A stretch of 64,000 nucleotides of DNA from Microcoleus sp. CAWBG506. GTDB lineage: Bacteria > Cyanobacteriota > Cyanobacteriia > Cyanobacteriales > Microcoleaceae. Below, one piece after another: positions 1 to 64,000 of the stretch. The notes beneath the pieces were generated by a model that was not told where the DNA came from, did not search any database, and was given only the letters and a program-made list of their open reading frames with translations. The position numbers and the translations under genes are program-made. Each line of letters starts with the position of its first letter. Positions within the stretch are counted from its first letter, which is position 1. The stretch covers positions 62,001 through 126,000 of the forward strand of contig JAHREW010000012.1 of the NCBI GenBank assembly GCA_020883125.1, given 5' to 3'.

Positions 1-1589
1 TTTTCTCGTTTTAAAAAATGCAGTGGAAAATTTGAGAACCGTAGTAATGACTGACTTACTTTATAAAGCTTTGAAACAGGGTCTTCTAAAAATTCTTGGT
101 ATTTCTCCTTTAGACTTTCTCGACCCTTATTTTCTATTCTCCTCGCTATTTTTTCAATTAATGTTACTGGTTTGCCAGATTCATGAGCAAAAACTGCTGC
201 TGTTGTTCCTGCTGTAGCCAAACTACGATAAAGCAGAAGGTCTTCACGCAATACCTTTGTTTCACGCTCTGTTACAATTTCATATTGCTGAACAGCCCCT
301 AGGACTTTAGGGCGAGATTCTTGAGGAACTTCTGCTTCAATAACTTCTTCGATTCTTGCTTTAGCTTCTGTAATATCATGAGGAACTTGTTTCTTAACCC
401 TTTCTCTTTGCGTTTCAGTAACCTTAAGCCTTTCTTTAGCCATCCATTCTAATACATCAATTGCAAAGCGTTTTAACTCTAAAAATGCTTCATTTTCAAT
501 AAAACCAAGTCTATCAGTTTTTTGAAGTAACATATCTTCAGAGTCTTGGACAATCACTCTACCAATAACTGTTTTTGTAGAAGGACGTACCTCTGGATTT
601 CTAGATCGTGCATAATTTAATTTCAACCAATCATCGTCTTGATCACCATAGGGTTTTACCCGCAGCCCACGGTGGTATAGACGAACATTTCCAGCTTGAG
701 CAAGCCATTCTCTAACTTGTGTGGTAGACACAGAAGAATTTTTAGCTGAAAAGCTTTGAGGATTTAGTAAAAATACCCACAATTCAAATTCTGTTGGGGG
801 TGTTTTGTAAGGTTCTTGAGAATTTACTTGAGAAAGTTTACTATGTTCTGCATGAACCCTTACTTTTCCCTGCCAGTCTAGTAAACTTGCTTCTGCAATA
901 CCACTTTCATTTATATAAGCTTTTAAATGATATTCAGCATCATCAAAATAAGCATTATTGACTTGTTTTTCAATTTCAGAAAATTCTGAAGCAATAAGTT
1001 GAAGACGGAAACCAGCCTGATTATTAAATGGATCTGCTAGCAGTAAAAGTTCCCTAGCTAGTCTTTGGATATCGCGTTTAGTGAATATTTTTTTAAGATT
1101 GCTTACTATAATGTCAGTCCCATGCCGTTTATCCGTGCTACTTTTTTGGACATCAAAAGGAACATCTTCTACTACATCAGCGTCCTTAAAATCATTCCAA
1201 TTAATCGTTAAAGAATATTCAACTCTTGGCTCATCTTCAGGTCTAGTTTTCAAGATTACTTGAGAACCTTGCTGTAGAGCAGCTAATCTACCTAATCCTT
1301 TATTTCCTACAGGTAAGCGACCTAATTGGGTAACTTCACGGATAGCTTTTTTCGAGCGACCTAGCACCAGCCATCCCTCGCTAATGGCATTTTTATCCAT
1401 ACCAAAACCGTTATCTGAAATGATAATCGAGCCACCTATGGCGCTAGTATTGATAAGTTCTACTGTGCATTCGGTAGCATCGGCATCATAAGAGTTCTTA
1501 ACCAATTCGATGATTCCTTGGTCTGGATTCGGAACAAGTTCTTCTCCCAGCCTTTGCAGAATTTTTGGTGAAAATTTAAAATGCATCAT
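1..1589 (-). CDS. GHKL-type ATPase with histidine-kinase H-box, C-terminus cut by window edge
   Basis: The minus frame is open from an ATG at 1589 to the left edge without a stop, giving 529 visible codons. The N-terminus is a GHKL/HSP90-like ATP-binding module: N-box ELVKNSYDADA near residue 22, G1 box DNGFGMD and G2 box GNKGLGRLA. After a middle region the chain reaches LATAGTTAAVFAHES, which resembles the dimerisation/phosphoacceptor helix of sensor histidine kinases. An ATPase placed before an H-box is an order seen in large cytoplasmic kinase-like proteins; a second catalytic domain may lie off the edge. No membrane segment is visible. The start could also be the adjacent ATG at 1586. 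The assignment to an ATP-binding family is firm. The biological role, whether sensor or defence component, is not known. Confidence 0.8.
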   Translation of the reverse strand, partial: MMHFKFSPKILQRLGEELVPNPDQGIIELVKNSYDADATECTVELINTSAIGGSIIISDNGFGMDKNAISEGWLVLGRSKKAIREVTQLGRLPVGNKGLGRLAALQQGSQVILKTRPEDEPRVEYSLTINWNDFKDADVVEDVPFDVQKSSTDKRHGTDIIVSNLKKIFTKRDIQRLARELLLLADPFNNQAGFRLQLIASEFSEIEKQVNNAYFDDAEYHLKAYINESGIAEASLLDWQGKVRVHAEHSKLSQVNSQEPYKTPPTEFELWVFLLNPQSFSAKNSSVSTTQVREWLAQAGNVRLYHRGLRVKPYGDQDDDWLKLNYARSRNPEVRPSTKTVIGRVIVQDSEDMLLQKTDRLGFIENEAFLELKRFAIDVLEWMAKERLKVTETQRERVKKQVPHDITEAKARIEEVIEAEVPQESRPKVLGAVQQYEIVTERETKVLREDLLLYRSLATAGTTAAVFAHESGKPVTLIEKIARRIENKGRESLKEKYQEFLEDPVSKLYKVSQSLLRFSNFPLHFLKRE

Positions 1590-2305
1590 TATTTAGAAGC
1601 CTTTAGAACAGCTATGTTTTTTCGACTTTTTGTTCGCGTAGCGTGTGCTTTGCACATATAGCTAACAGTTCATCATGACGTATTTGCTGCATATAAAGCC
1701 AATTTGGGCTTGTTTGGGCTTAAATTTTGTTTAAGTCCCGTTAGCACAGTGCCATAAGTGTGATGTTAACGTCTGTATCCCGGCTTAGCGGTGAATGGTG
1801 ATCGCAAAGCTTCAGGCATCATCAGAGCAGAGTGTGCGATCGCTAACTTCAACTTCCAACAGTTCTCATCGCAGTCTAGCAAAAACCCCTAATTTGCAAA
1901 GAGTGCTCATTTTTACCCCCCTATAACGTCTATTTGACATGGCTTGCTATGCGACTAGGGTACTAACTACGAGGATTGAAGAGGATTCAGAAGGGTCTAA
2001 ATTACAAAAAATCGCGTCAAAAGCAACAATTCTTTACGAAAAATAATGAGCATTTATACTCAGTGGAATGCTAAAAGTAGGAATTACGAGGTTTAATGAG
2101 TAATAATTGTGCTGTTTTTTCCTCTTTTTTCCTCCTTTTTTAGCCCCCTAAAATTCACATCCAGGTCAAATATAGTTCTAACAAGATAAAATAGCTCTCA
2201 ATCAAAGGGTGGGTGGGTGGCAATAAGCTTCCCCACTCCTAGAATGAGGAGTAGGGAAGCTGCCCTTAACGGGCAATTTTTGAGATTCTTAGTTACTCAA
2301 GCGAC
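1590..2305. other. Non-coding stretch between two minus-strand genes
   Basis: I see no convincing gene in these 716 bases. The stretch has a HIP1-containing segment near 1835-1845, a TTGACA-like hexamer at 1934-1939 with TAGGGT 16 bases on (no gene follows it), pyrimidine-rich runs at 2112-2150, a short GGGT run near 2207-2219 and two hairpins at its right end. It probably holds the promoter of the kinase-like gene and the terminator of the next gene. Confidence 0.5.
2226..2281. terminator. Double hairpin downstream of the 144-aa gene
   Basis: A 15-base stem pairs 2226-2240 with 2247-2261 (one mismatch, six-base loop). It is followed by a GCCC/GGGC hairpin at 2262-2274 with a run of T at 2277-2281 on the plus strand. 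On the minus strand the larger hairpin lies directly after the gene ending at 2306, so it is the likely transcript end, although its T tract in that direction is weak. Confidence 0.5.
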
Positions 2306-2740
2306 TCAATCCAAATCATCGATGTCGTCGTCAGCAACATCCACTTCTTCATGTACACTTTGTGAGCTTGAAGCAACTCCGCTGCTCTGACGGGCGAGCC
2401 GTTGATTGCGAATGCCCCGATGCTTGGCGCGGCGATCGCGGATTGCATCCATGTCGGTCAATCCGTATAGGATGCGACCAGCACGCATCAACTCTTTTAA
2501 AGGTGTCTCGCTGTAGTCAGCGCGAAATTGGGCATTATGTGTTTCCCAATCAAATTCGCCACCGTTAAAGCGAGCAACACTTGCCAGTTCCCGACCTGAT
2601 TCTTCTCTCAAAACTTCTAGTACCATTAGGCGAAGTTTATCGTTGTAACTAATGCACTTGTCGAGGGCTTTTATCTGAGTCTTATGAGCTTTAGCCGTAT
2701 GGGTTGCATTAGTCTTTTGAACTTTTTCAGTGACTCTCAT
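2306..2740 (-). CDS. Small hypothetical protein with acidic C-terminus
   Basis: A 144-residue protein of unknown function. The N-terminal half is basic and helical; the middle holds a conserved-looking segment with WETHNAQFRADYSETP; the last dozen residues are almost all acidic (DVADDDIDDLD). No catalytic motif, signal peptide or membrane segment is visible. It is preceded by another acidic-tailed protein gene on the same strand (3038-3730) with its own terminator between them, so the two are probably separate transcripts. Acidic tails of this kind are common on nucleic-acid-binding or recruitment proteins, but no partner can be named. The reading frame is likely real given the downstream hairpin and a sensible start. 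Confidence 0.65.
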   Translation of the reverse strand: MRVTEKVQKTNATHTAKAHKTQIKALDKCISYNDKLRLMVLEVLREESGRELASVARFNGGEFDWETHNAQFRADYSETPLKELMRAGRILYGLTDMDAIRDRRAKHRGIRNQRLARQSSGVASSSQSVHEEVDVADDDIDDLD

Positions 2741-2929
2741 TTCTCAATTTTCCTGAATTCAAGTTTGTTCATATACACAGCAGCAATCGCTGCCTCTTTA
2801 AGTTGAATTATTGGGCTTAACTTTCAAATAAAATATTAATAACTGTATTTAAAACTAATTAAGTTGAAAGTAATTAATACTTTAAATATTTCCCTGAAAG
2901 GTGAAGTTTGATTAAAATACTCATAATAT

Positions 2930-2979
2930 GAATAAAATAAAAAACTCTACTCTACCGTTTTTAGGTAGAGCAGAGTTTT
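2930..2979 (-). terminator. Intrinsic terminator for the 230-aa acidic protein gene
   Basis: Plus-strand positions 2941-2956 and 2964-2979 form a 16-base stem with one mismatch and a seven-base loop. Read on the minus strand it is followed by a long T-rich tract (bases 2944 down to 2930). This is a textbook intrinsic terminator about 60 bases after the stop codon at 3038. Confidence 0.85.
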
Positions 2980-3037
2980 ACATATTCAACAAGAGCGACG
3001 GTGAAGGAAGCTGTAAAATTTGAGCGAGGGTGAAAGA

Positions 3038-3730
3038 TTATTCTAAATCTTCGTCCTCATCTTCATCAGCATCATCTTCCTCATCTTCTTCCTCGGTATC
3101 GAAATCATCTTCGCTGTCTTCGTCCAAGTCTTCTTCGGATTCATCTGTTTCCTCATCTTCATCAGCATCAAGTTCATCTTCTAAGTCATCATCATCTTCA
3201 TCATCGGATTCATCCTGCTTGTTATAGCTATTGCGTTTAGCAAGCGATTCTTGATTGAATTTGACAAGACCTTTAATTGCTTCTTGCGGGTCAATCTCGA
3301 AAACGTCGTACAGTTTTGCCATCACAAGAGCAATGACTTCAATATCGTGGCGCAGTGCATCAGGTTGACCGAATAAAGCTGGAAACACTTCATTATTCCA
3401 ACGCTGCCAGTTCATCGTTTTGCCGCGTTTTTTCAACTGAGCAGCAATATCCAAACCAAGTTTTTCTTTGGTAGCGTGACCTACCTTAGTTTGGAGGCGT
3501 TTTTCGCGCAGTTGAATTTTGACTCCAAATTTTTTCAGGATGGTAGTTCGCACGCGGTCTAGAAGTGCGTCTGCTTGCTCTTCTACAGTGAGTGTCGAAC
3601 GGCGACTGACCTGCGATTGGGTAGCTGTCGCTGGGTTCTTTGACTTAGCAGCACCATTGCTTTTGCCATTCAAAGTCACCGCTCCATTGGATGGGCGAGA
3701 GTTATGGTTTTTAGCTGTTGTTGTAGCCAT
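3038..3730 (-). CDS. Hypothetical protein with long poly-acidic tail
   Basis: A 230-residue protein of unknown function. Residues 1-45 are low-complexity and basic (N, S, K, A rich). Residues 46-165 form a helical core with the segment MNWQRWNNEVFPALFGQP. From about residue 172 to the end nearly every residue is D or E, about 55 acidic residues in a row with few breaks. The tail makes the opposite strand look like a serine-rich frame, which is an artefact. A globular core plus acidic tail resembles some plasmid nucleoid or single-strand-binding accessory proteins, but there is no OB-fold signature and no SSB-type tail end (DDDIPF). A strong terminator follows at 2930-2979. Confidence 0.75.
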   Translation of the reverse strand: MATTTAKNHNSRPSNGAVTLNGKSNGAAKSKNPATATQSQVSRRSTLTVEEQADALLDRVRTTILKKFGVKIQLREKRLQTKVGHATKEKLGLDIAAQLKKRGKTMNWQRWNNEVFPALFGQPDALRHDIEVIALVMAKLYDVFEIDPQEAIKGLVKFNQESLAKRNSYNKQDESDDEDDDDLEDELDADEDEETDESEEDLDEDSEDDFDTEEEDEEDDADEDEDEDLE

Positions 3731-4042
3731 AAAGTTTGATTTAATTAAACTACTTCACGGCTAACAGCGCCGTTAGGCGCTCTCAAATTTCATCAAATTT
3801 ATAATTAGTTTTTTTTATTATCATTAATAATAATTAATAATTTTTCCTGTGAAATAAATTTTTGTAATATTTGGGTGTATCTTTTTTTGAGTAGCAGAAA
3901 TACATAATTATGTATATTGAGGAAATTAGGTAAATAATTCCTAAGAATTAAGAGGAGGTTTGGCTGCTGTAGAACTATTGGCTGATGGCAACGCTCGACC
4001 GTAGCCTATCAATGAGAAAAGTACCTTTGAATATTTCTTACC
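3731..4042. other. AT-rich promoter region with a perfect palindrome
   Basis: This divergent intergenic stretch lies between the acidic protein gene (minus) and the AAA ATPase gene (plus). It is very AT-rich at 3800-3850. It holds a perfect 16-base palindrome at 3900-3915 and a Shine-Dalgarno-like AGAGGAGG at 3951-3958 that is followed only by a 14-codon frame starting TTG, so it is not assigned to a gene. Confidence 0.5.
3900..3915. promoter_or_regulatory. Candidate operator palindrome
   Basis: ATACATAATTATGTAT is a perfect 16-base palindrome between two divergent genes, 128 bases before the ATPase start. The position suits a dimeric repressor site, but no regulator gene is adjacent and AT-rich palindromes also arise by chance. 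Confidence 0.3.
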
Positions 4043-5638
4043 GTGGAATTTATGCGTACCATTAATGACTGGCTCGCTTTGGCCCAAAGAGGCATTAAGA
4101 TTGTCGGGCTGGAGTATTACACGCCTGATCGAATCAGAGTGTTAGCACAGTTCCACAATTGGGGGCAGGAGCTGCATTTGCCTGTTTTCTTTTGGAACTC
4201 AGGGTACAGTTGCTTGCAGGAAATTGTGAGTGGAGAGGGTGAGTGTATATTACAAAATAGTGACTTGCGCCCAGATTCTGACGTGCTTGAGTTTCTACTA
4301 GAGAGTAAGAGAGAGGGAATTTACATTCTTGAGGGAGTGTTAGATTTTGACGAATCGGGTCAGGTGAGTTCGCGTCTGGGGTTTCAATTGGCAAATGCTT
4401 ACTATCACTCATCTTGGTCTGCGGCTCCTCAGTTTTGGGTGATGCTGGAAAACTACATACAACTGCCGGTGAACTTGCAGCCTTTGATTCCCGTACTGAC
4501 GACTCCATTACCGTCCCGAGTTGCAGCGCAAAAGGTGGTGGAGTTGTTTTGCGATCGCCATCCTGGGCTTGATGACAAAAGTGACGAGGTATTGCAAGGT
4601 GCTTTGGTTCGAGCTTGCCAGGGGTTGCCCCAAGGTGAGATCGAGTTAATTTTAGAGCGATCGCTAGCTTTTGCTTCTAGCTATGAGGAAATGGCGCGGT
4701 TTGTGCTCGACCACAAGGTTAATAAGCTACGGGGGCGAGGCCTAGAGTTTATTGCCGAGGCAGATGTGCCGGATGCAGGTGGTTTAGACTTGCTAGACGA
4801 GTCGCTGTCAAAGGTGGCTTCGTTGTTGAATCCAGAAGCAGAGAAATACGGACTCAAATTTCCCAAAGGAATGATTCTCTGGGGGCCGCCGGGGACTGGC
4901 AAAAGTCTCAGTGCTAAACTTGCGGCTAAGAAGATGGGAGTGCCGCTGTTGGCGGCTGATTGGGGTTCGATTGTCGGTTCTTCCAAACCAGATTTAGCTT
5001 TGCGCGAACTGCTGGAACTGACTCAGGCTTTAAGTCCTACAATTCTCTATTGGGATGATTTTGATAAAGGCTTTGCAGGGTGGGATTCCAATGCAGATGG
5101 CGGTGTTTCTAGGCGCTTATCGGGGAAGCTTTTAACGTGGATGCAAGAGCATCAATACCCAATTTATATCGTGGCGACAGTTAACCGTTTGGGGATGTTA
5201 CCACCGGAATTAATTCGTCGCTTTGATGACATTTTCTTTGTGGATTTGCCTCACGAAGGGGCGATGTATGAAATTTTCAATCTTCATCTCAAAAAATATT
5301 TTCCTGAGTTTCGTAATGCTTCTGAGTCGCCTTGGACGGATGATGAGTGGCGGATTCTGTTGAGGGATTACAGGCTTTGTACGCCAGCAGAAATAGGCAA
5401 TGCTGTTAGAAAATGTGCTGAGGAAATATATTATCGCGATCTGGTAGAAGCGAAACAGCCGGATGAATTGAAGGTGACTTTGCAGGATTTGCGGCAACAG
5501 CGTTATCAGTTTACGCCATCAATGCTGCGGGATGAGGAGCAGATTCTAGCGATTCGCAATCAAGCGAGTTATGCTAGATCGGCTAGTGGGCCGGATCGAT
5601 CGCGATTTTCTATTCCGTTACAGGAATTGTTTGGTTAG
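4043..5638 (+). CDS. Ycf46-like AAA ATPase
   Basis: A 531-residue AAA-family ATPase. Walker A is GPPGTGKS at residues 281-288 and Walker B is ILYWDDFD at 334-341. They are followed by a sensor-1 region (VATVNRLG) and an arginine-finger segment (ELIRRFDD). The first 150 residues have the character of the Ycf46 family, plastid and cyanobacterial ATPases with an N-terminal domain resembling a degenerate second ATPase. In cyanobacteria the chromosomal Ycf46 has been linked to carbon metabolism and carbon uptake; a role for this accessory-element copy cannot be read from the sequence. The GTG at 4043 follows an in-frame stop at 4028; the ATG at 4052 is an equally good start. Neither has a clear ribosome binding site. 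No membrane segment is seen. Confidence 0.85.
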   Translation: MEFMRTINDWLALAQRGIKIVGLEYYTPDRIRVLAQFHNWGQELHLPVFFWNSGYSCLQEIVSGEGECILQNSDLRPDSDVLEFLLESKREGIYILEGVLDFDESGQVSSRLGFQLANAYYHSSWSAAPQFWVMLENYIQLPVNLQPLIPVLTTPLPSRVAAQKVVELFCDRHPGLDDKSDEVLQGALVRACQGLPQGEIELILERSLAFASSYEEMARFVLDHKVNKLRGRGLEFIAEADVPDAGGLDLLDESLSKVASLLNPEAEKYGLKFPKGMILWGPPGTGKSLSAKLAAKKMGVPLLAADWGSIVGSSKPDLALRELLELTQALSPTILYWDDFDKGFAGWDSNADGGVSRRLSGKLLTWMQEHQYPIYIVATVNRLGMLPPELIRRFDDIFFVDLPHEGAMYEIFNLHLKKYFPEFRNASESPWTDDEWRILLRDYRLCTPAEIGNAVRKCAEEIYYRDLVEAKQPDELKVTLQDLRQQRYQFTPSMLRDEEQILAIRNQASYARSASGPDRSRFSIPLQELFG

Positions 5639-5970
5639 TGGCTTTCTTGCGATCATCGCAAAGAGTGTAAATTTTTCTGAAGCAACATCGGATCAGTTGT
5701 AACTTTGTCTTATAATTCAGAACATATTCTGCAAAGAGTACCTCCAAGAGTACTGTCGTGTATACCAGACTTCTCAGAAAATAAGAGCTTGACGTGGCTG
5801 ATTAAGAATTCCTCAAAGCTAATGGAGTAGAGACAAGGGTGTCTGCATAAGAAGTAAGGCAGTTTGATGGAAGGCGACTTCTATCGGGTGTAGCGATCGC
5901 CAGTCATCCAGTTGCAAGCCCAAAGTTCATTGCCTAAACGTAGCTCCGATACGGGGTATAGGGTAAGCCT
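5639..5970 (+). other. Upstream region of the Tc toxin locus
   Basis: 332 bases without a gene. It contains a perfect -10-type hexamer TATAAT at 5711-5716 but no clear -35 element 16-18 bases before it, a repeated GAGTAC motif near 5736-5755 and a HIP1 site near 5893. The distance from the -10 to the toxin start (about 255 bases) would leave a long leader. I see no stable hairpin or riboswitch fold. Confidence 0.35.
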
Positions 5971-8900
5971 ATGTTTGCTAACTCAAACAAAAAAAGCGAC
6001 AAGCAAGCCACAGAGTCAGATAAAAGTTACGTCTCACCACCTCCGACCGTATCCCTGCCCAAAGGAGGAGGAGCGATTAAAGGGATGGGTGAGAAATTTG
6101 CAGCTAACCCAGTGACTGGCACGGGTTCCATGAGTGTACCCCTTGTTACCAGTCCCAGTCGATCGGGATTTTGGCCGCAGTTGTCGCTTTCCTATGATTC
6201 GGGTGCTGGTAATGGGATATTTGGTTTGGGTTGGAATCTATCGCTTCCCTCAATTACACGCAAGACAGATAAAGGTTTACCGCGCTATTTGGATTTAGAA
6301 GAGTCCGATATTTTCATTCTATCGGGTGCGGAAGATTTAGTTCCTGTTCTCAAAGATGGCAAAGTCAATGAAATTGAGCGGGATGGGTATCACATTCGTC
6401 AATATCATCCTCGGATTGAAGGATTATTTGCCAGAATGGAGCGCTGGACAAAATTAAATTCCAGAGAAGTTCATTGGCGATCGATCTCTAAAGATAATAT
6501 TACCACGCTGTATGGCAAAACTTCCGAAAGTCGGATTGTCGATCCGAATGATTTAACCCGAATCTTTAGCTGGTCAATCTGCGAAAGTTATGACGATAAA
6601 GGCAATGCCATTCGCTATGAATATAAAGCGGAAGATTCAGCCGGAATAATTATAGCACAGGTACACGAACGGAATCGAACTCCAGAGAGTCGATCGACCA
6701 ATCGATACCTGAAACGAATCAAATATGGGAATCCAACACCTCGACAATTAGATGGAGATTTGGCGCTGCGATCGGATTGGATGTTTCAGGTAGTGTTTGA
6801 CTATGGAGAACACGATCTAATCAATCCCAAACCCAATGATTCAGGAGTTTGGACTGTTCGCAATGAGCCATTTTCGTCTTATCGATCGGGTTTTGAAGTT
6901 CGCGCCTATCGTCTGTGTCAGCGCGTGCTGATGTTTCATCACTTCCCGGAAGCAGAAGGTGTGGGAAAAGATTGTTTAGTGCGATCGACCGATTTTACCT
7001 ATTCCTACGAACAAAATTCGACTGATGTTAGCAATCCGATTTACTCGTTATTACTTTCATCAACACAAACAGGCTATAAACGAAATTCTAATGGCGGTTA
7101 CATTCAGAAATCCTTGCCTCCTCTGGAATTTACTTATACCGAAGCTAACATTGACGAAACGGTACGGGAAGTCGATCGCACCAGCTTAGAAAATCTGCCT
7201 CAAGGACTCGATGGAACGCGATACCAGTGGGTGGATTTGGATGGGGAAGGATTATCGGGAATTTTAACCGAACAGGGGAATGGATGGTTTTATAAACGCA
7301 ATTTAAGCCCGATTAACAATGTAGAAATTAATGGCTATAAGCAGATTAAAGCACATTTTGCCCCCGTTGAGTTAGTGGCTAGTAAACCTGCAACTGGTTT
7401 AAACAATGGCGCACAATTTCTCGATCTTGCGGGCGATGGTCAACTCGATTTAGTAACTTTACGCAGTTCAAATCCCGGTTTTTACGAACGAACTCACAAC
7501 GAAGATTGGGAATCATTTGTTGCTTTTAAATCTTTACCCAACCTGGATTGGGATAATCCAAACCTCAAGTTTATCGATCTGAATGGGGATGGACATAGTG
7601 ATATTTTAATTACAGAAGATAAATGCTTTGTTTGGTATCGATCGCTCGCCGAATCAGGCTTTAGCACAGCAGAAAAAGTCCATCAACCTTGGGATGAAGA
7701 GAAAGGGCCACGAGTCGTATTTGGGGATAGCACTCAATCAATTTATCTGGCGGATATGTCGGGAGATGGATTGACGGATATCGTGCGAATTCGGAATGGT
7801 GAAGTCTGTTACTGGGCAAATTTGGGATACGGGCGATTTAGTGCCAAAGTGACGATGGATAATTCGCCTTTGTTCGATAATATCGATATCTTTAATCAGC
7901 GTCGAATTGTATTAGCCGATATTGATGGTTCGGGAACGACAGATATTTTGTATCTAAGTGGGGAAGGGGTACAGGTTTATTTCAATCAATCGGGAAATAG
8001 TTGGTCTAAACAGCGATTTTTGAGAAATTTTCCGGCGATCGATAATATGGTTTCGGCGACAGTGATCGATCTTTTGGGAAATGGAACGGCTTGTTTAGTT
8101 TGGTCTTTACCTTTGCCCGGTCATGCTCGTTCTGCGATGCGTTATATCGATTTGATGAGCGGACAAAAGCCGCATTTATTAATTAAGACAGCGAACAATC
8201 TGGGTGCAGAAACAGTTGTAGAATATGCGCCTTCTACCAAATTTTATTTGCAAGATAAATTGGCAGGTAAACCTTGGATTACGAAATTGCCATTTCCCGT
8301 TCATGTGGTGGAAAAAGTGACGGTTATCGATCGATGGCGGCAAACTCTATTTACCTCCACCTATAGTTATCACCACGGCTATTTCGATGGCATCGATCGG
8401 GAGTTTCGCGGCTTTGGACGAGTCGAACAAACGGATGTCGAAAGTTTTGGTAGCTTTGCAGCAGGAAATATTGCCAGCCCTTATATTAGCGATGACAAAA
8501 CGCTGTATCAGCCTCCTGTTAAAACGATTACTTGGTTTCATACAGGGGCATTTTTAGATCGAGAACGCATCCTCTCTCAATTTCAGAATGAATATTTTGT
8601 ATCGGATCGCTTCACTGAGAAAACATTACCAGAACAAGATTTAGCGACTTTAGATTTATCTGCCGAAGAGTGGCGGGAAGCACTGCGATCGTGCAAAGGG
8701 ATGATGTTGCGGCAGGAGGTGTATGAATTAGATGTAGATGCCTTAGAACAAGGTGAGGAACGGCGAGTTAAACTGTTTTCAACAGCATTTCATAACTGTC
8801 AGATTCAACGCCTACAAGCTCGCGAGGCGAATCGCCATGCTGTGTTTTTAGTAACAGAAAGCGAGGCGATTACCTATCACTACGAACTCGATTTACGTGC

Positions 8901-11900
8901 CGAATTGCCACCCTATCCTCGCATTTCCCATACCTTAAATTTGCGAATTGATGAATATGGAAATGTGTTGGAATCTGTGGCAGTGGCTTACCCTCGCATC
9001 GGACGATACGCGGATACCAGTTTGCCAGAAGGTGCAGAAATACAGATTGCCGAGGTACAGCAGGAACGGCATCTAGTTTATACCGAAAATCGCTTGACAA
9101 ACGATGTTATTGAAACGGATGCTTACCGCCTGCGTCTTCCCTGCGAAATTAAAACCTACGAACTGACAGGAATTGCACCAACTGAGGGTTTTTATTATAC
9201 CCTGGAAGAACTGCGATTGACCAGAATTGGAACGGCGATTCCAGAGATTCCCTACCACGTTTTACCCAATGGCAATATTCCCCAAAAACGCCTCGTGGAA
9301 TGGGTGCGGATGCTGTATTTTTCAGCAGATTTGCAAAATCCCCTACCTTGGGGAGAACTGAATTACTTGGGTTTGCCTTACGAAACCTACAAACTAGCGC
9401 TGACAGATGAATTGCTGACAGAAATATTGACACCCGATCGCCTGACTTCAGAAGTGCGACAAGATTTAGAAAATGCGGATGTCAGTGGATATCTCAGCGG
9501 TGCAACTTTGGCGGCACGATTTCCAGATATGGATACCAGCAGACAGTATTGGATTCGATCGGGCATTGCTGGATTTGCGGCGGATGCAGCAGCACATTTC
9601 TATTTGCCGGAACGCTACACCGATCCTTTTGGAAATACCACAACATTGGAATATGACCCACGCGATCTTTATATTCGATCGAGCCGAGATGCGATCGGCA
9701 ATACGACATCCGTAGAGTTATTTGATTATCGCGTGTTAGCTCCCCGACGGTTGCGAGATATTAACGAGAATCTCTCAGAAGTGTTGTTTGATGCGTTAGG
9801 AATGCCTGCGGCAATGGCACTTTTGGGTAAGGAAAATCAGGGCGATAATCTGACGGGATTTGATGAAGAATTGCTGCATCCGAATCGCGCAACCCTCATC
9901 CGCTTCTTTACTGGAGAGTATGACGAAACCGAGGCACGGCGGTTGTTAGGTAATGCAACGGCGCGGTATTTGTATTACTTTGGCGAAACCGATGGCAGTA
10001 TCCGCTACGGTTATCATCCTACCTGTGCTGCCGGATTGATGCGCGAGGTTCACGTCGCCGCAGGTGGGGCGAATAGTCCCCTGCAAGTGGGATTTGAGTA
10101 TTCCGATGGCATGGGTACGCTGCTGGTGAAAAAGGTGCAGGCGGAACCGGAAACGGCAGGGGAACCGATGCGCTGGATTGCTAGCGGTAAAACAATTCTG
10201 AATAACAAAGGCAAACCCGTCAAACAGTACGAACCCTATTTCAGTCCCCATCACCGTTGGGATAGCGAAGAAGCATCCCAGGAAGTCGGTGTCACGCCCA
10301 TCCTCTACTACGATGCAGTCGGGCGGCAAGTGCGGACGGAAATGCCCGATGGCAGCTACAGTCGGGTGGAGTTTTCGCCCTGGTTTGTGGCGACTTGGGA
10401 TGGCAGCGACACGATTAGGGAGCCGGGAAATGCCTGGTACGATCGCTATAGTACGGGTACGGTAGAAGAACGGCGATCTGTTCGTTTGGCTACAATTCAT
10501 GCCAATACTCCGGCTGTTACCCATTTAGATAGTTTAGGGCGAGAAGTGGTGGCGATCGCCCACAATAAATTAGAACGCGATGGTGTTTTTACTGAAGAGA
10601 AATATCTGACTTATACCCAACTCGATATAGAAGGTAAACCGCTGTGGATTCGAGATGCGCGGGGTAATCGAGTGATGGAATATATCAACCGTCCCGGTGC
10701 GGAGACAGACTTTGTTCCCTGTTACGACATTGCCGGGAATCTGTTGTTTCAGCATAGTATGGATGGGGGCGATCGTTGGATGTTGGTGGATGCCGCCGGA
10801 AAACCTTTTTATGCTTGGGACGATCGCAATCATCGATTTCGCACGGAGTACGATGAACTGCATCGCCCCACAGGTTCCTTTGTCAAAGGTGCAGACCCGC
10901 TGGATGCGAATCGCGAAATTCAGTTTGAGAAGATCATTTATGGAGATACCCCCAGCAATGATTTGAGCGATGCGGCAAAACTGCAATTGAACCTGCGGGG
11001 TAAGCCTTACCAACAGTTCGATACCGCCGGGGTTGTGATTAGCAAAGGGCGAAATCCAGAGACGGGTGAAGAGGAGGCGTTTGATTTCAAAGGCAATCTG
11101 CTCCGCAGCACGCGCCAATTGATTCAAGACTATAAAAAAACACCAGATTGGTCGCAGGCTCCGGTACTGGAAACTGAAATATTTAGCAGCAGTAACCGTT
11201 ACGATGCGCTCAACCGTCCGATTCAGATGGTTGCTCCGCATAGCAATCAACCTGGCAGCAAGTTCAACGTGATTCGCCCTGGTTACAACGAGGCGAATTT
11301 GCTGGAACGGGTGGATATCTGGGGAGGACAAACCAATGAGCCAACAACCCTACTCAACCCGAATACGGCGACCGATCGCATCGTCAAGAATATCGACTAC
11401 AACGCCAAGGGTCAGCGGGTTCGCATTGATTATGGCAACAACAGCAGCACTACTTACACCTACGATCTTCAGACGTTCCGCTTGATGCGACTGCATACGA
11501 CTCGCACCGGAGCCTTTGCCGCTTCTCCATTGCTACTGGCGAACAGTGGCACGTTGCAATATCTGAACTATGTCTACGATCCGGTGGGCAATATTACAGA
11601 GATTCGGGATGCGGCGTTACCCGTGATTTTTAATAATGGCGAGCAGGTGAAACCCGTTTCGCTCTATACCTATGATGCGCTGTATCGGCTAATCGAAGCT
11701 AGGGGACGAGAACACGCGGGACAGACGAATTATCAACCGACTGTCCCACGGGACAATGACCGCGACTACCCGTTCCAGAATCTGCCCAATGCCAATGATA
11801 TGCAGGCATTGCGGAACTACACCGAACGCTATGAATATGACGCGGTGGGCAACATCCTGGCGATGATTCATAGAATCCAGAATGGCGGCTGGAATCGTGC

Positions 11901-13710
11901 CTATGACTATGAAAGCAGCAACAATCGGTTACGAGCGACCAGTTTGCCGGGGGATGCAGCGGGAACTTACTCAGCGAAGTATGGCTATGACGAGCATGGC
12001 AGCATGAAGCGAATGCCGCATTTTGCTAACCATGCTGACCTTGATCGACCCAATATGCACTGGGATTTCAAAGACCAACTACACCAGGTTGATTTGGCTG
12101 GTGGTGGGACTGCCTACTATGTCTACGATGCAGCGGGGCAGCGGGTGCAGAAGGTGGTGGAGAAGAGCGCCGGACTGCGGGAGGAGCGAATTTATCTGGG
12201 TGGGTTTGAGGTGTTTCGGCGGTATAACGGCGTGGGGCTAGTGCTGGAGCGGGAGACGCTGCATGGGATGGATGACCAGCGGCGGATTGCCCTGGTGGAG
12301 ACGCTGACGTTTGAGATCGAGGATGGCAGGGGCGGCAGGATTGAGAATTCGGTGGGGGTGATCCGCTATCAACTCGATAATCACTTGGGTTCGGCGGCGT
12401 TGGAGCTAGACGGGGCGGGGCAGGTGATTTCCTATGAGGAATATTATCCCTACGGCACGACTTCATATCAGGCGGGACGGAGTGTGGCGGAGGTGAGTTT
12501 GAAGCGGTATCGGTATACGGGGAAGGAGCGGGATGAGGAAACGGGATTGGCTTATCATAGGGCGCGGTATTATGCATCTTGGTTGGGACGGTGGGTGAGT
12601 TGCGATCCAATTGGAATTAAAGATGGACTGAATATTTACAGCTATGTCCGAGGCAATCCAGTCCTCTGGAAAGACCCAACAGGAACAGCAGGAACTTGTA
12701 ATTCAGCTATCGCTAGTTGCGCGGAACCTAATGCATCAATTAGCACTGAGTCAGTCAATAAACGTTCCAGTGAAAATGACAGAGCTATTGATCAAGTTAA
12801 TACTGATAATGCGGTGTCTTTCCAGGCTTTAAAGGATGGAAAAACATCATTGCCGAAATTCGATGCTACAGACTGGCTCAAGAATGTTGATGTAAAGCTA
12901 AAACAGCACGAAAGAGAGCGTCTTATTGCCGCTGGGAGAGAAGTGGCGCGCTTTGAGGAAAAAGCAAGACAAGAGGAAGAAGCTCAGCTAGAAAAGGAGT
13001 TGCCTGGGACACTTGGATCAGTGGTTCCTATTTATGGTTCTGGCAAGAGTAGCTATGTGCACTTTTCCCACGGAAATTATGGACGTGGAGTGCTGTATGG
13101 TGCGTTAGCTATTTCAGATGTTTTTTTAGTCAAGTCGCTGATCGTTGGAGGAGGAAAATTAGCCTTAAAAGTTGCTGGTTCCACCGCTTTACGCGAGAGT
13201 GAATCGGTTGCTGCCGGATTAGCAGCGAGAGAAGCATCGACACCAGCGATCGCAGAATTACCCGAAGTTACTATTAGGTATACACCTAAAATGGCTTCCA
13301 GCCCATCTGATGCAAATTTCTTACGCTTGAGCCTTGAATGGGCGCAGACCGAAGTGGGAAGTCTAACTAAGGGTGAAAGACTGGCGACTGACGCTTCCTA
13401 CCGCGCTGCAGCGAGGCGGTCATTGGTAACCGAAGGCGTAGATCTTACTGGAACGAATGCCATGCATCCTTTAGACTCAGTTGCCGCAGGAGGATTTCAA
13501 GCAGAGGGGCAGGGGACAACTTACTATTTTGGTAATTCAAGTGTTAATCAATCCTTTGGGGCGCAGCTTGGAAAGGGATTAAATAGGGCTGGGGTTGAAG
13601 TGGGAGAGAGATTCAGAGTTAATTTCGTAGGATTTCCCTCATATGAACTTGTGCCGCCAATAGCACCGCCAGCTTCAATGCCCAATCTTGCAATCCGCTA
13701 CCGCTTTTAA
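5971..13710 (+). CDS. Fused TcB-TcC insecticidal-type toxin with probable HxxD DNase warhead
   Basis: A 2579-residue protein that joins the two cocoon-forming subunits of Tc (ABC) toxins. Residues about 27-330 are the SpvB/TcB N-terminal domain (GGGAIKGMGEKF, LSYDSGAGNGIFGLGW). About 410-705 is a beta-propeller of D-G-D repeats that in TcB contacts TcA. The TcB middle domains follow, then RHS/YD repeats to about 2230. The RHS-associated core carries RARYYASWLGRW and ends at D2235-P-T-G2238, where TcC proteins self-cleave and trap the C-terminal peptide inside the shell. The trapped part (about 340 residues) has a linker and then a C-terminal domain containing H2499-P-L-D2502. That HxxD and the following GNSSVNQSFGAQ match what I know of Ntox15/Tde-type DNases. 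The start ATG has a weak binding site. No signal peptide is present, as expected for Tc toxins. Confidence 0.9.
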   Translation: MFANSNKKSDKQATESDKSYVSPPPTVSLPKGGGAIKGMGEKFAANPVTGTGSMSVPLVTSPSRSGFWPQLSLSYDSGAGNGIFGLGWNLSLPSITRKTDKGLPRYLDLEESDIFILSGAEDLVPVLKDGKVNEIERDGYHIRQYHPRIEGLFARMERWTKLNSREVHWRSISKDNITTLYGKTSESRIVDPNDLTRIFSWSICESYDDKGNAIRYEYKAEDSAGIIIAQVHERNRTPESRSTNRYLKRIKYGNPTPRQLDGDLALRSDWMFQVVFDYGEHDLINPKPNDSGVWTVRNEPFSSYRSGFEVRAYRLCQRVLMFHHFPEAEGVGKDCLVRSTDFTYSYEQNSTDVSNPIYSLLLSSTQTGYKRNSNGGYIQKSLPPLEFTYTEANIDETVREVDRTSLENLPQGLDGTRYQWVDLDGEGLSGILTEQGNGWFYKRNLSPINNVEINGYKQIKAHFAPVELVASKPATGLNNGAQFLDLAGDGQLDLVTLRSSNPGFYERTHNEDWESFVAFKSLPNLDWDNPNLKFIDLNGDGHSDILITEDKCFVWYRSLAESGFSTAEKVHQPWDEEKGPRVVFGDSTQSIYLADMSGDGLTDIVRIRNGEVCYWANLGYGRFSAKVTMDNSPLFDNIDIFNQRRIVLADIDGSGTTDILYLSGEGVQVYFNQSGNSWSKQRFLRNFPAIDNMVSATVIDLLGNGTACLVWSLPLPGHARSAMRYIDLMSGQKPHLLIKTANNLGAETVVEYAPSTKFYLQDKLAGKPWITKLPFPVHVVEKVTVIDRWRQTLFTSTYSYHHGYFDGIDREFRGFGRVEQTDVESFGSFAAGNIASPYISDDKTLYQPPVKTITWFHTGAFLDRERILSQFQNEYFVSDRFTEKTLPEQDLATLDLSAEEWREALRSCKGMMLRQEVYELDVDALEQGEERRVKLFSTAFHNCQIQRLQAREANRHAVFLVTESEAITYHYELDLRAELPPYPRISHTLNLRIDEYGNVLESVAVAYPRIGRYADTSLPEGAEIQIAEVQQERHLVYTENRLTNDVIETDAYRLRLPCEIKTYELTGIAPTEGFYYTLEELRLTRIGTAIPEIPYHVLPNGNIPQKRLVEWVRMLYFSADLQNPLPWGELNYLGLPYETYKLALTDELLTEILTPDRLTSEVRQDLENADVSGYLSGATLAARFPDMDTSRQYWIRSGIAGFAADAAAHFYLPERYTDPFGNTTTLEYDPRDLYIRSSRDAIGNTTSVELFDYRVLAPRRLRDINENLSEVLFDALGMPAAMALLGKENQGDNLTGFDEELLHPNRATLIRFFTGEYDETEARRLLGNATARYLYYFGETDGSIRYGYHPTCAAGLMREVHVAAGGANSPLQVGFEYSDGMGTLLVKKVQAEPETAGEPMRWIASGKTILNNKGKPVKQYEPYFSPHHRWDSEEASQEVGVTPILYYDAVGRQVRTEMPDGSYSRVEFSPWFVATWDGSDTIREPGNAWYDRYSTGTVEERRSVRLATIHANTPAVTHLDSLGREVVAIAHNKLERDGVFTEEKYLTYTQLDIEGKPLWIRDARGNRVMEYINRPGAETDFVPCYDIAGNLLFQHSMDGGDRWMLVDAAGKPFYAWDDRNHRFRTEYDELHRPTGSFVKGADPLDANREIQFEKIIYGDTPSNDLSDAAKLQLNLRGKPYQQFDTAGVVISKGRNPETGEEEAFDFKGNLLRSTRQLIQDYKKTPDWSQAPVLETEIFSSSNRYDALNRPIQMVAPHSNQPGSKFNVIRPGYNEANLLERVDIWGGQTNEPTTLLNPNTATDRIVKNIDYNAKGQRVRIDYGNNSSTTYTYDLQTFRLMRLHTTRTGAFAASPLLLANSGTLQYLNYVYDPVGNITEIRDAALPVIFNNGEQVKPVSLYTYDALYRLIEARGREHAGQTNYQPTVPRDNDRDYPFQNLPNANDMQALRNYTERYEYDAVGNILAMIHRIQNGGWNRAYDYESSNNRLRATSLPGDAAGTYSAKYGYDEHGSMKRMPHFANHADLDRPNMHWDFKDQLHQVDLAGGGTAYYVYDAAGQRVQKVVEKSAGLREERIYLGGFEVFRRYNGVGLVLERETLHGMDDQRRIALVETLTFEIEDGRGGRIENSVGVIRYQLDNHLGSAALELDGAGQVISYEEYYPYGTTSYQAGRSVAEVSLKRYRYTGKERDEETGLAYHRARYYASWLGRWVSCDPIGIKDGLNIYSYVRGNPVLWKDPTGTAGTCNSAIASCAEPNASISTESVNKRSSENDRAIDQVNTDNAVSFQALKDGKTSLPKFDATDWLKNVDVKLKQHERERLIAAGREVARFEEKARQEEEAQLEKELPGTLGSVVPIYGSGKSSYVHFSHGNYGRGVLYGALAISDVFLVKSLIVGGGKLALKVAGSTALRESESVAAGLAAREASTPAIAELPEVTIRYTPKMASSPSDANFLRLSLEWAQTEVGSLTKGERLATDASYRAAARRSLVTEGVDLTGTNAMHPLDSVAAGGFQAEGQGTTYYFGNSSVNQSFGAQLGKGLNRAGVEVGERFRVNFVGFPSYELVPPIAPPASMPNLAIRYRF

Positions 13711-13734
13711 TTAGTAGTGCGATCGCCCGATCTT

Positions 13735-13763
13735 GTAGGTTGGGCTGAGAATACGAAACCCAA
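13735..13763. repeat. Short interspersed palindromic repeat
   Basis: The segment from GTAGGTTGGG to AACCCAA has inverted arms (TTGGG at 13740-13744, CCCAA at 13759-13763) and resembles a family of short repeats scattered through cyanobacterial genomes. It sits 25 bases after the toxin stop codon. Confidence 0.5.
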
Positions 13764-13808
13764 TACCATCTCACATAAGTCCCAAACATATTTCGAGAAG
13801 TTTTTACG

Positions 13809-14051
13809 ATGACAAAGCAAGCATTCCCAATCAATGGACGCATTATCGAAGAACTACTGAGTATGCCACCAAAAAACATTGGCGAACCCTTGTGGGTGAG
13901 TGCCGATCTCAATTCCGACAGCGTTTGCGATCAGCCTGGGAATTTCCACCATCTTGATGGTCTGGGATATTTACGCTTTTGGAGAGAAGATGCGCGATCG
14001 GTTTTGCTGGCTGTCTTCCGCTGGTTTTCTCGCCGGAAGTGTGATCGTTAA
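13809..14051 (+). CDS. Uncertain small ORF in the expected immunity-gene position
   Basis: An 80-codon frame starting 98 bases after the toxin gene. Its product matches nothing I recognise. A second overlapping frame (13900-14124, 74 codons) has two hydrophobic stretches and would also pass as a small membrane protein, so a frameshift between the two (near 13900) is possible. Toxins with DNase C-termini often have their immunity gene directly downstream, which is the only argument for function. Either frame, both in series, or neither may be expressed. Confidence 0.25.
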   Translation: MTKQAFPINGRIIEELLSMPPKNIGEPLWVSADLNSDSVCDQPGNFHHLDGLGYLRFWREDARSVLLAVFRWFSRRKCDR

Positions 14052-14105
14052 TCAATTCGACTGCGTTGCCAATAGTTTCAGCTTGATGTGCAGGAAGAAA
14101 ATTAA

Positions 14106-14276
14106 ATGGATTGCGATCGTATGACTTACTACCCATCAGTATCAGGATTTTCAAACCGTGAAACCTATCAAACCTTCTTTCAAAGTCGTTTTGCTCAAAT
14201 AGTGCTCGCCCGACATCAACTCAAACTTATTGTTTACGAACCCATAACCGAGGAAGTCATCCAATGGATAAATTAG
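14106..14276 (+). pseudogene. xisH: C-terminal fragment of xisH
   Basis: About 50 codons matching the end of XisH, the partner of XisI. The peptide running through YQTFFQSRFAQIV and HQLKLIVYEPITEEVIQWI matches the usual XisH C-terminus, where the chain ends a few residues after a Val-Ile-x-Trp-Ile. A full XisH has about 139 residues, so roughly the first 85-90, including most of the PD-(D/E)XK-like nuclease core, are absent. Upstream of 14106 the frame meets a stop at 14103-14105, and I found no missing half nearby. The fragment overlaps the xisI start by 13 bases, the normal xisH-xisI arrangement, so this is a remnant of a once intact pair. Confidence 0.75.
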
Positions 14277-14599
14277 AGCGTTATCGGTCTTGCATCCAAA
14301 CCCTGTTGGAAAACCACAGTCAATTCCAATCCCGCAACGAAGATGTAGAAAACGAGCTATTTTTCGATCCTGTACGCGATCGCTATCAACTCATGCGAGT
14401 GGGTTGGAAAGGACTAGAGCGAATTTATTACACCGTTCTGCACTTCGATATCAAAGATGAAAAAATCTGGCTTCAGCACAATGCAACTGATGTTGATATC
14501 GGTCAAGAATTGATTGAAATGGGCATTGTTAAAGAAGATATTGTCCTTGGACTGCATCCACCTTACAAGCGTCCGTATACAGGCTATGGAGTTGCTTAG
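14264..14599 (+). CDS. xisI: XisI family protein
   Basis: A 111-residue protein matching XisI throughout: MDKLERYRSCIQTLLENH at the start, a central DPVRDRYQLMRVGWKG, then FDIKDEKIWLQHNATDVDIG and the typical end VLGLHPPYKRPYTGYGVA. XisH and XisI were first described as factors needed for excision of the fdxN element in heterocyst-forming Anabaena; homologues are widespread in cyanobacteria, often in many copies and outside that element. Here XisH is truncated, so XisI is probably an orphan. The start overlaps the end of the xisH fragment, so its translation was likely coupled to that gene. Confidence 0.92.
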   Translation: MDKLERYRSCIQTLLENHSQFQSRNEDVENELFFDPVRDRYQLMRVGWKGLERIYYTVLHFDIKDEKIWLQHNATDVDIGQELIEMGIVKEDIVLGLHPPYKRPYTGYGVA

Positions 14600-14669
14600 G
14601 GAATGTGCGATCGCTCATTTCTCTAAAAAAGCATCAACTTAATTTCTCAGTTAATAGGAGATATTTCAC

Positions 14670-15290
14670 ATGATTGCTCAAGCTAAATTCCAATTCATGA
14701 CTCCCCAAGAATATCTAAAATGGGAAGAACAACAACCCATTAAGTATGAATACATGAATGGGGAAGTCTTTGCTATGACTGGGGGAATTCTGCCCCATAA
14801 CTCTATTGCATTGAACCTAGCCTCTGGACTCAAAAATCACCTGCGGGGTAAAGGCTGTAAAGTCTTTATGGCAGATGCCAAAGTGGGAGTTTCGGAAAAC
14901 GGACCTTTCCACTATCCTGATGTGATGGTGAGTTGCGATTCGCGCGATCGCACTGCCCGCAAAGTGATTTACCATCCCTGTTTAATTGTCGAAGTGTTGT
15001 CTCCCGGTACAGAAGGATTCGATCGCGGCAAAAAATTCAAACATTACCGTCAAATTGAAACCCTAAAAGAATACGTTTTAATTGAAGCCGATCGCATGAA
15101 TGTGGAATGCTATCGAATCAATGAGAAAGGCAAATGGGAACTCACTGCTTATTCACTTGAAGTAACAACTGCCAACGATACAGAACTAGAAGTTGATTTT
15201 CCCAGCGTTGATTTCCGTTGTCCGATTTCTCTGCTGTATGAAGATGTTGTTTTTCCTGAAGATAATCCCGAAGATTCTCTGGAAGGTTAA
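14670..15290 (+). CDS. Uma2 family putative endonuclease (DUF820)
   Basis: A 206-residue protein of the Uma2/DUF820 family, a PD-(D/E)XK nuclease fold greatly expanded in cyanobacteria. Hallmarks: MTPQEYLKWEEQQPIKYEY at the start, the acidic residues of YPDVMV, the catalytic-type E-V-L in LIVEVLSPGTEGFDRGKKF with the following lysine, and YRQIETLKEYVLIE. It has a good Shine-Dalgarno sequence (TAGGAG) 11 bases before the ATG. The true substrate of these proteins is unknown; many sit beside transposons or toxin-antitoxin genes. It lies between xisI and the TcA gene on the same strand and may share a transcript with either. Confidence 0.9.
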   Translation: MIAQAKFQFMTPQEYLKWEEQQPIKYEYMNGEVFAMTGGILPHNSIALNLASGLKNHLRGKGCKVFMADAKVGVSENGPFHYPDVMVSCDSRDRTARKVIYHPCLIVEVLSPGTEGFDRGKKFKHYRQIETLKEYVLIEADRMNVECYRINEKGKWELTAYSLEVTTANDTELEVDFPSVDFRCPISLLYEDVVFPEDNPEDSLEG

Positions 15291-15356
15291 GCAGATGGCA
15301 TAAACTTAGTTGCTTAAAAAAAACTTATTTCTTTAACTATAGGTTAGGTAAAAATC

Positions 15357-18300
15357 ATGACATCACAACTTTTCAACCTGGAAACCAGAATCAACGCCCT
15401 CAACGCAGTTCTCACCAATAACAAACACCAACAAGCAGTTGAAACAGCACTTCGGGACGCTAGCGGTGACATTTCGGTTGCCTTTGAGAATTTGCAAAAA
15501 ACCCTACCAAAAGCTGCACTGCAAAAAATTACATTGGCTCAATCCCTGGCAGATTGGTCGGACGATAATATTCCTTTGGTTACAACCCTTACCGAACATC
15601 CAGATGTAAATAACCTGCGTGATGTGGCACTGCATTTTAACGTTGAAAGGCTGACTGCACTGGTCAACCCTGAAGTTGTGCCACAAAGTTTTATAGCAGT
15701 CAACGACGATGAGAAAAAACAAAATTTCGCTGTAGGATTACGCCATAAACTATTTGCAGCTGAACCCACCGCTGTGCTGCAAAGGATGGTGCAGGATGCG
15801 GAAATCTCCATTCCAGATACGACGGTACGCACTGGCGTAGCAAATTTCTTAAACAACCAACCCAATTTCAATATTCGCACAACCTCGGTTTATAGAGCAC
15901 TGCAAAATCCTGAAGCATTGACAGGTATTGCTGAGGAAAACCGCGCAGGTGTTATTGAGCAGTTAAAAACTCTTCAACGGGTGCAAGCACTTACTCCTAT
16001 TCCGGAAGCTGTGCCAGTATTAATTAATGCGAATTTGATATCAGCGTTTCAAGTTGCCGAAATGCCAGAATCCACATTTTTGAGTGTACACAGCGCAACA
16101 CTAGGCGAGGAAACTGCTCGACAAGTGTATACCAATGCTATCAACAATCGCATCCGTAACGAGCAGGCGTTAATCACGATGCGGGAAGCCGTGCGAGGAA
16201 CGGGCTTAGCTATTATTGACGGCGAGCAACCTCTTGAAACGCGCATGGCGATGATGCAGACTGTTGCTAATCAGCAAGCGGTTCCTCTCAACCTGGAGGC
16301 CTTGTTTGGCAGTATGGACTACTGCGAGTGCGAGGAATGCACGTCTGTTTATAGCCCTGCTTCGTACTTTGTTGAAATACTGCAATTTCTGCGGAATAAT
16401 AACCTCGATTCTAGCAAAACAAAAACAGACCCAAAGGATATCGACGGTACACCATTACAGAAGTTGTTCCGCCGCCGTCCAGATTTAGGATGTCTGGAAC
16501 TCACCTGCGAAAATACTTTCACAGTCTTACCCTACATCGACCTAGTAAATGAAGTGATGGAAAGCTTCGTGGTGCATCTGGGCGAGTACGAAAAAGATCC
16601 AAACGTGCCAAAGCAAGCCAAGCTGGAGACGTTCAATATTGAAGACGAAACCACCAGCGAGTTATTGGCACAGCCACAGCATACTAATTACGAAGCCTAC
16701 TGCATCCTCAAAAAAGCAGTTTACCCGTTTACTTTACCTTATAATCAGGCGATCGATGCGATTAGAATCTTTCTAAATTACCTCGGTACTAGCCGTTATG
16801 AACTGCTTGATGTATATCGTTCAGCCGATGAGAAGTGTACTCATTCATCCTTAACCCCTAGCCAGCAAAATGAACTCAAAAAGCTGCATAATACTGTTCT
16901 CGATCGCGCCGTCGATGCCGAATTTCTAGGGCTAACCCAGGAAGAATATATTATCCTCACCAAAGAAGCATTTTGGGTCAAGGACTATTTCGACATCACA
17001 CTGAAAAAGACTCATTCCGAACACGAATATCAGCATAACATTGGTGTCAAGCCTGTACATGATTACTATGGCTACAAAACGCAAAATGAAATGCTCAGTA
17101 CGGATGAAACTGAAAAGTTGGGTCTAACATTCGTTAAAAAGCAATTTTTACCGCGTACAGGCATTCAGTATATCGATTTGGTTGAATTGTTAAGAACTCA
17201 ATTTATCAATCCTAATTATCCCCAAGGGAAAGCCCTGACAATATTGGAAAGCATTCGCTTCAGCTATCGCTTTCTTCAGAAGTTGGTCGATCCAGACAAA
17301 GCTAAATCGCCACAAGTCCGTTTTGCCAAACTGATTCAATTTCTAGAAACGTTTCAGCCTTTTGTCCCGTTGCTTGATGCCATGCTGCACCCTGACCCCT
17401 GTCAGCAACAAAAACTTAATTGGTGTTTAGAAACTAAAGATTTGCGGCGGTGGGTATACTGTTACTTTGAAAAAATCGGTGAGTTGATTGTGCTGGAATC
17501 TGGTGAAGGGCCACAACTACCAATTGAAGGTCAATTGTTCACGCCCTCTAATGGCAACGATGGACAACTTATTGGCACATTACACAAAGACGGAACAATT
17601 GTTGACAAGGATGTGGTAGTCGTTATTGGAAACGTCAGAATTACCGGACAGGCTGTCGGAACAGATGGTAAGCCGTTTGTTGATAAATTTGATGTGGATT
17701 CGCTGACGATAAAAGACGCAAGTGGTGAGATTATTGGCATTGTTAGAAGAGAATATATTGAGGATATAAGGACAGGGAATGAACTACCGGTGAACTGGAC
17801 ACCAAATCGGGACACTTGTGACTTAAATAAAGTCCGATTGACTCACCTTGACGGAACTGTATTAACGCTTGATGAGTACGATCGCATCCATCGTTTCATC
17901 CGACTCTGGCGTAAAATGGGCTGGATGATTGATGAAACTGACAAAGCATTAGTTGGACTGTCTGCCCACTCAACAGGAACTGATGGGGAAACACCGCAAA
18001 ATCCCGATCGTTGCGATTATGTGGGTTTCGATGATTTCATCGATATTGACTGTAACAGCATCAGCGATGGCGGGGATGATGGAGGCTGTGATGACGAACC
18101 AGAAGATAATTGGAATTGTCCCGAAATAGCTCAAGTAACTTACGAAATTACGCCTAATTTACTGCATCAGTTAGTAGCAGTCCATAAATTGCTCGACCAA
18201 ACGGGATTACCACTACCAAAACTGCTAAGTTTCTGGGCAAACATCAGCACTGTTGGGGAAAAGTCGCTCTATTCACGCTTGTTTTTAACCCATAATCTGC

Positions 18301-21300
18301 TGGGGATTGACAAGATATTTAAGGCAGATGCAGATGGGAATTACTTAACACAATCAGCCAAAATCACAGATCATTTACCAGTGTTGATGGCTGCGCTGAA
18401 GCTGAAAGCTGACGACATAACAACGCTCATGGCTTTTGGTAAACTGCCCGATGCCCTAACAATACCGAACTTGTCGGTGCTATATCGGCATAGTTTGCTA
18501 GCTAAAACCCTACATATTAAAGTAGCAGATTTGCCTGATGCGATCGCCTTATTTGGCAACCCGTTCCAAAGTGCCTGGAACACGCTGTCACTACTCGAAA
18601 CCTGGGGCAAAATGGAGGATGCGGGCTTTACTTTCCGCCAACTCCATTATCTAATCCGCGATCGTGACGATATCCTACGTCCAATAGCCCCAACAAAAAG
18701 AACAATTCTGCAAATTACTAAAACACTTTACGATGGATTAAATGGCATCGATCGCGCTCACCAAGATATACCTGAAGACAATAAAGAAGCAGCGACGGCT
18801 GAGTTAGTCCGTACAAAAGCTGGATTATTTTTTGAACCATCGGTAGTAGAACAAATAATCGGTTTGCTGGAAGGAACAACCGTTTATTCGACTAATGCTC
18901 CTTTGAATCTCACAATTGATATTCCAGAGTCACAAAAGACACTCGCCAAGAAACTCAAATACAGCTACCAGAAAGATGCAACTCCACCCAGCGCGGGACT
19001 CCAGGTAACAGGTATTTTGACCGATGAAGAACGCGCACAGGCTAAAGCTCTTTCCAGCAATCCAGAATGGGCAAAGGCGATCGATCGCATTAGCAAACAG
19101 CCCAAAAATATCTTTAATGACGCGCTGTTAGGAATTTTTTCCAAACAAAATGCAAGGGAAACAAACAGTAATCTACCTGCTACACAATGTCCTCCCAAAC
19201 CAGAAGAAAATGAGGCAAAAATTAAGCTATTGGCGGGTGATGATGGAAATACCTCCCTTGACAAACGTTTTTACTTTCTCCACCATTTCCTGCCATTCCT
19301 GCGGCAGCGTTTGGCACATCGGTTGATTGTCGATACCCTCGCAGGGGCAATGAGTTTGCCGATCGATGTTACAGACGCACTGTTATCCAATTTACTAAAG
19401 GTGGGGACATCCGATCGATCTGCCATTGGTATTTTAGAAGAAATTAAAGTGCGATCGGCAGAAACTACCAGCAACTGGAAAGGCTACCTGATTCCACCGA
19501 CAGACGAAGCCTATGCGTTTGTGGCAAAAAGTGAAACTCAGCCACTACCTCTGATGCTAGATGGTGAGTCGATTCCATTCAAATACCAACAAGAAGATCC
19601 TTCTAATGTTTGGTCAACAGATCCGACTCCGAAGAAGTTGAAAAGTGGGAAATTATACTGGCTGGAAGTAAGTGGTCAACAGCCTCAAGATATTCAGTGG
19701 AAAACAGCAACTTTAGCTAAAGCCACTATTCCGACTTCCGCACTATTGCCCGACTACTCAAAAGGGTCAGAAGTCGATAAAGTATTTATCAAACTGTTTA
19801 AAGCCGCCTTGTTAGTCAATGGCTTTAAATTGAGCGTTGATGAAGTAACTTACTGGCAAAATTACGCAGATGATTTCGATCGATTTAACATCAATACTGT
19901 GACGCTACAACAGTGGCAGCGACTTCAGGCTTATACGAAACTTCGTAACAGCTTGCCCAAAACAAAAACAAATTTGCTGGACTTATTTGAGTGGGCTGCC
20001 AAACCAGTTGATGCAACAAAATCAGGCGAAAAAATAGCCGCACTGAGTCAGAAAATAGCTGATGTAACTACTTGGAAGCCAGACAACATTGACAAACTAC
20101 TCAAAGCCGAACACTTTGACCTGAAACGCCCAGAGGCTTTTCGCAACGAGGTAAATTTAGTTAAGCTACAACACGCATTAGTAGTAGCCGACAAAATAGC
20201 TGTTGATATCGATCGACTATTTGAGTGGGCAAAACCAACATCGAAGTTTTGGGTATGCCATCAAATTGCCGAAGACATTCGTAAGGCTATCCGCGCCCGT
20301 TACGACCAAGAAGATTGGGAAAAGGTCGTCAAACCGCTTAATGACCAGTTGCGTGAAAACCAGAAACTAGCCTTGATTAGTTACCTACTGGTGCAAGAAG
20401 ATTTGATTAAATGGGGCGTGGTAGATGCTGACAGCTTGTTCGAGTTTTTCCTAATTGACGTGCAGATGGATGCTTGCATGGAAACTTCCCGCATCAAGCA
20501 GGCAATTTCTAGCGTGCAATTGTTTATTCAACGGTGTTTTCTGGGTCTGGAAGACAAATATGGTGTTAAAAATGATGTACTCGATCGCGATCGCTGGGAG
20601 TGGATGCAGCGTTACCGCGTTTGGGAAGCCAACCGTAAAGTATTCCTCTACCCTGAAAACTGGATCGAACCCCCACTGCGCGACGATAAAAGCCCGTTCT
20701 ATAAAGAACTGGAATCGGAATTATTGCAAAAGGATATCAACACGCAAACCGTTCAAGATGCGCTGAAAAGCTACTTATTTAAAGTAGATGAGGTAGCGAA
20801 TTTGAAAGTCGTGGGGCTATTTGTAGAACAGCAAATCGATAAAGACGGGAAGCTAGTATTTGATAATACCAATCCTGTGTATATCAAACTGCATATCTTC
20901 GCCCGAACACGAAATGCACCCTACTTTTTCTATTACCGGTATTTTGATATAACCGAAAAAAACTGGTATCCGTGGGAAAAAGTGCAAGTTGATATCCCCA
21001 GTTACGACGTGGAGGGGGTCAAGGAAGATAATGACAAGGGAAAAATTCTTAAGAACGGAACTTATTTAATTCCAGTTGTTTGGAATAAGCGTTTGTTGAT
21101 TTTCTTTCCGCAGTTTTCTAAAAAAATAGTTCCAGTAAAAGTGCCAGAGGAAATTACTCCCAATGCGGAGACAATACCAGTTAGTAAACCAAAAGAGGGC
21201 TGGGAAATCAAGATGGGCTGGAGCGAATATCGGAATGGAAAATGGACACAAAAACAACTTTCATCTGAGGCTATTTACGATATTCCAGATGCCTTACTAG

Positions 21301-24300
21301 ATGTAAGTCATTATGAATTTATTCCTAGAATATTAACCGATCAATCCTTGTTTGATTTGCCGAAAGTTGTGATTACTGTTTTTAAATTCACGACTACGAG
21401 CAATAACTCGTCTCAAGGGAATAGCATAGGTGGTTTCGACTTTGTTGGAAGTCAGGTATTCAAAGGTACAGGAATGGGTAATCCAATACCAGGCGCTATA
21501 GATTTTCATTACTTTGATAGCAATCCCAAGATTTACTCGCTACAAATTGTTAATGATGGTGGTGCGTCTTTATTTGAAAATGAGCCATATTTTGACGAAC
21601 AGATAACAAGCGTCAAGGTTCATTACCCGAAAAAACTTAGTAAACCAGACCTGGGTTTTTATCATCCTTTTGCCCATCATTTGTTGGGTACGATTAACAC
21701 GGGTACTCTCGATACTCTATTCGCTTACTATCTCAACAAAATTCCCGATGACAAAATCACTGGTGAACCTGGCAAGCTAGATGCTTTCGGGGGTGACGAA
21801 AAAGCCATTTATCATGAACTGAAACGGAGTTACTCCCTTTATAACTGGGAAGCTGCTTTCCACGCACCAATGCAGTTGGTAGACCGCTTGCTGAAGTCAC
21901 AGCAGTTTGAACAGGCTTTGAAGATGTGTCATTACGTCTTCAATCCGCTTGCCAAAGATACTGACTCTAAACGCTTTTGGCAATTTGCGCCGTTTAAGGA
22001 AGTTAATGCTGAGAATGTGCTGGTAAATTTGTTTACAGGACTGCAACCCGGTCAGCCAAATGATGATATTAACGAATGGCGAGATAAACCCTTCCAGCCT
22101 CATGTTATTGCCCGATCGCGCCCATCAGCCTACATGAAATGGGTGGTGATGAAATACATCGAAATCCTGATTGCTTGGGGTGACTATTTATTCCGGCAGG
22201 ATACCATAGAAACTCTTAACCAAGCTACGCAACTTTATGTTTTGGCAGCTCATATCTATGGACCGAGAGGTCATAAAATTCCGAAACGCGGCAAAGTTCT
22301 ACCTCAAACCTATATGTCGCTGTTGGACAAATGGGACGCTTTTGGTAACGCGATGGTTGAGTTAGAACTAGCATTTCCCTTTAGTAATCAAACCCCATTT
22401 CCAATTGGTGTAAGCAATGGTGTTGTGGGACTTGCTAATGTTTTTGGCTTTGCAACGACTCTATACTTCTATATCCCCGATAATCCAAAATTGCGAGGTC
22501 TTCGGGATACGATCGACGATCGCCTGTTCAAAATTCGCCACTGTCAGAACATCGAGGGTGTATTCCGCAAACTACCACTGTTTGAGCCGCCGATCGATCC
22601 AGCATTGCTAGTACAAGCTGCTGCCCAGGGACTTAGTTTGGCAAGCGTGTTAAATGACCTGAACAGTCCGATGCCAAACTACCGCTTCTATTACTTGTTG
22701 CAAAAAGCTTTAGAAGTCTGTGCGGAACTAAAATCAATGGGCAACGCCTTCCTATCAGCAAAGGAGAAAGGCGACGCGGAAGGCTTATCTAAGCTGCGTG
22801 CCAAGCATGAAAGCACAATGCACAATCTGCTAATGGAAGTGAAAAAGCAGCAGTTAGAAGCAGCCACCAAATCATTGGAAGCTTTGCAACAAAGCCGAAA
22901 AGAACCAGTCTATCGCTTGCAACACTACCTAAAACTTATTGGCGAGGATTTAGGCAAAGTGCCAGATGGTAATACCGATTTTGGCGAACTACCCGATAAG
23001 ATCGATCCACCAGTTGAAGAAAGTGGCTTGAAACTAGACCCAATTGAGAAACAGGAAATGGATAAGGCAAGTGCCGCTGCTGATTGGCAAATTGGCATCG
23101 GTGCTACGGAAACTCTTGCCAGTATTCTTCATATAATTCCTTCGTTTCAAACAGATGCGAAACCTTTTGGTGTAGGTATGAGTTCTGTTGTTACTTCAGG
23201 ATGGATGCTGGGAAATGCAGCCCAATCGGTGGCGCGTGGTTTGAAGATATATGCCGATAATTTATCCTACCAATCATCAAGTGCTGGACGAAAAGCTGGA
23301 TTCCTGCGCCAACTACAAGATCGCGTACAACAAGCGAATGCTGCTGGGTATCAAATCAAAAATATTGATAAACAGGCACTTACCCAGAAAATTCAGATCG
23401 ATATTGCCAACCAGGAGATTATCAATCAGCAAAACAATATTGATAGCGCCCAAGAAGTAGAGGAGTTTCTGCGTAATAAATACACCAACGAAGAACTTTA
23501 CACCTGGATGGAAGGGCAAATCCAGACATTGTACTATCAGGCTTATACCCTAGCCTACGAACTAGCTAAAAAAGCCGAAAAAGTCTTCCGTTTCGAGCGG
23601 GGAATGACGACATCCAATTTCATCCAGTTTGGCTACTGGGATGCTGCCCGCGACGGATTACTGGCTGGTGAACGGTTATACATCGGCCTCAAACAACTTG
23701 AATCTGCCTATCAAGAAAAACGTGGCTATGATTACGAAGTTACAAAGCACGTTTCTCTGCGGCAAATTAATCCGATCGCGCTGATTCACCTAAAAGAAAC
23801 TGGAAGTTGCGAATTTGGATTACCAGAAGTGCTATTTGACATGGATCATCCCGGTCACTATATGCGCCGAATTAAATCCGTAGCCCTCACAGTTCCCTGT
23901 GTTGTCGGCCCCTACACCAGCCTAAATTGTACGCTGCGATTATTGGAACACAAGTTTCGCACAAGTGCGATCGCCAAGGACAAAAACGACTACCTCGAAA
24001 AGACAGACGAAACTGACGATCGCTTCAGTACGGTTAACGTGCCTATCACCTCGATCGCCGTTAGTTCGGGACAAAACGACAGTGGCGTATTTGAACTCAA
24101 TTTCAAAGATGAACGTTACATTCCATTTGAGGGAGCAGGTGTTATCAGTAAATGGCGGCTGGAATTACCAAAAGAGTTCCGACAATTCGACTATGATACG
24201 ATCTCAGATGCGATCGTACATATACGTTACACAGCCTTAGATGGCGGAGATAAGCTCAAGAAGCCTGCTAATGACTCAGTGATGGCATATATCAAGAGCG

Positions 24301-24704
24301 TGGAAGAACTAAGCCGTGACGAAGGTTTATTTGCTGCTTTCGACCTCAAACACGACTTTCCTAACGAGTGGTACAAGGCTATGAATCTTCCTGCTGGCAG
24401 CACTGAGAGAGTGCTAATGCTTAACAATCTAAACGATCGGTTGCCAATTTTTACTAAAGGAAGAGATCCCAAGCAGATTCAAGCCATTGATGTGTATTTA
24501 GTTACACCCACGAAGCTGTCAGCTTCGCTGATGCAGGACACCGAGATAATTCCTTTCACAGATGGATCACCAGTAGGAGAAACAATGAAATCATTCGTGA
24601 TTAAAGATAATAATCTCCCTATGAATAGCTGGCAATTGAAGATTCAAGATGTAAAAACTGAGATCGATCGGCTGTGGCTACTCGTAAGATATGTGTTGAA
24701 GTGA
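15357..24704 (+). CDS. Tc toxin subunit A (TcA), pore-forming
   Basis: A 3115-residue TcA protein, the pentameric bell that binds the target cell and injects the TcC peptide. The VRP1/SpvA-type region starts near residue 320 with MDYCECEECTSVYSPASYF, a signature of the family. A neuraminidase-like region begins near 1747 (RVWEANRKVFLYPENW). Helical shaft segments lie at about 2475-2525 and 2645-2750. The C-terminal TcB-binding domain lies at about 2800-2970 (DMDHPGHYMRRIKSVALT). Known TcA proteins are about 2500 residues; the excess is partly an extra beta-rich insertion at about 708-825 and an Asp-rich stretch near 903-919. It follows the TcB-TcC fusion on the same strand, so all three functional subunits are encoded here by two genes. 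Start ATG has a modest AGG upstream. Confidence 0.93.
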   Translation: MTSQLFNLETRINALNAVLTNNKHQQAVETALRDASGDISVAFENLQKTLPKAALQKITLAQSLADWSDDNIPLVTTLTEHPDVNNLRDVALHFNVERLTALVNPEVVPQSFIAVNDDEKKQNFAVGLRHKLFAAEPTAVLQRMVQDAEISIPDTTVRTGVANFLNNQPNFNIRTTSVYRALQNPEALTGIAEENRAGVIEQLKTLQRVQALTPIPEAVPVLINANLISAFQVAEMPESTFLSVHSATLGEETARQVYTNAINNRIRNEQALITMREAVRGTGLAIIDGEQPLETRMAMMQTVANQQAVPLNLEALFGSMDYCECEECTSVYSPASYFVEILQFLRNNNLDSSKTKTDPKDIDGTPLQKLFRRRPDLGCLELTCENTFTVLPYIDLVNEVMESFVVHLGEYEKDPNVPKQAKLETFNIEDETTSELLAQPQHTNYEAYCILKKAVYPFTLPYNQAIDAIRIFLNYLGTSRYELLDVYRSADEKCTHSSLTPSQQNELKKLHNTVLDRAVDAEFLGLTQEEYIILTKEAFWVKDYFDITLKKTHSEHEYQHNIGVKPVHDYYGYKTQNEMLSTDETEKLGLTFVKKQFLPRTGIQYIDLVELLRTQFINPNYPQGKALTILESIRFSYRFLQKLVDPDKAKSPQVRFAKLIQFLETFQPFVPLLDAMLHPDPCQQQKLNWCLETKDLRRWVYCYFEKIGELIVLESGEGPQLPIEGQLFTPSNGNDGQLIGTLHKDGTIVDKDVVVVIGNVRITGQAVGTDGKPFVDKFDVDSLTIKDASGEIIGIVRREYIEDIRTGNELPVNWTPNRDTCDLNKVRLTHLDGTVLTLDEYDRIHRFIRLWRKMGWMIDETDKALVGLSAHSTGTDGETPQNPDRCDYVGFDDFIDIDCNSISDGGDDGGCDDEPEDNWNCPEIAQVTYEITPNLLHQLVAVHKLLDQTGLPLPKLLSFWANISTVGEKSLYSRLFLTHNLLGIDKIFKADADGNYLTQSAKITDHLPVLMAALKLKADDITTLMAFGKLPDALTIPNLSVLYRHSLLAKTLHIKVADLPDAIALFGNPFQSAWNTLSLLETWGKMEDAGFTFRQLHYLIRDRDDILRPIAPTKRTILQITKTLYDGLNGIDRAHQDIPEDNKEAATAELVRTKAGLFFEPSVVEQIIGLLEGTTVYSTNAPLNLTIDIPESQKTLAKKLKYSYQKDATPPSAGLQVTGILTDEERAQAKALSSNPEWAKAIDRISKQPKNIFNDALLGIFSKQNARETNSNLPATQCPPKPEENEAKIKLLAGDDGNTSLDKRFYFLHHFLPFLRQRLAHRLIVDTLAGAMSLPIDVTDALLSNLLKVGTSDRSAIGILEEIKVRSAETTSNWKGYLIPPTDEAYAFVAKSETQPLPLMLDGESIPFKYQQEDPSNVWSTDPTPKKLKSGKLYWLEVSGQQPQDIQWKTATLAKATIPTSALLPDYSKGSEVDKVFIKLFKAALLVNGFKLSVDEVTYWQNYADDFDRFNINTVTLQQWQRLQAYTKLRNSLPKTKTNLLDLFEWAAKPVDATKSGEKIAALSQKIADVTTWKPDNIDKLLKAEHFDLKRPEAFRNEVNLVKLQHALVVADKIAVDIDRLFEWAKPTSKFWVCHQIAEDIRKAIRARYDQEDWEKVVKPLNDQLRENQKLALISYLLVQEDLIKWGVVDADSLFEFFLIDVQMDACMETSRIKQAISSVQLFIQRCFLGLEDKYGVKNDVLDRDRWEWMQRYRVWEANRKVFLYPENWIEPPLRDDKSPFYKELESELLQKDINTQTVQDALKSYLFKVDEVANLKVVGLFVEQQIDKDGKLVFDNTNPVYIKLHIFARTRNAPYFFYYRYFDITEKNWYPWEKVQVDIPSYDVEGVKEDNDKGKILKNGTYLIPVVWNKRLLIFFPQFSKKIVPVKVPEEITPNAETIPVSKPKEGWEIKMGWSEYRNGKWTQKQLSSEAIYDIPDALLDVSHYEFIPRILTDQSLFDLPKVVITVFKFTTTSNNSSQGNSIGGFDFVGSQVFKGTGMGNPIPGAIDFHYFDSNPKIYSLQIVNDGGASLFENEPYFDEQITSVKVHYPKKLSKPDLGFYHPFAHHLLGTINTGTLDTLFAYYLNKIPDDKITGEPGKLDAFGGDEKAIYHELKRSYSLYNWEAAFHAPMQLVDRLLKSQQFEQALKMCHYVFNPLAKDTDSKRFWQFAPFKEVNAENVLVNLFTGLQPGQPNDDINEWRDKPFQPHVIARSRPSAYMKWVVMKYIEILIAWGDYLFRQDTIETLNQATQLYVLAAHIYGPRGHKIPKRGKVLPQTYMSLLDKWDAFGNAMVELELAFPFSNQTPFPIGVSNGVVGLANVFGFATTLYFYIPDNPKLRGLRDTIDDRLFKIRHCQNIEGVFRKLPLFEPPIDPALLVQAAAQGLSLASVLNDLNSPMPNYRFYYLLQKALEVCAELKSMGNAFLSAKEKGDAEGLSKLRAKHESTMHNLLMEVKKQQLEAATKSLEALQQSRKEPVYRLQHYLKLIGEDLGKVPDGNTDFGELPDKIDPPVEESGLKLDPIEKQEMDKASAAADWQIGIGATETLASILHIIPSFQTDAKPFGVGMSSVVTSGWMLGNAAQSVARGLKIYADNLSYQSSSAGRKAGFLRQLQDRVQQANAAGYQIKNIDKQALTQKIQIDIANQEIINQQNNIDSAQEVEEFLRNKYTNEELYTWMEGQIQTLYYQAYTLAYELAKKAEKVFRFERGMTTSNFIQFGYWDAARDGLLAGERLYIGLKQLESAYQEKRGYDYEVTKHVSLRQINPIALIHLKETGSCEFGLPEVLFDMDHPGHYMRRIKSVALTVPCVVGPYTSLNCTLRLLEHKFRTSAIAKDKNDYLEKTDETDDRFSTVNVPITSIAVSSGQNDSGVFELNFKDERYIPFEGAGVISKWRLELPKEFRQFDYDTISDAIVHIRYTALDGGDKLKKPANDSVMAYIKSVEELSRDEGLFAAFDLKHDFPNEWYKAMNLPAGSTERVLMLNNLNDRLPIFTKGRDPKQIQAIDVYLVTPTKLSASLMQDTEIIPFTDGSPVGETMKSFVIKDNNLPMNSWQLKIQDVKTEIDRLWLLVRYVLK

Positions 24705-24734
24705 GGGATGAATAGCTGATAATTTTTGTTAAAT

Positions 24735-26528
24735 TCAAGCCCAAGAAGAAGCAATTTTTACTTCCACTTCAACCGGAACTTTCTGCAAATATAGCTCTCC
24801 AGATTCTACCATCACTTTTTTGAGAATGCGACTGGTTCTTTTTAAAGTAGTCTGCGGACACTCTAACAGAATCTCGTCATGTACCACACCGATTAATTTT
24901 GCTCCAGTCTTGGGTAGGAGTTTGAACAAACGAGCGATCGCCACTTTCAACATATCAGCCGAAGTTCCTTGAACGGGGTGATTTAGCAACTCAGAAAGCC
25001 TGGGTTTCTTTGCCCACCGTCTTCTACGTCCACCAATTGTACGAATTTGCTTGATGTCTTTGACGTACACCGTTCTCCTGATGCTGTCGTGCCATCTTCG
25101 GACTCCAGAATAAGCTTGGAAAAATCGTTTTCTGAACTCTTTAGCTTCCTCCAAAGTTAAAATAACATCGTACTTTTCCTCAGCATAAGCTTGAAGTTTG
25201 GCAGCACCCATCCCATAAATTAATCCAAAATTAACTGATTTAGCTATCCGTCTATCCTCTGCCGTTACCTCCTCTAATGCCTTACCTGTAATCAAAGATG
25301 CCGTTAAAGTATGCAAATCTTCGCGTTTAGCGTAGGCATTCAGCATTCGGTGATCGCCAGATATTTCAGCGACAATCCTTAGCTCGATTTGGCTGTAATC
25401 CGCTTTAATAATTTGATATCCGGGAGGAGCAATAAAGCAGGCACGCATTCCCTTTGCCGTACAATTTCTGGGAACATTTTGCAGGTTTGGCTGCTTACAA
25501 CTAAAGCGTCCCGAACGCGCACCGCATTGCCGATAACTGGGATGGATTCTCCCCGTAATCTGGTGAATATGTTTTGGTAATGCCTCAGCAAAATTGGAAC
25601 ATAAAGATGCTAATTTCCGATAATTCAGTAGTAACTGGATAACCCGATATTGGCGAGCTATAGGAATAAGTTCGCTCTTGCTTGTTGAATTAATTGGAAT
25701 GTTAAGAGCCTGAAGAGTGCTTAAAACTTGTACAGATGAGCGAGGATTTATGGTTTCCACCATATCTGGAAATAGCGAAAGTTGTGCGCTAGGGGCTGGT
25801 TTAAGACCGGCGTTCACTAATTCCACCAGCGTAGTCTGCTTTTGAGCTTTCAGTTCCTCACCCACCAAATGCCACTGTTCTACATCCAGCAACATTCCAT
25901 TTAGTTCCATTTGGGCTACAGCAGGCATCGCTTCAAATTCAATTTGGGCGGTTTCTAGTAACCCAGCATTCTGAAGTTTTGAGATGAGTCGCGCTCTAAG
26001 TTTCAGCAGGACAGCAGCATCTAAAGCGGCGTATTCTAACTGAGAAGCTGATAACTTACCTCCGAAATTGCTCGACTGTAGGCTCTTGTCAAGTTTGATT
26101 CCTAAAAATTCAAGAGCGAGGGATTGTAGATCGTGGTCTTTCTTGAGTCCAGATCGTAACACCTGGCTCGCTAGCATGACATCAAAAAATGGGCCAGACG
26201 GTCTAAGCCCAGCTATTTCTAGTACCTGCCAGTCGAACTTACCATTTTGAAAGGTTTTGAGCGCACGGCTGTTTAGAAGTGCTTTTAAAGGCGATAATTC
26301 GCGATCGGCAAAAGCAGCTAGATCGACAATTATCACTGGGCGTTGGGGAACAGCTATTTGGATGAGTCGGATGCGTTCCGTAAGTGGATCTAGCCCTGTG
26401 GTTTCTGTGTCTATGGCTATAACACGAGCTTTCATCAGAGGTGATAGAATCTCAGAGAGCCTGGAATAGTTCGCAATCAGCTCGTATTCCACCACAGGCG
26501 CTGGGGTATTGTGTGGGGATTTATTCAT
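24735..26528 (-). CDS. Family-A DNA polymerase with 3'-5' exonuclease, no 5' nuclease
   Basis: A 597-residue PolA-type enzyme. The 3'-5' exonuclease domain occupies about residues 25-190 with DTETTGL (Exo I), FQNGKFDW (Exo II) and YAALDAAV (Exo III), so proofreading residues are present. The polymerase domain has motif A DYSQIELR at 377-384, motif B RRIAKSVNFGLIYG at 426-439 and motif C VHDE at 549-552. The 5'-3' nuclease domain of ordinary Pol I is missing. Between the two domains is QLSLF at 249-253, an exact match to the bacterial sliding-clamp binding consensus. Its stop faces the TcA stop across 30 bases. A plasmid repair or replication polymerase recruited by the clamp encoded at 56517-57953 is a reasonable inference. 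Confidence 0.92.
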   Translation of the reverse strand: MNKSPHNTPAPVVEYELIANYSRLSEILSPLMKARVIAIDTETTGLDPLTERIRLIQIAVPQRPVIIVDLAAFADRELSPLKALLNSRALKTFQNGKFDWQVLEIAGLRPSGPFFDVMLASQVLRSGLKKDHDLQSLALEFLGIKLDKSLQSSNFGGKLSASQLEYAALDAAVLLKLRARLISKLQNAGLLETAQIEFEAMPAVAQMELNGMLLDVEQWHLVGEELKAQKQTTLVELVNAGLKPAPSAQLSLFPDMVETINPRSSVQVLSTLQALNIPINSTSKSELIPIARQYRVIQLLLNYRKLASLCSNFAEALPKHIHQITGRIHPSYRQCGARSGRFSCKQPNLQNVPRNCTAKGMRACFIAPPGYQIIKADYSQIELRIVAEISGDHRMLNAYAKREDLHTLTASLITGKALEEVTAEDRRIAKSVNFGLIYGMGAAKLQAYAEEKYDVILTLEEAKEFRKRFFQAYSGVRRWHDSIRRTVYVKDIKQIRTIGGRRRRWAKKPRLSELLNHPVQGTSADMLKVAIARLFKLLPKTGAKLIGVVHDEILLECPQTTLKRTSRILKKVMVESGELYLQKVPVEVEVKIASSWA

Positions 26529-26913
26529 AATAGTAGAGGAATTTTAAGGCAATAGCTTGAGTTATAAAATTAACCGCGCTAGCGGAGATATTTCTGGATA
26601 TTTTACATCCATTTCTGTTTTTTTATCTGATTTAATGTAACTTTCAAGGGATTGTGTTTGCTTTATAATTACAAATTAACCGTTGATTCATAATAAACAT
26701 TTCCTAGTTGTTTTTGAGAAAACTGTCTTTAAAAATCCCGTTATAATTACGAAAATTAGGAACATTCATGCTTACCAAATCTTTACCATTCATGATAGAG
26801 AGCGAGGAGGTTGACATTTATGGATGTGCGAGCAATTCCTAAATATTTCCGGTTTAGCTTTACTGTTATGTGTAAATTATAGTAAGATAAAGATAACAGG
26901 GAGGTGATATTAA
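26529..26913. other. Non-coding stretch left of the TnpB element
   Basis: 385 bases with no convincing gene. It must contain the left end of the TnpB element, which I cannot place exactly. A GAGGAGG at about 26803-26809 precedes an ATG with only 20 codons. The missing second half of the interrupted methyltransferase, expected on the minus strand here, is not recognisable. Confidence 0.5.
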
Positions 26914-28131
26914 GTGCTACATAAAGCTGTGCAAGTCCGCTTATACCCATCTCAACAACAGCAAACACTACTAGCTCAAGCATTTGGTTGCTCGCGTTGG
27001 TGGTGGAATTATGCCTTGAATATATCTATTGAGACATACAAAGAGACAAGCAAAGGGCTTGGACAAGTAGCACTCAATGCCTTATTACCTAAACTTAAAA
27101 AAGCTGAAGATACCAAGTGGTTAGCAGATTGTTATAGCCAAGTTTTGCAAGCTACAACGCTCAACTTAACCACAGCTTATAAAAACTTTTTTGAAGGTAG
27201 AGCGAGATTTCCTCGGTTCAAATCCAAGCACGGTAGACAGTCGATTCAATACCCTCAAAAAGTCAAAATCGTAAACGGTAATGTCAGGCTTCCTGGCAAG
27301 ATCGGTGAAGTCAAAGCTAAAATACACAGACCAATTGAGGGGAAAATCAAAACCGTCACCATCAGCAAAACTCCATCGGGTAAATACTTTGCATCCATCT
27401 TGACGGAGGTAGATGGAGAAAAACCCAATATTTCAGAAGGCAAGATTTATGGTGTTGACTTGGGACTCAAACACTTTGCAGTTATCACTGATGGCGAGAA
27501 AGTTTCCAAATACGACAACCCAAAGCATCTTGCTAAGCATGAGAAAAACCTCAAGCGCAAGCAACAAAAATTAGCACGCAAAGAAAAGGGTAGTAATTCA
27601 AGAAATAAATATCGTAAAGTTGTCGCCAAAGTATACGAACGAGTTAGCAACTCACGGCAAGATTTTCTACATAAACTTAGTTACAAGTTGGTCAGCGATA
27701 GCCAAGCTGTCATAGTAGAAAGTCTTCATGTCAAGGGCATGGTTCGCAACCCTAATTTGGCTGCATCAATATCTGATTGTGGATGGGGAATGTTCACTAA
27801 TTTTTTAGCCTACAAGCTAGAACGCAAAGGCGCAAAGTTGGTGGAGATTGATAGATGGTTCCCTAGTTCTAAACTCTGCTCTAATTGTTTTTACGAGATG
27901 GATGAGATGCCGCTAGATATCAGGGAATGGACTTGTCCTAATTGCGGTACTCACCATGACCGAGATGGAAATGCAGCCATCAATATTAGAGCGGAAGGTA
28001 TCAGAATGCTAAAGGCGGATGGTTCAGCCGTCTCTGCTGTAGGAGGGGGAGTAAGACCAAAGAGGGGACGAAAGTCTCATCTTTGGCATTCCCTTGTGAG
28101 TACAGAAGCCCCAACTATAACGTCAGTTTAG
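26914..28131 (+). CDS. tnpB: TnpB of an IS200/IS605-type element
   Basis: A 405-residue TnpB, the RNA-guided nuclease ancestor of Cas12 that helps keep IS200/IS605 elements in place. All active-site features are present: RuvC-I Asp182 in VDLGLKHFAV, RuvC-II Glu269 in VIVESLHV, a CxxC...CxxC zinc ribbon (C322, C325, C341, C344) and RuvC-III Asp351 in DRDGNAA. The N-terminus MLHKAVQVRLYPSQ is typical. The GTG start has a strong GGGAGGTGAT eight bases upstream, so this start is secure. No tnpA transposase lies beside it, so it is a lone TnpB element dependent on a TnpA elsewhere. The guide RNA of such proteins normally runs through the 3' end of the gene into the right end, here about 28000-28145. 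Confidence 0.93.
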   Translation: MLHKAVQVRLYPSQQQQTLLAQAFGCSRWWWNYALNISIETYKETSKGLGQVALNALLPKLKKAEDTKWLADCYSQVLQATTLNLTTAYKNFFEGRARFPRFKSKHGRQSIQYPQKVKIVNGNVRLPGKIGEVKAKIHRPIEGKIKTVTISKTPSGKYFASILTEVDGEKPNISEGKIYGVDLGLKHFAVITDGEKVSKYDNPKHLAKHEKNLKRKQQKLARKEKGSNSRNKYRKVVAKVYERVSNSRQDFLHKLSYKLVSDSQAVIVESLHVKGMVRNPNLAASISDCGWGMFTNFLAYKLERKGAKLVEIDRWFPSSKLCSNCFYEMDEMPLDIREWTCPNCGTHHDRDGNAAINIRAEGIRMLKADGSAVSAVGGGVRPKRGRKSHLWHSLVSTEAPTITSV

Positions 28132-28145
28132 TTGGGGTAGTTCAC
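28109..28145 (+). mobile_element. Right end of the TnpB element
   Basis: CCCCAACT at 28109-28116 pairs with AGTTGGGG at 28130-28137, an eight-base subterminal hairpin, followed by TTCAC at 28141-28145. Hairpins of this sort near the TTCAC end are typical IS200/IS605 right ends. The tnpB stop codon (28129-28131) is inside the hairpin. The methyltransferase coding sequence resumes directly after, which fixes the element boundary near 28145. Confidence 0.7.
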
Positions 28146-28475
28146 AAAGTCACTTCCAACTAGATTGAACCCTTTTTGAAACAGAAGTTGTTGTAGCAGG
28201 GGGTTGATCTCAATTACATCAACGATCGCACCCGCTCTAACCATAGCCTGCGCCAATAAGCCGTCTCCTGCTGTTGGTTCTAAGGCGTACATTCCTGAAA
28301 CAAATTGAGCTTCTTCAATCATAAGCTCAATTAGCTCTGGAGGAGACGGAAACCAGGAATAAGGTGGAGCTTCTCGGATTCGCTCATATAGCATTTCTGC
28401 AAGCGATGAAGTATCTTTCATTTTTATTTTGCTGCTATTAGGGCTATAATTCGCGAACATTGCCTTTTTTTCCAT
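28128..28475 (-). pseudogene. DNA methyltransferase fragment truncated by the TnpB element
   Basis: The first ~110 codons of a Rossmann-fold methyltransferase. A PSPPELIELMIEEA segment leads into motif I (LEPTAGDGLLAQAM) and a motif II-like VIEINPLLQQLL, as in adenine-methylase-like proteins of plasmids. After Gly-Ser-Asp-Phe the frame crosses into the right end of the TnpB element at about 28145 and stops within it, so the catalytic motif IV (NPPF/Y) is lost. One base separates its start from the stop of the upstream gene (28477-29157), so the two were an operon. The protein is very unlikely to methylate. The alternative that it functions as an AdoMet-binding stub cannot be excluded. Confidence 0.75.
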
Positions 28476-28476
28476 G

Positions 28477-29157
28477 TTAAAATAAAGTCAATTGCCCTTC
28501 AATTTTTGACTTATCTTTTGGTGACTTAGCTGTTACCATTTCTGTCGGTAAATCTGCATCAGCGCTTTTATCTTGGGACAATTTACGTTTGCCCCAACCT
28601 TGAGATGCTGCATGGCGGACAACGCTTTTCCTAATTGCTCTAGCTAGATGGTAATAATCATTTTGGATGCTGTCAAAGTTCACGGCTGAAAATTCAGCTA
28701 ATTCGGACAAGTTGTAACCATTTGGTAGCCGATTATGTCTTGTCAATGTGTCTTGTGCTGCCCACATATAGACGTTGTAATAACTGTGGTGCAGAGGAGC
28801 TTCAAATGTAGCTCCCATCATATAAGCCACGACTTCTGTGGAAGTGCAGTAATTCCCTACAATTCTGTTGCTGTGCTCCTCTACAATCAAATCGAGCCTA
28901 TCGGATAAGCAAGCCGTTTTCAACCAGTCAGGTATGCTTTCTGACCAGGGAGTTTTGTGTAAAACTAATGGGCCTGCATAGTAACGTAAAAGGGGAAGGG
29001 GAATTCCGGTCAATTCCAGTAGCACGGCTATTAAGTCGCGGTGCATACCCATCTGGGCTAATAGCTTCAGCTTTTCCAAAATGCCGGACTGAGGTTTTAC
29101 AGGGTGAGTGGTAATTTCTTCAAGTAATTCGGGCGTTAACAGATTTAGCTGAGTCAT
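28477..29157 (-). CDS. Unknown protein ending in a sliding-clamp binding motif
   Basis: A 226-residue protein I do not recognise. It is mostly helical, with no signal peptide, membrane segment or catalytic motif that I can name. Residues 195-220 are a charged, flexible linker and the final five residues are QLTLF. That fits the consensus Q-L-x-L-F by which bacterial proteins dock on the beta sliding clamp, and a C-terminal position after a flexible linker is the classic place for it. The gene is followed after one base by the truncated methyltransferase. A clamp-tethered plasmid maintenance or repair protein is a fair inference, supported by a beta-clamp gene elsewhere in the window. Confidence 0.75.
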   Translation of the reverse strand: MTQLNLLTPELLEEITTHPVKPQSGILEKLKLLAQMGMHRDLIAVLLELTGIPLPLLRYYAGPLVLHKTPWSESIPDWLKTACLSDRLDLIVEEHSNRIVGNYCTSTEVVAYMMGATFEAPLHHSYYNVYMWAAQDTLTRHNRLPNGYNLSELAEFSAVNFDSIQNDYYHLARAIRKSVVRHAASQGWGKRKLSQDKSADADLPTEMVTAKSPKDKSKIEGQLTLF

Positions 29158-29522
29158 ATCTTTTTGAAGGATAATTATGGGACAAATGAAGGTCAGAAAA
29201 ATCGCGTAGCGAATTCAGTTACAGGGATTTGCGCTGTCTGTTGGGCAAACAATTCGGCAGAGATACGCGCCTCTATATTTGTGAGTAATTTTTACCCACC
29301 TTGCTGGATGGAAGGCGGGCGAAATTAAGAGCAATGCCAGCGCTATATTTTGTTTCGTGCAATAGCAGTAGGTCTTGGTTGTTTGCAGATAGGCTACGTC
29401 GATCGCCGTAGCCTATCCGCCGATAGGCGGTAGTTTAATTACGACTATCGGATGAAACCCCCACTCGTTATCCCTAGCTATGCTGAATTGTTGATTCTTA
29501 CTACTTTGTAGCTACAGGATTT
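29158..29522. other. Non-coding stretch with interspersed palindromes
   Basis: 365 bases between a minus-strand gene and a plus-strand gene. No gene seen. It contains a palindrome pair at 29388-29430 and probably the two divergent promoters, which I cannot define. Confidence 0.45.
29388..29430. repeat. Palindromic repeat pair
   Basis: GATAGGCTACG (29388-29398) and CGTAGCCTATC (29407-29417) form a perfect 11-base stem around a GATCGC loop, immediately followed by a CCGCC/GGCGG hairpin (29417-29430). The string CGTAGCCTATC recurs in part near 4000, so this looks like an interspersed repeat family. Confidence 0.6.
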
Positions 29523-29861
29523 ATGAACGAGCCAAACAATATCTATGGCAATGAACCCGGTTACAGCGCTGATGGCTATGCTGTTAGCGGTTATGAAAGT
29601 AACCCGTGCGAGTCCTCCCTTAACGGATATCGAAGCAACGGTTATAGCAGTCAGCAAACAGAGGGGTACGGGGTTCCAGACTACTTTGCTGATGGCTATC
29701 GAGAGAACGTTTTTGAAGGCGATTTGAATTTAGCAGATACTCCGTGGATGGAGACGGCTGCTAACCCTAACCCTTATTTTGAGGGATGGGTAAATGACGC
29801 TAATTCCTCTCAAAATCAAACAGTTACTTTTCATTTCGACGGCGGTGACTTAGAGCTGTAG
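29523..29861 (+). CDS. Gly/Tyr/Asn-rich low-complexity protein
   Basis: A 112-residue protein of unknown function. Residues 8-70 are built of loose GY-centred repeats (NGYRSNGYSS, DGYAVSGYES, FADGYREN) rich in Gly, Tyr, Ser and Asn, with acidic residues towards the end (FDGGDLEL). There is no signal peptide or membrane segment. Composition like this is found in disordered or phase-separating proteins and in some surface proteins. It lies just before the conjugation-like wall hydrolase gene. Its 3' end has a decayed second copy 40 bases downstream. The frame is plausible because the composition bias is in this frame alone, but expression is unproven. Confidence 0.5.
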   Translation: MNEPNNIYGNEPGYSADGYAVSGYESNPCESSLNGYRSNGYSSQQTEGYGVPDYFADGYRENVFEGDLNLADTPWMETAANPNPYFEGWVNDANSSQNQTVTFHFDGGDLEL

Positions 29862-29935
29862 TGCTTCAGATTGCAGGCTACAAATCGCCTGTATGAAACT
29901 TCTCATTTCGGCAGCGATGACTTAGATCTGTAGTG
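29832..29935 (+). repeat. Direct repeat of the 3' end of the preceding gene
   Basis: Positions 29832-29863 and 29904-29935 are two 32-base copies differing at four positions. The first copy encodes the last residues and stop codon of the Gly/Tyr-rich protein, so the second is a duplicated gene end. Confidence 0.75.
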
Positions 29936-29942
29936 TTTTACG

Positions 29943-29969
29943 CCGAGGCTGCTCCATGTAAAGCCTCGG
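29943..29969 (+). terminator. Hairpin after the Gly/Tyr-rich protein gene
   Basis: CCGAGGCT (29943-29950) pairs with AGCCTCGG (29962-29969). No T tract follows directly, so it is a weak terminator candidate or a leader hairpin of the next gene. Confidence 0.35.
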
Positions 29970-30098
29970 TAGGCTGCTTCATTGATTTTAAGAAGCGCAA
30001 TTGCAGCCTCATCAAGTTCGGTGAGTTCCTTTCTCCCACTTAATTGCTTAACTTTTGTACAGTACCCTCAACCAATAACCCAAGTTTTTTGCACAAAC

Positions 30099-32507
30099 AT
30101 GAGAAGAATATTATCAACAAGATTCTGGCAATTATCAGTATGGTTATTCTCTCTAGTCTTAATAGTTTCCATTTTGTTTGAGCAACCAATATTTGCTATG
30201 GCACGAATTCCTGCTGATACAACTGAAATGCCAACCAAAATTTTAGAAATACCAGGGATGGACAGGCAAGGAAATCCTACTTCAGTTAACGCCCTCTTGC
30301 CAGATTGGACGCAAATTTCTTTTTCTCAAATGCCACCCATCAGTCAATCGGGAAGCCTTTCAGCAGGAGAGTACAAGCAGGCAGTTGGCTATGATTTGAG
30401 CCGAAGTTGGACAGCAGGACAAACTCCCGATCAGTACATCATGTTGGGCGATATCAGCCAAGCTTTGCAACCAGAATTGTTATCCTTTGGTTTTGTCACG
30501 CAGCAAGCTGGTCTGAATTTAGATAGCGTAGCTTTAAGCGCATTTACTTTAGTGGCCAAGCAGTCGTTAAATCAGTTAGTTCAGGCTATCCCTCTTCTCG
30601 GTCAATTTAAAGTCGCAGAGATTGCGCCAGTGGCGGGACTGCTAGCAACAAAAGCTGCTGGCATTGATGTAGCCGATCGCACTCTAGACCAGATCCTCAT
30701 TTCCCATCCACAATTAAGTAATTTAAAACTCGGAGAAATTGACCTCTCTCAGTATTCAATGTCTTCAATTCCGAACTTAAGCAGCGCTCAACTTGGCGCG
30801 TTTTCAGATTGGCAAACGACCTTAATTAAAGACGTACCTGGGCTGAATGCTTTACCTCTGTCTAGCTTTCCCAATCCAATAGCAGAATTAGGCAATTTAG
30901 TAATGAGAATTGATGCGATTTATGGTCCCGCCGAGCGACGGCGAACTAAGACAATCTCCGGCTCCGACGTTCAGGGATTCTCGGTTAACTGCCAAGAAAA
31001 TAATTGCGCTTATATCGAACTAGACGATCTGGAGAATTCGGGTCGGAACGCTCGCGGTTCGCTGGAAGGCAAGCAGTGGATTAGCGGTAAGTACCAGGAA
31101 GTCGAGGGCGGATCGGGCTGTCTTAAAGGTGTCAACGGCGGCAAGGAACCGACGGGAAGATTGCCTTTTGGCAGCGCTTTTAAGGTAGTGGTCATGGAAC
31201 CGGACGAGCGAACCGATACCGTTGATACGGCTCTATTTTTCCGATTTTGTTCGCCTTGCGGCTGCTCTCCCTATTTTATTGGCCCGGTGCCCTTTTTCAC
31301 CTATCGGGTTAATTCTCCCATTTTCGTTGGGGCGCTGGAATCGTCTTCTGGTGGCTCTTCCTCTGTATCAACTGGGGCAGTTCGCGACGGAGTATCTTCT
31401 CCTGTTACAAAAGGCGTAACTACAGCAGCTAATATTAATGTTCCTTGCCCTCCGGGTAGCACCGCACCAGCGCCCGTGTCAGTTGGCAATGTTCAAGGAG
31501 TAAATATTGCAGCTTTGTCAGAAGCGATCGCCAGTATTGAAAGCAGCGGTTCTTACGAGAATGCCGGCGTTAATGCTTGCGTTGATGGCGGAAATAATTG
31601 CGGGGTTCCGTTGGGCAAGTACCAGTTTATAAACTACGACGAGTACGCTGCTAGTTCAATTTCATCTAAACCAGGGGGTACGCAATTTTTAGCCAAACTG
31701 CGAGGCGGTTATCAACCCACTCAAGCAGAACTTTTTCAATTTTTTCCGCCTGCCGATCGAGAAGCTGTTTTTGCTCAAAGTCTCGCTTCTAAGCTGAATG
31801 CCACCTCTCAAGAAAAAGACCCTACTACTGGGAGTTTTTTTAGTGGCGATCGCCTGATTGAGCGAGTAGCTCAAAAGCATTTCGGGGGCGACTATTCCAA
31901 AGTTGACGGTTCTTCAACCGATACATTCGGTCGTTTAACTCTCTCAAGTTACGGACAGGATGTTTTGAGGCGCTATCGAGAGGGAGGTAGGGCGATCGCG
32001 AAGTCGAATGCTGCTGCTTGCGTTCCGACTTCCAGTGTGGCGCAATCCTCTAATTCTGCGAGTGCTGCCCCCGGCGGCGGTCAATCCACGAGTCAGTATA
32101 TCAAGCCTGCGAATGGGCCAGTAACCAGCCGCTTTGGGATGCGGACTCGTCCGGTTTCCGGCGTGCGGAAAATCTATAACGGCATTGGAATTGCCGGCTC
32201 AATGGGAAGTCCGGTAAAAGCTGTTGGCGGCGGCGTTGTCAAGACAGTGGTGTCTAACTGCCAGGAAGGGTTACAGAACTGTGGCGGTGGCTACGGCAAC
32301 TGGATCGAAATCGAGCACGGCAACGGTCGCACAACTCGGTATGCTCATCTGCGCGAGGGTTCAGTGAAACTCAAAGTTGGCGATCGCGTTTCTCAAGGTC
32401 AGGTCATAGGCGGACTAGGTAGCACTGGAACAACGACAGACCCTCGTTTGCACTTTGAAACCCGCATTAATGGAACGGCTGTTAACCCATCTCAAGAAGG
32501 AATTTGA
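30099..32507 (+). CDS. Exported VirB1-like lysozyme with degenerate M23/LytM domain
   Basis: About 802 residues from the ATG at 30099, chosen over an in-frame TTG at 29982 because the ATG opens directly onto a signal peptide (MRRILSTRFWQL, a hydrophobic core, cleavage near Ala-Met-Ala). The middle holds a lysozyme/VirB1-like region: AIASIESSGSY with the candidate catalytic Glu481, then PLGKYQFINY. The C-terminal ~110 residues are an M23/LytM fold, but the first zinc ligands are Tyr693 and Gly697 instead of His and Asp, and the HLH motif reads R783-L-H785. It is therefore probably non-catalytic. Cys-rich and low-complexity linkers separate the domains. With the coupling protein downstream, opening the wall for conjugation is the likely role. 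Confidence 0.85.
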   Translation: MRRILSTRFWQLSVWLFSLVLIVSILFEQPIFAMARIPADTTEMPTKILEIPGMDRQGNPTSVNALLPDWTQISFSQMPPISQSGSLSAGEYKQAVGYDLSRSWTAGQTPDQYIMLGDISQALQPELLSFGFVTQQAGLNLDSVALSAFTLVAKQSLNQLVQAIPLLGQFKVAEIAPVAGLLATKAAGIDVADRTLDQILISHPQLSNLKLGEIDLSQYSMSSIPNLSSAQLGAFSDWQTTLIKDVPGLNALPLSSFPNPIAELGNLVMRIDAIYGPAERRRTKTISGSDVQGFSVNCQENNCAYIELDDLENSGRNARGSLEGKQWISGKYQEVEGGSGCLKGVNGGKEPTGRLPFGSAFKVVVMEPDERTDTVDTALFFRFCSPCGCSPYFIGPVPFFTYRVNSPIFVGALESSSGGSSSVSTGAVRDGVSSPVTKGVTTAANINVPCPPGSTAPAPVSVGNVQGVNIAALSEAIASIESSGSYENAGVNACVDGGNNCGVPLGKYQFINYDEYAASSISSKPGGTQFLAKLRGGYQPTQAELFQFFPPADREAVFAQSLASKLNATSQEKDPTTGSFFSGDRLIERVAQKHFGGDYSKVDGSSTDTFGRLTLSSYGQDVLRRYREGGRAIAKSNAAACVPTSSVAQSSNSASAAPGGGQSTSQYIKPANGPVTSRFGMRTRPVSGVRKIYNGIGIAGSMGSPVKAVGGGVVKTVVSNCQEGLQNCGGGYGNWIEIEHGNGRTTRYAHLREGSVKLKVGDRVSQGQVIGGLGSTGTTTDPRLHFETRINGTAVNPSQEGI

Positions 32508-32530
32508 ATTAAACGGAGATGTTCTGCACC

Positions 32531-33076
32531 ATGATTTCCTTGAAAAAACGGACAATTATGTTGAAATTTACCTGGGGCTTGCTAACAGCTTTTTTGGTTT
32601 ATTTGTTGAGCAGTTTATTTACCTATCCCCCAGCTTTTAGCCAGCCGACTCGGAACGCTGATTTCCCTTCAGCTTGCCTTCCAGTTGGTCTGGGGACTCT
32701 CAGGACAGAGTTTGTAACTGAAGTAACAGATGGCAGCACTCAATATCGCTTGTTCGATGCCTATTTGCAGGGAGATGCCGTGCCTTTTTCTGTATTGGTT
32801 TCTCTCCAAGGGAAGCAGTGTAGCTTGCTTTATTCCAACCCAACGAACGATTTTTATCCTTACAGCCGTGCGGTCAAGCTATTAGTAGCCAAACAAATCG
32901 CTCTGGGAGAATTGCGTTACTCCATCAACAAGGTAGGGAGTATTGATAAGTTTCGCTCTACTTTGCAGCCCAATTTGGGAGATCCCGGTTGGCAATTTTC
33001 TGAAGAGGAGCTTTGGGCATTTAATCAGGTTGGCATTACTGTTCCTTTACGTAGTAAAACCAGCAAAGATAAGTGA
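32531..33076 (+). CDS. Small exported protein of unknown function
   Basis: About 181 residues. The N-terminus is basic with a hydrophobic stretch (FTWGLLTAFLVYLLSSLF) and a likely signal cleavage after Ala-Phe-Ser, so it is exported or anchored. The mature part has two cysteines (SACLPVG, GKQCSLLY) and a KLLVAKQIALGELRYSI segment; I recognise no family. I prefer the ATG at 32531, which has GGAG 12 bases before it; the ATG at 32519 touches that GGAG directly. The gene begins 23 bases after the wall hydrolase stop and is probably co-transcribed with it, pointing to the same envelope or transfer machinery. Confidence 0.7.
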   Translation: MISLKKRTIMLKFTWGLLTAFLVYLLSSLFTYPPAFSQPTRNADFPSACLPVGLGTLRTEFVTEVTDGSTQYRLFDAYLQGDAVPFSVLVSLQGKQCSLLYSNPTNDFYPYSRAVKLLVAKQIALGELRYSINKVGSIDKFRSTLQPNLGDPGWQFSEEELWAFNQVGITVPLRSKTSKDK

Positions 33077-33215
33077 AATATGTTCGCTTTAATAAGACTC
33101 CTAGCAGCAACAATCAAACTTTTGCTAAAAGCGGATTTAGTAAATCTGCACGGTGTTTTTCATAACCCGATTTGAGAGGACATTTACATAGAAATAATTC
33201 ACGGAGGTCAAAGCA

Positions 33216-33920
33216 ATGTTTAGCAATAACCAACAACTAACTTTAGGTACAGAACAAATAGATAAGCCACCCATTATAGCGGCAAAGAAAAATTTATTAC
33301 TCTTCTCTCCACCTGCTCATTATCAACTACCAAATCCCGCTTGTAATTCCCTAAATACTTCTCCGCTTAGAGCCTCATCATTTTTATTTATTGGGCGGTG
33401 GTTCCGCTTTGGAGTCATCTTGTTCTTACTGTTATCAGTGCTGTTAGGAACTGCTGGTTGCACCACCAGTGCTACAACGATTTCTTGGACACCTGCTACT
33501 AGATTCATCCCTGTTGAAACTGTTCAAGCCATAGTTGCTGAAAATTCTGAGCTTAACCGCCAGGATTCAGCATCAAATGTGTTAGCCTGGGCTGTAAATG
33601 GACAAGCAGGCAGGTTAGTTATTTTTAATTTTAACAGCCCTGGAGTTTGTGGAACGGAAGGTTGCTTATACGCGGCGTATTTATTCAAGAACAATGCTCC
33701 TCCTAATCGTGTATTTGCTAGTTACTTAAATCCCAATTTGCCACCGAAAAGACCGCTAATTCAAGCAGTAAGCGACCCATCAAAAACCTCTGATTTGCCT
33801 TGTTTGCAAGTACAGCAGCAGTCAAAGAATGGTATGCGGCAGTTATTTTTTTGCTTCAACGGTCATCAGTACCAGTTAGCTAACAGTTCTTTGATTGAAC
33901 TGCCAAATCAAAAGAAATAG
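33216..33920 (+). CDS. Membrane-anchored or lipoprotein-like protein with N-terminal extension
   Basis: A 234-residue protein of unknown function. A strong GGAGG 9 bases upstream fixes the start at 33216. That leaves about 58 residues before a single hydrophobic segment (FGVILFLLLSVLLGTAGC) ending in a lipobox-like T-A-G-C. If the cysteine were lipidated the long N-terminus would be unusual, so it may instead be a type II membrane protein with a short cytoplasmic domain. The outer part has a further C-x4-C (GVCGTEGC). It is third in a plus-strand run of exported proteins (30099-33920) and shares a bidirectional terminator with the convergent gene to its right. A transfer-apparatus accessory role is inferred from position only. 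Confidence 0.7.
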   Translation: MFSNNQQLTLGTEQIDKPPIIAAKKNLLLFSPPAHYQLPNPACNSLNTSPLRASSFLFIGRWFRFGVILFLLLSVLLGTAGCTTSATTISWTPATRFIPVETVQAIVAENSELNRQDSASNVLAWAVNGQAGRLVIFNFNSPGVCGTEGCLYAAYLFKNNAPPNRVFASYLNPNLPPKRPLIQAVSDPSKTSDLPCLQVQQQSKNGMRQLFFCFNGHQYQLANSSLIELPNQKK

Positions 33921-33981
33921 GCGATTTTAAAGTATTTGAGCTTGAATCTCCCTTAAATATCGCCTGTTTTGTACCAATAAA

Positions 33982-34016
33982 AAATGCCTCGCTCCTGAAC
34001 TGGATATGAGGCATTT
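33982..34016. terminator. Bidirectional intrinsic terminator
   Basis: AAATGCCTC (33982-33990) pairs with GAGGCATTT (34008-34016). On the minus strand six T residues follow the stem, and on the plus strand TTTCTT follows. It lies between convergent genes and can serve both. Confidence 0.85.
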
Positions 34017-34041
34017 CTTGAAAAGAAACTAGCCGAAACTG

Positions 34042-35082
34042 TTAATCATCTTCTTCCACATCAAATTCATCCTCAAACTCATCTTCTTCATCCAAGTCGT
34101 CGAAATCATCCTCTTCCTCTATTACTTCAGTAGCAATTTTCCGAGGGTATTTATGATTGGCGGTCTGCTTTTTTCCATTTTCTATTTTACGAGCTGCGGG
34201 TGGCAGCACTTGAATTTGCGGTTCGGCTGTACCTGGTAATGCAGGAGTTTCAGTGAATCCGGCAATGATATCGTGCAGCCCCCAAATCGCATTTTTATGC
34301 TGCGGGCGTCCCAGATATAGAAACGGGAAATTATCAGCAGTTGGCTTGGTATAGCTGACAGTTTTGCAGCAGTAGCTCTTATTAGAGCCTTCACCTTCTT
34401 TAACTCCTTTGAACTCCACATCGAGGATACCGAGGCTCCGCCATTTATCGGTTTTCCCGCTGAAAGGAATTTGGAAATAGTCGGCGAATGCTTTTTCCAA
34501 CAAACGGTAGAATTCGTCTCTGGCTGCTTTAAAGCTCCAAAGCGCAACATTCTTAAATCTGACGACAATAGGCGTGCTGTGTCTGGGACGATTGTTTTCA
34601 TCCAAGAAGACAATGGCGTGTTCGCTAACAACATCCATTATCTTTTTATCGAGTTGAGCTTTATACTCTTCATACAGACCGACCATTGCACCGCCTAAAT
34701 TAGCAACGTCATTCTTGTAACGAATGTATTCAGGGACAAATCCCAGCACGCATAAGTGGCATTTAGAGAGTAGCAGACCTGTAACATCTTCTGTTAGTCC
34801 AATTGTAGTCATTTCCTCTTCTGTTGGCATAACGAACCAATTCGCTTTTTCTAGCTGATCCTCTGGAATTAATATTCCTGCCACTTGTTCATTAACAACA
34901 ATCCCATAGGGCAGAATTGGTCGCCTTACTTGATTGTGACCGGGTTCTAGGAGTTCGGGGTCAATTTCAAAATCAAGGTCTTCTGACTGAAGTGAGATTG
35001 TGCTTTCAGTCGTTCCTGCGTTACTTGAGCTTTTTGCTTTAGCTTTACTATTGGTTTTAACCATTCTAAAAGTTTGTGACAT
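34042..35082 (-). CDS. Cyanobacterial plasmid-type protein with acidic tail (possibly DUF5895)
   Basis: A 346-residue protein. The N-terminal ~30 residues are basic and low complexity. The core (about 35-290) includes GWFVMPTEE-like and CHLCVLGFVPEYIRYKN segments and YLGRPQHKNAIWGLHD. The last ~25 residues are nearly all Asp and Glu. It resembles cyanobacterial proteins I remember under DUF5895, but I could not verify that. The mix of a beta-rich core and acidic tail suggests nucleic-acid binding with tail-mediated recruitment; no SSB-type DDDIPF end is present. ATG at 35082; a second ATG at 35064 is possible. It is the third acidic-tailed protein in the window. Confidence 0.8.
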   Translation of the reverse strand: MSQTFRMVKTNSKAKAKSSSNAGTTESTISLQSEDLDFEIDPELLEPGHNQVRRPILPYGIVVNEQVAGILIPEDQLEKANWFVMPTEEEMTTIGLTEDVTGLLLSKCHLCVLGFVPEYIRYKNDVANLGGAMVGLYEEYKAQLDKKIMDVVSEHAIVFLDENNRPRHSTPIVVRFKNVALWSFKAARDEFYRLLEKAFADYFQIPFSGKTDKWRSLGILDVEFKGVKEGEGSNKSYCCKTVSYTKPTADNFPFLYLGRPQHKNAIWGLHDIIAGFTETPALPGTAEPQIQVLPPAARKIENGKKQTANHKYPRKIATEVIEEEDDFDDLDEEDEFEDEFDVEEDD

Positions 35083-35315
35083 TGCAGTTCTTGCAAGGCG
35101 GTAGCCTTACCTTTAAAAAGGGTAAGAGGTAGCACAGTTAAGCCTAGTAATTTTGTCAAATAAATTAAACGCTCATAAAAAAAATAACTTGTAGTACAGA
35201 ACTACCGAATCGTGAGGAAAACTAATTAAGTCTGCAAAAAAGGAACGATTATGAAAGCGCGATCGCAGCTTCAGAAATTGCTCTGCGCTATCAGAATCAA
35301 GCACTCACAATGCTT

Positions 35316-36107
35316 TTAATTTCCTCGCTGCCAATATTGGGCGCGATCGACGCTCGGTAAAGCGTTTATTCCTATTGTCCGCAGTAGAGGTAGCCCTTCA
35401 ACAAAGTTGATGGCTCCTTTCAAACCCGCGATCGCGTACAAAGAAGCTGCATCTGCTCGTTCAGATAGACTAGCATTGGCTTCTTCTAACAACTTTATTA
35501 GATATTCAGGAACCTGTACGAAACCGCCATCAATACAAGCAAGGGGGACAAATTTAGTATCGGGAGCTAGGATTTTTGGTTTCAAAAAAGGCAGTTCGCG
35601 CTGGAAAGGTTTTGGAGTGGGGCGACTGTTTGTTACAGGCGATCGTTCTGATTTGCGCCTATGCCACCGCTTCGCTCGGTAAAAACTCCCTTTCAGTAAC
35701 GGGGGCTGGCTTACCATCAATACAGCTTCGTGAAAGGGGAAATTCATCTGTTCTCCTTCCTGAATTTTCACCTCTTCTAAGTTAGATTTTGTCAACCAGT
35801 CAGGCGCCAGCGGACAGTGAGGGTAAGACACGACTTTACAGTTGTAGGTTAAGTCGGAAAGCAATTTGCCCGTTCTGGATAGTCTGGCGTTAAGATAATG
35901 CCACTTTAATCCAGGTAAATAGGCTCCTGAATATTTTACTTCAACAGCTCCCATGTAGATCCATTCTGTACGTTCTAAAGTTAGCGAGATGTCGCCTCTT
36001 CCTAGTTTGATGGTGCTGCGTTTTAAAAATTCATAGTCCGGGTGTCTCTTCAAAAGCTCTGACAGCCACTCTTTTTGTTTCTTGTTCACGGCAAAAATAT
36101 ATTTCAA
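35316..36107 (-). CDS. Hypothetical plasmid protein
   Basis: A 263-residue protein I do not recognise. The N-terminal half is mixed alpha/beta with aromatic residues (TEWIYMGAVEVKYSGAYLPG, LKWHYLNARLSRTGK). Residues 140-175 are a basic, proline-rich linker. The C-terminal ~80 residues are helical (VPEYLIKLLEEANASLSERA). No signal peptide or catalytic motif. The segment QRELPFLKP resembles a weak clamp-binding peptide but does not meet the consensus. It lies divergent to the coupling protein gene across 228 bases, so it may be a DNA-processing or regulatory protein of the transfer region; that is inference from position. Confidence 0.65.
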   Translation of the reverse strand: MKYIFAVNKKQKEWLSELLKRHPDYEFLKRSTIKLGRGDISLTLERTEWIYMGAVEVKYSGAYLPGLKWHYLNARLSRTGKLLSDLTYNCKVVSYPHCPLAPDWLTKSNLEEVKIQEGEQMNFPFHEAVLMVSQPPLLKGSFYRAKRWHRRKSERSPVTNSRPTPKPFQRELPFLKPKILAPDTKFVPLACIDGGFVQVPEYLIKLLEEANASLSERADAASLYAIAGLKGAINFVEGLPLLRTIGINALPSVDRAQYWQRGN

Positions 36108-36335
36108 TAATTTTGATTCCTATCCTGCTGACTGCGTTAGCAGGGATAATATCAAGTGCTGGTTGCTTTATACCGAAAGTTAGAACTGTTGGCTATAATT
36201 GCTCGTTCCCAAGACTGAACTAACACTGAGTAATTTTGATTTAAGCTTATTTGTCTACCAACAGTAAGTTGTAGCTACAAGTCAGGTCAGATTTAATTGC
36301 TCTTTCGACAAAATCTTGCATTCAGATACATACTT

Positions 36336-38261
36336 ATGAATTTTGAGATTAAATTTTTGATAGCACAGGCTAACTCTACTCCAGTTCTCGCTCAAACCCA
36401 GAGGAGAACCCAGCAACCCACACCCTTATCATCAATCGACTTAGGCGGTCTCTTCCAACAATACAATAACCCGGATGGATATCTAACAATAGGAGCGCTG
36501 ATATTCCTCCTCTTACTGTCTCGGTTTCTGGGAAATGGAAAGGGCAAAATTACCACTGGGAAAGTGTGCGGAACTTCCGAAAAAATGGCAGCCACTCAGC
36601 TTGCCTTGAAACAAATTAAGGAGCGCAAACACAATAAAGTCACGCTATGGTGTGGCAGCCCTCGCTATTGGTGGAAAGGCAAAAAACTTAGAGGTTTTGT
36701 TACCACTATTCAGACAGCTTTTGGTTCTTCTCCCACTGTTTGGCTCCCTCATGCAGAACGGTCAACTTTAGTAATTGGAGCGCCTGGGTCGGGTAAAACT
36801 TTTTCTACAATTGATAGAGCGCTAGAAAGTGCAATGGTGCAAGGATTTCCGATTATTCTCTACGATAAGAAAGGAGATCAGCTCAAACTCCACGCACCGA
36901 TGGCAGCGCGGTATGGCTATCAAGTGTGGGTATTTGCACCAGGAGAAGCCTATTCAGGCATCATTAATCCCCTCGACTTTATGAAGTCTCCTCAAGATTC
37001 GGTCATGGCTGGGGAAATTGGTCAGGTTATTAATAGGAATGCGAGTTCAGGTAATGGAAAAAGTGACGAATTTTTCTCAAAAGCTGGAGACTTATTGGCT
37101 AAAGCACTCCTTCAATTAGTCAAGGCTTCTAGGTATCCAGACATGGCAATGCTCTATGCAATTTTGAGGTTGCCAAATTTGGTAAAGCGGATTGACTATG
37201 CGGTTCAATCCCGTCAAATTGATGAGTGGGTTGCCACCAGCTTCAACCAGTTTTTGAGTGCTAAAGAAGCAGAAAAAACTATTTCTGGAATTCTGACAAC
37301 GGCGGCGGGAACCTTCAGCAGTTTTATCCAAGCTGACCTGTTGCGAGCCTTTTTGGGAAAGTCGGACATCCCAACGAAAATACAAGGCCGACAGATGATT
37401 GTTTTCAAATTAGATGACGAGCGGCGCTCCGTTGTGGGGCCTCTACTAGCAGCAGCAATTCACCTGCTTGTTGTGTCCAATTTAAGCCGCCCTCGGAAAG
37501 ATCCACTGGTTATTTCACTCGATGAATTTCCTTCTCTTCGATTGGATCGGATGCCGCAATGGATTAACGAATATCGCTCGAACGGAGCTTGTTTTATTTT
37601 AGGAATTCAGAGTTTGGAGCAACTGTACGAAGGGTACGGAGAGAAAATGGGGGCGGCGATCGCGTCTGCTTGTAGCACTCACATTTTATTCAATCCGGGT
37701 AACACTGACACTGCCAAAAAATACTCCGATCGCTACGGAGAAAAAGAAGTTTTGCTCAAAAGCAAGTCCACCAGCCGTTCAATGGGCGGCCAATCTCAAA
37801 GCAATCAATCTATTAGTTGGAACGAGTCGCTTCAAAAAATGCCGCTGTTTTCGGTGGACGAAATTTTGCGGTTCCCCCAGGGACGGTGTGTAATTACGAA
37901 CCCCGGCTACAGTTCCGGCGGCGAGGGGTCAATTCCTTATGCGCTGACCATACCCATTCCCAAAGCCGATTTGCAGCGGCAAAGCGAGAGCGAGGCTCTC
38001 TGGGATACGGAGGTCAGGTTCCGGCTGGAGAGTCGTATCAAGACGGCCAGCCTCGAACAGTTAACTGCTACTCTGTACGATCGCATTGAGGAAGCAGAAC
38101 GGATGCTGCCTCTGCCAGACGCCGGAGGTAACGTTCCATCCCAATCGCCGGTGCCGCCAGCTTCAGGCAATAAATTTGGCTCTGACCCGCTAGACTCAGT
38201 TGTCCGTAAAACAGGGCGTTCCAGGCGGGTTTTTGCCACTGGCAGTATTGGCAAGCGCTAG
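36336..38261 (+). CDS. VirD4/TraG-type conjugative coupling protein
   Basis: About 641 residues from the ATG at 36336 (an upstream in-frame TTG at 36297 is less likely). One membrane segment lies near residues 49-65. The ATPase domain has Walker A GAPGSGKT at 148-155, followed by IILYDKKGDQL, and Walker B VISLDEFPSL at 392-401, both typical of type IV coupling proteins that deliver relaxosome DNA to the secretion channel. The all-alpha domain lies between them, and QKMPLFSVDEILRFPQG follows as in TraG/TraD. No relaxase gene is in the window, so transfer functions must continue elsewhere. The upstream plus-strand wall hydrolase set supports a conjugative or mobilisable element. Confidence 0.9.
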   Translation: MNFEIKFLIAQANSTPVLAQTQRRTQQPTPLSSIDLGGLFQQYNNPDGYLTIGALIFLLLLSRFLGNGKGKITTGKVCGTSEKMAATQLALKQIKERKHNKVTLWCGSPRYWWKGKKLRGFVTTIQTAFGSSPTVWLPHAERSTLVIGAPGSGKTFSTIDRALESAMVQGFPIILYDKKGDQLKLHAPMAARYGYQVWVFAPGEAYSGIINPLDFMKSPQDSVMAGEIGQVINRNASSGNGKSDEFFSKAGDLLAKALLQLVKASRYPDMAMLYAILRLPNLVKRIDYAVQSRQIDEWVATSFNQFLSAKEAEKTISGILTTAAGTFSSFIQADLLRAFLGKSDIPTKIQGRQMIVFKLDDERRSVVGPLLAAAIHLLVVSNLSRPRKDPLVISLDEFPSLRLDRMPQWINEYRSNGACFILGIQSLEQLYEGYGEKMGAAIASACSTHILFNPGNTDTAKKYSDRYGEKEVLLKSKSTSRSMGGQSQSNQSISWNESLQKMPLFSVDEILRFPQGRCVITNPGYSSGGEGSIPYALTIPIPKADLQRQSESEALWDTEVRFRLESRIKTASLEQLTATLYDRIEEAERMLPLPDAGGNVPSQSPVPPASGNKFGSDPLDSVVRKTGRSRRVFATGSIGKR

Positions 38262-38276
38262 CGGGAGTGTGGGAGC

Positions 38277-38294
38277 CAATGGAAAATTTTCCAT
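38277..38294. repeat. Copy 1 of an 18-base sequence containing a perfect palindrome
   Basis: CAATGGAAAATTTTCCAT, of which the last 16 bases are a perfect palindrome, lies 15 bases after the coupling protein stop. The identical 18 bases occur inside the parB-like gene at 52432-52449. It is a candidate centromere-like (parS) site or an interspersed palindrome. Confidence 0.6.
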
Positions 38295-38369
38295 TCGCCT
38301 TGACCTAGAAGTTGGGATCGATTCGGATTCTTCAGCCGCGATCGCATTCTGAGCGGCTGCGACAATAGT

Positions 38370-38996
38370 CTAAATCTCTACCTCTGGAATTCCCTCAATG
38401 TCGAAATGAGTGAGGGACGCGATCGCAGGCGGTGATGTTCTTCGAGTAGCAACAGGCGAGCTCGCCTGTCCTGCCAGCGCGGACGCGAGCCAGTCTTTGG
38501 CTTGTGCGTGTTGCCGGCTGTCCCAACTGAGTTCGCGCCTCGTCCCCGGATGGGCTGGGTGCAGTGCTAACACGGTCAGCTTGATATTTTCTGGCGGCAG
38601 CGAGAGAGATTCGGCTGCTGTCCACAATTTTACTCGGTCAGACCAATTTAAGGCTGGATGGCGGATTGCCCATTCAATTAAATGGACGGATTGAGGTTCA
38701 AGAAAAGCTGCATTGGCGTTGATTTGCACGCATACATCTTTATTAAGCCTAGCGCTAAACTGAGTATCGACTAAGAATTTAGGAGGTTCCCATTCAAATA
38801 CCTCTGGAAATAGCAAGCTAACTTCCATAATCCACTTATCCATTTTTTGATTCGCAAGTAGCAGGGGTTCAGTGGGGAGTTTCAAAAAAGTTTGTTTCAT
38901 TATTAGTTGAAATTCCTCTTGTTTCAATTCAATGGGAACTGCTAGTTGTGTGGGATTGGCTAGAAAACTTAAATCAGTGAGGGTGATTAATTGCAT
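38370..38996 (-). CDS. Hypothetical protein, possibly nuclease-fold
   Basis: A 208-residue protein of unknown function. Segments such as HPALNWSDRVKLWTAAESLSL and IKLTVLALHPAHPGTRRELSW, ending in a helix (QHAQAKDWLASAL), have the feel of PD-(D/E)XK-type accessory nucleases, but I cannot place the catalytic residues, so this is only a suggestion. The C-terminal ~35 residues are Ala/Ser/Pro rich. There is no signal peptide. It converges on the coupling protein gene. The start at 38996 (MQLITLTDL) has no obvious strong ribosome binding site. Confidence 0.6.
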   Translation of the reverse strand: MQLITLTDLSFLANPTQLAVPIELKQEEFQLIMKQTFLKLPTEPLLLANQKMDKWIMEVSLLFPEVFEWEPPKFLVDTQFSARLNKDVCVQINANAAFLEPQSVHLIEWAIRHPALNWSDRVKLWTAAESLSLPPENIKLTVLALHPAHPGTRRELSWDSRQHAQAKDWLASALAGQASSPVATRRTSPPAIASLTHFDIEGIPEVEI

Positions 38997-39218
38997 AGGT
39001 GGGTAAGGCAGTTACAGCTTACCCAGAGGGCGCGGCGTTAGTCGCGTGCACGCTGTTGATTAATAATGAACATTTGGGTTATAAAAATTTTATAAATAAC
39101 AGGTTAGTGAGTATATATATCTTGCAAAATCAGAAACTGATTAAAATTTAATGATAACAAATACTTCGATTTTGTGAAAAGTAGCATCGTGGGGCAATGC
39201 TAGCACTTGCATCAAAAC

Positions 39219-39244
39219 CCTGACGGGGTTGTCACCCCGTCAGG
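39219..39244. terminator. Strong hairpin CCTGACGGGG / CCCCGTCAGG
   Basis: A perfect 10-base stem (39219-39228 with 39235-39244) and a six-base loop. No T tract follows on either strand. It could be a rho-independent-like end or an interspersed palindrome. Confidence 0.4.
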
Positions 39245-39414
39245 CAATTCACTCTCCGTTGGGTATCGTTGAGGCTACTGTGCAACAATGGGTAAATAGA
39301 AAGCGCAGCGACGGCTCCGCAAACCTGTTCCGGCTTCACTTTCCAATACCGCTGCAACTGTTCTAAGTTAAGGTGTCTGAAGATTTCTTGGGCGATCGCA
39401 GTCCCGTTAATTGA
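39235..39414 (-). pseudogene. Possible gene remnant
   Basis: A minus frame of 60 codons without an ATG start. It encodes a protein-like peptide (AIAQEIFRHLNLEQLQRYW, then KVKPEQVCGAVAALSIYPLL) and stops at 39232-39234. The hydrophobic/charged pattern suggests a broken coding sequence, but I cannot name the family. Confidence 0.25.
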
Positions 39415-39565
39415 TCATTTATGACAACTTAAGACTTAATTGTAAGCGTCCTCCTTCCCCTTTTCTCTGCACCTATATGGGTCGTCAAGATACCACTAGT
39501 GGAAATTCTTTCGATTAAGTTATGATTGAACGGCTTGGCTATAACTACCAGATGAACTTGCTCAT

Positions 39566-40324
39566 CTAAATGCCGAAATCAGTAGCTTTAGCCATTATTT
39601 CTGATAGGGTAGCTGTATCACAGTTTCTAGCACAAAAATGCAATAAAATAGATTGTGGTAAAATTGAAGTGAGCAAGTGCCTACATTTAAAGCGATCATA
39701 CAGCATAGGATAAACAATCCAATATTCAGGTATGGGTTTGCATTTGACAATTTCTCTGTAAATAATGGCATTGAAAGGAGGTTGGTCGAAGGCATAGTCC
39801 CATTTATATCTGTCAATCTCATATTTCCAAGCCTCTATAAAAACTTTTATTAACAGGCTTGGACAACAAAAAAAACCACTATTAGAACCTCGGACATTTT
39901 GATGATTAGCAATTCCTTTTTCATCTTCAGTTAAACATTCTCCCATCCACCTTCCAGTAATACTATGGAATTTAGCAGGAAGAGTTGGCAATTCAGAATA
40001 AATTAAATGATCTTGGCAATAATCAAAGATATTTTTTATAGGTTTAACGCATATGGTATCAACATCTAGATACATAATCTTTTGATATCTTGATATATCA
40101 ATCAGACTTAAGCAATCCACCTTCCAGTATTTTGAACATTGAGAATCTTGATAGTTTGCTTGATATAAAGTAACATTTAAACTAGGGTCGAAAGAAATAT
40201 CATCCGTAACTAGCAAAATATCACCTGTATATTTCCCAGCATTTCTTAAAGATTGAATGCAAAGTTTTGCTAAATTCCAATAAGGTTGCCCAAGAGCAAT
40301 CAAATATATTAATGTAGCACTCAT
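39566..40324 (-). CDS. GT8-like glycosyltransferase
   Basis: About 252 residues from the ATG at 40324, chosen because AGGAGG lies 8 bases before it; a longer in-frame reading overlaps the preceding gene. The protein begins with a beta strand (ATLIYLIALG), has the GT-A donor/metal motif YLDVDTICVKP and a later NSGFFCC segment, as in GT8-like enzymes that transfer sugars from nucleotide donors. No membrane segment. It is the last gene of the minus-strand block and lies 17 bases after the related gene at 40342-41169, so the two are likely co-expressed and may act on the same acceptor. The donor and acceptor cannot be told from sequence. Confidence 0.75.
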   Translation of the reverse strand: MSATLIYLIALGQPYWNLAKLCIQSLRNAGKYTGDILLVTDDISFDPSLNVTLYQANYQDSQCSKYWKVDCLSLIDISRYQKIMYLDVDTICVKPIKNIFDYCQDHLIYSELPTLPAKFHSITGRWMGECLTEDEKGIANHQNVRGSNSGFFCCPSLLIKVFIEAWKYEIDRYKWDYAFDQPPFNAIIYREIVKCKPIPEYWIVYPMLYDRFKCRHLLTSILPQSILLHFCARNCDTATLSEIMAKATDFGI

Positions 40325-40341
40325 AATATATCCTCCTGAGA

Positions 40342-41169
40342 TTAAAGATGTTCTAGAGGGGGAATCTGTGGCAAGCCATTTTCTCCCACAATATCTAACC
40401 ATTGATATATATAGTGTGAATGTAAAATTCGTACATTCTGCCACAAACCTTGTCTTTCCATTTCTTTCCACATTCTCCCCGTTCCATTATATAACGTATT
40501 AGGCATGACACCAATAGCTATATCCAAGCTTTTTTTGTGATGCTCATCTCTTATTATCTGATTGAGAATTGTTTGATCATTGAAACCTCCTGCCCAAGAC
40601 CATTTACCCATATAACGTCTTTCTCCAACAGAGACTTCAGCAAACTTACGCCACCACGTTTGGAAGAATTGACGAGTTACATCGGAAGCTTTAAAAGCAA
40701 TAACTCCGGAGTTATATACAGAAGGATTAGTTAGCTGAATCAACTTTTCAGGTTTACGTCTTTCTCCTAGAAATTCGGAACTAGAAAATTCTACCTTAGA
40801 GTCGTTGGTTAAAACAATATCAGAACAGCTTAAATAATCAAAGACCGGACTAATATCACCTTTTACATAAGTGTCTGCATCCAAATAAAAATTAAATTCA
40901 TATGGAAAATTCATCTGTCCTAACACATTAGCTTTAATAGCAATCATTCTATCAGTTTCTAAGAAAAAATATTCTATTTCACGTCTATTATTTAAAATAA
41001 CAACATCATCAAAATCATCAAAACTTGAAAAGGCTGAAGAAATTACTGAATCTGTAAAAAGAGTAGATGGAAACCCTGGACTATTTCGTTTTAGGCTTTT
41101 GGCAGAAATAGTAGCCTCATTCAAACTCTTTTCACCATAAGCTATGTAAATAATACCTATTTTGTTCAT
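40342..41169 (-). CDS. GT8-like glycosyltransferase
   Basis: A 275-residue GT-A type enzyme. The N-terminal Rossmann-like strand (GIIYIAYGEKSLNEAT) is followed by the metal/donor motif FYLDADTYVKGDISPVFDY and by VYNSGVIAFKAS, the usual order in GT8-like transferases. The sequence from 180 on (WAGGFNDQTILNQIIRD) fits the acceptor-side region. It shares general architecture with the downstream gene at 39566-40324, although they are not near-identical. It is cytoplasmic, and part of the block that also encodes a carbamoyltransferase and an aminotransferase, so glycosylation of a small molecule or a surface glycan is likely. Confidence 0.78.
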   Translation of the reverse strand: MNKIGIIYIAYGEKSLNEATISAKSLKRNSPGFPSTLFTDSVISSAFSSFDDFDDVVILNNRREIEYFFLETDRMIAIKANVLGQMNFPYEFNFYLDADTYVKGDISPVFDYLSCSDIVLTNDSKVEFSSSEFLGERRKPEKLIQLTNPSVYNSGVIAFKASDVTRQFFQTWWRKFAEVSVGERRYMGKWSWAGGFNDQTILNQIIRDEHHKKSLDIAIGVMPNTLYNGTGRMWKEMERQGLWQNVRILHSHYIYQWLDIVGENGLPQIPPLEHL

Positions 41170-41269
41170 ATAAATATTTTAATTGAAAAACGAGAGTTAA
41201 TAGATAGATGGATTGTGAATACTAAAGTCCCCAAGTATCTTTAGCATTACACTATTTTATGAGAATATC

Positions 41270-42829
41270 TTAACTTTTTGGCAAATAAAGCATTTTGTTT
41301 ACAACAAAAGCATCAATATTTCTAGTTAAGCAAAATTTAACTAAATCACTCATTCTATTTATAAATCCTCTTCTGTTAAAGTTTAATGAAGTATTACATA
41401 CAACCCCAAATCCTGTTAGCTTTTTGAACTCAACTAGCAGTCTATATATTTCTGGATTATCGCGCTCATTTACGCTTTGTAATCGTGCGCTATTGTCAAT
41501 ATGTGTAATAGCTTTTAGTTTGTCTGTCTTCAATCTCTGAAAATAGAGCATATAGGGACTAGATTCATTCCATTCAAAATACTCGGAAACATATTCCTCT
41601 ATACAAATGGGAGCTATTGGTCTATATCCTTCCCTCTGTTTTATTTGATTCAGCCTGTCTCTCATCTTTGCATCGAAGGGTGAGGCAAGTATTGATCTGT
41701 TTCCCAATGCTCTTGGACCAATTTCATATTTGCCATTTACCCAAGCTATTACCTTGTTTTGTTTTAAAAGTTCTGCGACTTGTTGATACTCTAGTGAAAA
41801 CATTTCAAATTTATCCAAACAAACCAGATCATCAATAAAATCCTCACCTGCGTAAACATTCCAAGATATTTTAGCTTTTCCTGTGTAATATAATTGAGCG
41901 TCTATCGCAGTACCCACAGCAGAACCTGTATCATTGGTACATGGTGGGATAAAAATATCAGAGAACAATCCAGATTCCTTCCATTTGGTATTCCACTCAC
42001 AATTCAGACCACAACCCCCGCTAATCAAAAGTGGCAGTTTCTTGTTTAGCCTAGCTTTAGCAAAAGAATAAAATTTATCGAATAAAGCATCAGAGAATTT
42101 ACCTGCTAAATTCTTAAATGCTTGGCTCTCGACACCTATATTAACGTAAGGAGACCATCTAATATCTGCTTTTTCTGTTGAAGAAGAAGTCATTTTACGA
42201 TTAAAGATAAAATTAATTAATTTCTGTTCATCTTTAGTTAATGGACTTCTATCAGAGAAACTTGCAAGTGCCATTAGTTTTCCCGCGTTCCCATCGTTAG
42301 GACGATTCGTAAGCAAAGTAGGATCAGCAATGGAGAAGAGAAAAGCATATTTATTACCAGGCCCATCTAATACTTCTCCACATTTTGTTATTTTAATATT
42401 TTTATCTATTTCATAAAAACTACCAATTTTACCTTCCCATACGAGAGCATAACAGGGTTCTCCTTGATCAAAGGGAGACATACCATAGGCACAGAGAAGA
42501 TGTGATCTTTCGTGAGTTGAGGAAAATAATTCTACCTCTTTTCCAAGAAAACTTATTTTTCTTGTTAGGATTCCAGTTTCATTAAACCCAAAATATCCTG
42601 ATTCAAGAGAGGTGTCAATCATATCGTTACAACCTTTCCACCATCCACCGATTGCTAGTACATTAGGAATCTCATTAACATAAGACATTGAATTTAATAC
42701 AAGGCTAGGGGAGATAGAAGCATATCTTAAAAACGAATCCTTTTCAGCTTCTAATGAGAATTTTAGTTTAAAATCCTCAATAAAAGCTATCGTACCATCA
42801 TGCCCGGGTTTAAATGACAATATTTCCAT
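41270..42829 (-). CDS. Carbamoyltransferase, NodU/CmcH family
   Basis: A 519-residue O-carbamoyltransferase. The N-terminal Kae1-like ATPase half opens with FKPGHDGTIAFIED and carries the SGGCGLNCEWN and NDTGSAVGTAIDAQ segments of the nucleotide site. The C-terminal half has RALGNRSILASP and VCNTSLNFNRRG, strongly conserved in NodU, CmcH and TobZ. These enzymes use carbamoyl phosphate and ATP to carbamoylate a hydroxyl, usually on a sugar or cephem. In a block with glycosyltransferases and a sugar-type aminotransferase, a sugar hydroxyl is the likely target. The length is near the family's usual 530-600. It lies 52 bases after the radical SAM gene on the same strand. Confidence 0.9.
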   Translation of the reverse strand: MEILSFKPGHDGTIAFIEDFKLKFSLEAEKDSFLRYASISPSLVLNSMSYVNEIPNVLAIGGWWKGCNDMIDTSLESGYFGFNETGILTRKISFLGKEVELFSSTHERSHLLCAYGMSPFDQGEPCYALVWEGKIGSFYEIDKNIKITKCGEVLDGPGNKYAFLFSIADPTLLTNRPNDGNAGKLMALASFSDRSPLTKDEQKLINFIFNRKMTSSSTEKADIRWSPYVNIGVESQAFKNLAGKFSDALFDKFYSFAKARLNKKLPLLISGGCGLNCEWNTKWKESGLFSDIFIPPCTNDTGSAVGTAIDAQLYYTGKAKISWNVYAGEDFIDDLVCLDKFEMFSLEYQQVAELLKQNKVIAWVNGKYEIGPRALGNRSILASPFDAKMRDRLNQIKQREGYRPIAPICIEEYVSEYFEWNESSPYMLYFQRLKTDKLKAITHIDNSARLQSVNERDNPEIYRLLVEFKKLTGFGVVCNTSLNFNRRGFINRMSDLVKFCLTRNIDAFVVNKMLYLPKS

Positions 42830-42881
42830 ACCTTAATTACTCTACTATTATTGCTTAACTCGCTCTTGAACCGTAAGTTGG

Positions 42882-43811
42882 TTAAACTTTTGTAAAATGT
42901 TGTGATGTATACTTTTCGCAAAAGTAGGGACAATATGATGAATTACACAGCGCGGAATTACTAAGAAAACTGACATTCTTCTGTAGTATATTGCCAAGGG
43001 ACTCTTTAGAACCACACCTAAAGACGCTTCCATCAGGCTTCAGTTTTATAAAGTTATAACCCGAACCACATAACCTCCCATGATAATTTAGATTACTGTT
43101 TAAAAAACGCTCATCATTAAACATATCAATTGTTGGTGGTTCACCCATTCTAGTAATTATCGAAATATATTTCAGCCTTGCTTCCCTCAAATATTGAACA
43201 ATTAGGGTTTTTTCGTTTTCAGAGTAAGCTTCAGGGTATCTCATTCCCTGATAATTATCTCGCAATGTTTTAGGGATTAGTGATATACCAAAAGACTCAA
43301 AGTATTGCGAAATCTCTGAATAAATCTTTATTATTGCAGGAGTCATTACTAACGATACTAAGACATTAAATTGTTGAGATTGAAGTCTTTGAACACGATT
43401 TATAAAAACATTTAATAATGCTTTCTTTTGTCTCTCAAAATAATGTACAGCAGCATTAATATAGTGTACTCGTGCCGGATCAATCTTCTCTGCAAATTCA
43501 TTAACACACTGATGCGAAAGGTTAGAGTTAAGCGAAACAAAATGATCTTGGGTTAGTTGTTCACACATCTCAACAAATCCTGGATAAATCGTTGGTTCTC
43601 CTCCTGTGATATGAAGTAGCCATATCTTGCTAGTCGCATTAAAACTCTCTGCCCATTGTTCTGGTGTAGCATAGATATTCAACATGGCACCTAAAGCATC
43701 TGGACGAGAAAAACAGTAGGCACATCGAAAGTTGCAAGTTTTTAGTAATGTCCAATTGGCTTCAATATCGTATTTCATCTCTATCATAAGTTTTAATTCT
43801 GAAAGGAACAT
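42882..43811 (-). CDS. Radical SAM enzyme (third in the block)
   Basis: A 309-residue radical S-adenosylmethionine enzyme. The cluster motif is CNFRCAYC (C26, C30, C33 from the 43811 start) and HITGGEP follows near residue 70 for AdoMet binding. The C-terminal third has extra cysteines (RLCGSGYNF, VFRCGSKE, LCNSSYCPYFC) that suggest a SPASM-type auxiliary iron-sulfur site. Such enzymes catalyse radical oxidations, epimerisations or crosslinks on sugars and peptides. Starts at 43787 (MIEMKYD) and 43778 (MKYDIE) are also possible. It begins two bases after the flavodoxin gene, its likely electron donor. The substrate is unknown. Confidence 0.85.
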   Translation of the reverse strand: MFLSELKLMIEMKYDIEANWTLLKTCNFRCAYCFSRPDALGAMLNIYATPEQWAESFNATSKIWLLHITGGEPTIYPGFVEMCEQLTQDHFVSLNSNLSHQCVNEFAEKIDPARVHYINAAVHYFERQKKALLNVFINRVQRLQSQQFNVLVSLVMTPAIIKIYSEISQYFESFGISLIPKTLRDNYQGMRYPEAYSENEKTLIVQYLREARLKYISIITRMGEPPTIDMFNDERFLNSNLNYHGRLCGSGYNFIKLKPDGSVFRCGSKESLGNILQKNVSFLSNSALCNSSYCPYFCEKYTSQHFTKV

Positions 43812-43813
43812 TA

Positions 43814-44344
43814 CTAATTGTAAAACTTTAGAGTCAAGTTAGATATTCTTTTGCCAAATTCAAAAGCTCTTTCAGCATCTTCAGTTGAAAATAGAGATCC
43901 ATGCTTCTCTATTCTTTGAGTCTTTACACCTAGACCATTGAAAAAATCGGTATTTATTTTAGTTTTTGCATTGCCGACTATAATCATGCCATGCATCAAC
44001 ATAAAATGATTCAACATATTGAGAGCTAGAACCTTATCACCACAAATACCTCCCGAAACAGTGAAACTGGCTCCTATTTTATTCGATAGAGATTGATTTT
44101 CCCAGAAACTAAGGGTTGACTCCATATATGCTTTCATTTTTGAACTGATGTTTGCAAAATAAGTAGGACATCCAATAATGATACTGTGGCAATCAGGTAA
44201 AATATCTATACTCACCTGATCTATTGAACCAATAATAGCATCAATATCTTGATAAAATAAAACTCCTCGCTGAATTTCTTGGGCAAGAGCAGCAACATGA
44301 TTATTCTCTGAATGGTAAACAATCGCAATTCGTAAATTTGACAT
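43814..44344 (-). CDS. Flavodoxin / FMN reductase-like protein
   Basis: About 176 residues from the ATG at 44344, preferred because earlier in-frame codons overlap the methyltransferase gene. It begins with the flavodoxin-type phosphate loop (IAIVYHSENNHVAALAQEI), then GCPTYFANISSKMKAYMEST, which matches the WrbA/NADPH-dependent FMN-binding group. It is cytoplasmic. It is packed four bases after the methyltransferase and two bases before a radical SAM gene, so reduction of radical SAM clusters is its probable task; that is inference from position and from the known use of flavodoxin by these enzymes. Confidence 0.8.
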   Translation of the reverse strand: MSNLRIAIVYHSENNHVAALAQEIQRGVLFYQDIDAIIGSIDQVSIDILPDCHSIIIGCPTYFANISSKMKAYMESTLSFWENQSLSNKIGASFTVSGGICGDKVLALNMLNHFMLMHGMIIVGNAKTKINTDFFNGLGVKTQRIEKHGSLFSTEDAERAFEFGKRISNLTLKFYN

Positions 44345-44348
44345 ATAC

Positions 44349-45107
44349 TTATCGAGAGGCACAAACCAATAATCGTTGTCTGTCTTTGCTAACTGCGTTA
44401 CCTCTTTCATCAGAACTACATTTAACATTAGAAAACCCTATAGCACGAAGTAAATCAGTTATTTCTTTGGGAACGAATGTGCGTTGAACATAATAAAAGT
44501 CTTTTTCGCCAGTATGAATTGAAACGTACTTTCGCTTAGTTCTTAGAAGAGAGCTTGCATAATCAAGTTCTGCTGATTCTAGTATTGCAGTTCCATCGTC
44601 ATACAGCCAACGATCGATTACAGGATGCCCTAAGAAGAAATCACGATTCACTAAATCAAGGAATATTCCTCCATTAGGCTCTAGCTTTTGATATAAAATC
44701 CTCAAGTCGTTAACTATATCTCGATCTTCTCCATATCCAAATGCTCCGAAATGTGAGTAAGCAAATTTACAAGAAAAATCAATTTCGGTAAAATCACCGA
44801 TGATTATTTCAATAGATGACTTATAATATTCTAAACTTTTTTTGGCTTCATATATAGACTGCCGATCGATATCTATTCCGATTAAATTATTAAAATCTCG
44901 CTTTGCAAACTCTAGTAAGTGTCTACCAATACCACATCCTAAATCGCATACTCTATCATGTTTTTCTATCTGAAGTAACTTGATGATGTATTCAACTTGA
45001 TTAGATGAGCGTTCTCGCAGAGAAACTGTATTTTTTCTATTTAAGCGTAAGATACCATCATCAGGATCATTACTTCCATAATATGACAAAATATTGCTCG
45101 TTTCCAT
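44349..45107 (-). CDS. Class I SAM-dependent methyltransferase
   Basis: A 252-residue methyltransferase. Motif I is RVCDLGCGIGRHLLEFA near residues 52-68, followed by the acidic strand-2 end IGIDID and a strand-4 region (HFGAFGYGEDRDI). The C-terminal part has an extended beta region (FYYVQRTFVPKEITDLLRAIGF) typical of small-molecule O-, N- or C-methyltransferases. It has no membrane segment or DNA-recognition domain, so DNA methylation is unlikely. It starts two bases after the oxygenase gene (45110-45919). In context it probably methylates the pathway intermediate. Confidence 0.85.
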   Translation of the reverse strand: METSNILSYYGSNDPDDGILRLNRKNTVSLRERSSNQVEYIIKLLQIEKHDRVCDLGCGIGRHLLEFAKRDFNNLIGIDIDRQSIYEAKKSLEYYKSSIEIIIGDFTEIDFSCKFAYSHFGAFGYGEDRDIVNDLRILYQKLEPNGGIFLDLVNRDFFLGHPVIDRWLYDDGTAILESAELDYASSLLRTKRKYVSIHTGEKDFYYVQRTFVPKEITDLLRAIGFSNVKCSSDERGNAVSKDRQRLLVCASR

Positions 45108-45109
45108 AA

Positions 45110-45919
45110 CTATTTTCCTAGTTTACAAATTTTCCTTGTTTTCTGCGGTCGTTTCCGATCTAATGCGTAATCTGACTTAACTATCAATGGAATAAAGCTC
45201 CATCGACCATCAGATGCGTTCAAGTTAAGACATGAGTCTGGCTCTATATATTGTACACCATGTGGTAGACGAGGACTAAATATTATAATATCGCCAATAC
45301 CTGTTTGTCCATCTAAGTAAGTCTCATTATCTTGTTTAGGATGTCTAGCATAAAAACCACCAGACTGATAATCTTCTCCATATTCTGAAGCTACCACAGC
45401 TATTTGCACTTTAGAAAAAACTGTTAAAGGATCGGTATGTTCTTCTAGGTATCCTCCTCCTCTGGGATACTGAAAGACAACAATACGGGAGATTATATCT
45501 TGAAAAGAGTTGGTTTGAGATTGGTTCTCCCCTACGTTTGTAGACAAAATATTCTTAATCTCAAACAATTCTTTAAAAGCGGAAAATAAATACCAATTCT
45601 TGTTCCAATTATGAAAGTAGTAGGCTTTGATTAATTTATCAATATTTGCGGTTGGATTACTTGTATGAATTCTCCAATAGTCAGGACATCCATCAACGCA
45701 GGAGTATATACCTTGCGCCATTGTTTGAGACAGATTTAAAATTTCATATCTCAGAGACAAAATAAGTTCTTTAGAATAGAAATTTTTAATTATGTAAAGT
45801 TCATAATTTTCAATTGAATCAATAAGATAAGTGAGATTCCTCTCCAGATACAAAATAAAACTATTTTTATCAATAATTTTTATCCCTAAATTTTCAATAT
45901 TTTTTTCTATCAAGACCAT
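45110..45919 (-). CDS. Fe(II)/2-oxoglutarate-type oxygenase
   Basis: A 269-residue protein with the iron triad of cupin-fold oxygenases: H161-x-D163 in LEEHTDPLT and H220 in RLPHGVQY, followed by an Arg near residue 239 that would bind 2-oxoglutarate. The core also has VFQYPRGGGYLEEH and GIGDIIIFSP as in phytanoyl-CoA/prolyl hydroxylase-like enzymes. The ATG has a GGAGGT nine bases upstream. About 85 bases around this ribosome site and start are present as a diverged second copy at 47331-47415, on the far side of the aminotransferase gene. A hydroxylation or desaturation of the pathway intermediate is likely. Confidence 0.82.
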   Translation of the reverse strand: MVLIEKNIENLGIKIIDKNSFILYLERNLTYLIDSIENYELYIIKNFYSKELILSLRYEILNLSQTMAQGIYSCVDGCPDYWRIHTSNPTANIDKLIKAYYFHNWNKNWYLFSAFKELFEIKNILSTNVGENQSQTNSFQDIISRIVVFQYPRGGGYLEEHTDPLTVFSKVQIAVVASEYGEDYQSGGFYARHPKQDNETYLDGQTGIGDIIIFSPRLPHGVQYIEPDSCLNLNASDGRWSFIPLIVKSDYALDRKRPQKTRKICKLGK

Positions 45920-45954
45920 AATTTACCTCCGGCTGATGTGATTTGAGATACCTC
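45871..45954. repeat. Flanking direct repeat, copy A (functional gene start)
   Basis: This holds the ribosome binding site and first codons of the oxygenase gene. It aligns with 47331-47415 over about 85 bases at roughly three quarters identity by eye, including an exact run CTTACCTCCGGCTGAT-type core (one difference). The two copies bracket the aminotransferase gene. Confidence 0.75.
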
Positions 45955-45977
45955 AAAACATTATACACTATTTTGAC

Positions 45978-47201
45978 TTACTTTCTAGCTAAAGTCTCAA
46001 TAGCAGAAGCAATGTAATCGATATGTTCATCGGTATAGGCTTCATTACAAGGTAATACCAGCACCTTGTCTAAGCCTTCAAAAGTTCCTGGAAACTTCTC
46101 ATAGCTATAATTTAAGGCGTCTGGTTTAGCCAAAGTAAAAGGAAAGCGAGAATTACCAAAAGTCCGTTGCTTTTCAAATATTTCACGTTGAAAAGCCGGT
46201 TTTTGAATATAACGAGGGGATGAGAAAATTCCTTTTTCTTCTTTCAATTGCTTGGCTAGTCCTACAGCACCGCCTCTAATCAGATCACTATCAACCCGCA
46301 GACAGTATTTCCAGTAGACATGAGTATTCCGAGGGTCAATATAGGGGGTTTCAATCCCAGCAATGCCTTGTAATTTATGGGTTAGTTTGGCAGCAGCACT
46401 CTGCCGAAGTTTAACGATATCTGGTAGCTTAGACAGTTGCCCACAAGCGACTGCCCCTTGTAGTTCACTCATCCGATAATTTAGGGCTAAGAAGTAATGA
46501 TCAGGGTTAGGATCTTCATAGCCTAAAGCTTTGTTAATGTAAAGAAAAAGCCGTCGTGCCAAGGCTTCATTATTGGTGATAAGCAGTCCCCCTTCGCCGG
46601 TTGTAATATGTTTGCCCTGCTGTAAGCTAAAACAGCCTATCTCTCCCCATGTACCCACATATTGTCCATGATGTTGAGCCAGAAAACTTTGGGCACTATC
46701 TTCAATCACGGGCAGATTATAGGCTTTTGCCAGTTTGCAAATTTCTGTCATATTACAGGGATTACCAAACAAATGAGTAACAATAATGCCCTTAGTGCGT
46801 TCATTTAAACAGGGTTTGATCGTTTCGGCGGTGACATTCCAAGTTTTTGGATCAACATCGGCAAAGCGAGGGATAGCTCCTTGATAGAGGATAGGGGTTA
46901 AAGCCCCCATATCTGTGATGGCAGTAGTGACAATTTCGTCACCAGGCTCCGGATCGATAGCAGCGATCGCCGTATGAATAGCCGCTGTTCCTGAAGAACA
47001 AGCATAGGCATATTTAACTCCGAGGAGTTGGGCAAAGTCTTTTTCAAGTTGCTTGACCCAAGTGCCTTTTGTACTGGTGAGAGTGCCACTGACAATAGCG
47101 GATATTACTCGGTCAATTTCTTCCTGACCTAGCGTTCGTCCGGTTGCGTCTTGATCGGAGGGGAGTTTAATGATCAATTTATTGGATATATAGGAGTCCA
47201 T
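45978..47201 (-). CDS. DegT/DnrJ/EryC1-type PLP aminotransferase
   Basis: A 407-residue sugar-type aminotransferase. PLP-site features: ACSSGTAAIHTAI for phosphate binding, D168 in VIEDSAQS for the pyridine nitrogen, and the Schiff-base lysine K197 in SLQQGKHITTGEGG. The family installs amino groups on keto-sugars and cyclitols. DNA here is less AT-rich than its neighbours and carries a HIP1 site near 46964, the only one I found in the 39.5-51.4 kb block. The gene is flanked by ~85-base diverged direct repeats (45871-45954, 47331-47415), so it appears to have been inserted between the genes on either side. No strong ribosome site precedes ATG 47201. Confidence 0.9.
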   Translation of the reverse strand: MDSYISNKLIIKLPSDQDATGRTLGQEEIDRVISAIVSGTLTSTKGTWVKQLEKDFAQLLGVKYAYACSSGTAAIHTAIAAIDPEPGDEIVTTAITDMGALTPILYQGAIPRFADVDPKTWNVTAETIKPCLNERTKGIIVTHLFGNPCNMTEICKLAKAYNLPVIEDSAQSFLAQHHGQYVGTWGEIGCFSLQQGKHITTGEGGLLITNNEALARRLFLYINKALGYEDPNPDHYFLALNYRMSELQGAVACGQLSKLPDIVKLRQSAAAKLTHKLQGIAGIETPYIDPRNTHVYWKYCLRVDSDLIRGGAVGLAKQLKEEKGIFSSPRYIQKPAFQREIFEKQRTFGNSRFPFTLAKPDALNYSYEKFPGTFEGLDKVLVLPCNEAYTDEHIDYIASAIETLARK

Positions 47202-47330
47202 TTAATTTTAAACCTGTGATGAGACTAAAGATTAGCTTTTAATTATAGATTAATTTCGATCTATATCAAAAATATCTTCAAAACACAATAAATTGTAAAA
47301 AACGGGATTGTTTTAGCTAAAGCCAGAGTT

Positions 47331-47415
47331 ATCAGGATCTTTATTCCTAAATTCTCATCTTTTTAACTATAAAGACCATAACTTACCTCCGGCTGATCTG
47401 ATCTGATAATCCTCA
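47331..47415. repeat. Flanking direct repeat, copy B (decayed gene start)
   Basis: Matches 45871-45954. Here the GGAGGTAAGTTATGGTCTT segment is no longer a working start: the reading frame of the gene at 47367-48335 runs into it and ends within it, so the last residues of that protein (AGGKLWSL) are read from the duplicated ribosome site and start region. Confidence 0.75.
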
Positions 47416-48335
47416 ATATATTTTTCATTTCTTATTAACGATATCAAATAATAAATTAATCTTTGAGGGTTTTGTGTTTTATGAAACCACTCTATTCCCG
47501 CCTTTCTTATTTTAAAGGAAGTATCTACATTCTCTAGCACAAACGTAGATACTTTTAAGAGTTCAGTCATATTGCTAAAGTAAAGAATCTCATGATAATT
47601 GATTGGTGGTTTTTCTAGAACAAACATAGATCTTTGCTGACATAAGCATAAACCACCACTTAAAAATATCTCTGAAAAACGATATGTACTATTCTGATTT
47701 CCCGGAAAATCTAAACATGCTAGAGAAAATCTAAGTAGAGATGAATAATCTTTTGGATTAAGCCCGCAAGTAACTGTTATACGTTCACCAAGAACTGATT
47801 TTAATGCTTCAAGATAGACAAGCCTCTCCCCCCATACAGCCCCAGCGAAACAAATCATATTTGAGTCTTGAAAAGTATTATCATATCGTCTATATGGTTG
47901 ATTTAAAATATTTAATTGTTCAATGAGTCTATCTGATGGGAAAAATGGTAACGGAAAACATTTGATCTTTGAATTTATCAATGAGATAAAAAAGTCTGAG
48001 AATTGCTCTTGCCCTATCATCGGTGAAAGATAGATTACACTAGCAGAAGTTTTTGATTGAATCATCTGAACAGCATCAATTCCCATAGGACCTTTTAAGT
48101 CAACCATAAAAATTGAGTTATTGATATTTAAACTCTCATTACGAATTAAATTAATTGCTTTGCCGTAAGGAGGTATAAAAATAATATCATCGGTTTCAAC
48201 ACTATGTAAATATGCAGAAACTTCACTACTAGCGTCATAGAAATCAATATCTGCTTCTTGACACCCTAATTTTAAATATACCTTAAAGCAGCGGTACTGC
48301 TCTATGCGAATATCAATTAAGTCTATAAAACGCAT
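47367..48335 (-). CDS. Glycosyltransferase-like protein (GT-B type, tentative)
   Basis: A 322-residue cytoplasmic protein. The C-terminal half has the look of a GT-B glycosyltransferase donor domain: a strand at MICFAGAVWGERLVYLEAL, then YSSLLRFSLACLDFPGNQNSTYRFSEIFLSGGL, where the acidic and Gly residues of the R/F-x-x-E-x-x-x-x-G pattern (FSEIFLSGG) sit as in GT1/GT4 proteins, and a closing helical FKIRKAGIEWFH. The N-terminal half is an alpha/beta domain without known motifs. Assignment is by pattern only. The C-terminal eight residues lie in a duplicated sequence. It starts 16 bases after the beta-propeller gene. Confidence 0.6.
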   Translation of the reverse strand: MRFIDLIDIRIEQYRCFKVYLKLGCQEADIDFYDASSEVSAYLHSVETDDIIFIPPYGKAINLIRNESLNINNSIFMVDLKGPMGIDAVQMIQSKTSASVIYLSPMIGQEQFSDFFISLINSKIKCFPLPFFPSDRLIEQLNILNQPYRRYDNTFQDSNMICFAGAVWGERLVYLEALKSVLGERITVTCGLNPKDYSSLLRFSLACLDFPGNQNSTYRFSEIFLSGGLCLCQQRSMFVLEKPPINYHEILYFSNMTELLKVSTFVLENVDTSFKIRKAGIEWFHKTQNPQRLIYYLISLIRNEKYIEDYQIRSAGGKLWSL

Positions 48336-48351
48336 TTCTTTTCTTACTTCC

Positions 48352-49233
48352 TTACTGTATCGCTACTTCAATATCAAATGGTGCTTGTTCATCCATTTTG
48401 AAGAGCCATATAAGCTCTTTACTTAATTTATCAATCTTAGCAATATATCCTGAAGAATCAAAATTATTAGTTCTGTCTTTTTCAGCAGTAAATATTATTT
48501 GATTACCTAAAGGTTTAGCAGAGCGAGTCCAAGAAGAATATGGAGCTAAGTATTCCCATGTTTGAACTCCTGATTCTTTGGCAAAAACTTTAATCATTGA
48601 TTCTTGTGAGCTACAAACATATATTTCATTGCCTATGGGATAAGAAGAATGAGTTTGTATTCCTGTTTTACTATATTTTTGTGCTACTTCATTCTTTATT
48701 GGATCAACTAAGATGATATCACCTGTATGAAATAGACAGCAAAATAGAACCAGTCTATTTTGGAATAATCCTGGATAAGCACAGTTAATATGAGTCCAAT
48801 CGTCACTTGCTGATACACGGACAAATGCTCGTCTGTCTTTATATTCTAGTTTCTTCGGTTTCCCGATATAACTAGCTGAATCAAATAAGCGCTCAATAAT
48901 TAAAGATTGTTTCCTCTCATCCAATCTACAAAAGATTAGTTCATCATATCCAGTATTAGCAATTACGAAATAATCTTTTTCAATTAAATCTACAGAATGA
49001 ACATTAGATAATCTTTCAAGAGAAAAGCTTGCTATTATCCGAGATAAATTGGGTTCGACAAAATGAACACCATAAGTTGTAGAAATTAAATATTTGTCTT
49101 CCAAGGCACGAACAGAGTGGAGAATATCAAACTTATTTATCCCCTCAATCATTAATGTTTTTTCTATACTTTGTGTGTCTTCATTAAAGAGAATTAACTC
49201 ATTTGTTCTAAGACAAGAAATAATAAATCTCAT
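48352..49233 (-). CDS. Beta-propeller-like protein of unknown function
   Basis: About 293 residues from the ATG at 49233, preferred over a TTG at 49245 because GGGAGAG sits just before it. The sequence is a succession of short beta strands with repeating blade-like units (YLISTTYGVHFVEP, YFVIANTGYDELIFCRLD, DIILVDPIKNEV, GNEIYVCSSQESMIKVF, GYIAKIDKLSKELIW), resembling six- or seven-bladed propellers of the PQQ/WD-like or sulfotransferase kind. No signal peptide is seen, so it is probably cytoplasmic. It lies in the midst of the radical SAM operon and may be a substrate-binding or lyase/isomerase-type component; the activity is unknown. Confidence 0.65.
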   Translation of the reverse strand: MRFIISCLRTNELILFNEDTQSIEKTLMIEGINKFDILHSVRALEDKYLISTTYGVHFVEPNLSRIIASFSLERLSNVHSVDLIEKDYFVIANTGYDELIFCRLDERKQSLIIERLFDSASYIGKPKKLEYKDRRAFVRVSASDDWTHINCAYPGLFQNRLVLFCCLFHTGDIILVDPIKNEVAQKYSKTGIQTHSSYPIGNEIYVCSSQESMIKVFAKESGVQTWEYLAPYSSWTRSAKPLGNQIIFTAEKDRTNNFDSSGYIAKIDKLSKELIWLFKMDEQAPFDIEVAIQ

Positions 49234-49275
49234 ACTCTCTCCCAATATAGTAAAATAGCAAAATACAGGTGCAAA

Positions 49276-50133
49276 TCAATCTATTTTTGCCCTGTGTTGC
49301 CAGGCATGAAAGCTACATCCTGAACATAATGGTGAAAGCACCCATTGTCCTTTTGCATGAAACGAACGATACTGTAACATTATATTGGATATCCACAGGT
49401 CTATAAAAGAGCTAACTTTAAGGTCTCCAATAATATATTTTTTGTGAGATTCATACTCAGGATATATGTTGAGACACATCTTCAATAAACCTTGATAACT
49501 GATGGCAGCCATTTTTTGTGTAGCATAACAAGGGACTGTTCTATGTTGTCTATAAATATCTGAAATAGTTCCTCCACGATAGTTAAACTCCTTAGTAGTT
49601 CGATTGATGACTTCTATAGTAAGTCCCCCTTGTACCGAAATAGCAGCAAATCCCTGCCAAGTTTCAACTATTGTCCACTGAAAAGATTTGTTTATTCCTT
49701 TTTGAATTAGCCAATTTAAAATTATTTCAATAGACTTATCTTTTGCACAAGATTCATCATAAGCTTTATTTGGATATAAACTGACCTTTATTAGGTTAAG
49801 ACCTACTTCTCTAAGATTATTAATGGTTTGACCATTCAAATAATCACCATTCGTAAAAATTTTTTGAAAGCTGTTTGGTAGAAATTCTCTAAGAGCTTTT
49901 AGCTCTTCCAAAATTCTAGGATTGGCTAACGGCTCGTTGTAATTGTGAAGTGCCACCTTGCCTTCATATTGAAGAGTCTTTAACTCCGCTAAAATCTTAA
50001 TAAATAGATGCCAAGGCATTAATTCTTGATTTATGCGTGATTTTGTTGTACTGTTAGGACACCAATCGCATAACCGATTGCAATATCTCGATGTTTCTAT
50101 TTCAATCGACTCTGGTAACAGAATTAAGCTCAT
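49276..50133 (-). CDS. Radical SAM/SPASM-like enzyme (second in the block)
   Basis: A 285-residue radical SAM protein. The cluster motif is CNRLCDWC (C18, C22, C25), with LHNYNEPLANPRI in the position of the AdoMet-binding GGEP loop. Later cysteines (VPCYATQKM, LLKMCLNIYPE, LSPLCSGCSFH) suggest an auxiliary cluster of SPASM or twitch type. The size is close to dehydrogenases of the BtrN kind acting on aminocyclitols, but a peptide or other sugar substrate is equally possible. The start overlaps the stop of the upstream radical SAM gene by ATGA-type coupling (50130-50133), so the two enzymes are probably made in equal amounts. Confidence 0.85.
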   Translation of the reverse strand: MSLILLPESIEIETSRYCNRLCDWCPNSTTKSRINQELMPWHLFIKILAELKTLQYEGKVALHNYNEPLANPRILEELKALREFLPNSFQKIFTNGDYLNGQTINNLREVGLNLIKVSLYPNKAYDESCAKDKSIEIILNWLIQKGINKSFQWTIVETWQGFAAISVQGGLTIEVINRTTKEFNYRGGTISDIYRQHRTVPCYATQKMAAISYQGLLKMCLNIYPEYESHKKYIIGDLKVSSFIDLWISNIMLQYRSFHAKGQWVLSPLCSGCSFHAWQHRAKID

Positions 50134-51401
50134 AAAGTAGTCTCTTTTACTAAACTTTCACCTTGATCGCTATGATTTTGCTTACACCCGGAAATCTTTT
50201 GAATGCTTTGATCCATATCTGAATTTAAAAAGAATGTGGAAATGGAAGAGTAACGTTCATCACTAAAATCTTCATTAACTTTACCTATCCACGTACATAA
50301 ATAGTTATCATGAACGCGGATTCCTTCTTCACAGCCAATCTTGGGATCTTTAGGTAGGTTAGGTTCTTTACCATGTTCATTTACATACTCTTGCGGGCAG
50401 TAAGGATCTTTAGATTCTAGATTTCCGTAGACCAAAAAAGACCTAGCACTACACCCACCTCGACAAACTTCTAGATACTTACATCCTGATTCTTGACATG
50501 CAGAAGGAATGTATTTACGCCTATTTGCAAATGCTTGAAATTCCTGGCTTTCAACAATGTCAAAAATATCATCCTTCAGTAGGTCTCCTGTTTTAAAGTC
50601 ATGCATATAAACGCATGGGTTTATGGGAACTCGACCATCGGCTGTCTTAGCATTAATTCTGAAAGATGATGTGCCACAAGGACAACCTTTAGACCCAGCT
50701 TCTGTGAATGCTGTTAAACATGATTCACCTAGAGTAATGCAATGTGTGCTGTTCATTAAAATTGAGAATCCTTCGTAAAACTGATCTCGGTTTGGCATTT
50801 CATCGAGCAACACTTTTTCAACGGGCTTCAATGTATTTACTCTGAACTCGCTACCTAAATGCTTAGTTAAAGCTAGATATGCAGAAAGGTGTTCCTCATT
50901 AAAATTCGCACGCATTCCACATGCAATTACACTACAGTCTATCCCAATCTCCACAGAACGTTGTATAGCTTTAATAGTGCTTTTATAAAGTTTAACCCCT
51001 CTGTTGAGATCGTGTTCTTTCTCAAAGGGTGAATCAAGAGAAAAATCAATATCATTAATCATACGCAGTTCATTTGGATAGTGCTGATCCAAATATATAA
51101 AAGATATTCCATTCGTTGTTAAACCAACAGGAATATCTGCGTCATTAAGGGTTCTAATGATGTAAGGTAATATCGTCTCTTCTATATTAATTCCATGTGT
51201 ATATATTGGTTCATTCCCCCCAAGATTAACAGTCTTAATACCTAATCGCTTCAATTGCTCTACAATACAATCAACGTCCTCTTTGGTGAGAAACTCTCTA
51301 CTATCCTTACGGACTTTCCAACTGTAGCAATGCCCACAAGAGGCATTGCAATGATTTCCAACTGTCCAACCAATATTTTCAAACTGATGGCTTTTAATCA
51401 T
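50130..51401 (-). CDS. Radical SAM/SPASM enzyme (first in the block)
   Basis: A 423-residue radical SAM protein with CNASCGHCYSW (C18, C22, C25) for the catalytic cluster, LGGNEPIY in the GGEP position, and a C-terminal cysteine set (CQESGCKYLEVCRGGC, then PYCPQ) that matches a SPASM domain holding auxiliary clusters. An unusual ~75-residue tail with further Cys (GCEEGIRVHD, YLCTWIG) follows. SPASM enzymes mature ribosomal peptides or oxidise sugars/cyclitols. I found no short precursor-peptide gene in the 200 bases upstream. This is the first gene of the minus-strand block, with a possible promoter at 51449-51478. Confidence 0.87.
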   Translation of the reverse strand: MIKSHQFENIGWTVGNHCNASCGHCYSWKVRKDSREFLTKEDVDCIVEQLKRLGIKTVNLGGNEPIYTHGINIEETILPYIIRTLNDADIPVGLTTNGISFIYLDQHYPNELRMINDIDFSLDSPFEKEHDLNRGVKLYKSTIKAIQRSVEIGIDCSVIACGMRANFNEEHLSAYLALTKHLGSEFRVNTLKPVEKVLLDEMPNRDQFYEGFSILMNSTHCITLGESCLTAFTEAGSKGCPCGTSSFRINAKTADGRVPINPCVYMHDFKTGDLLKDDIFDIVESQEFQAFANRRKYIPSACQESGCKYLEVCRGGCSARSFLVYGNLESKDPYCPQEYVNEHGKEPNLPKDPKIGCEEGIRVHDNYLCTWIGKVNEDFSDERYSSISTFFLNSDMDQSIQKISGCKQNHSDQGESLVKETTL

Positions 51402-51448
51402 TTTTTGACTTGCAATAAGCTCAACAAAGTTTATTCCCCACGTATGTT

Positions 51449-51478
51449 ATCATAGATCATGTATTTTTTAATAGTCCA
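51449..51478 (-). promoter_or_regulatory. Possible promoter of the radical SAM block
   Basis: On the minus strand a TATGAT (51454-51449) lies 18 bases after a weak TGGACT (51478-51473), 48 bases before the start of the first gene. The -10 is good and the -35 poor, so this is tentative. Confidence 0.4.
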
Positions 51479-51609
51479 CACCTCAAGCTTGGCAGCCCTA
51501 CTGGCGCTCTAGCTGAGATTTAGATAATCACGCGCAGGCAAAATAATACAACCGCCCCCTAACTTCTAACAGTTAGCGAAGCGGTTAGTGCCAGTAAACG
51601 AGAGCCTCA

Positions 51610-52908
51610 TTATAAAGCCTGTTCGATCGCCCGCCGCGCCAATTCCACCTGTTCCACAGCATCCAGATAAGCTAGCGCTGCTGCATCCCAAACCACTTTT
51701 CTCTGCATCCTGTTCAAGACGATTTTCCCAAACTCGTACACCGTGCCGAAGCTTTGCAGCCTGAGAATTCGCTCAGCTATTGAGCAAAAACTCGGCGTTG
51801 GGTTCAATATCGCCACTACATCTGAGTGAAGGAGCGACACCACCTCTGGGCCCATATCGACTTTCAAAGTCCCTCCAACCTCCACAATCCGGCCCCAAAA
51901 TCCATTCCACTTCCTTTGGGCTATTTTTTCAGTAGGAATAAAAGGGATTTTGACAATAACCCACGAAGGAGCGCTGTCTGGACTAAAGCGCGTTTTGACT
52001 CCCTCGCCGGTAATTGGTTCGCAAGGAGTGCAAGTTTTACATTCTCCACCGCAATCGCCTTCTTGAACCCCCTCGCTACTAATGCTGCCCTCGGTTTTCT
52101 TCGAGGCGGAAGATTTTCTCAAAGCAGCCTTAATCAGAGCTTTAGCTTGTTTGGGGGTTTTCGCGGCTCCCGACGAGAGCGCCGCCAACGCCACTACTCG
52201 CTTGTCCTCCTGCATCGAAGCAAGTTGATACCCTACATCTATGCTGTGGTCATTAATAATGTCCAACCACTTTGCAGCCAATTCGGGGCGGTCTCTCTTG
52301 AGCTCGTCGGCAGCTTTGACGGCAATGCGCCCTTTCCTGTAGTTCCTGCCGCATCCCAAGCCGACTATAGCCGCCACAATATTTTCCGTTAGTTCCATTT
52401 CCCTTGGAGTCAGGCCCAAATCGATCGGGTTCAATGGAAAATTTTCCATCAGCGGTTGCTGGTTGTCCGACGGCGGCTTTGCTGAGCCAGCAGCTTCGTG
52501 GCGAGCTTTCTTGGCAGAATGTCTGTTCCTCAGCTCTCTAGCTATAGGCTCCACAACAATTCCTTCCCGAATTCTCTGTACTGGACTTTGGTGGCGGTGG
52601 CGGTTTTCTGCCACCAAGACGAAGAGCTCGTCATCTTCAGTCTGGAAGTGGCAGACAATAACTGGGACAGACTTCCAGCCCAGCGCTGCCAGCGCCCTCC
52701 ACCGCCGATGGCCGCTGACGATCGTGCCATCTGTTTTGACGGTCAGGGGTTGGACGTAGCGTTTGAGTTGGATCAACTCTACCAGGTCAGCAATACTTTC
52801 GGTGCTTCCGTAAATTTCCTCATTGCGAGGGTGAGGCTTGAGTTGGTCAAGACCAATATGCTGAATCGCGTCGCTGACTGAGAGCGACACAGTTTCATTT
52901 TTATTCAT
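51610..52908 (-). CDS. parB: ParB-like partition/nuclease-domain protein
   Basis: A 432-residue ParB-family protein. The N-terminal ParB/Srx domain has LDQLKPHPRNEEIYG, then GTIVSGHRRWRALAALGWKSVPVIV (box II, nucleotide site) and VAENRHRHQSPVQRIREG, which leads into the helix-turn-helix DNA-binding region. A middle segment (SKPPSDNQQPLMENFPLNP) interrupts the usual domain order, and the C-terminal ~150 residues (with a Cys-rich CGGECKTCTPC) are not the normal dimerisation domain. No parA is adjacent; the next gene is a radical SAM enzyme. The gene contains copy 2 of an 18-base palindrome (52432-52449), which could be its own binding site. A plasmid-partition or plasmid-regulatory role is likely; a nuclease-like CTPase role is possible. 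Confidence 0.85.
   Translation of the reverse strand: MNKNETVSLSVSDAIQHIGLDQLKPHPRNEEIYGSTESIADLVELIQLKRYVQPLTVKTDGTIVSGHRRWRALAALGWKSVPVIVCHFQTEDDELFVLVAENRHRHQSPVQRIREGIVVEPIARELRNRHSAKKARHEAAGSAKPPSDNQQPLMENFPLNPIDLGLTPREMELTENIVAAIVGLGCGRNYRKGRIAVKAADELKRDRPELAAKWLDIINDHSIDVGYQLASMQEDKRVVALAALSSGAAKTPKQAKALIKAALRKSSASKKTEGSISSEGVQEGDCGGECKTCTPCEPITGEGVKTRFSPDSAPSWVIVKIPFIPTEKIAQRKWNGFWGRIVEVGGTLKVDMGPEVVSLLHSDVVAILNPTPSFCSIAERILRLQSFGTVYEFGKIVLNRMQRKVVWDAAALAYLDAVEQVELARRAIEQAL
52432..52449. repeat. Copy 2 of the 18-base palindrome-containing sequence
   Basis: Identical to 38277-38294. Here it is within the parB-like gene and encodes Met-Glu-Asn-Phe-Pro on the minus strand. Genes for ParB often lie close to parS, so this is a candidate binding site; an interspersed repeat that has entered a coding region is the alternative. 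Confidence 0.55.
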
Positions 52909-53374
52909 TTGGATAGCCCTGGTTGTTTATTTGGGGATTGGGGCTTTGTACCTTTGCCTGCTAAAACCAATAAGGTTTCCTAACAGAAAGCTGGGGTTAT
53001 TTTTCTGTCGGGGCTGCGCGGGCTGTATCGGCAGGTCGCCTTCACTGTCAAAAGGTTCGCTGCTTTTACATTCTTAGAATAGCATATTTCTTAAACTAGC
53101 AATGCGCTACATTATGGTATAAGAAAAGACTATTATGTTTAAAATCTTTTTTAATAATTATTGATTATTATGATAGCGCTTATGATAAAAATTGTACCAA
53201 TAATTAAAATAAATTCTACTCGATTAAATAACCGCCATGAAAGTAACAAAGCTGTTTATTAAACCTCAACACGTAGTGCCTCTCAAAGAATGCAATTCGC
53301 TTACCCTCCGGCGCGGTTGGGGGAGCGATTTGGAGTAACTTTAGTTTAATTAAGAAGTTTTATAAAATTTTTGA

Positions 53375-53597
53375 CTAAAAAAGATAAACTTTCCCCCGTT
53401 TTATTTCAAAATTAGTTAAACGAGGGAATTGACATCCTCTTTTAACCATGTTTCTGAAAGCCAAATTTTCAACCACAATCGTTGGGTTTTCGCGGACCAG
53501 TTGAGTTGTGAGCTTGTGCAGAAAATCTTTTCTAGAGTCAGCAAGAGATGCTTGAATTACAGCATTTACTTCAGCAGTTCTTACATTATACCGTATT
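53375..53597 (-). pseudogene. tnpB: tnpB relic of an IS200/IS605-type element
   Basis: A minus-strand open stretch encodes ADSRKDFLHKLTTQLVREN then TIVVENLAFRNMVKRG, which is the central part of TnpB including the RuvC-II Glu (VVEN). It runs into unrelated residues and stops at 53375. The N-terminal half, RuvC-I, zinc ribbon and RuvC-III are missing. The sequence differs from the intact TnpB at 26914-28131, so it comes from another element. Confidence 0.75.
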
Positions 53598-53729
53598 CAA
53601 CCTGAAAACTATGCTAAGGAATGAAAAATCAATAAGTTGCACAATTAAACCCCAGAAGCTTTGATCCAAGGTAAACTATTGCTCTATTAGTCACCTTATT
53701 TATTTTTCATTCCTAAATACGTTGAAGTT

Positions 53730-53762
53730 GCAAATTTCGGGGCATCGAACCCCGAAATTTGC
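53730..53762. repeat. Perfect palindrome downstream of holA
   Basis: GCAAATTTCGGGG (53730-53742) and CCCCGAAATTTGC (53750-53762) are perfect 13-base arms around a seven-base loop. It is about 90 bases after the holA stop on the minus strand and could end the replicase transcript, though no T tract follows. Confidence 0.6.
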
Positions 53763-53834
53763 CCCCATTCCTTCCACCGCTTCTCTTCGAGTAAGCGGGG
53801 GTCTTTTGGGGGTTTAGATGAGCACTCGCGATTG

Positions 53835-53891
53835 CCCCTACATCGCCCCTAGATCGCTTCTACTTCGCCCCTACATCGCGCTTCTACTTCG
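53835..53891. repeat. Degenerate 11-base tandem repeat at the 3' end of holA
   Basis: Four contiguous 11-base units (CCCCTACATCG, CCCCTAGATCG, CTTCTACTTCG, CCCCTACATCG; 53835-53878), then CG and a fifth unit (53881-53891). The array runs across the holA stop codon and supplies its last ~14 residues, so the C-terminus of HolA varies with repeat number. Confidence 0.75.
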
Positions 53892-54859
53892 CGCTTCCTT
53901 ACTTTCTTAGGAGAAAATAGTTGGGCGATCGCCAGAATTGCAGGCAACATGGAATCCCCTTTACGCCCAAGCTTCAGCGAACCCTCTAAGTCAAGCAGCA
54001 GAGACACCGCAGACGAAAGGGATGTTAGAGAAGCAGCAGCTACTTCTTTTTTCAGAAAGTACACTCGCTTAGGGTTAGCAATTTGACAAATCCGGGCAAT
54101 TTCAGCGTCTTGTTTAACTCCTCCAACTATCGCCGCTTTCACCCACAACCAAGTTCTAAATTGAGTAATCAGCGTTGCACAAATCGCCAGCGGGAAAGTT
54201 CCTATTGCCAAAAGTTCAAGCAGCAAATAAACTGCTCTCTTACAGCTATTTTCCCTAAGCGCTTCGGCAAGCTGAAGGCTATTTTGAGTAGTTGAAGGAA
54301 CCAGCGCTCTCACTTCCTTTAAAGTGAGGGAAGCGCCACTGCTCAGGGTCGCCAACTTGTGCAGTTCTGATTCAGCGCGAGCAGGATTGTTGCCGATCGC
54401 AACCGCCAAGTAATCAATAGCATTTGAGTTCAGCGACAGCCCTATTGCCAAAGCTTGAGTTCGGATCGATCGGGCAATGAGATCCGTTCGCCAGGGGGGA
54501 ATAAGGTCAAACTCGAACAGCTTAGCTTGAGAAAGCAATAATTTTGCCACCTTCAGGCGTTTGTCAATGGAAGGCGCTATAAAAACCAGGTGCGTCTTTT
54601 CCGGTACCTGCGGGAGCAACTGGAGAACCTCCAGCGCCTCTTCAGTAAACTGTTTGAAATTACACCCTTCTACCACCACTAACTTTGCTTTTTCCGTTCC
54701 CAAGGCGGGAGTTAAGGCGCAGTCAACCGCCTCATTCAATGCCGAAGCATCAAAGCGGTGATAATTGAAGCCAATCCAAGCAGGGTCGAGGTTCTTTTTA
54801 AAGGCAGAAAGCTTTTTGTGAATCGCGTGGAGGTCATCCCCTATCAGCAAGCTAATCAT
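53849..54859 (-). CDS. holA: DNA polymerase III delta subunit-like protein
   Basis: A 336-residue HolA/delta homologue, the clamp-opening subunit of the loader. The N-terminus (MISLLIGDDLHAIHKKLSAF) is the degenerate Walker A region of delta. The LVVVEGCNF and LVFIAPSIDKRLKVAKLLL segments follow, and the C-terminal collar helices include RAVYLLLELLAIGTFPLAI and RTWLWVKAAI. The start overlaps the dnaX stop as ATGA (54856-54859), so loader subunits are translated in coupled fashion. Length is near the usual 320-340. The C-terminal tail comes from an 11-base repeat array. This is an accessory copy if, as expected, the chromosome has its own holA. Confidence 0.85.
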   Translation of the reverse strand: MISLLIGDDLHAIHKKLSAFKKNLDPAWIGFNYHRFDASALNEAVDCALTPALGTEKAKLVVVEGCNFKQFTEEALEVLQLLPQVPEKTHLVFIAPSIDKRLKVAKLLLSQAKLFEFDLIPPWRTDLIARSIRTQALAIGLSLNSNAIDYLAVAIGNNPARAESELHKLATLSSGASLTLKEVRALVPSTTQNSLQLAEALRENSCKRAVYLLLELLAIGTFPLAICATLITQFRTWLWVKAAIVGGVKQDAEIARICQIANPKRVYFLKKEVAAASLTSLSSAVSLLLDLEGSLKLGRKGDSMLPAILAIAQLFSPKKVRKREVEARCRGEVEAI

Positions 54860-56265
54860 GGGTTCTTCTCCTCGAACGACACAAGATAGCGGACGCCCGT
54901 TGCAGCCAGAAATATTTTCTGCACCTTAGCTGCGTTCCGGTTGAACTTGTCCAGGTATTGGGCGGGCACGGCCAGCACCGCTTTCTTTTCCGTCAGTGCT
55001 ACCAGGGAAGCGGCACAGAGTAAAGCGCGGTTCTTCTCAGAAGTTGCTGAGAGCACTTTTTCCCAAATGGCTCGCTCTTTGGAACGGGGCGATCGCAACT
55101 TGGAGGTACTGGGCAGCTTCTGGGTGCGGTCGGGCTGCCAGGGGTTAGCAAGAGCGTTCTCTGCGGCGTAGGGTTTTAATTGTGGTATCCTCGCCAATCC
55201 CAGCAAGCAGAGTTCCAGCCACAGCGTTGGGTGAGCGCTCTTGCTGAGCTGCCATTCCGAAGCCTGCAACTGTTCGAGGCCAGCAGCGATCGCATTGCAG
55301 TCCCAAGCAGAGGCAATTTCCATCAGGGCCGAGTGCGAAATGCCGCTAACTAGCATCAGCGAACAGTCCGGCACGCTCGTTGCAAGCAACAAGTCCCGGT
55401 AGCAGGCTAGCAGCGACGCCAGCAGCATTTTAGGGCTTTTCCCGCTGTCAATGAGTTCGCGGGACAGTTGCAGCAGCTTGAGCGCGTTGCCGGTGCGGGT
55501 CGATTTCAAAATTGCAACTAAATCCGACTCCGGTATCCGCCCCGACAGCTCCAATACGTGAGAGCTAGTAATTTCCTCTCCTAATAAGCTCAACTGATCG
55601 AGCAACTGCAAGGCGTCCCTCATCCCGCCATTCGCGGCGCGGGCGATCGCAATTTTAGCTTCTTCGGCAATTGCAATTGACTCTTTCTCAGCTATCATTG
55701 TTAGCTGTTTGACAATGGCTGGGATTGGCAGCGATCGAAACAGAAACGTTTGGCAGCGGCTGTTAATTGTTGGCAGCACTTTGTGTTGCTCTGTTGTACA
55801 CAAGATGAACACTACATGATGCGGAGGTTCTTCCAAACATTTTAGAAGAGCGTTAAAAGCTTGGGAACTTAGGCAGTGAACTTCATCTAAAATAAACACT
55901 CGGTAGCGGCTGATAACTGGTGCGAAGTGCGATCGCTCAATCAGGGCGCGAGCGTCATCCACGCCGTTGTGGGAAGCCGCGTCAATTTCAGCAACGTCTA
56001 AGCTGCTGCCTTTTTCAATCGAGCGGCAGGATTGGCACTTGCCGCACGGTTTTACTGTGGGTTTGTCTGCACTGGTGCAGTTGAGAGATTTAGCTAAAAT
56101 GCGAGCCGTTGAAGTTTTGCCCGTTCCCCGTTCGCCGGCGAACAAGTAAGCCGGAGCAATTTTATGAGTTTTGACCGCATTGGAAAGTGTCCTTTGGATG
56201 TACTCCTGTCCGGCCAGTTCAGACAAGCTACGAGGGCGGTATTTTTGAGGCAATGCTGCGTACAT
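54856..56265 (-). CDS. dnaX: DNA polymerase III gamma/tau subunit
   Basis: A 469-residue DnaX. Walker A is GERGTGKT at 44-51, the zinc site is Cys63, 74, 77 and 80 (CGKCQSC), Walker B is ILDEVHCLS near 125, and NSRCQTFLF holds the SRC arginine finger. Domain III helices follow. The C-terminal ~70 residues (WEKVLSATSEKNRALLCAAS onward) resemble the end domain of cyanobacterial DnaX. The total is much shorter than a chromosomal tau, so polymerase/helicase contacts may be reduced. It loads the clamp together with HolA. The start ATG at 56265 is 250 bases downstream of dnaN, separated by an interspersed repeat (56357-56418), so it may have its own promoter. Confidence 0.9.
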   Translation of the reverse strand: MYAALPQKYRPRSLSELAGQEYIQRTLSNAVKTHKIAPAYLFAGERGTGKTSTARILAKSLNCTSADKPTVKPCGKCQSCRSIEKGSSLDVAEIDAASHNGVDDARALIERSHFAPVISRYRVFILDEVHCLSSQAFNALLKCLEEPPHHVVFILCTTEQHKVLPTINSRCQTFLFRSLPIPAIVKQLTMIAEKESIAIAEEAKIAIARAANGGMRDALQLLDQLSLLGEEITSSHVLELSGRIPESDLVAILKSTRTGNALKLLQLSRELIDSGKSPKMLLASLLACYRDLLLATSVPDCSLMLVSGISHSALMEIASAWDCNAIAAGLEQLQASEWQLSKSAHPTLWLELCLLGLARIPQLKPYAAENALANPWQPDRTQKLPSTSKLRSPRSKERAIWEKVLSATSEKNRALLCAASLVALTEKKAVLAVPAQYLDKFNRNAAKVQKIFLAATGVRYLVSFEEKNP

Positions 56266-56356
56266 GATTGAATGGTTAGGTGTAATTTTGGACTGAGAAG
56301 AAGGGGAAGGGGAAGGAAAAATTCGCAGGATTTATTTATGCAACTGGCACATATCG

Positions 56357-56418
56357 TAGGGTGCGTCAGAAGCTGAAACCATCGATAGTCCTTGTAAAAC
56401 TTTGTCTGACGCACCCTA
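56357..56418. repeat. Inverted-repeat element between dnaN and dnaX
   Basis: TAGGGTGCGTCAGA (56357-56370) and TCTGACGCACCCTA (56405-56418) are perfect 14-base inverted arms around 34 bases. The core GGGTGCGTCA reappears at 63901-63910. This fits a short interspersed, MITE-like repeat. Confidence 0.75.
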
Positions 56419-56516
56419 TAAGTCAATTTGAGTGTGACAGTTGCGTAAGTCTTAATCAAGATTATTGTTAGCTTTTATTGAATAAAGAAAAGCCCAAATT
56501 TCTCCTTTCTTCCCCT

Positions 56517-57953
56517 TCATTCTTTGAAAATCGGCATTAACAAGTATTTGGCATCCATTAAGATGTTGGGCTTGGAGCGGTTGCCAGCCGGAACTAAGAT
56601 GGCGGGGCCGTCGCGCTGAGTGAGGTGCATTTGGAGTTGGGAACTAGCGATCGCTTTTGCACCTTCCAACAGGTATTTTATGTTGAATGAAATTGACCAA
56701 TTGCCGTCTGAATTAACGTGCGCCGCCATCTGTTCCAAGCCGTTTCCAAATTCTCTGAAAAGCGACAGTGACACTTGCTGTGCTTCGCTATTAATGCGGA
56801 TGCTGAGCGTTTTTTCTTTCTTGTCTGCCAGCACAGCAATTCTCTCTATAGCTTTGATGAAAGGTGCTTTTTCCAGCGTTACCTGATGTTGGAAATCCTG
56901 CTGCAATAACTCCTGATAAGTTGGGTATGCGCCTTCTAAACAGCGCGTTACTAAGCGCTGCGCTCCCCACCGGAATTCTATCAAAGCGCTCTCAGTGCTG
57001 TAAGAAAGCTCTACTGGGTCAGCGGATGTCCTGCTCGATAAAATTCGCTCCAGTTCGGCGAGCGATTTAGCTGGGACTGTAAGCTCTAGAGGCTGTGTAA
57101 TTTCCGCTTGTTTCTTCTTAGAAAAACCTTGAATTGAAGTATTGAGGACAACCAAACGGTGGCCGTCTGTGGCAGCAAATTCGAGGCTATCTTGGCAGAT
57201 TTTGAAGTAAACACCTGTCAGGATGTGCTTGCCTTCATCGGTAGCGGTGGCAAACAGTGACCCTTTCAGCCCTTCTTTCAACGTTTCAGCGGGGATGCAA
57301 ATTGTTTGCGCTGTTTTTACTTCAGGAATAGCAGGGAATTCTTCACTCGAAATCCCTCGAACTTGATAGCTACCGCAAGCAGCAATTAGGGTAGCAACTG
57401 GACTGTTGCTAACAGCCTCTGGCAAGGTGATGTTATTCCCGCTATCTTCGCTATCTTCACCTTCGCGATTCAAGGCTTCGCGACTGACTAAAGTGATATC
57501 TCCGGGTGAGAATTTCCCGACAATATCGCTAAGTAGCCCGACTGGAATAGTCATGTCGCCGGGAGATTGAACGTTGGCCTCAAAGGAGGTTTGAATAGCC
57601 AATCTCATGTCGAAGACGGTAAGTTGGACTCGCTGCGTTTTTTTGCAAGCAACTAAGAGGACATTTCCTAACACGGGGTGGGTGGGTTTTGCTGGGACAG
57701 CTTTGCTGACAAGTTCGAGATGGTTGGCTAAATTTTCTTGCGTGCAGACAAGCTTAATTTCTGCTGGCAAAAGCTGGGGAGAATCGCCTGCGCTATTGGA
57801 GGAATTGCGATCGGATTTTTCTTCAACTTTTTGCTCATCTTTGACCAAAGGTTTGGTTCGTTCTAAGGTAACACTTGCCTTGGGTTTTATTTTGGATGAA
57901 CCGTTTTCTTTATTTCGTCTTTTAGCTGTATCGGTGGGGGTTTTGGTCTGCAT
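56517..57953 (-). CDS. dnaN: DNA polymerase III beta sliding clamp, extended form
   Basis: A 478-residue DnaN; ordinary bacterial clamps have 365-390 residues. The extra length is a basic/acidic low-complexity N-terminus (residues 1-65) and a ~30-residue insertion in domain 1 (NREGEDSEDSGN onward). The clamp proper starts at IKLVCTQENLANHLELVSKAVP and has KPTHPVLGNVLL, EEFPAIPEV, DGHRLVVLNT, ELTVPAKSLAEL and the closing YLLMPIF that lines the partner-binding pocket. A second or plasmid-specific clamp would recruit the QLSLF and QLTLF proteins found elsewhere in the window. It is on the same strand as dnaX and holA. Confidence 0.9.
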   Translation of the reverse strand: MQTKTPTDTAKRRNKENGSSKIKPKASVTLERTKPLVKDEQKVEEKSDRNSSNSAGDSPQLLPAEIKLVCTQENLANHLELVSKAVPAKPTHPVLGNVLLVACKKTQRVQLTVFDMRLAIQTSFEANVQSPGDMTIPVGLLSDIVGKFSPGDITLVSREALNREGEDSEDSGNNITLPEAVSNSPVATLIAACGSYQVRGISSEEFPAIPEVKTAQTICIPAETLKEGLKGSLFATATDEGKHILTGVYFKICQDSLEFAATDGHRLVVLNTSIQGFSKKKQAEITQPLELTVPAKSLAELERILSSRTSADPVELSYSTESALIEFRWGAQRLVTRCLEGAYPTYQELLQQDFQHQVTLEKAPFIKAIERIAVLADKKEKTLSIRINSEAQQVSLSLFREFGNGLEQMAAHVNSDGNWSISFNIKYLLEGAKAIASSQLQMHLTQRDGPAILVPAGNRSKPNILMDAKYLLMPIFKE

Positions 57954-58048
57954 CTTTGTGCGTTAAAATAGCTGCTAAGCGGGGGCAGCGTTAGCTGCCT
58001 AGAGAATAGCTTGTATTAGCAGCTTGTCACTCAACTTTAGATATAGAA

Positions 58049-59914
58049 TTACTCAAAAAAACCTAATTCAGATAAATCAGCATTCATAGTAGGAATTAAC
58101 AAAGTGCGATCGAGATATTTATTGCCCCGTTCGCAGGATGTTTCAGGACTAAACAAACAAGCATGACAAGCCGCCCAATGCAAAGAAGTTGTATTTTGTA
58201 AAGGGCTATGTTCTGCACATAAAGGGTCAGAAGCACATAAACCAATTTGTTCTAAAGCTTGGTCAATATGACGACCAAAAGTACCTGGTTCACCTAAACT
58301 GACTAATCCCCCTAGCGTACCTTCGCTATCGGGTGCGGCCGTATAAATCAAGACACCCGCCATTGGGCCATTATCTTCATTAGGATCTTTTGAGTAAATG
58401 CGTTCCCGCAAACTAGCAGCATTGTAACCACATTCTATTACTAATTGCCGCATCAAAGCATGAGCGAAGGAATGAAGTAAAATATAACGAATACCGGGGA
58501 AATTAGTCTCAGGATCTAAGGAACGCGCCCTGCGCCAACGACGATGCGCTTCTAAACTTTGTTGTTCGTAAGTTTTTAATCCAGGTGTACTGGATAACCA
58601 TTTTTGTAGTTTTTCTTCTTGAAACTGCATAAAAATACCTTCGCCGCGCACTTCTGAAGCTGGAACCCATGTAGGTTCAGAACGACTCAAAGGAGCCCAG
58701 TATTCTTCGGGTAATTCTCCAGTTTCAGCATAATCACCAGGAGATTCGATGCGGGAAAAACCAACTAAAGCACGAACTTCTCGCAAGCGTTCTACTAATA
58801 CCACTTTTTCAAAACAAGCTTCGTAACCATCAGGTGCGGCGACAGATGTTAACCGAAAATCAGCGTTATTTAAACTGGTGTTTACGTTAGAAAAAACTTG
58901 CCATTCTGGGGTTTTGATATCTTTCACATCCAGAAGGGGGGCTTCACCAGCCCCCTGACGTTTTTGTGCGATTTCTTGCCAAATTTCAGTATCTGAATAT
59001 TTAGCAAATTCTTTGAGTTGACCGATTTGGCGGAAAGCAGCTAAAATGTCAATTGTAATAGCTTTTTCTAACACCGTCCAATGTTTATCAATTAGTTGCC
59101 CCAGTTGATTAATAGTAGTGGGAATCGAGAGTACAGAAAGGGTGATGGGAAACCAGCTATTTGATGCACCGAGTAAGATACTTTTCATTTGTTCGGTACA
59201 TCCGTCTTCTGCAAAGTTGCGTAAATGGGGATGGCGGCCGCGACACTGAGGCATATTCATTTTACCAAGTTCGCCAAAGGCATCGGACATTCGACGAGAT
59301 TTACTGCAACGATCGCATTTTACTTCAATATCGGTGGCAGACCCAGAGATGCCATATTCATAGAGACGCAGAGAACCTTTGCAATTACTGTTACCTCTAT
59401 GAACGAAGTAGTGCCAGGGAAAATCATCTAAGTGTCCGTGTTGACAAGCTACTAAAAATCTCGCAGGGATGGCTGTTGGAGAAAAATTGCGACAATTACT
59501 ATGAATGTAGCGATTTTGGTCGGGTCGATGGCGATCGCGTTTTAACTCAAATAGTCCCGATTTTAAAGGGGCGAGTAATCGACATTGGGGACAAACTACC
59601 CAGGTGGGGAAAGGTGAGACGGGAATTCCTACTTTGGCGCTGTCATCAAATAAGTTAGGGATGGTATTGTTTGATTCAGATATAGGCGGCGTTAGCAGTT
59701 TTTTGACTTGATTACCGATTTCTTTTTGCACTGCTGCTAGTAACCGCGCTTCTCCTAATTCTGAGGCGTGAGTGAGTTCCCAATCATCTAATCCCATTAC
59801 CATTGTTGATAAGTTGGGTAAATCTACAATAGAACCGATGCCTGAAGAGAATAAAATTTGGCTGGGTCGGAGTTCGCCGACTTTGTTTTTAGAAGAGGAT
59901 TGATTTGTTGTCAT
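58049..59914 (-). CDS. drmB: DISARM protein DrmB (DUF1998)
   Basis: A 621-residue DrmB-type protein. The N-terminus has GELRPSQILFSSGIGSIVDL and MVMGLDDWE, a family signature. Zinc-finger cysteines follow (C108, C111, C141, C157, and C200-x2-C203), then a mixed region, and a C-terminal DUF1998 domain (GIRYILLHSFAHALMRQLV, VLIYTAAPDSEGTLGGLV) closed by ACHACLFSPETSCERGN. In DISARM systems DrmA and DrmB form the DNA-binding core that blocks and destroys incoming phage DNA. It follows drmA by 108 bases and ends 95 bases before dnaN. The expected PLD-type drmC is not downstream. Confidence 0.9.
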   Translation of the reverse strand: MTTNQSSSKNKVGELRPSQILFSSGIGSIVDLPNLSTMVMGLDDWELTHASELGEARLLAAVQKEIGNQVKKLLTPPISESNNTIPNLFDDSAKVGIPVSPFPTWVVCPQCRLLAPLKSGLFELKRDRHRPDQNRYIHSNCRNFSPTAIPARFLVACQHGHLDDFPWHYFVHRGNSNCKGSLRLYEYGISGSATDIEVKCDRCSKSRRMSDAFGELGKMNMPQCRGRHPHLRNFAEDGCTEQMKSILLGASNSWFPITLSVLSIPTTINQLGQLIDKHWTVLEKAITIDILAAFRQIGQLKEFAKYSDTEIWQEIAQKRQGAGEAPLLDVKDIKTPEWQVFSNVNTSLNNADFRLTSVAAPDGYEACFEKVVLVERLREVRALVGFSRIESPGDYAETGELPEEYWAPLSRSEPTWVPASEVRGEGIFMQFQEEKLQKWLSSTPGLKTYEQQSLEAHRRWRRARSLDPETNFPGIRYILLHSFAHALMRQLVIECGYNAASLRERIYSKDPNEDNGPMAGVLIYTAAPDSEGTLGGLVSLGEPGTFGRHIDQALEQIGLCASDPLCAEHSPLQNTTSLHWAACHACLFSPETSCERGNKYLDRTLLIPTMNADLSELGFFE

Positions 59915-59970
59915 TGTATTAACTAATATATGGCGAACCTAAATGATTTGTGCAAATATCTAGCGGTGGT

Positions 59971-59995
59971 GCCGACGGCGCGCCCGCCCGTCGGC
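59971..59995. repeat. GC-rich palindrome between drmA and drmB
   Basis: GCCGACGG (59971-59978) pairs with CCGTCGGC (59988-59995), giving an eight-base stem. It sits in the 108 bases between the two defence genes and may be an interspersed repeat or an attenuating hairpin. Confidence 0.5.
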
Positions 59996-60022
59996 TGACA
60001 AGTGAATCGTGGGGGATTGCTT

Positions 60023-63000
60023 CTACAAGTCTAAATCAATTGGGGTAGTTTCACTCATTGATTGGGTTGGACGATCGTCATCATCGGGAATACGATCGTC
60101 TAAAATTAAGCCAATATTCGGTTCAACATTTCGCAACGAATTTAAACAGGTAAATGATTGCCAATTGCTTTGTCCGGGTTGTTCTAATAATCCCATTGTC
60201 ACCCCATCTTTTTTAGTCTGATATCCTAATAGTTTTCCTCCTGTTGTATTCGCTGCTTCTGCTAACCAATAGTCTAATTTAGCTTCTAATTCCTGTTTTA
60301 CTAAATCGCGGGTTTTAGTATCTCCTACTGCCAAAGCCCGATCGCAAATCGCATTAATAGCAGCTTCCACATAAGGATGATGGCGAGAAATTCTACCGGC
60401 TTTATCATTAGCGTTTAATTCGCTACCTGCCAAACGCACTAAAGAAACGAATAAAGCAGCTAACCCTCGGTCAATGGCGCGGGGAGCAAAAGGAGTAATT
60501 GAGAGGGCTTCAACGTGCTGATAGAAGGTAGCATGATAATGTTCAAATTGCTCGTAATGAGATAAATCTCTCGGTCGTGCCCAGTTATAAACAGTAAATA
60601 CTAAACCGGGGAAAGTTCGCCCTACCCGCGAGGTTGCTTGGATGTATTCAGCAGTGTTTTTGGGTTGACCTGTCACTACCATTACGCCTAAACGTTTTAC
60701 GTCTACGCCCACAGAAATCATGTTAGTAGCTAGTAAAACATCTAACGGTTTGCGCTTGTTGTTTTTGTTGGATTTGTCTGAGGAAAAAGGAGTCTCTAAC
60801 CAATTTAATACGATGGGAATATCGGTAGAATTTTTGCGGGAGGTCAATTCTTCTACTTCCAGTCTCAGACGTTTTGCTAACCCTCTGCGGTCGGTTTTTC
60901 CTAAGCGAGATTGAATGTCGTCATCCACTAAACGCCGAGTTCCTCCTAATTCCCGCATTGAATTAAAATAACCCACTAAGGTCATCCAAGGGTCAACCAG
61001 ATCGCCATATTTTTCAAACAAATATTGAGAGGCTGCCAATACTGCCGTATAAACGCGAATTAATGCTGCTTTTAATCGCCTTCCTGTGGCACAAATCCCC
61101 AAATATCGCCGACCGGGATAATCCTCTGAAGGCGGACGCTGACAGGAAAAGAAGTTATCTTCAATATCTAATCCTTGAGGTGGAAAAACTTGCACTTGGC
61201 GCAAAAATAGGTTATGCACTTGGTCGCGGGCTTGTCTAATTGTGGCAGTAGAAGCGATTACTTTAGGACGGACTATTTTACCGTTGACTTCCCACGATGC
61301 CAGTCGATCTACGGCGGTTTCATACAGTCCGACTAGGGTTCCCAAAGCGCCACTAATTAAGTGCAATTCATCTTGAATAATTAAATCTGGCGGCCTCAAG
61401 GCATTAGTGGGAATAGTTTTAGCAGTAGGGAGTCCGTATTTACTGGGGTGAGAGTCTGTGTCTTCGATTTCAGGAGAACGAAAACCGTGACGGGTGCAAT
61501 ATCCGTCTACTTGTCCGAATAGCATTTGTACAGCACCATTCCAGGGCATTTGGGCAAATTTGTCAACAGTTGCTATCACTAATGTTGGCAAACGACGGTA
61601 GATTTCTTCATCTACAACTACGATGGGTAAACCTTCGGCGGGAGATTGTTTTTGGGTGAATAAACATTTGCCTAAAGCATCACCGCAGTAAATTAAAGTG
61701 CGTCCTTGTCCTTTGGCAAAGGATTCTACTTTAATATGTTGTTTGCCGGGGTCAATTTGAGAACCACACCAAGGACAGTTAGTTAATTGATGGGGAGAAC
61801 CGCTGCTAGTGGGTTGGTATTGTCCGAGTTTTTGTTTGAGAAATTCATTGCTTTGTTCGGTTCGGTTTGGTGTGGTTTTCATCCCTACCCATAACCCAAT
61901 TCTAAACGGTTCTTTTCCCCATTTATTTTCATCTTGGCGGCGGATTTCTTCGCAGGCACAAATTAAGGTTGTGGCGCGTTGAAATTGTTGTAATGTTAAG
62001 AGGCGGAGGGTGTAGCGCATGAGGACAGCAACCCCTGCTGCGCCGGAACGTCCGGCAATATCTCCTTGCAATCTTCTCAGTCCAATAGTATAGGCTGTTA
62101 ATCCTAGATAGGCTTCGGTTTTACCGCCGCCGGTGGGGAACCAAAGTAAATCTGCGATCGCATCTGTGGGATGACATCGATCTGGGTGGTCTAATTCCGT
62201 GATACTGGGAAGATTTAGCAGGATAAAAGCTAACTGAAACGGTCGCCAGGTGCGATTTTTGGGAATATCAATATTATCCCATTCGCTGGCTTCGCCGCGC
62301 CGTTTATTTTCGGCATAAATTGAGTGAATCCGCTGTTGCCACATCGCCCGATTCATAAATCGGAAAGCTTCAGTAGCGTTAGAATCTGTTTGTAATAAGT
62401 TAATTCCTGCTTGAATGCGATCGCAAGTTATTTGACAATTTGCCATTGCCGATTTTGCGGCCTCCTGATAATCGCCTAAATCAGCGGTGGAATCGGAAAT
62501 TTTCGCAGTTTGTTGGGTAATCCATTCACTATAAGCAATAGTTAAAGAACTTAAAGCAGTTGATAAATCGGGAATTTCTGCTAGTTCTTTCATATCTAAA
62601 ATTAATCCCGCCAGTCCCGGTATTTCCTCAATAGTCGGCGGCGTAGTTTGGGGAATTTCGTAGGCGGGAACGACTTTAGTCGCAAGGCGGATAGCCCGAT
62701 GCCTTTGGCTGGCTTCCCCATCGCACTTTCCGCCTAAAAGTTCTGCGTGTACGCCTATCCCGTGTCCGACGGCAAATTCTATGCAGTCGCGGTACTGCAT
62801 CGCCATTGCTTGTTCTTCGGCAAATAAGACGGGGTTGAGTTTACCGACTTGGCGTTTCAGCCGCCGTTTAATGAAAATATCGGGATATTTGGGGTCGGCA
62901 GATTCAACGCTTAACTCAGGTTGAAATAACCAAGCGCTATCGCGTCTAATTTCCGGTTCTTTTTGTCCATTAACTAAGAAAAGAGTCACGATCCAATCTT

Positions 63001-63853
63001 GATGCTGTTGGCGAATTTGACCTTGAACAAATACTGCTTTTTCTGGATCGATTTGCCAAGGATTAATCGTACCTACTTTTAAGATAATATCCGGTGAGGT
63101 TCCTCGAATGGGGTAGCGTCGCCACAAGGTTTTTGCTTCGCCCGTGGAAGTTTTGGCGCTTTCGCTTTTCCCTCTTTCGTATTGTCCCCACCCTGCTTTT
63201 ACTTTAATTGCTTTGGCATCTCCAGCTACACAAAAAGTCATGCCAATTGCGGAGGGAAACATTTTCTCGGCGGGGAGAATGTTACTTTCGGTTGTGCCTT
63301 CTTCTAAAGTACCGCTACCGGAAATGGCTAGTTCATCCATTTGTTCGGGCGTTTCTTCGAGTTCTTCGGGTACAATATGCCGATCGCTAGGTGCGATTAA
63401 TCCGACGAGATAGCGATCGCTTACTCGCATTTCGTCTATTTCTTCATAGTCTCCCCCCGCTGGGCCGAGTAAATCATCTAATATTGCTTGTTCTAATTCT
63501 GCCCGAATTTGATAATAACTTGGGGTTTCTAAAATAGAAGGAGGATTGTTTTCACTATTTTGATGGTTATTGTTTTCAAGATTTGGATGGGTATTGAAAA
63601 AATGTACAACTTTTTGAGCAATGTTATCGGACATGGTAGGATTTTCTAAGTCGATGACATCGCTATTATCTAAGCTAAGACCCTTTAATAGAACTGCTAA
63701 ATGTTGTTCGTTGGCAGAAATGACGCTACTCCAATCTAATTGAGCAGTCCCATTTTTTAACTGTTCGTTAATCGCTGCGAGGTCTAAGTTTCCAGGTAGT
63801 ATAGCAGGGAGTTGGATAATATTCATAATATTGCAATATTTCGGAATATTCAT
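60023..63853 (-). CDS. drmA: DISARM helicase DrmA
   Basis: A 1276-residue superfamily 2 helicase of DrmA type. After a ~550-residue N-terminal region come Walker A FPTGGGKTEAY (about 572-582), a zinc-ribbon-like CPWC near 694, the motif II QDELHLISG (about 827), STATIRQA (motif III, about 868), ATNMISVGVDVKRL (about 1042-1055) and QATSRVGR (motif VI, about 1072). The spacing and the replacement of DEAD by DELH fit DrmA. In DISARM it acts with DrmB on phage DNA, together with a methyltransferase and DrmC. An internal ATG at 63826 is an alternative start. Further system genes may lie beyond the right edge. Confidence 0.92.
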   Translation of the reverse strand: MNIPKYCNIMNIIQLPAILPGNLDLAAINEQLKNGTAQLDWSSVISANEQHLAVLLKGLSLDNSDVIDLENPTMSDNIAQKVVHFFNTHPNLENNNHQNSENNPPSILETPSYYQIRAELEQAILDDLLGPAGGDYEEIDEMRVSDRYLVGLIAPSDRHIVPEELEETPEQMDELAISGSGTLEEGTTESNILPAEKMFPSAIGMTFCVAGDAKAIKVKAGWGQYERGKSESAKTSTGEAKTLWRRYPIRGTSPDIILKVGTINPWQIDPEKAVFVQGQIRQQHQDWIVTLFLVNGQKEPEIRRDSAWLFQPELSVESADPKYPDIFIKRRLKRQVGKLNPVLFAEEQAMAMQYRDCIEFAVGHGIGVHAELLGGKCDGEASQRHRAIRLATKVVPAYEIPQTTPPTIEEIPGLAGLILDMKELAEIPDLSTALSSLTIAYSEWITQQTAKISDSTADLGDYQEAAKSAMANCQITCDRIQAGINLLQTDSNATEAFRFMNRAMWQQRIHSIYAENKRRGEASEWDNIDIPKNRTWRPFQLAFILLNLPSITELDHPDRCHPTDAIADLLWFPTGGGKTEAYLGLTAYTIGLRRLQGDIAGRSGAAGVAVLMRYTLRLLTLQQFQRATTLICACEEIRRQDENKWGKEPFRIGLWVGMKTTPNRTEQSNEFLKQKLGQYQPTSSGSPHQLTNCPWCGSQIDPGKQHIKVESFAKGQGRTLIYCGDALGKCLFTQKQSPAEGLPIVVVDEEIYRRLPTLVIATVDKFAQMPWNGAVQMLFGQVDGYCTRHGFRSPEIEDTDSHPSKYGLPTAKTIPTNALRPPDLIIQDELHLISGALGTLVGLYETAVDRLASWEVNGKIVRPKVIASTATIRQARDQVHNLFLRQVQVFPPQGLDIEDNFFSCQRPPSEDYPGRRYLGICATGRRLKAALIRVYTAVLAASQYLFEKYGDLVDPWMTLVGYFNSMRELGGTRRLVDDDIQSRLGKTDRRGLAKRLRLEVEELTSRKNSTDIPIVLNWLETPFSSDKSNKNNKRKPLDVLLATNMISVGVDVKRLGVMVVTGQPKNTAEYIQATSRVGRTFPGLVFTVYNWARPRDLSHYEQFEHYHATFYQHVEALSITPFAPRAIDRGLAALFVSLVRLAGSELNANDKAGRISRHHPYVEAAINAICDRALAVGDTKTRDLVKQELEAKLDYWLAEAANTTGGKLLGYQTKKDGVTMGLLEQPGQSNWQSFTCLNSLRNVEPNIGLILDDRIPDDDDRPTQSMSETTPIDLDL

Positions 63854-64000
63854 AAATTAGCAATTTAGCATTTTAGCATAATACCACATTTGAATACATA
63901 GGGTGCGTCACGGCTACGCTTAACGCACCATCTTTCACTAAATGTGATAGTTTTAAATTGCACCTTTATATCAAATCGTCTATTGTGGCTAAGGATCGTT
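63854..64000. other. Right-edge non-coding bases with interspersed repeat
   Basis: No gene is visible before the edge. GGTGCGT (63902-63908) and ACGCACC (63923-63929) form a small hairpin sharing the GGGTGCGTCA core with 56357-56418. The promoter of drmA is probably here but cannot be defined. Confidence 0.45.

Follow-up and report, generated by a model that had tools for sequence, protein, structure and literature searches.

What is made, if anything, by the block of minus-strand genes lying in the 64,000-nucleotide stretch of Microcoleus sp. CAWBG506 analysed here (the window)? A sequence-only reading had described thirteen genes of one pathway in this block. The span and common strand were borne out, the block ending exactly at 39566 and 51401, while the gene count was reduced to twelve, all with open frames (Table 1). 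The block probably serves to make or modify an unusual amino-sugar compound. The fuller reading, that it is a horizontally acquired, plasmid-borne operon for an amino-sugar- or aminocyclitol-containing glycoside, is about an even call.

Table 1. Features of the gene block and its surroundings, in window positions.
Feature	Coordinates	Strand	Remarks
Terminator-like hairpin	39219..39244	-	3' of last gene; 11 pairs, 8 G-C
Stretch without homology to the compared pOSC7112.01 regions	39104..51584		blastn edges 39103 and 51585
GT8a, glycosyltransferase family 8-like, 252 aa (start corrected)	39566..40324	-	PF01501 28.9 bits (cut-off 24.3); DVD motif
GT8b, nucleotide-diphospho-sugar transferase PF03407, 275 aa	40342..41169	-	34.1 bits (cut-off 22); DAD motif
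O-carbamoyltransferase, NodU/TobZ type, 519 aa	41270..42829	-	Carbam_trans_C 192 bits, Carbam_trans_N 77.5 bits
RS3, radical SAM with C-terminal cysteines, 309 aa	42882..43811	-	Radical_SAM 38.7 bits
WrbA/FMN-reductase-like flavodoxin, 176 aa (start corrected)	43814..44344	-	FMN_red 39.5 bits
SAM-dependent methyltransferase, 252 aa	44349..45107	-	Methyltransf_25 43.1 bits
DIOX, Fe(II)/2-oxoglutarate oxygenase-like, 269 aa	45110..45919	-	HxD...H...R
Junction copy, right	45897..45967	-	carries DIOX start, GGAGG ahead of start
DegT/DnrJ/EryC1/StrS aminotransferase, 407 aa	45978..47201	-	Pfam 274 bits
Junction copy, left (GTx end/DIOX start)	47357..47427	-	71 nt, 80% identical to 45897-45967
GTx, glycosyltransferase-like, 322 aa	47367..48335	-	PF13524 19.9 bits (cut-off 25)
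PROP, no known family, 297 aa	48352..49245	-	nearly all-beta by low-confidence prediction
RS2, BtrN-like twitch radical SAM, 285 aa	49276..50133	-	ATGA overlap with RS1
RS1, radical SAM/SPASM, 423 aa, first gene	50130..51401	-	Pfam Radical_SAM 55.8 bits, SPASM 22.0 bits

The tight spacing claimed earlier holds in that most gaps are short, but an ATGA overlap is found only between RS1 and RS2. With the starts of two genes corrected (flavodoxin and GT8a, the latter beginning behind AGGAGG), the other ten gaps measure 2, 2, 4, 16, 17, 30, 52, 58, 100 and 165 nt, the last lying before the DegT gene. An 11/12 promoter match is located directly before DegT, though promoter counts overall are at chance level, and the hairpin following the last gene is the strongest of 9 in the window, where 6.7 are expected by chance. 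The GC content is 31.7–37.0% in 11 of the 12 genes, compared with 42.5–53.0% in nine flanking genes, the outlier within the block being DegT at 43.1%. The block is a composition island, more so than chance would give, and is foreign-looking. The single strand, the mostly short gaps and the terminal hairpin agree with the earlier claim of one pathway, whereas DegT resembles a later insertion; a single pathway for the twelve genes is plausible on this evidence.

The contig is plasmid-like and has pOSC7112.01 of Oscillatoria nigro-viridis PCC 7112 as a relative; alignment of the two places the island in a variable slot, as homology stops just outside the block on both sides. The backbone left of the slot is 93.9% identical where matching (51% of 25 kb) and that to the right 95.5% (92% of 12.6 kb), whereas the same edges in pOSC7112.01 enclose ~80 kb of Ig-domain, polymorphic-toxin, ParA, integrase and hypothetical genes. 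The closest relative of the carrier plasmid is typed as conjugative. No transposon was identified at the left edge, where the one match to positions 39080–39580 was a 50-base piece shared with two cyanobacterial plasmids. None of 60 other genomes of the same family contained the entire island; partial matches there comprised one within the carbamoyltransferase gene and two of 46 bases. Near-identical island DNA was absent from 72,556 plasmid records. No description of this cluster was found in the open-access literature searched. Across these three sources no known cluster matched, in agreement with the earlier statement that no described product is recognised.

The DegT gene encodes the aminotransferase expected from the earlier reading, with the family domain and a candidate PLP lysine, K197, assigned by motif. 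Its matches among solved structures (54 sequences) include many sugar aminotransferases, among them 2-deoxy-scyllo-inosose aminotransferases (2c7t, 5w71, 5w70), and it scores higher against perosamine-type sugar aminotransferases than against the 2-deoxy-scyllo-inosose type. Those plasmid relatives of DegT that were inspected, in Rhizobium and Azospirillum, adjoin genes for altronate dehydratase, a dihydrodipicolinate-synthase-type enzyme and aldehyde dehydrogenase, a setting that looks catabolic. The DegT gene is flanked by copies of a single gene junction, one on either side, so the operon has been remodelled. The left copy reads SAGGKLWSL-stop and, in a second frame, MVFI; the right copy likewise reads SAGGKLWS-stop and MVLI. 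DegT is probably a later-inserted cassette, and its pairing with RS2 may therefore be secondary.

RS2 is, by comparison of sequences, a BtrN-like protein but a distant relative, BtrN being a radical dehydrogenase of butirosin biosynthesis. BtrN (4m7t/4m7s) is its best solved relative, the E-value being 1.2e-19 for the single RS2 sequence and 4.8e-45 when family profile A2 is used. RS2 contains eight cysteines, namely the CX3CX2C motif (C18, C22, C25), C129, C202, C220, C270 and C273, and all seven cluster cysteines of the BtrN type are kept. C202, C220, C270 and C273 align with the four auxiliary-cluster cysteines of BtrN, and the RGG arginines of the two proteins are aligned as well, so that RS2 has both the radical SAM motif and the four-cysteine auxiliary cluster. 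Binding of the BtrN auxiliary cluster by four cysteines is described in PMC9012708. The branching of the RS2 tree is not resolved.

Pfam identified all three proposed radical SAM proteins, but SPASM matches in two only. RS1 has 40–46% identity to proteins encoded on plasmids of Streptomyces clavuligerus, Phaeobacter and Enterococcus, and a C-terminal VHxxYLCTWIG motif is common to them all. Small clusters were seen in all three of the plasmid records inspected (out of 20 with RS1 relatives), with a B12 radical SAM gene in two and an AMP-ligase/carrier protein in one, but none contains another island gene. RS1 was absent from 385 other sampled genomes of the phylum, and a scan of genome contigs, insensitive because it was built on exact peptide patterns of one sequence, returned one distant relative. 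For RS3, a search of 372 further genomes of the phylum at E 1e-15 gave no match.

Among the remaining proteins, the methyltransferase and the flavodoxin (FMN-reductase-like by Pfam) agree with the earlier assignments; the NCBIfam WrbA-type score of the flavodoxin, 61.7 bits, is under the cut-off. DIOX has no Pfam match but retains the Fe(II)/2-oxoglutarate oxygenase residues H161xD163...H220...R239, invariant across five aligned sequences. Two of the three proposed glycosyltransferase-like proteins are of GT8/PF03407 type, while GTx falls under the Pfam cut-off. The proposed beta-propeller of PROP was not upheld, as no Pfam family was found and the AlphaFold model, nearly all-beta, has a mean pLDDT of 43. 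PROP matched nothing in Pfam, NCBIfam or 253 other genomes of the phylum, and gave one marginal plasmid match (22% to an annotated aryl-sulfate sulfotransferase, E 0.01).

The carbamoyltransferase contains both Pfam domains, as anticipated by its earlier assignment to the NodU type. Its two-domain architecture and HxxxH motif (H106xxxH110) are those of the NodU/TobZ O-carbamoyltransferases, and its solved relatives include TobZ, GdmN and a decarbamoylnovobiocin carbamoyltransferase. Known enzymes of the TobZ/GdmN/NodU type act on varied acceptors. Four of 309 plasmid records, taken from among the best matches, were inspected: the relative in Planktothrix (57%) adjoins an amidinotransferase/sulfotransferase/dioxygenase set, that in Salmonella (54%) a thymidylate-synthase/amidohydrolase/MFS block, that in Mesorhizobium (53%) lies in a region with a polyketide synthase and that in Streptomyces tendae (53%) in an NRPS/vioD cluster.

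As stated in the sequence-only reading, no known scaffold synthase was recognised by Pfam among the twelve genes, and neither was an exporter or a resistance gene. A whole-genome PF01761 search for 2-deoxy-scyllo-inosose synthase returned two proteins, both on another contig, which we take to be an AroB-like and a mycosporine-type enzyme, the latter adjoining an O-methyltransferase gene. The synthase was not found, an absence that is not certain because the genome is 95.68% complete. Of the two marks of a 2-deoxystreptamine aminoglycoside cluster, this synthase and a clustered gene for resistance or export, neither was recognised here, and without a synthase found the block is therefore not a classical aminoglycoside cluster. 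It resembles the BtrN/BtrS system of butirosin (a 2-deoxystreptamine compound) in having a BtrN-like twitch radical SAM protein and a DegT protein in one gene block, but differs in the synthase not found in the genome, in the distance of RS2 from BtrN and in the late-insert appearance of DegT.

RS2 and DegT together suggest an 'oxidise an alcohol, then aminate' logic. In the pathway that we infer, including a shared end compound, the order of the steps, the substrate and the source of electrons, RS2 would convert a secondary alcohol group on a sugar or cyclitol into a ketone, which DegT would then transaminate; the second electron of the oxidation would pass to the auxiliary cluster of RS2. 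The glycosyltransferases would join the units, the methyltransferase and the 2-oxoglutarate oxygenase would modify them and the carbamoyltransferase would cap a hydroxyl, with RS1 and RS3 performing two further radical steps and the flavodoxin-like protein a possible electron source. The scaffold would have to be supplied by primary metabolism or by RS1, because no 2-deoxy-scyllo-inosose synthase was found.

The earlier proposal of aminoglycoside or carbamoylated amino-sugar chemistry is favoured by the BtrN-like RS2 and the inosose aminotransferase matches of DegT, but decoration of a glycan also fits. The block could decorate a surface polysaccharide or glycolipid as a plasmid-borne O-antigen- or capsule-type modification island, perhaps altering phage receptors, which we regard as possible though rather doubtful. 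The RS2 profile gave 26 viral matches, with DegT present in 5 of these 26 loci (a raw count without a background rate), a point for the amino-sugar reading. The phage genes sit among sugar genes in all four loci inspected by eye. Viral locus L075 encodes a DegT protein, a GFO/IDH oxidoreductase and a GDP-mannose dehydratase by Pfam, with a GTx-type PF13524 glycosyltransferase directly before the RS2-like gene. Three of four genomic loci with RS2 relatives have a GT8 or GT2 domain fused or within two genes. A Sodalis RS2-like gene (24%) is one gene away from a 2-deoxy-scyllo-inosose synthase, which favours the amino-sugar reading, and the nearest plasmid relative (30%, Edwardsiella) adjoins acyltransferase and sialidase genes with no amino-sugar genes. 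Distant DIOX relatives have GT2-type and sugar genes alongside in 3/3 loci inspected by eye, one of which (L040, Pfam-checked) also encodes a carbamoyltransferase. RS2 and DIOX relatives, and a GTx-type gene, thus lie largely in glycan and phage sugar loci, which keeps glycan decoration in consideration, as do the two GT8/PF03407 proteins of the block. These loci share with the island an RS2-like gene together with DegT, GT8 or PF13524 glycosyltransferases, but those inspected contained no relative of RS1 or PROP, L075 has NDP-sugar genes and the RS3-like match in viral locus L085 is a weak one, at 30% over 91 aa. Moreover, none of the twelve genes was recognised as encoding a flippase, a polymerase, an ABC exporter, an initiating transferase or an enzyme of NDP-sugar synthesis, the export, polymerisation and NDP-sugar machinery expected of a surface polysaccharide locus, and the RS1 and carbamoyltransferase relatives inspected sit in metabolite-like clusters. 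We lean towards a released small glycoside over a surface glycan; the same core chemistry would serve both.

It is improbable that a plasmid hot spot simply collected the twelve genes as unrelated cargo, a mosaic with no joint product. The differing GC content of DegT and its place between junction copies, the promoter match before it and the unrelated cargo in the same slot of pOSC7112.01 are in keeping with a mosaic, but the block lies on one strand with eleven genes of one composition, mostly short gaps, one overlapping start and open frames. Maturation of a ribosomal peptide by the SPASM-type enzymes, followed by glycosylation and carbamoylation, is very improbable: RS1 resembles MftC and other maturases, but with scores far under the cut-offs (89.5 vs 265 bits), RS2 is BtrN-like, no peptidase or peptide transporter was recognised in the block and inspection by eye of 193 ORFs of at least 20 aa in 38261–54000 revealed no convincing precursor.

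A viral origin of the block was rejected; no viral relatives were found for RS3, GT8b or the profiles of RS1 and DIOX; the carbamoyltransferase has three, at 36–38%. PHROGs, searched with ten of the twelve proteins (all but RS1 and RS2), gave strong matches for the carbamoyltransferase and DegT and weak ones for RS3, the flavodoxin and the methyltransferase. A defence system was also rejected: for the ten proteins other than DegT and GT8b, PADLOC gave low scores only, with viperin as the match of RS1 and RS3 and a part of mad2 as that of the methyltransferase.

The whole island design is absent from every other locus inspected. The combinations seen elsewhere are RS2 with DegT, DIOX with DegT, DIOX with carbamoyltransferase and DegT and, weakly, RS2 with RS3 (L085). 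A more speculative and unlikely proposal is that the island represents a new carbamoylated amino-sugar class without a cyclitol synthase, in which RS1 and then the BtrN-like dehydrogenase would assemble an aminated ring directly, starting from an ordinary sugar or a sugar phosphate. If the amino-sugar glycoside reading is true, the BtrN-type 'oxidise, then aminate' logic would extend to cyanobacteria outside the 2-deoxystreptamine pathways, and the search for a new carbamoylated amino-sugar could start from a compact unit of twelve genes that is probably transferable. The locus also records the remodelling of such an operon, in an aminotransferase gene of differing composition between copies of one junction.

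The island is a gene block on the minus strand composed of twelve open frames; the sequence-only reading had proposed thirteen genes with repeated ATGA overlaps and overstated both, as a single ATGA overlap is present. After correction of two start codons, for the flavodoxin and the last glycosyltransferase, the gaps between genes in transcription order are -4, 30, 16, 165, 58, 2, 4, 2, 52, 100 and 17 nt. Promoter-like sites occur at chance level (50 seen against 50.9 expected).

Coordinates of features in the window and in related loci
Feature	Position	Strand	Remark
Island, twelve open frames	51401 to 39566	minus	
Flavodoxin, corrected start	44344		
Last glycosyltransferase, corrected start	40324		
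Repeat copies, 71 nt	47357-47427; 45897-45967		80% identical, flanking the DegT gene
Strong hairpin	39244-39219	coding strand	3' of last island gene
Edges of pOSC7112.01 homology	39103; 51585		ends; restarts
ParB-like gene, 3' end	51585-51975		includes 25 nt past the gene
DNA polymerase III delta, gamma/tau and beta subunit genes	53849-63853		contig's own
Two very large frames	5971-13710; 15357-24704	plus	2579 aa; 3115 aa
Second cassette	L028:3991-9948 (contig C4:45991-51948)	minus	same contig, upstream of window
Carbamoyltransferase gene set	L016:13456-18993		Salmonella plasmid pSA20083530.2
Glycosyltransferase-radical SAM fusion	L050:8982-11126		714 aa

The window belongs to a 154-kb contig of a 6.03 Mb genome. 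Both flanks align to plasmid pOSC7112.01 from Oscillatoria nigro-viridis PCC 7112, the left one with 93.9% identity across 51% of 25 kb and the right one with 95.5% identity across 92% of 12.6 kb. The same two edges lie approximately 80 kb apart in pOSC7112.01 (73.5 to 153.5 kb), where the DNA between them encodes giant Ig-domain proteins, polymorphic toxins, ParA and integrase proteins and many hypothetical proteins. Eleven island genes have a GC content of 31.7-37.0%, compared to 42.5-53.0% in nine measured backbone genes. The island is read as cargo in a variable plasmid slot. The ParB-like segment recurs on a second plasmid, pOSC7112.02, and is cut off on the left just as sharply and at the same point, which suggests a recurrent breakpoint. 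The DNA polymerase III genes adjoin homologues of a DUF1998 protein and DrmA. In the second cassette, DegT, thymidylate-kinase-like and radical SAM genes accompany a weak match to a phosphoribosyltransferase, and genes for an Eco57I-type methylase and for a XamI endonuclease lie alongside.

Rarity was assessed in overlapping samples of genomes drawn evenly across the phylum. No match was found for the radical SAM proteins RS1 (0/385 other genomes, E <= 1e-30) and RS3 (0/372, E 1e-15), for PROP, a protein of no recognised family (0/253, E 1e-4), or for the DegT aminotransferase (0/262, E 1e-90). The oxygenase-like DIOX matched in 3 of 253 genomes (28-29% identity, E 1e-6), the radical SAM protein RS2 in 4 of 193, all from one other family (E 1e-10), and the transferase GT8b in 2 of 193 (E 1e-8). 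Among 60 other genomes of the same family, the island DNA gave a 68% match inside the carbamoyltransferase in one and a 46-base match in two.

By its sequence, RS2 is BtrN-like. Its best solved relatives are two structures of this butirosin radical dehydrogenase (E 1.2e-19 and 1.3e-19), and a five-member RS2 profile matches BtrN at E 4.8e-45, the next protein following at 1.8e-7. Three of its eight cysteines form CX3CX2C, four align with the BtrN auxiliary-cluster cysteines and the other is C129. Six plasmid records hold RS2 relatives, and context was read in two: the Sodalis relative (24%) lies one gene away from 2-deoxy-scyllo-inosose synthase, and the Edwardsiella relative (30%) adjoins acyltransferase and sialidase genes. 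An RS2-Sodalis grouping in a 20-row tree (support 82/81) was discarded, as it unites two long branches and, according to the program's warning, may be false. Genomic relatives are fused to, or at most two genes from, GT8/GT2 domains in three of four loci read. In L050, from a small genome within the same phylum, a family-2 glycosyltransferase is fused to a BtrN-like radical SAM/SPASM protein. Among 26 viral RS2-like loci, sugar genes surround the RS2-like gene in the four read by eye; DegT is present in five of the 26 by raw count. In one (L075), a PF13524 glycosyltransferase gene directly precedes the RS2-like gene; the island's GTx is weakly assigned to PF13524. Nineteen viral contigs (L061-L079) carry RS2-like radical SAM genes that match across most of their length, and in the same four read by eye the gene lies among sugar-modification genes.

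RS1 combines a radical SAM domain with a SPASM hit; RS3 is a generic radical SAM protein. Plasmids of S. clavuligerus, Phaeobacter and Enterococcus encode proteins 40-46% identical to RS1, which have VHxxYLCTWIG near the C-terminus in common with it. The neighbourhoods of these relatives vary (B12 radical SAM gene in 2/3, pyrophosphatase-like gene in 2/3, phosphotransferase in 1/3, AMP-ligase/carrier protein in 1/3), and other island genes had no match in the three clusters.

The carbamoyltransferase contains both domains and HxxxH. Relatives occur in 309 plasmid records, and context was read in four. Identity in these is 57% for Planktothrix, 54% for Salmonella, where the gene is annotated as two pieces, and 53% for both Mesorhizobium and S. 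tendae. The Planktothrix, Salmonella and S. tendae relatives are judged to sit in specialised-metabolism gene sets, and a polyketide synthase is near the Mesorhizobium one. In the Salmonella set, bounded by insertion-sequence genes, the two-piece carbamoyltransferase accompanies thymidylate synthase, inosine/xanthosine triphosphatase, amidohydrolase and an MFS transporter, and the set looks like a small nucleoside-type cluster. DIOX relatives adjoin GT2-type and sugar genes, with a carbamoyltransferase also at one locus (L040); one on a Pseudoroseomonas plasmid is surrounded by genes for DegT, methyltransferase, amidohydrolase and ATP-grasp proteins. The relatives' context points two ways, that of the carbamoyltransferase to small molecules and that of DIOX and RS2 to glycans.

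In the DegT protein the lysine motif is present as expected, and its matches include aminotransferases of the perosamine-synthase type as well as 2-deoxy-scyllo-inosose aminotransferases. It has 11 plasmid relatives (39-45% identity), with context read in two annotated and two unannotated loci. The annotated ones (Rhizobium, Azospirillum) adjoin altronate dehydratase, dihydrodipicolinate-synthase-type and aldehyde dehydrogenase genes, which count against a sugar role for DegT; the unannotated loci (Paraburkholderia, Nonomuraea) have no match to any other island gene. Both copies of the 71-nt repeat encode SAGGKLWS (followed by L-stop in the left copy and by a stop in the right), which matches the C-terminus of GTx, and in another frame the start of DIOX. 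We infer duplication of a junction at which GTx and DIOX overlapped. The DegT gene, with 43.1% GC, sits between the junction copies; insertion with duplication fits this arrangement, and replacement of a tandem copy fits too. On this reading DegT would have joined the operon later than its neighbours, and its partnership with RS2 may therefore be recent.

For RS2, DegT and the carbamoyltransferase, residues and relatives suggest the chemistry; the operon suggests a shared product of the block. RS2 would oxidise a ring hydroxyl, DegT would aminate the position so oxidised, and the transferases would add glycosyl, methyl, hydroxyl and carbamoyl groups to the product. A 2-deoxy-scyllo-inosose synthase was not found in the genome, which has two PF01761 proteins, both on another contig (C3): one we take to be AroB-like, and the other, beside an O-methyltransferase, is presumably placed as in mycosporine loci. 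Although the island falls outside the 2-deoxystreptamine aminoglycoside clusters, part of it may work like such a pathway.
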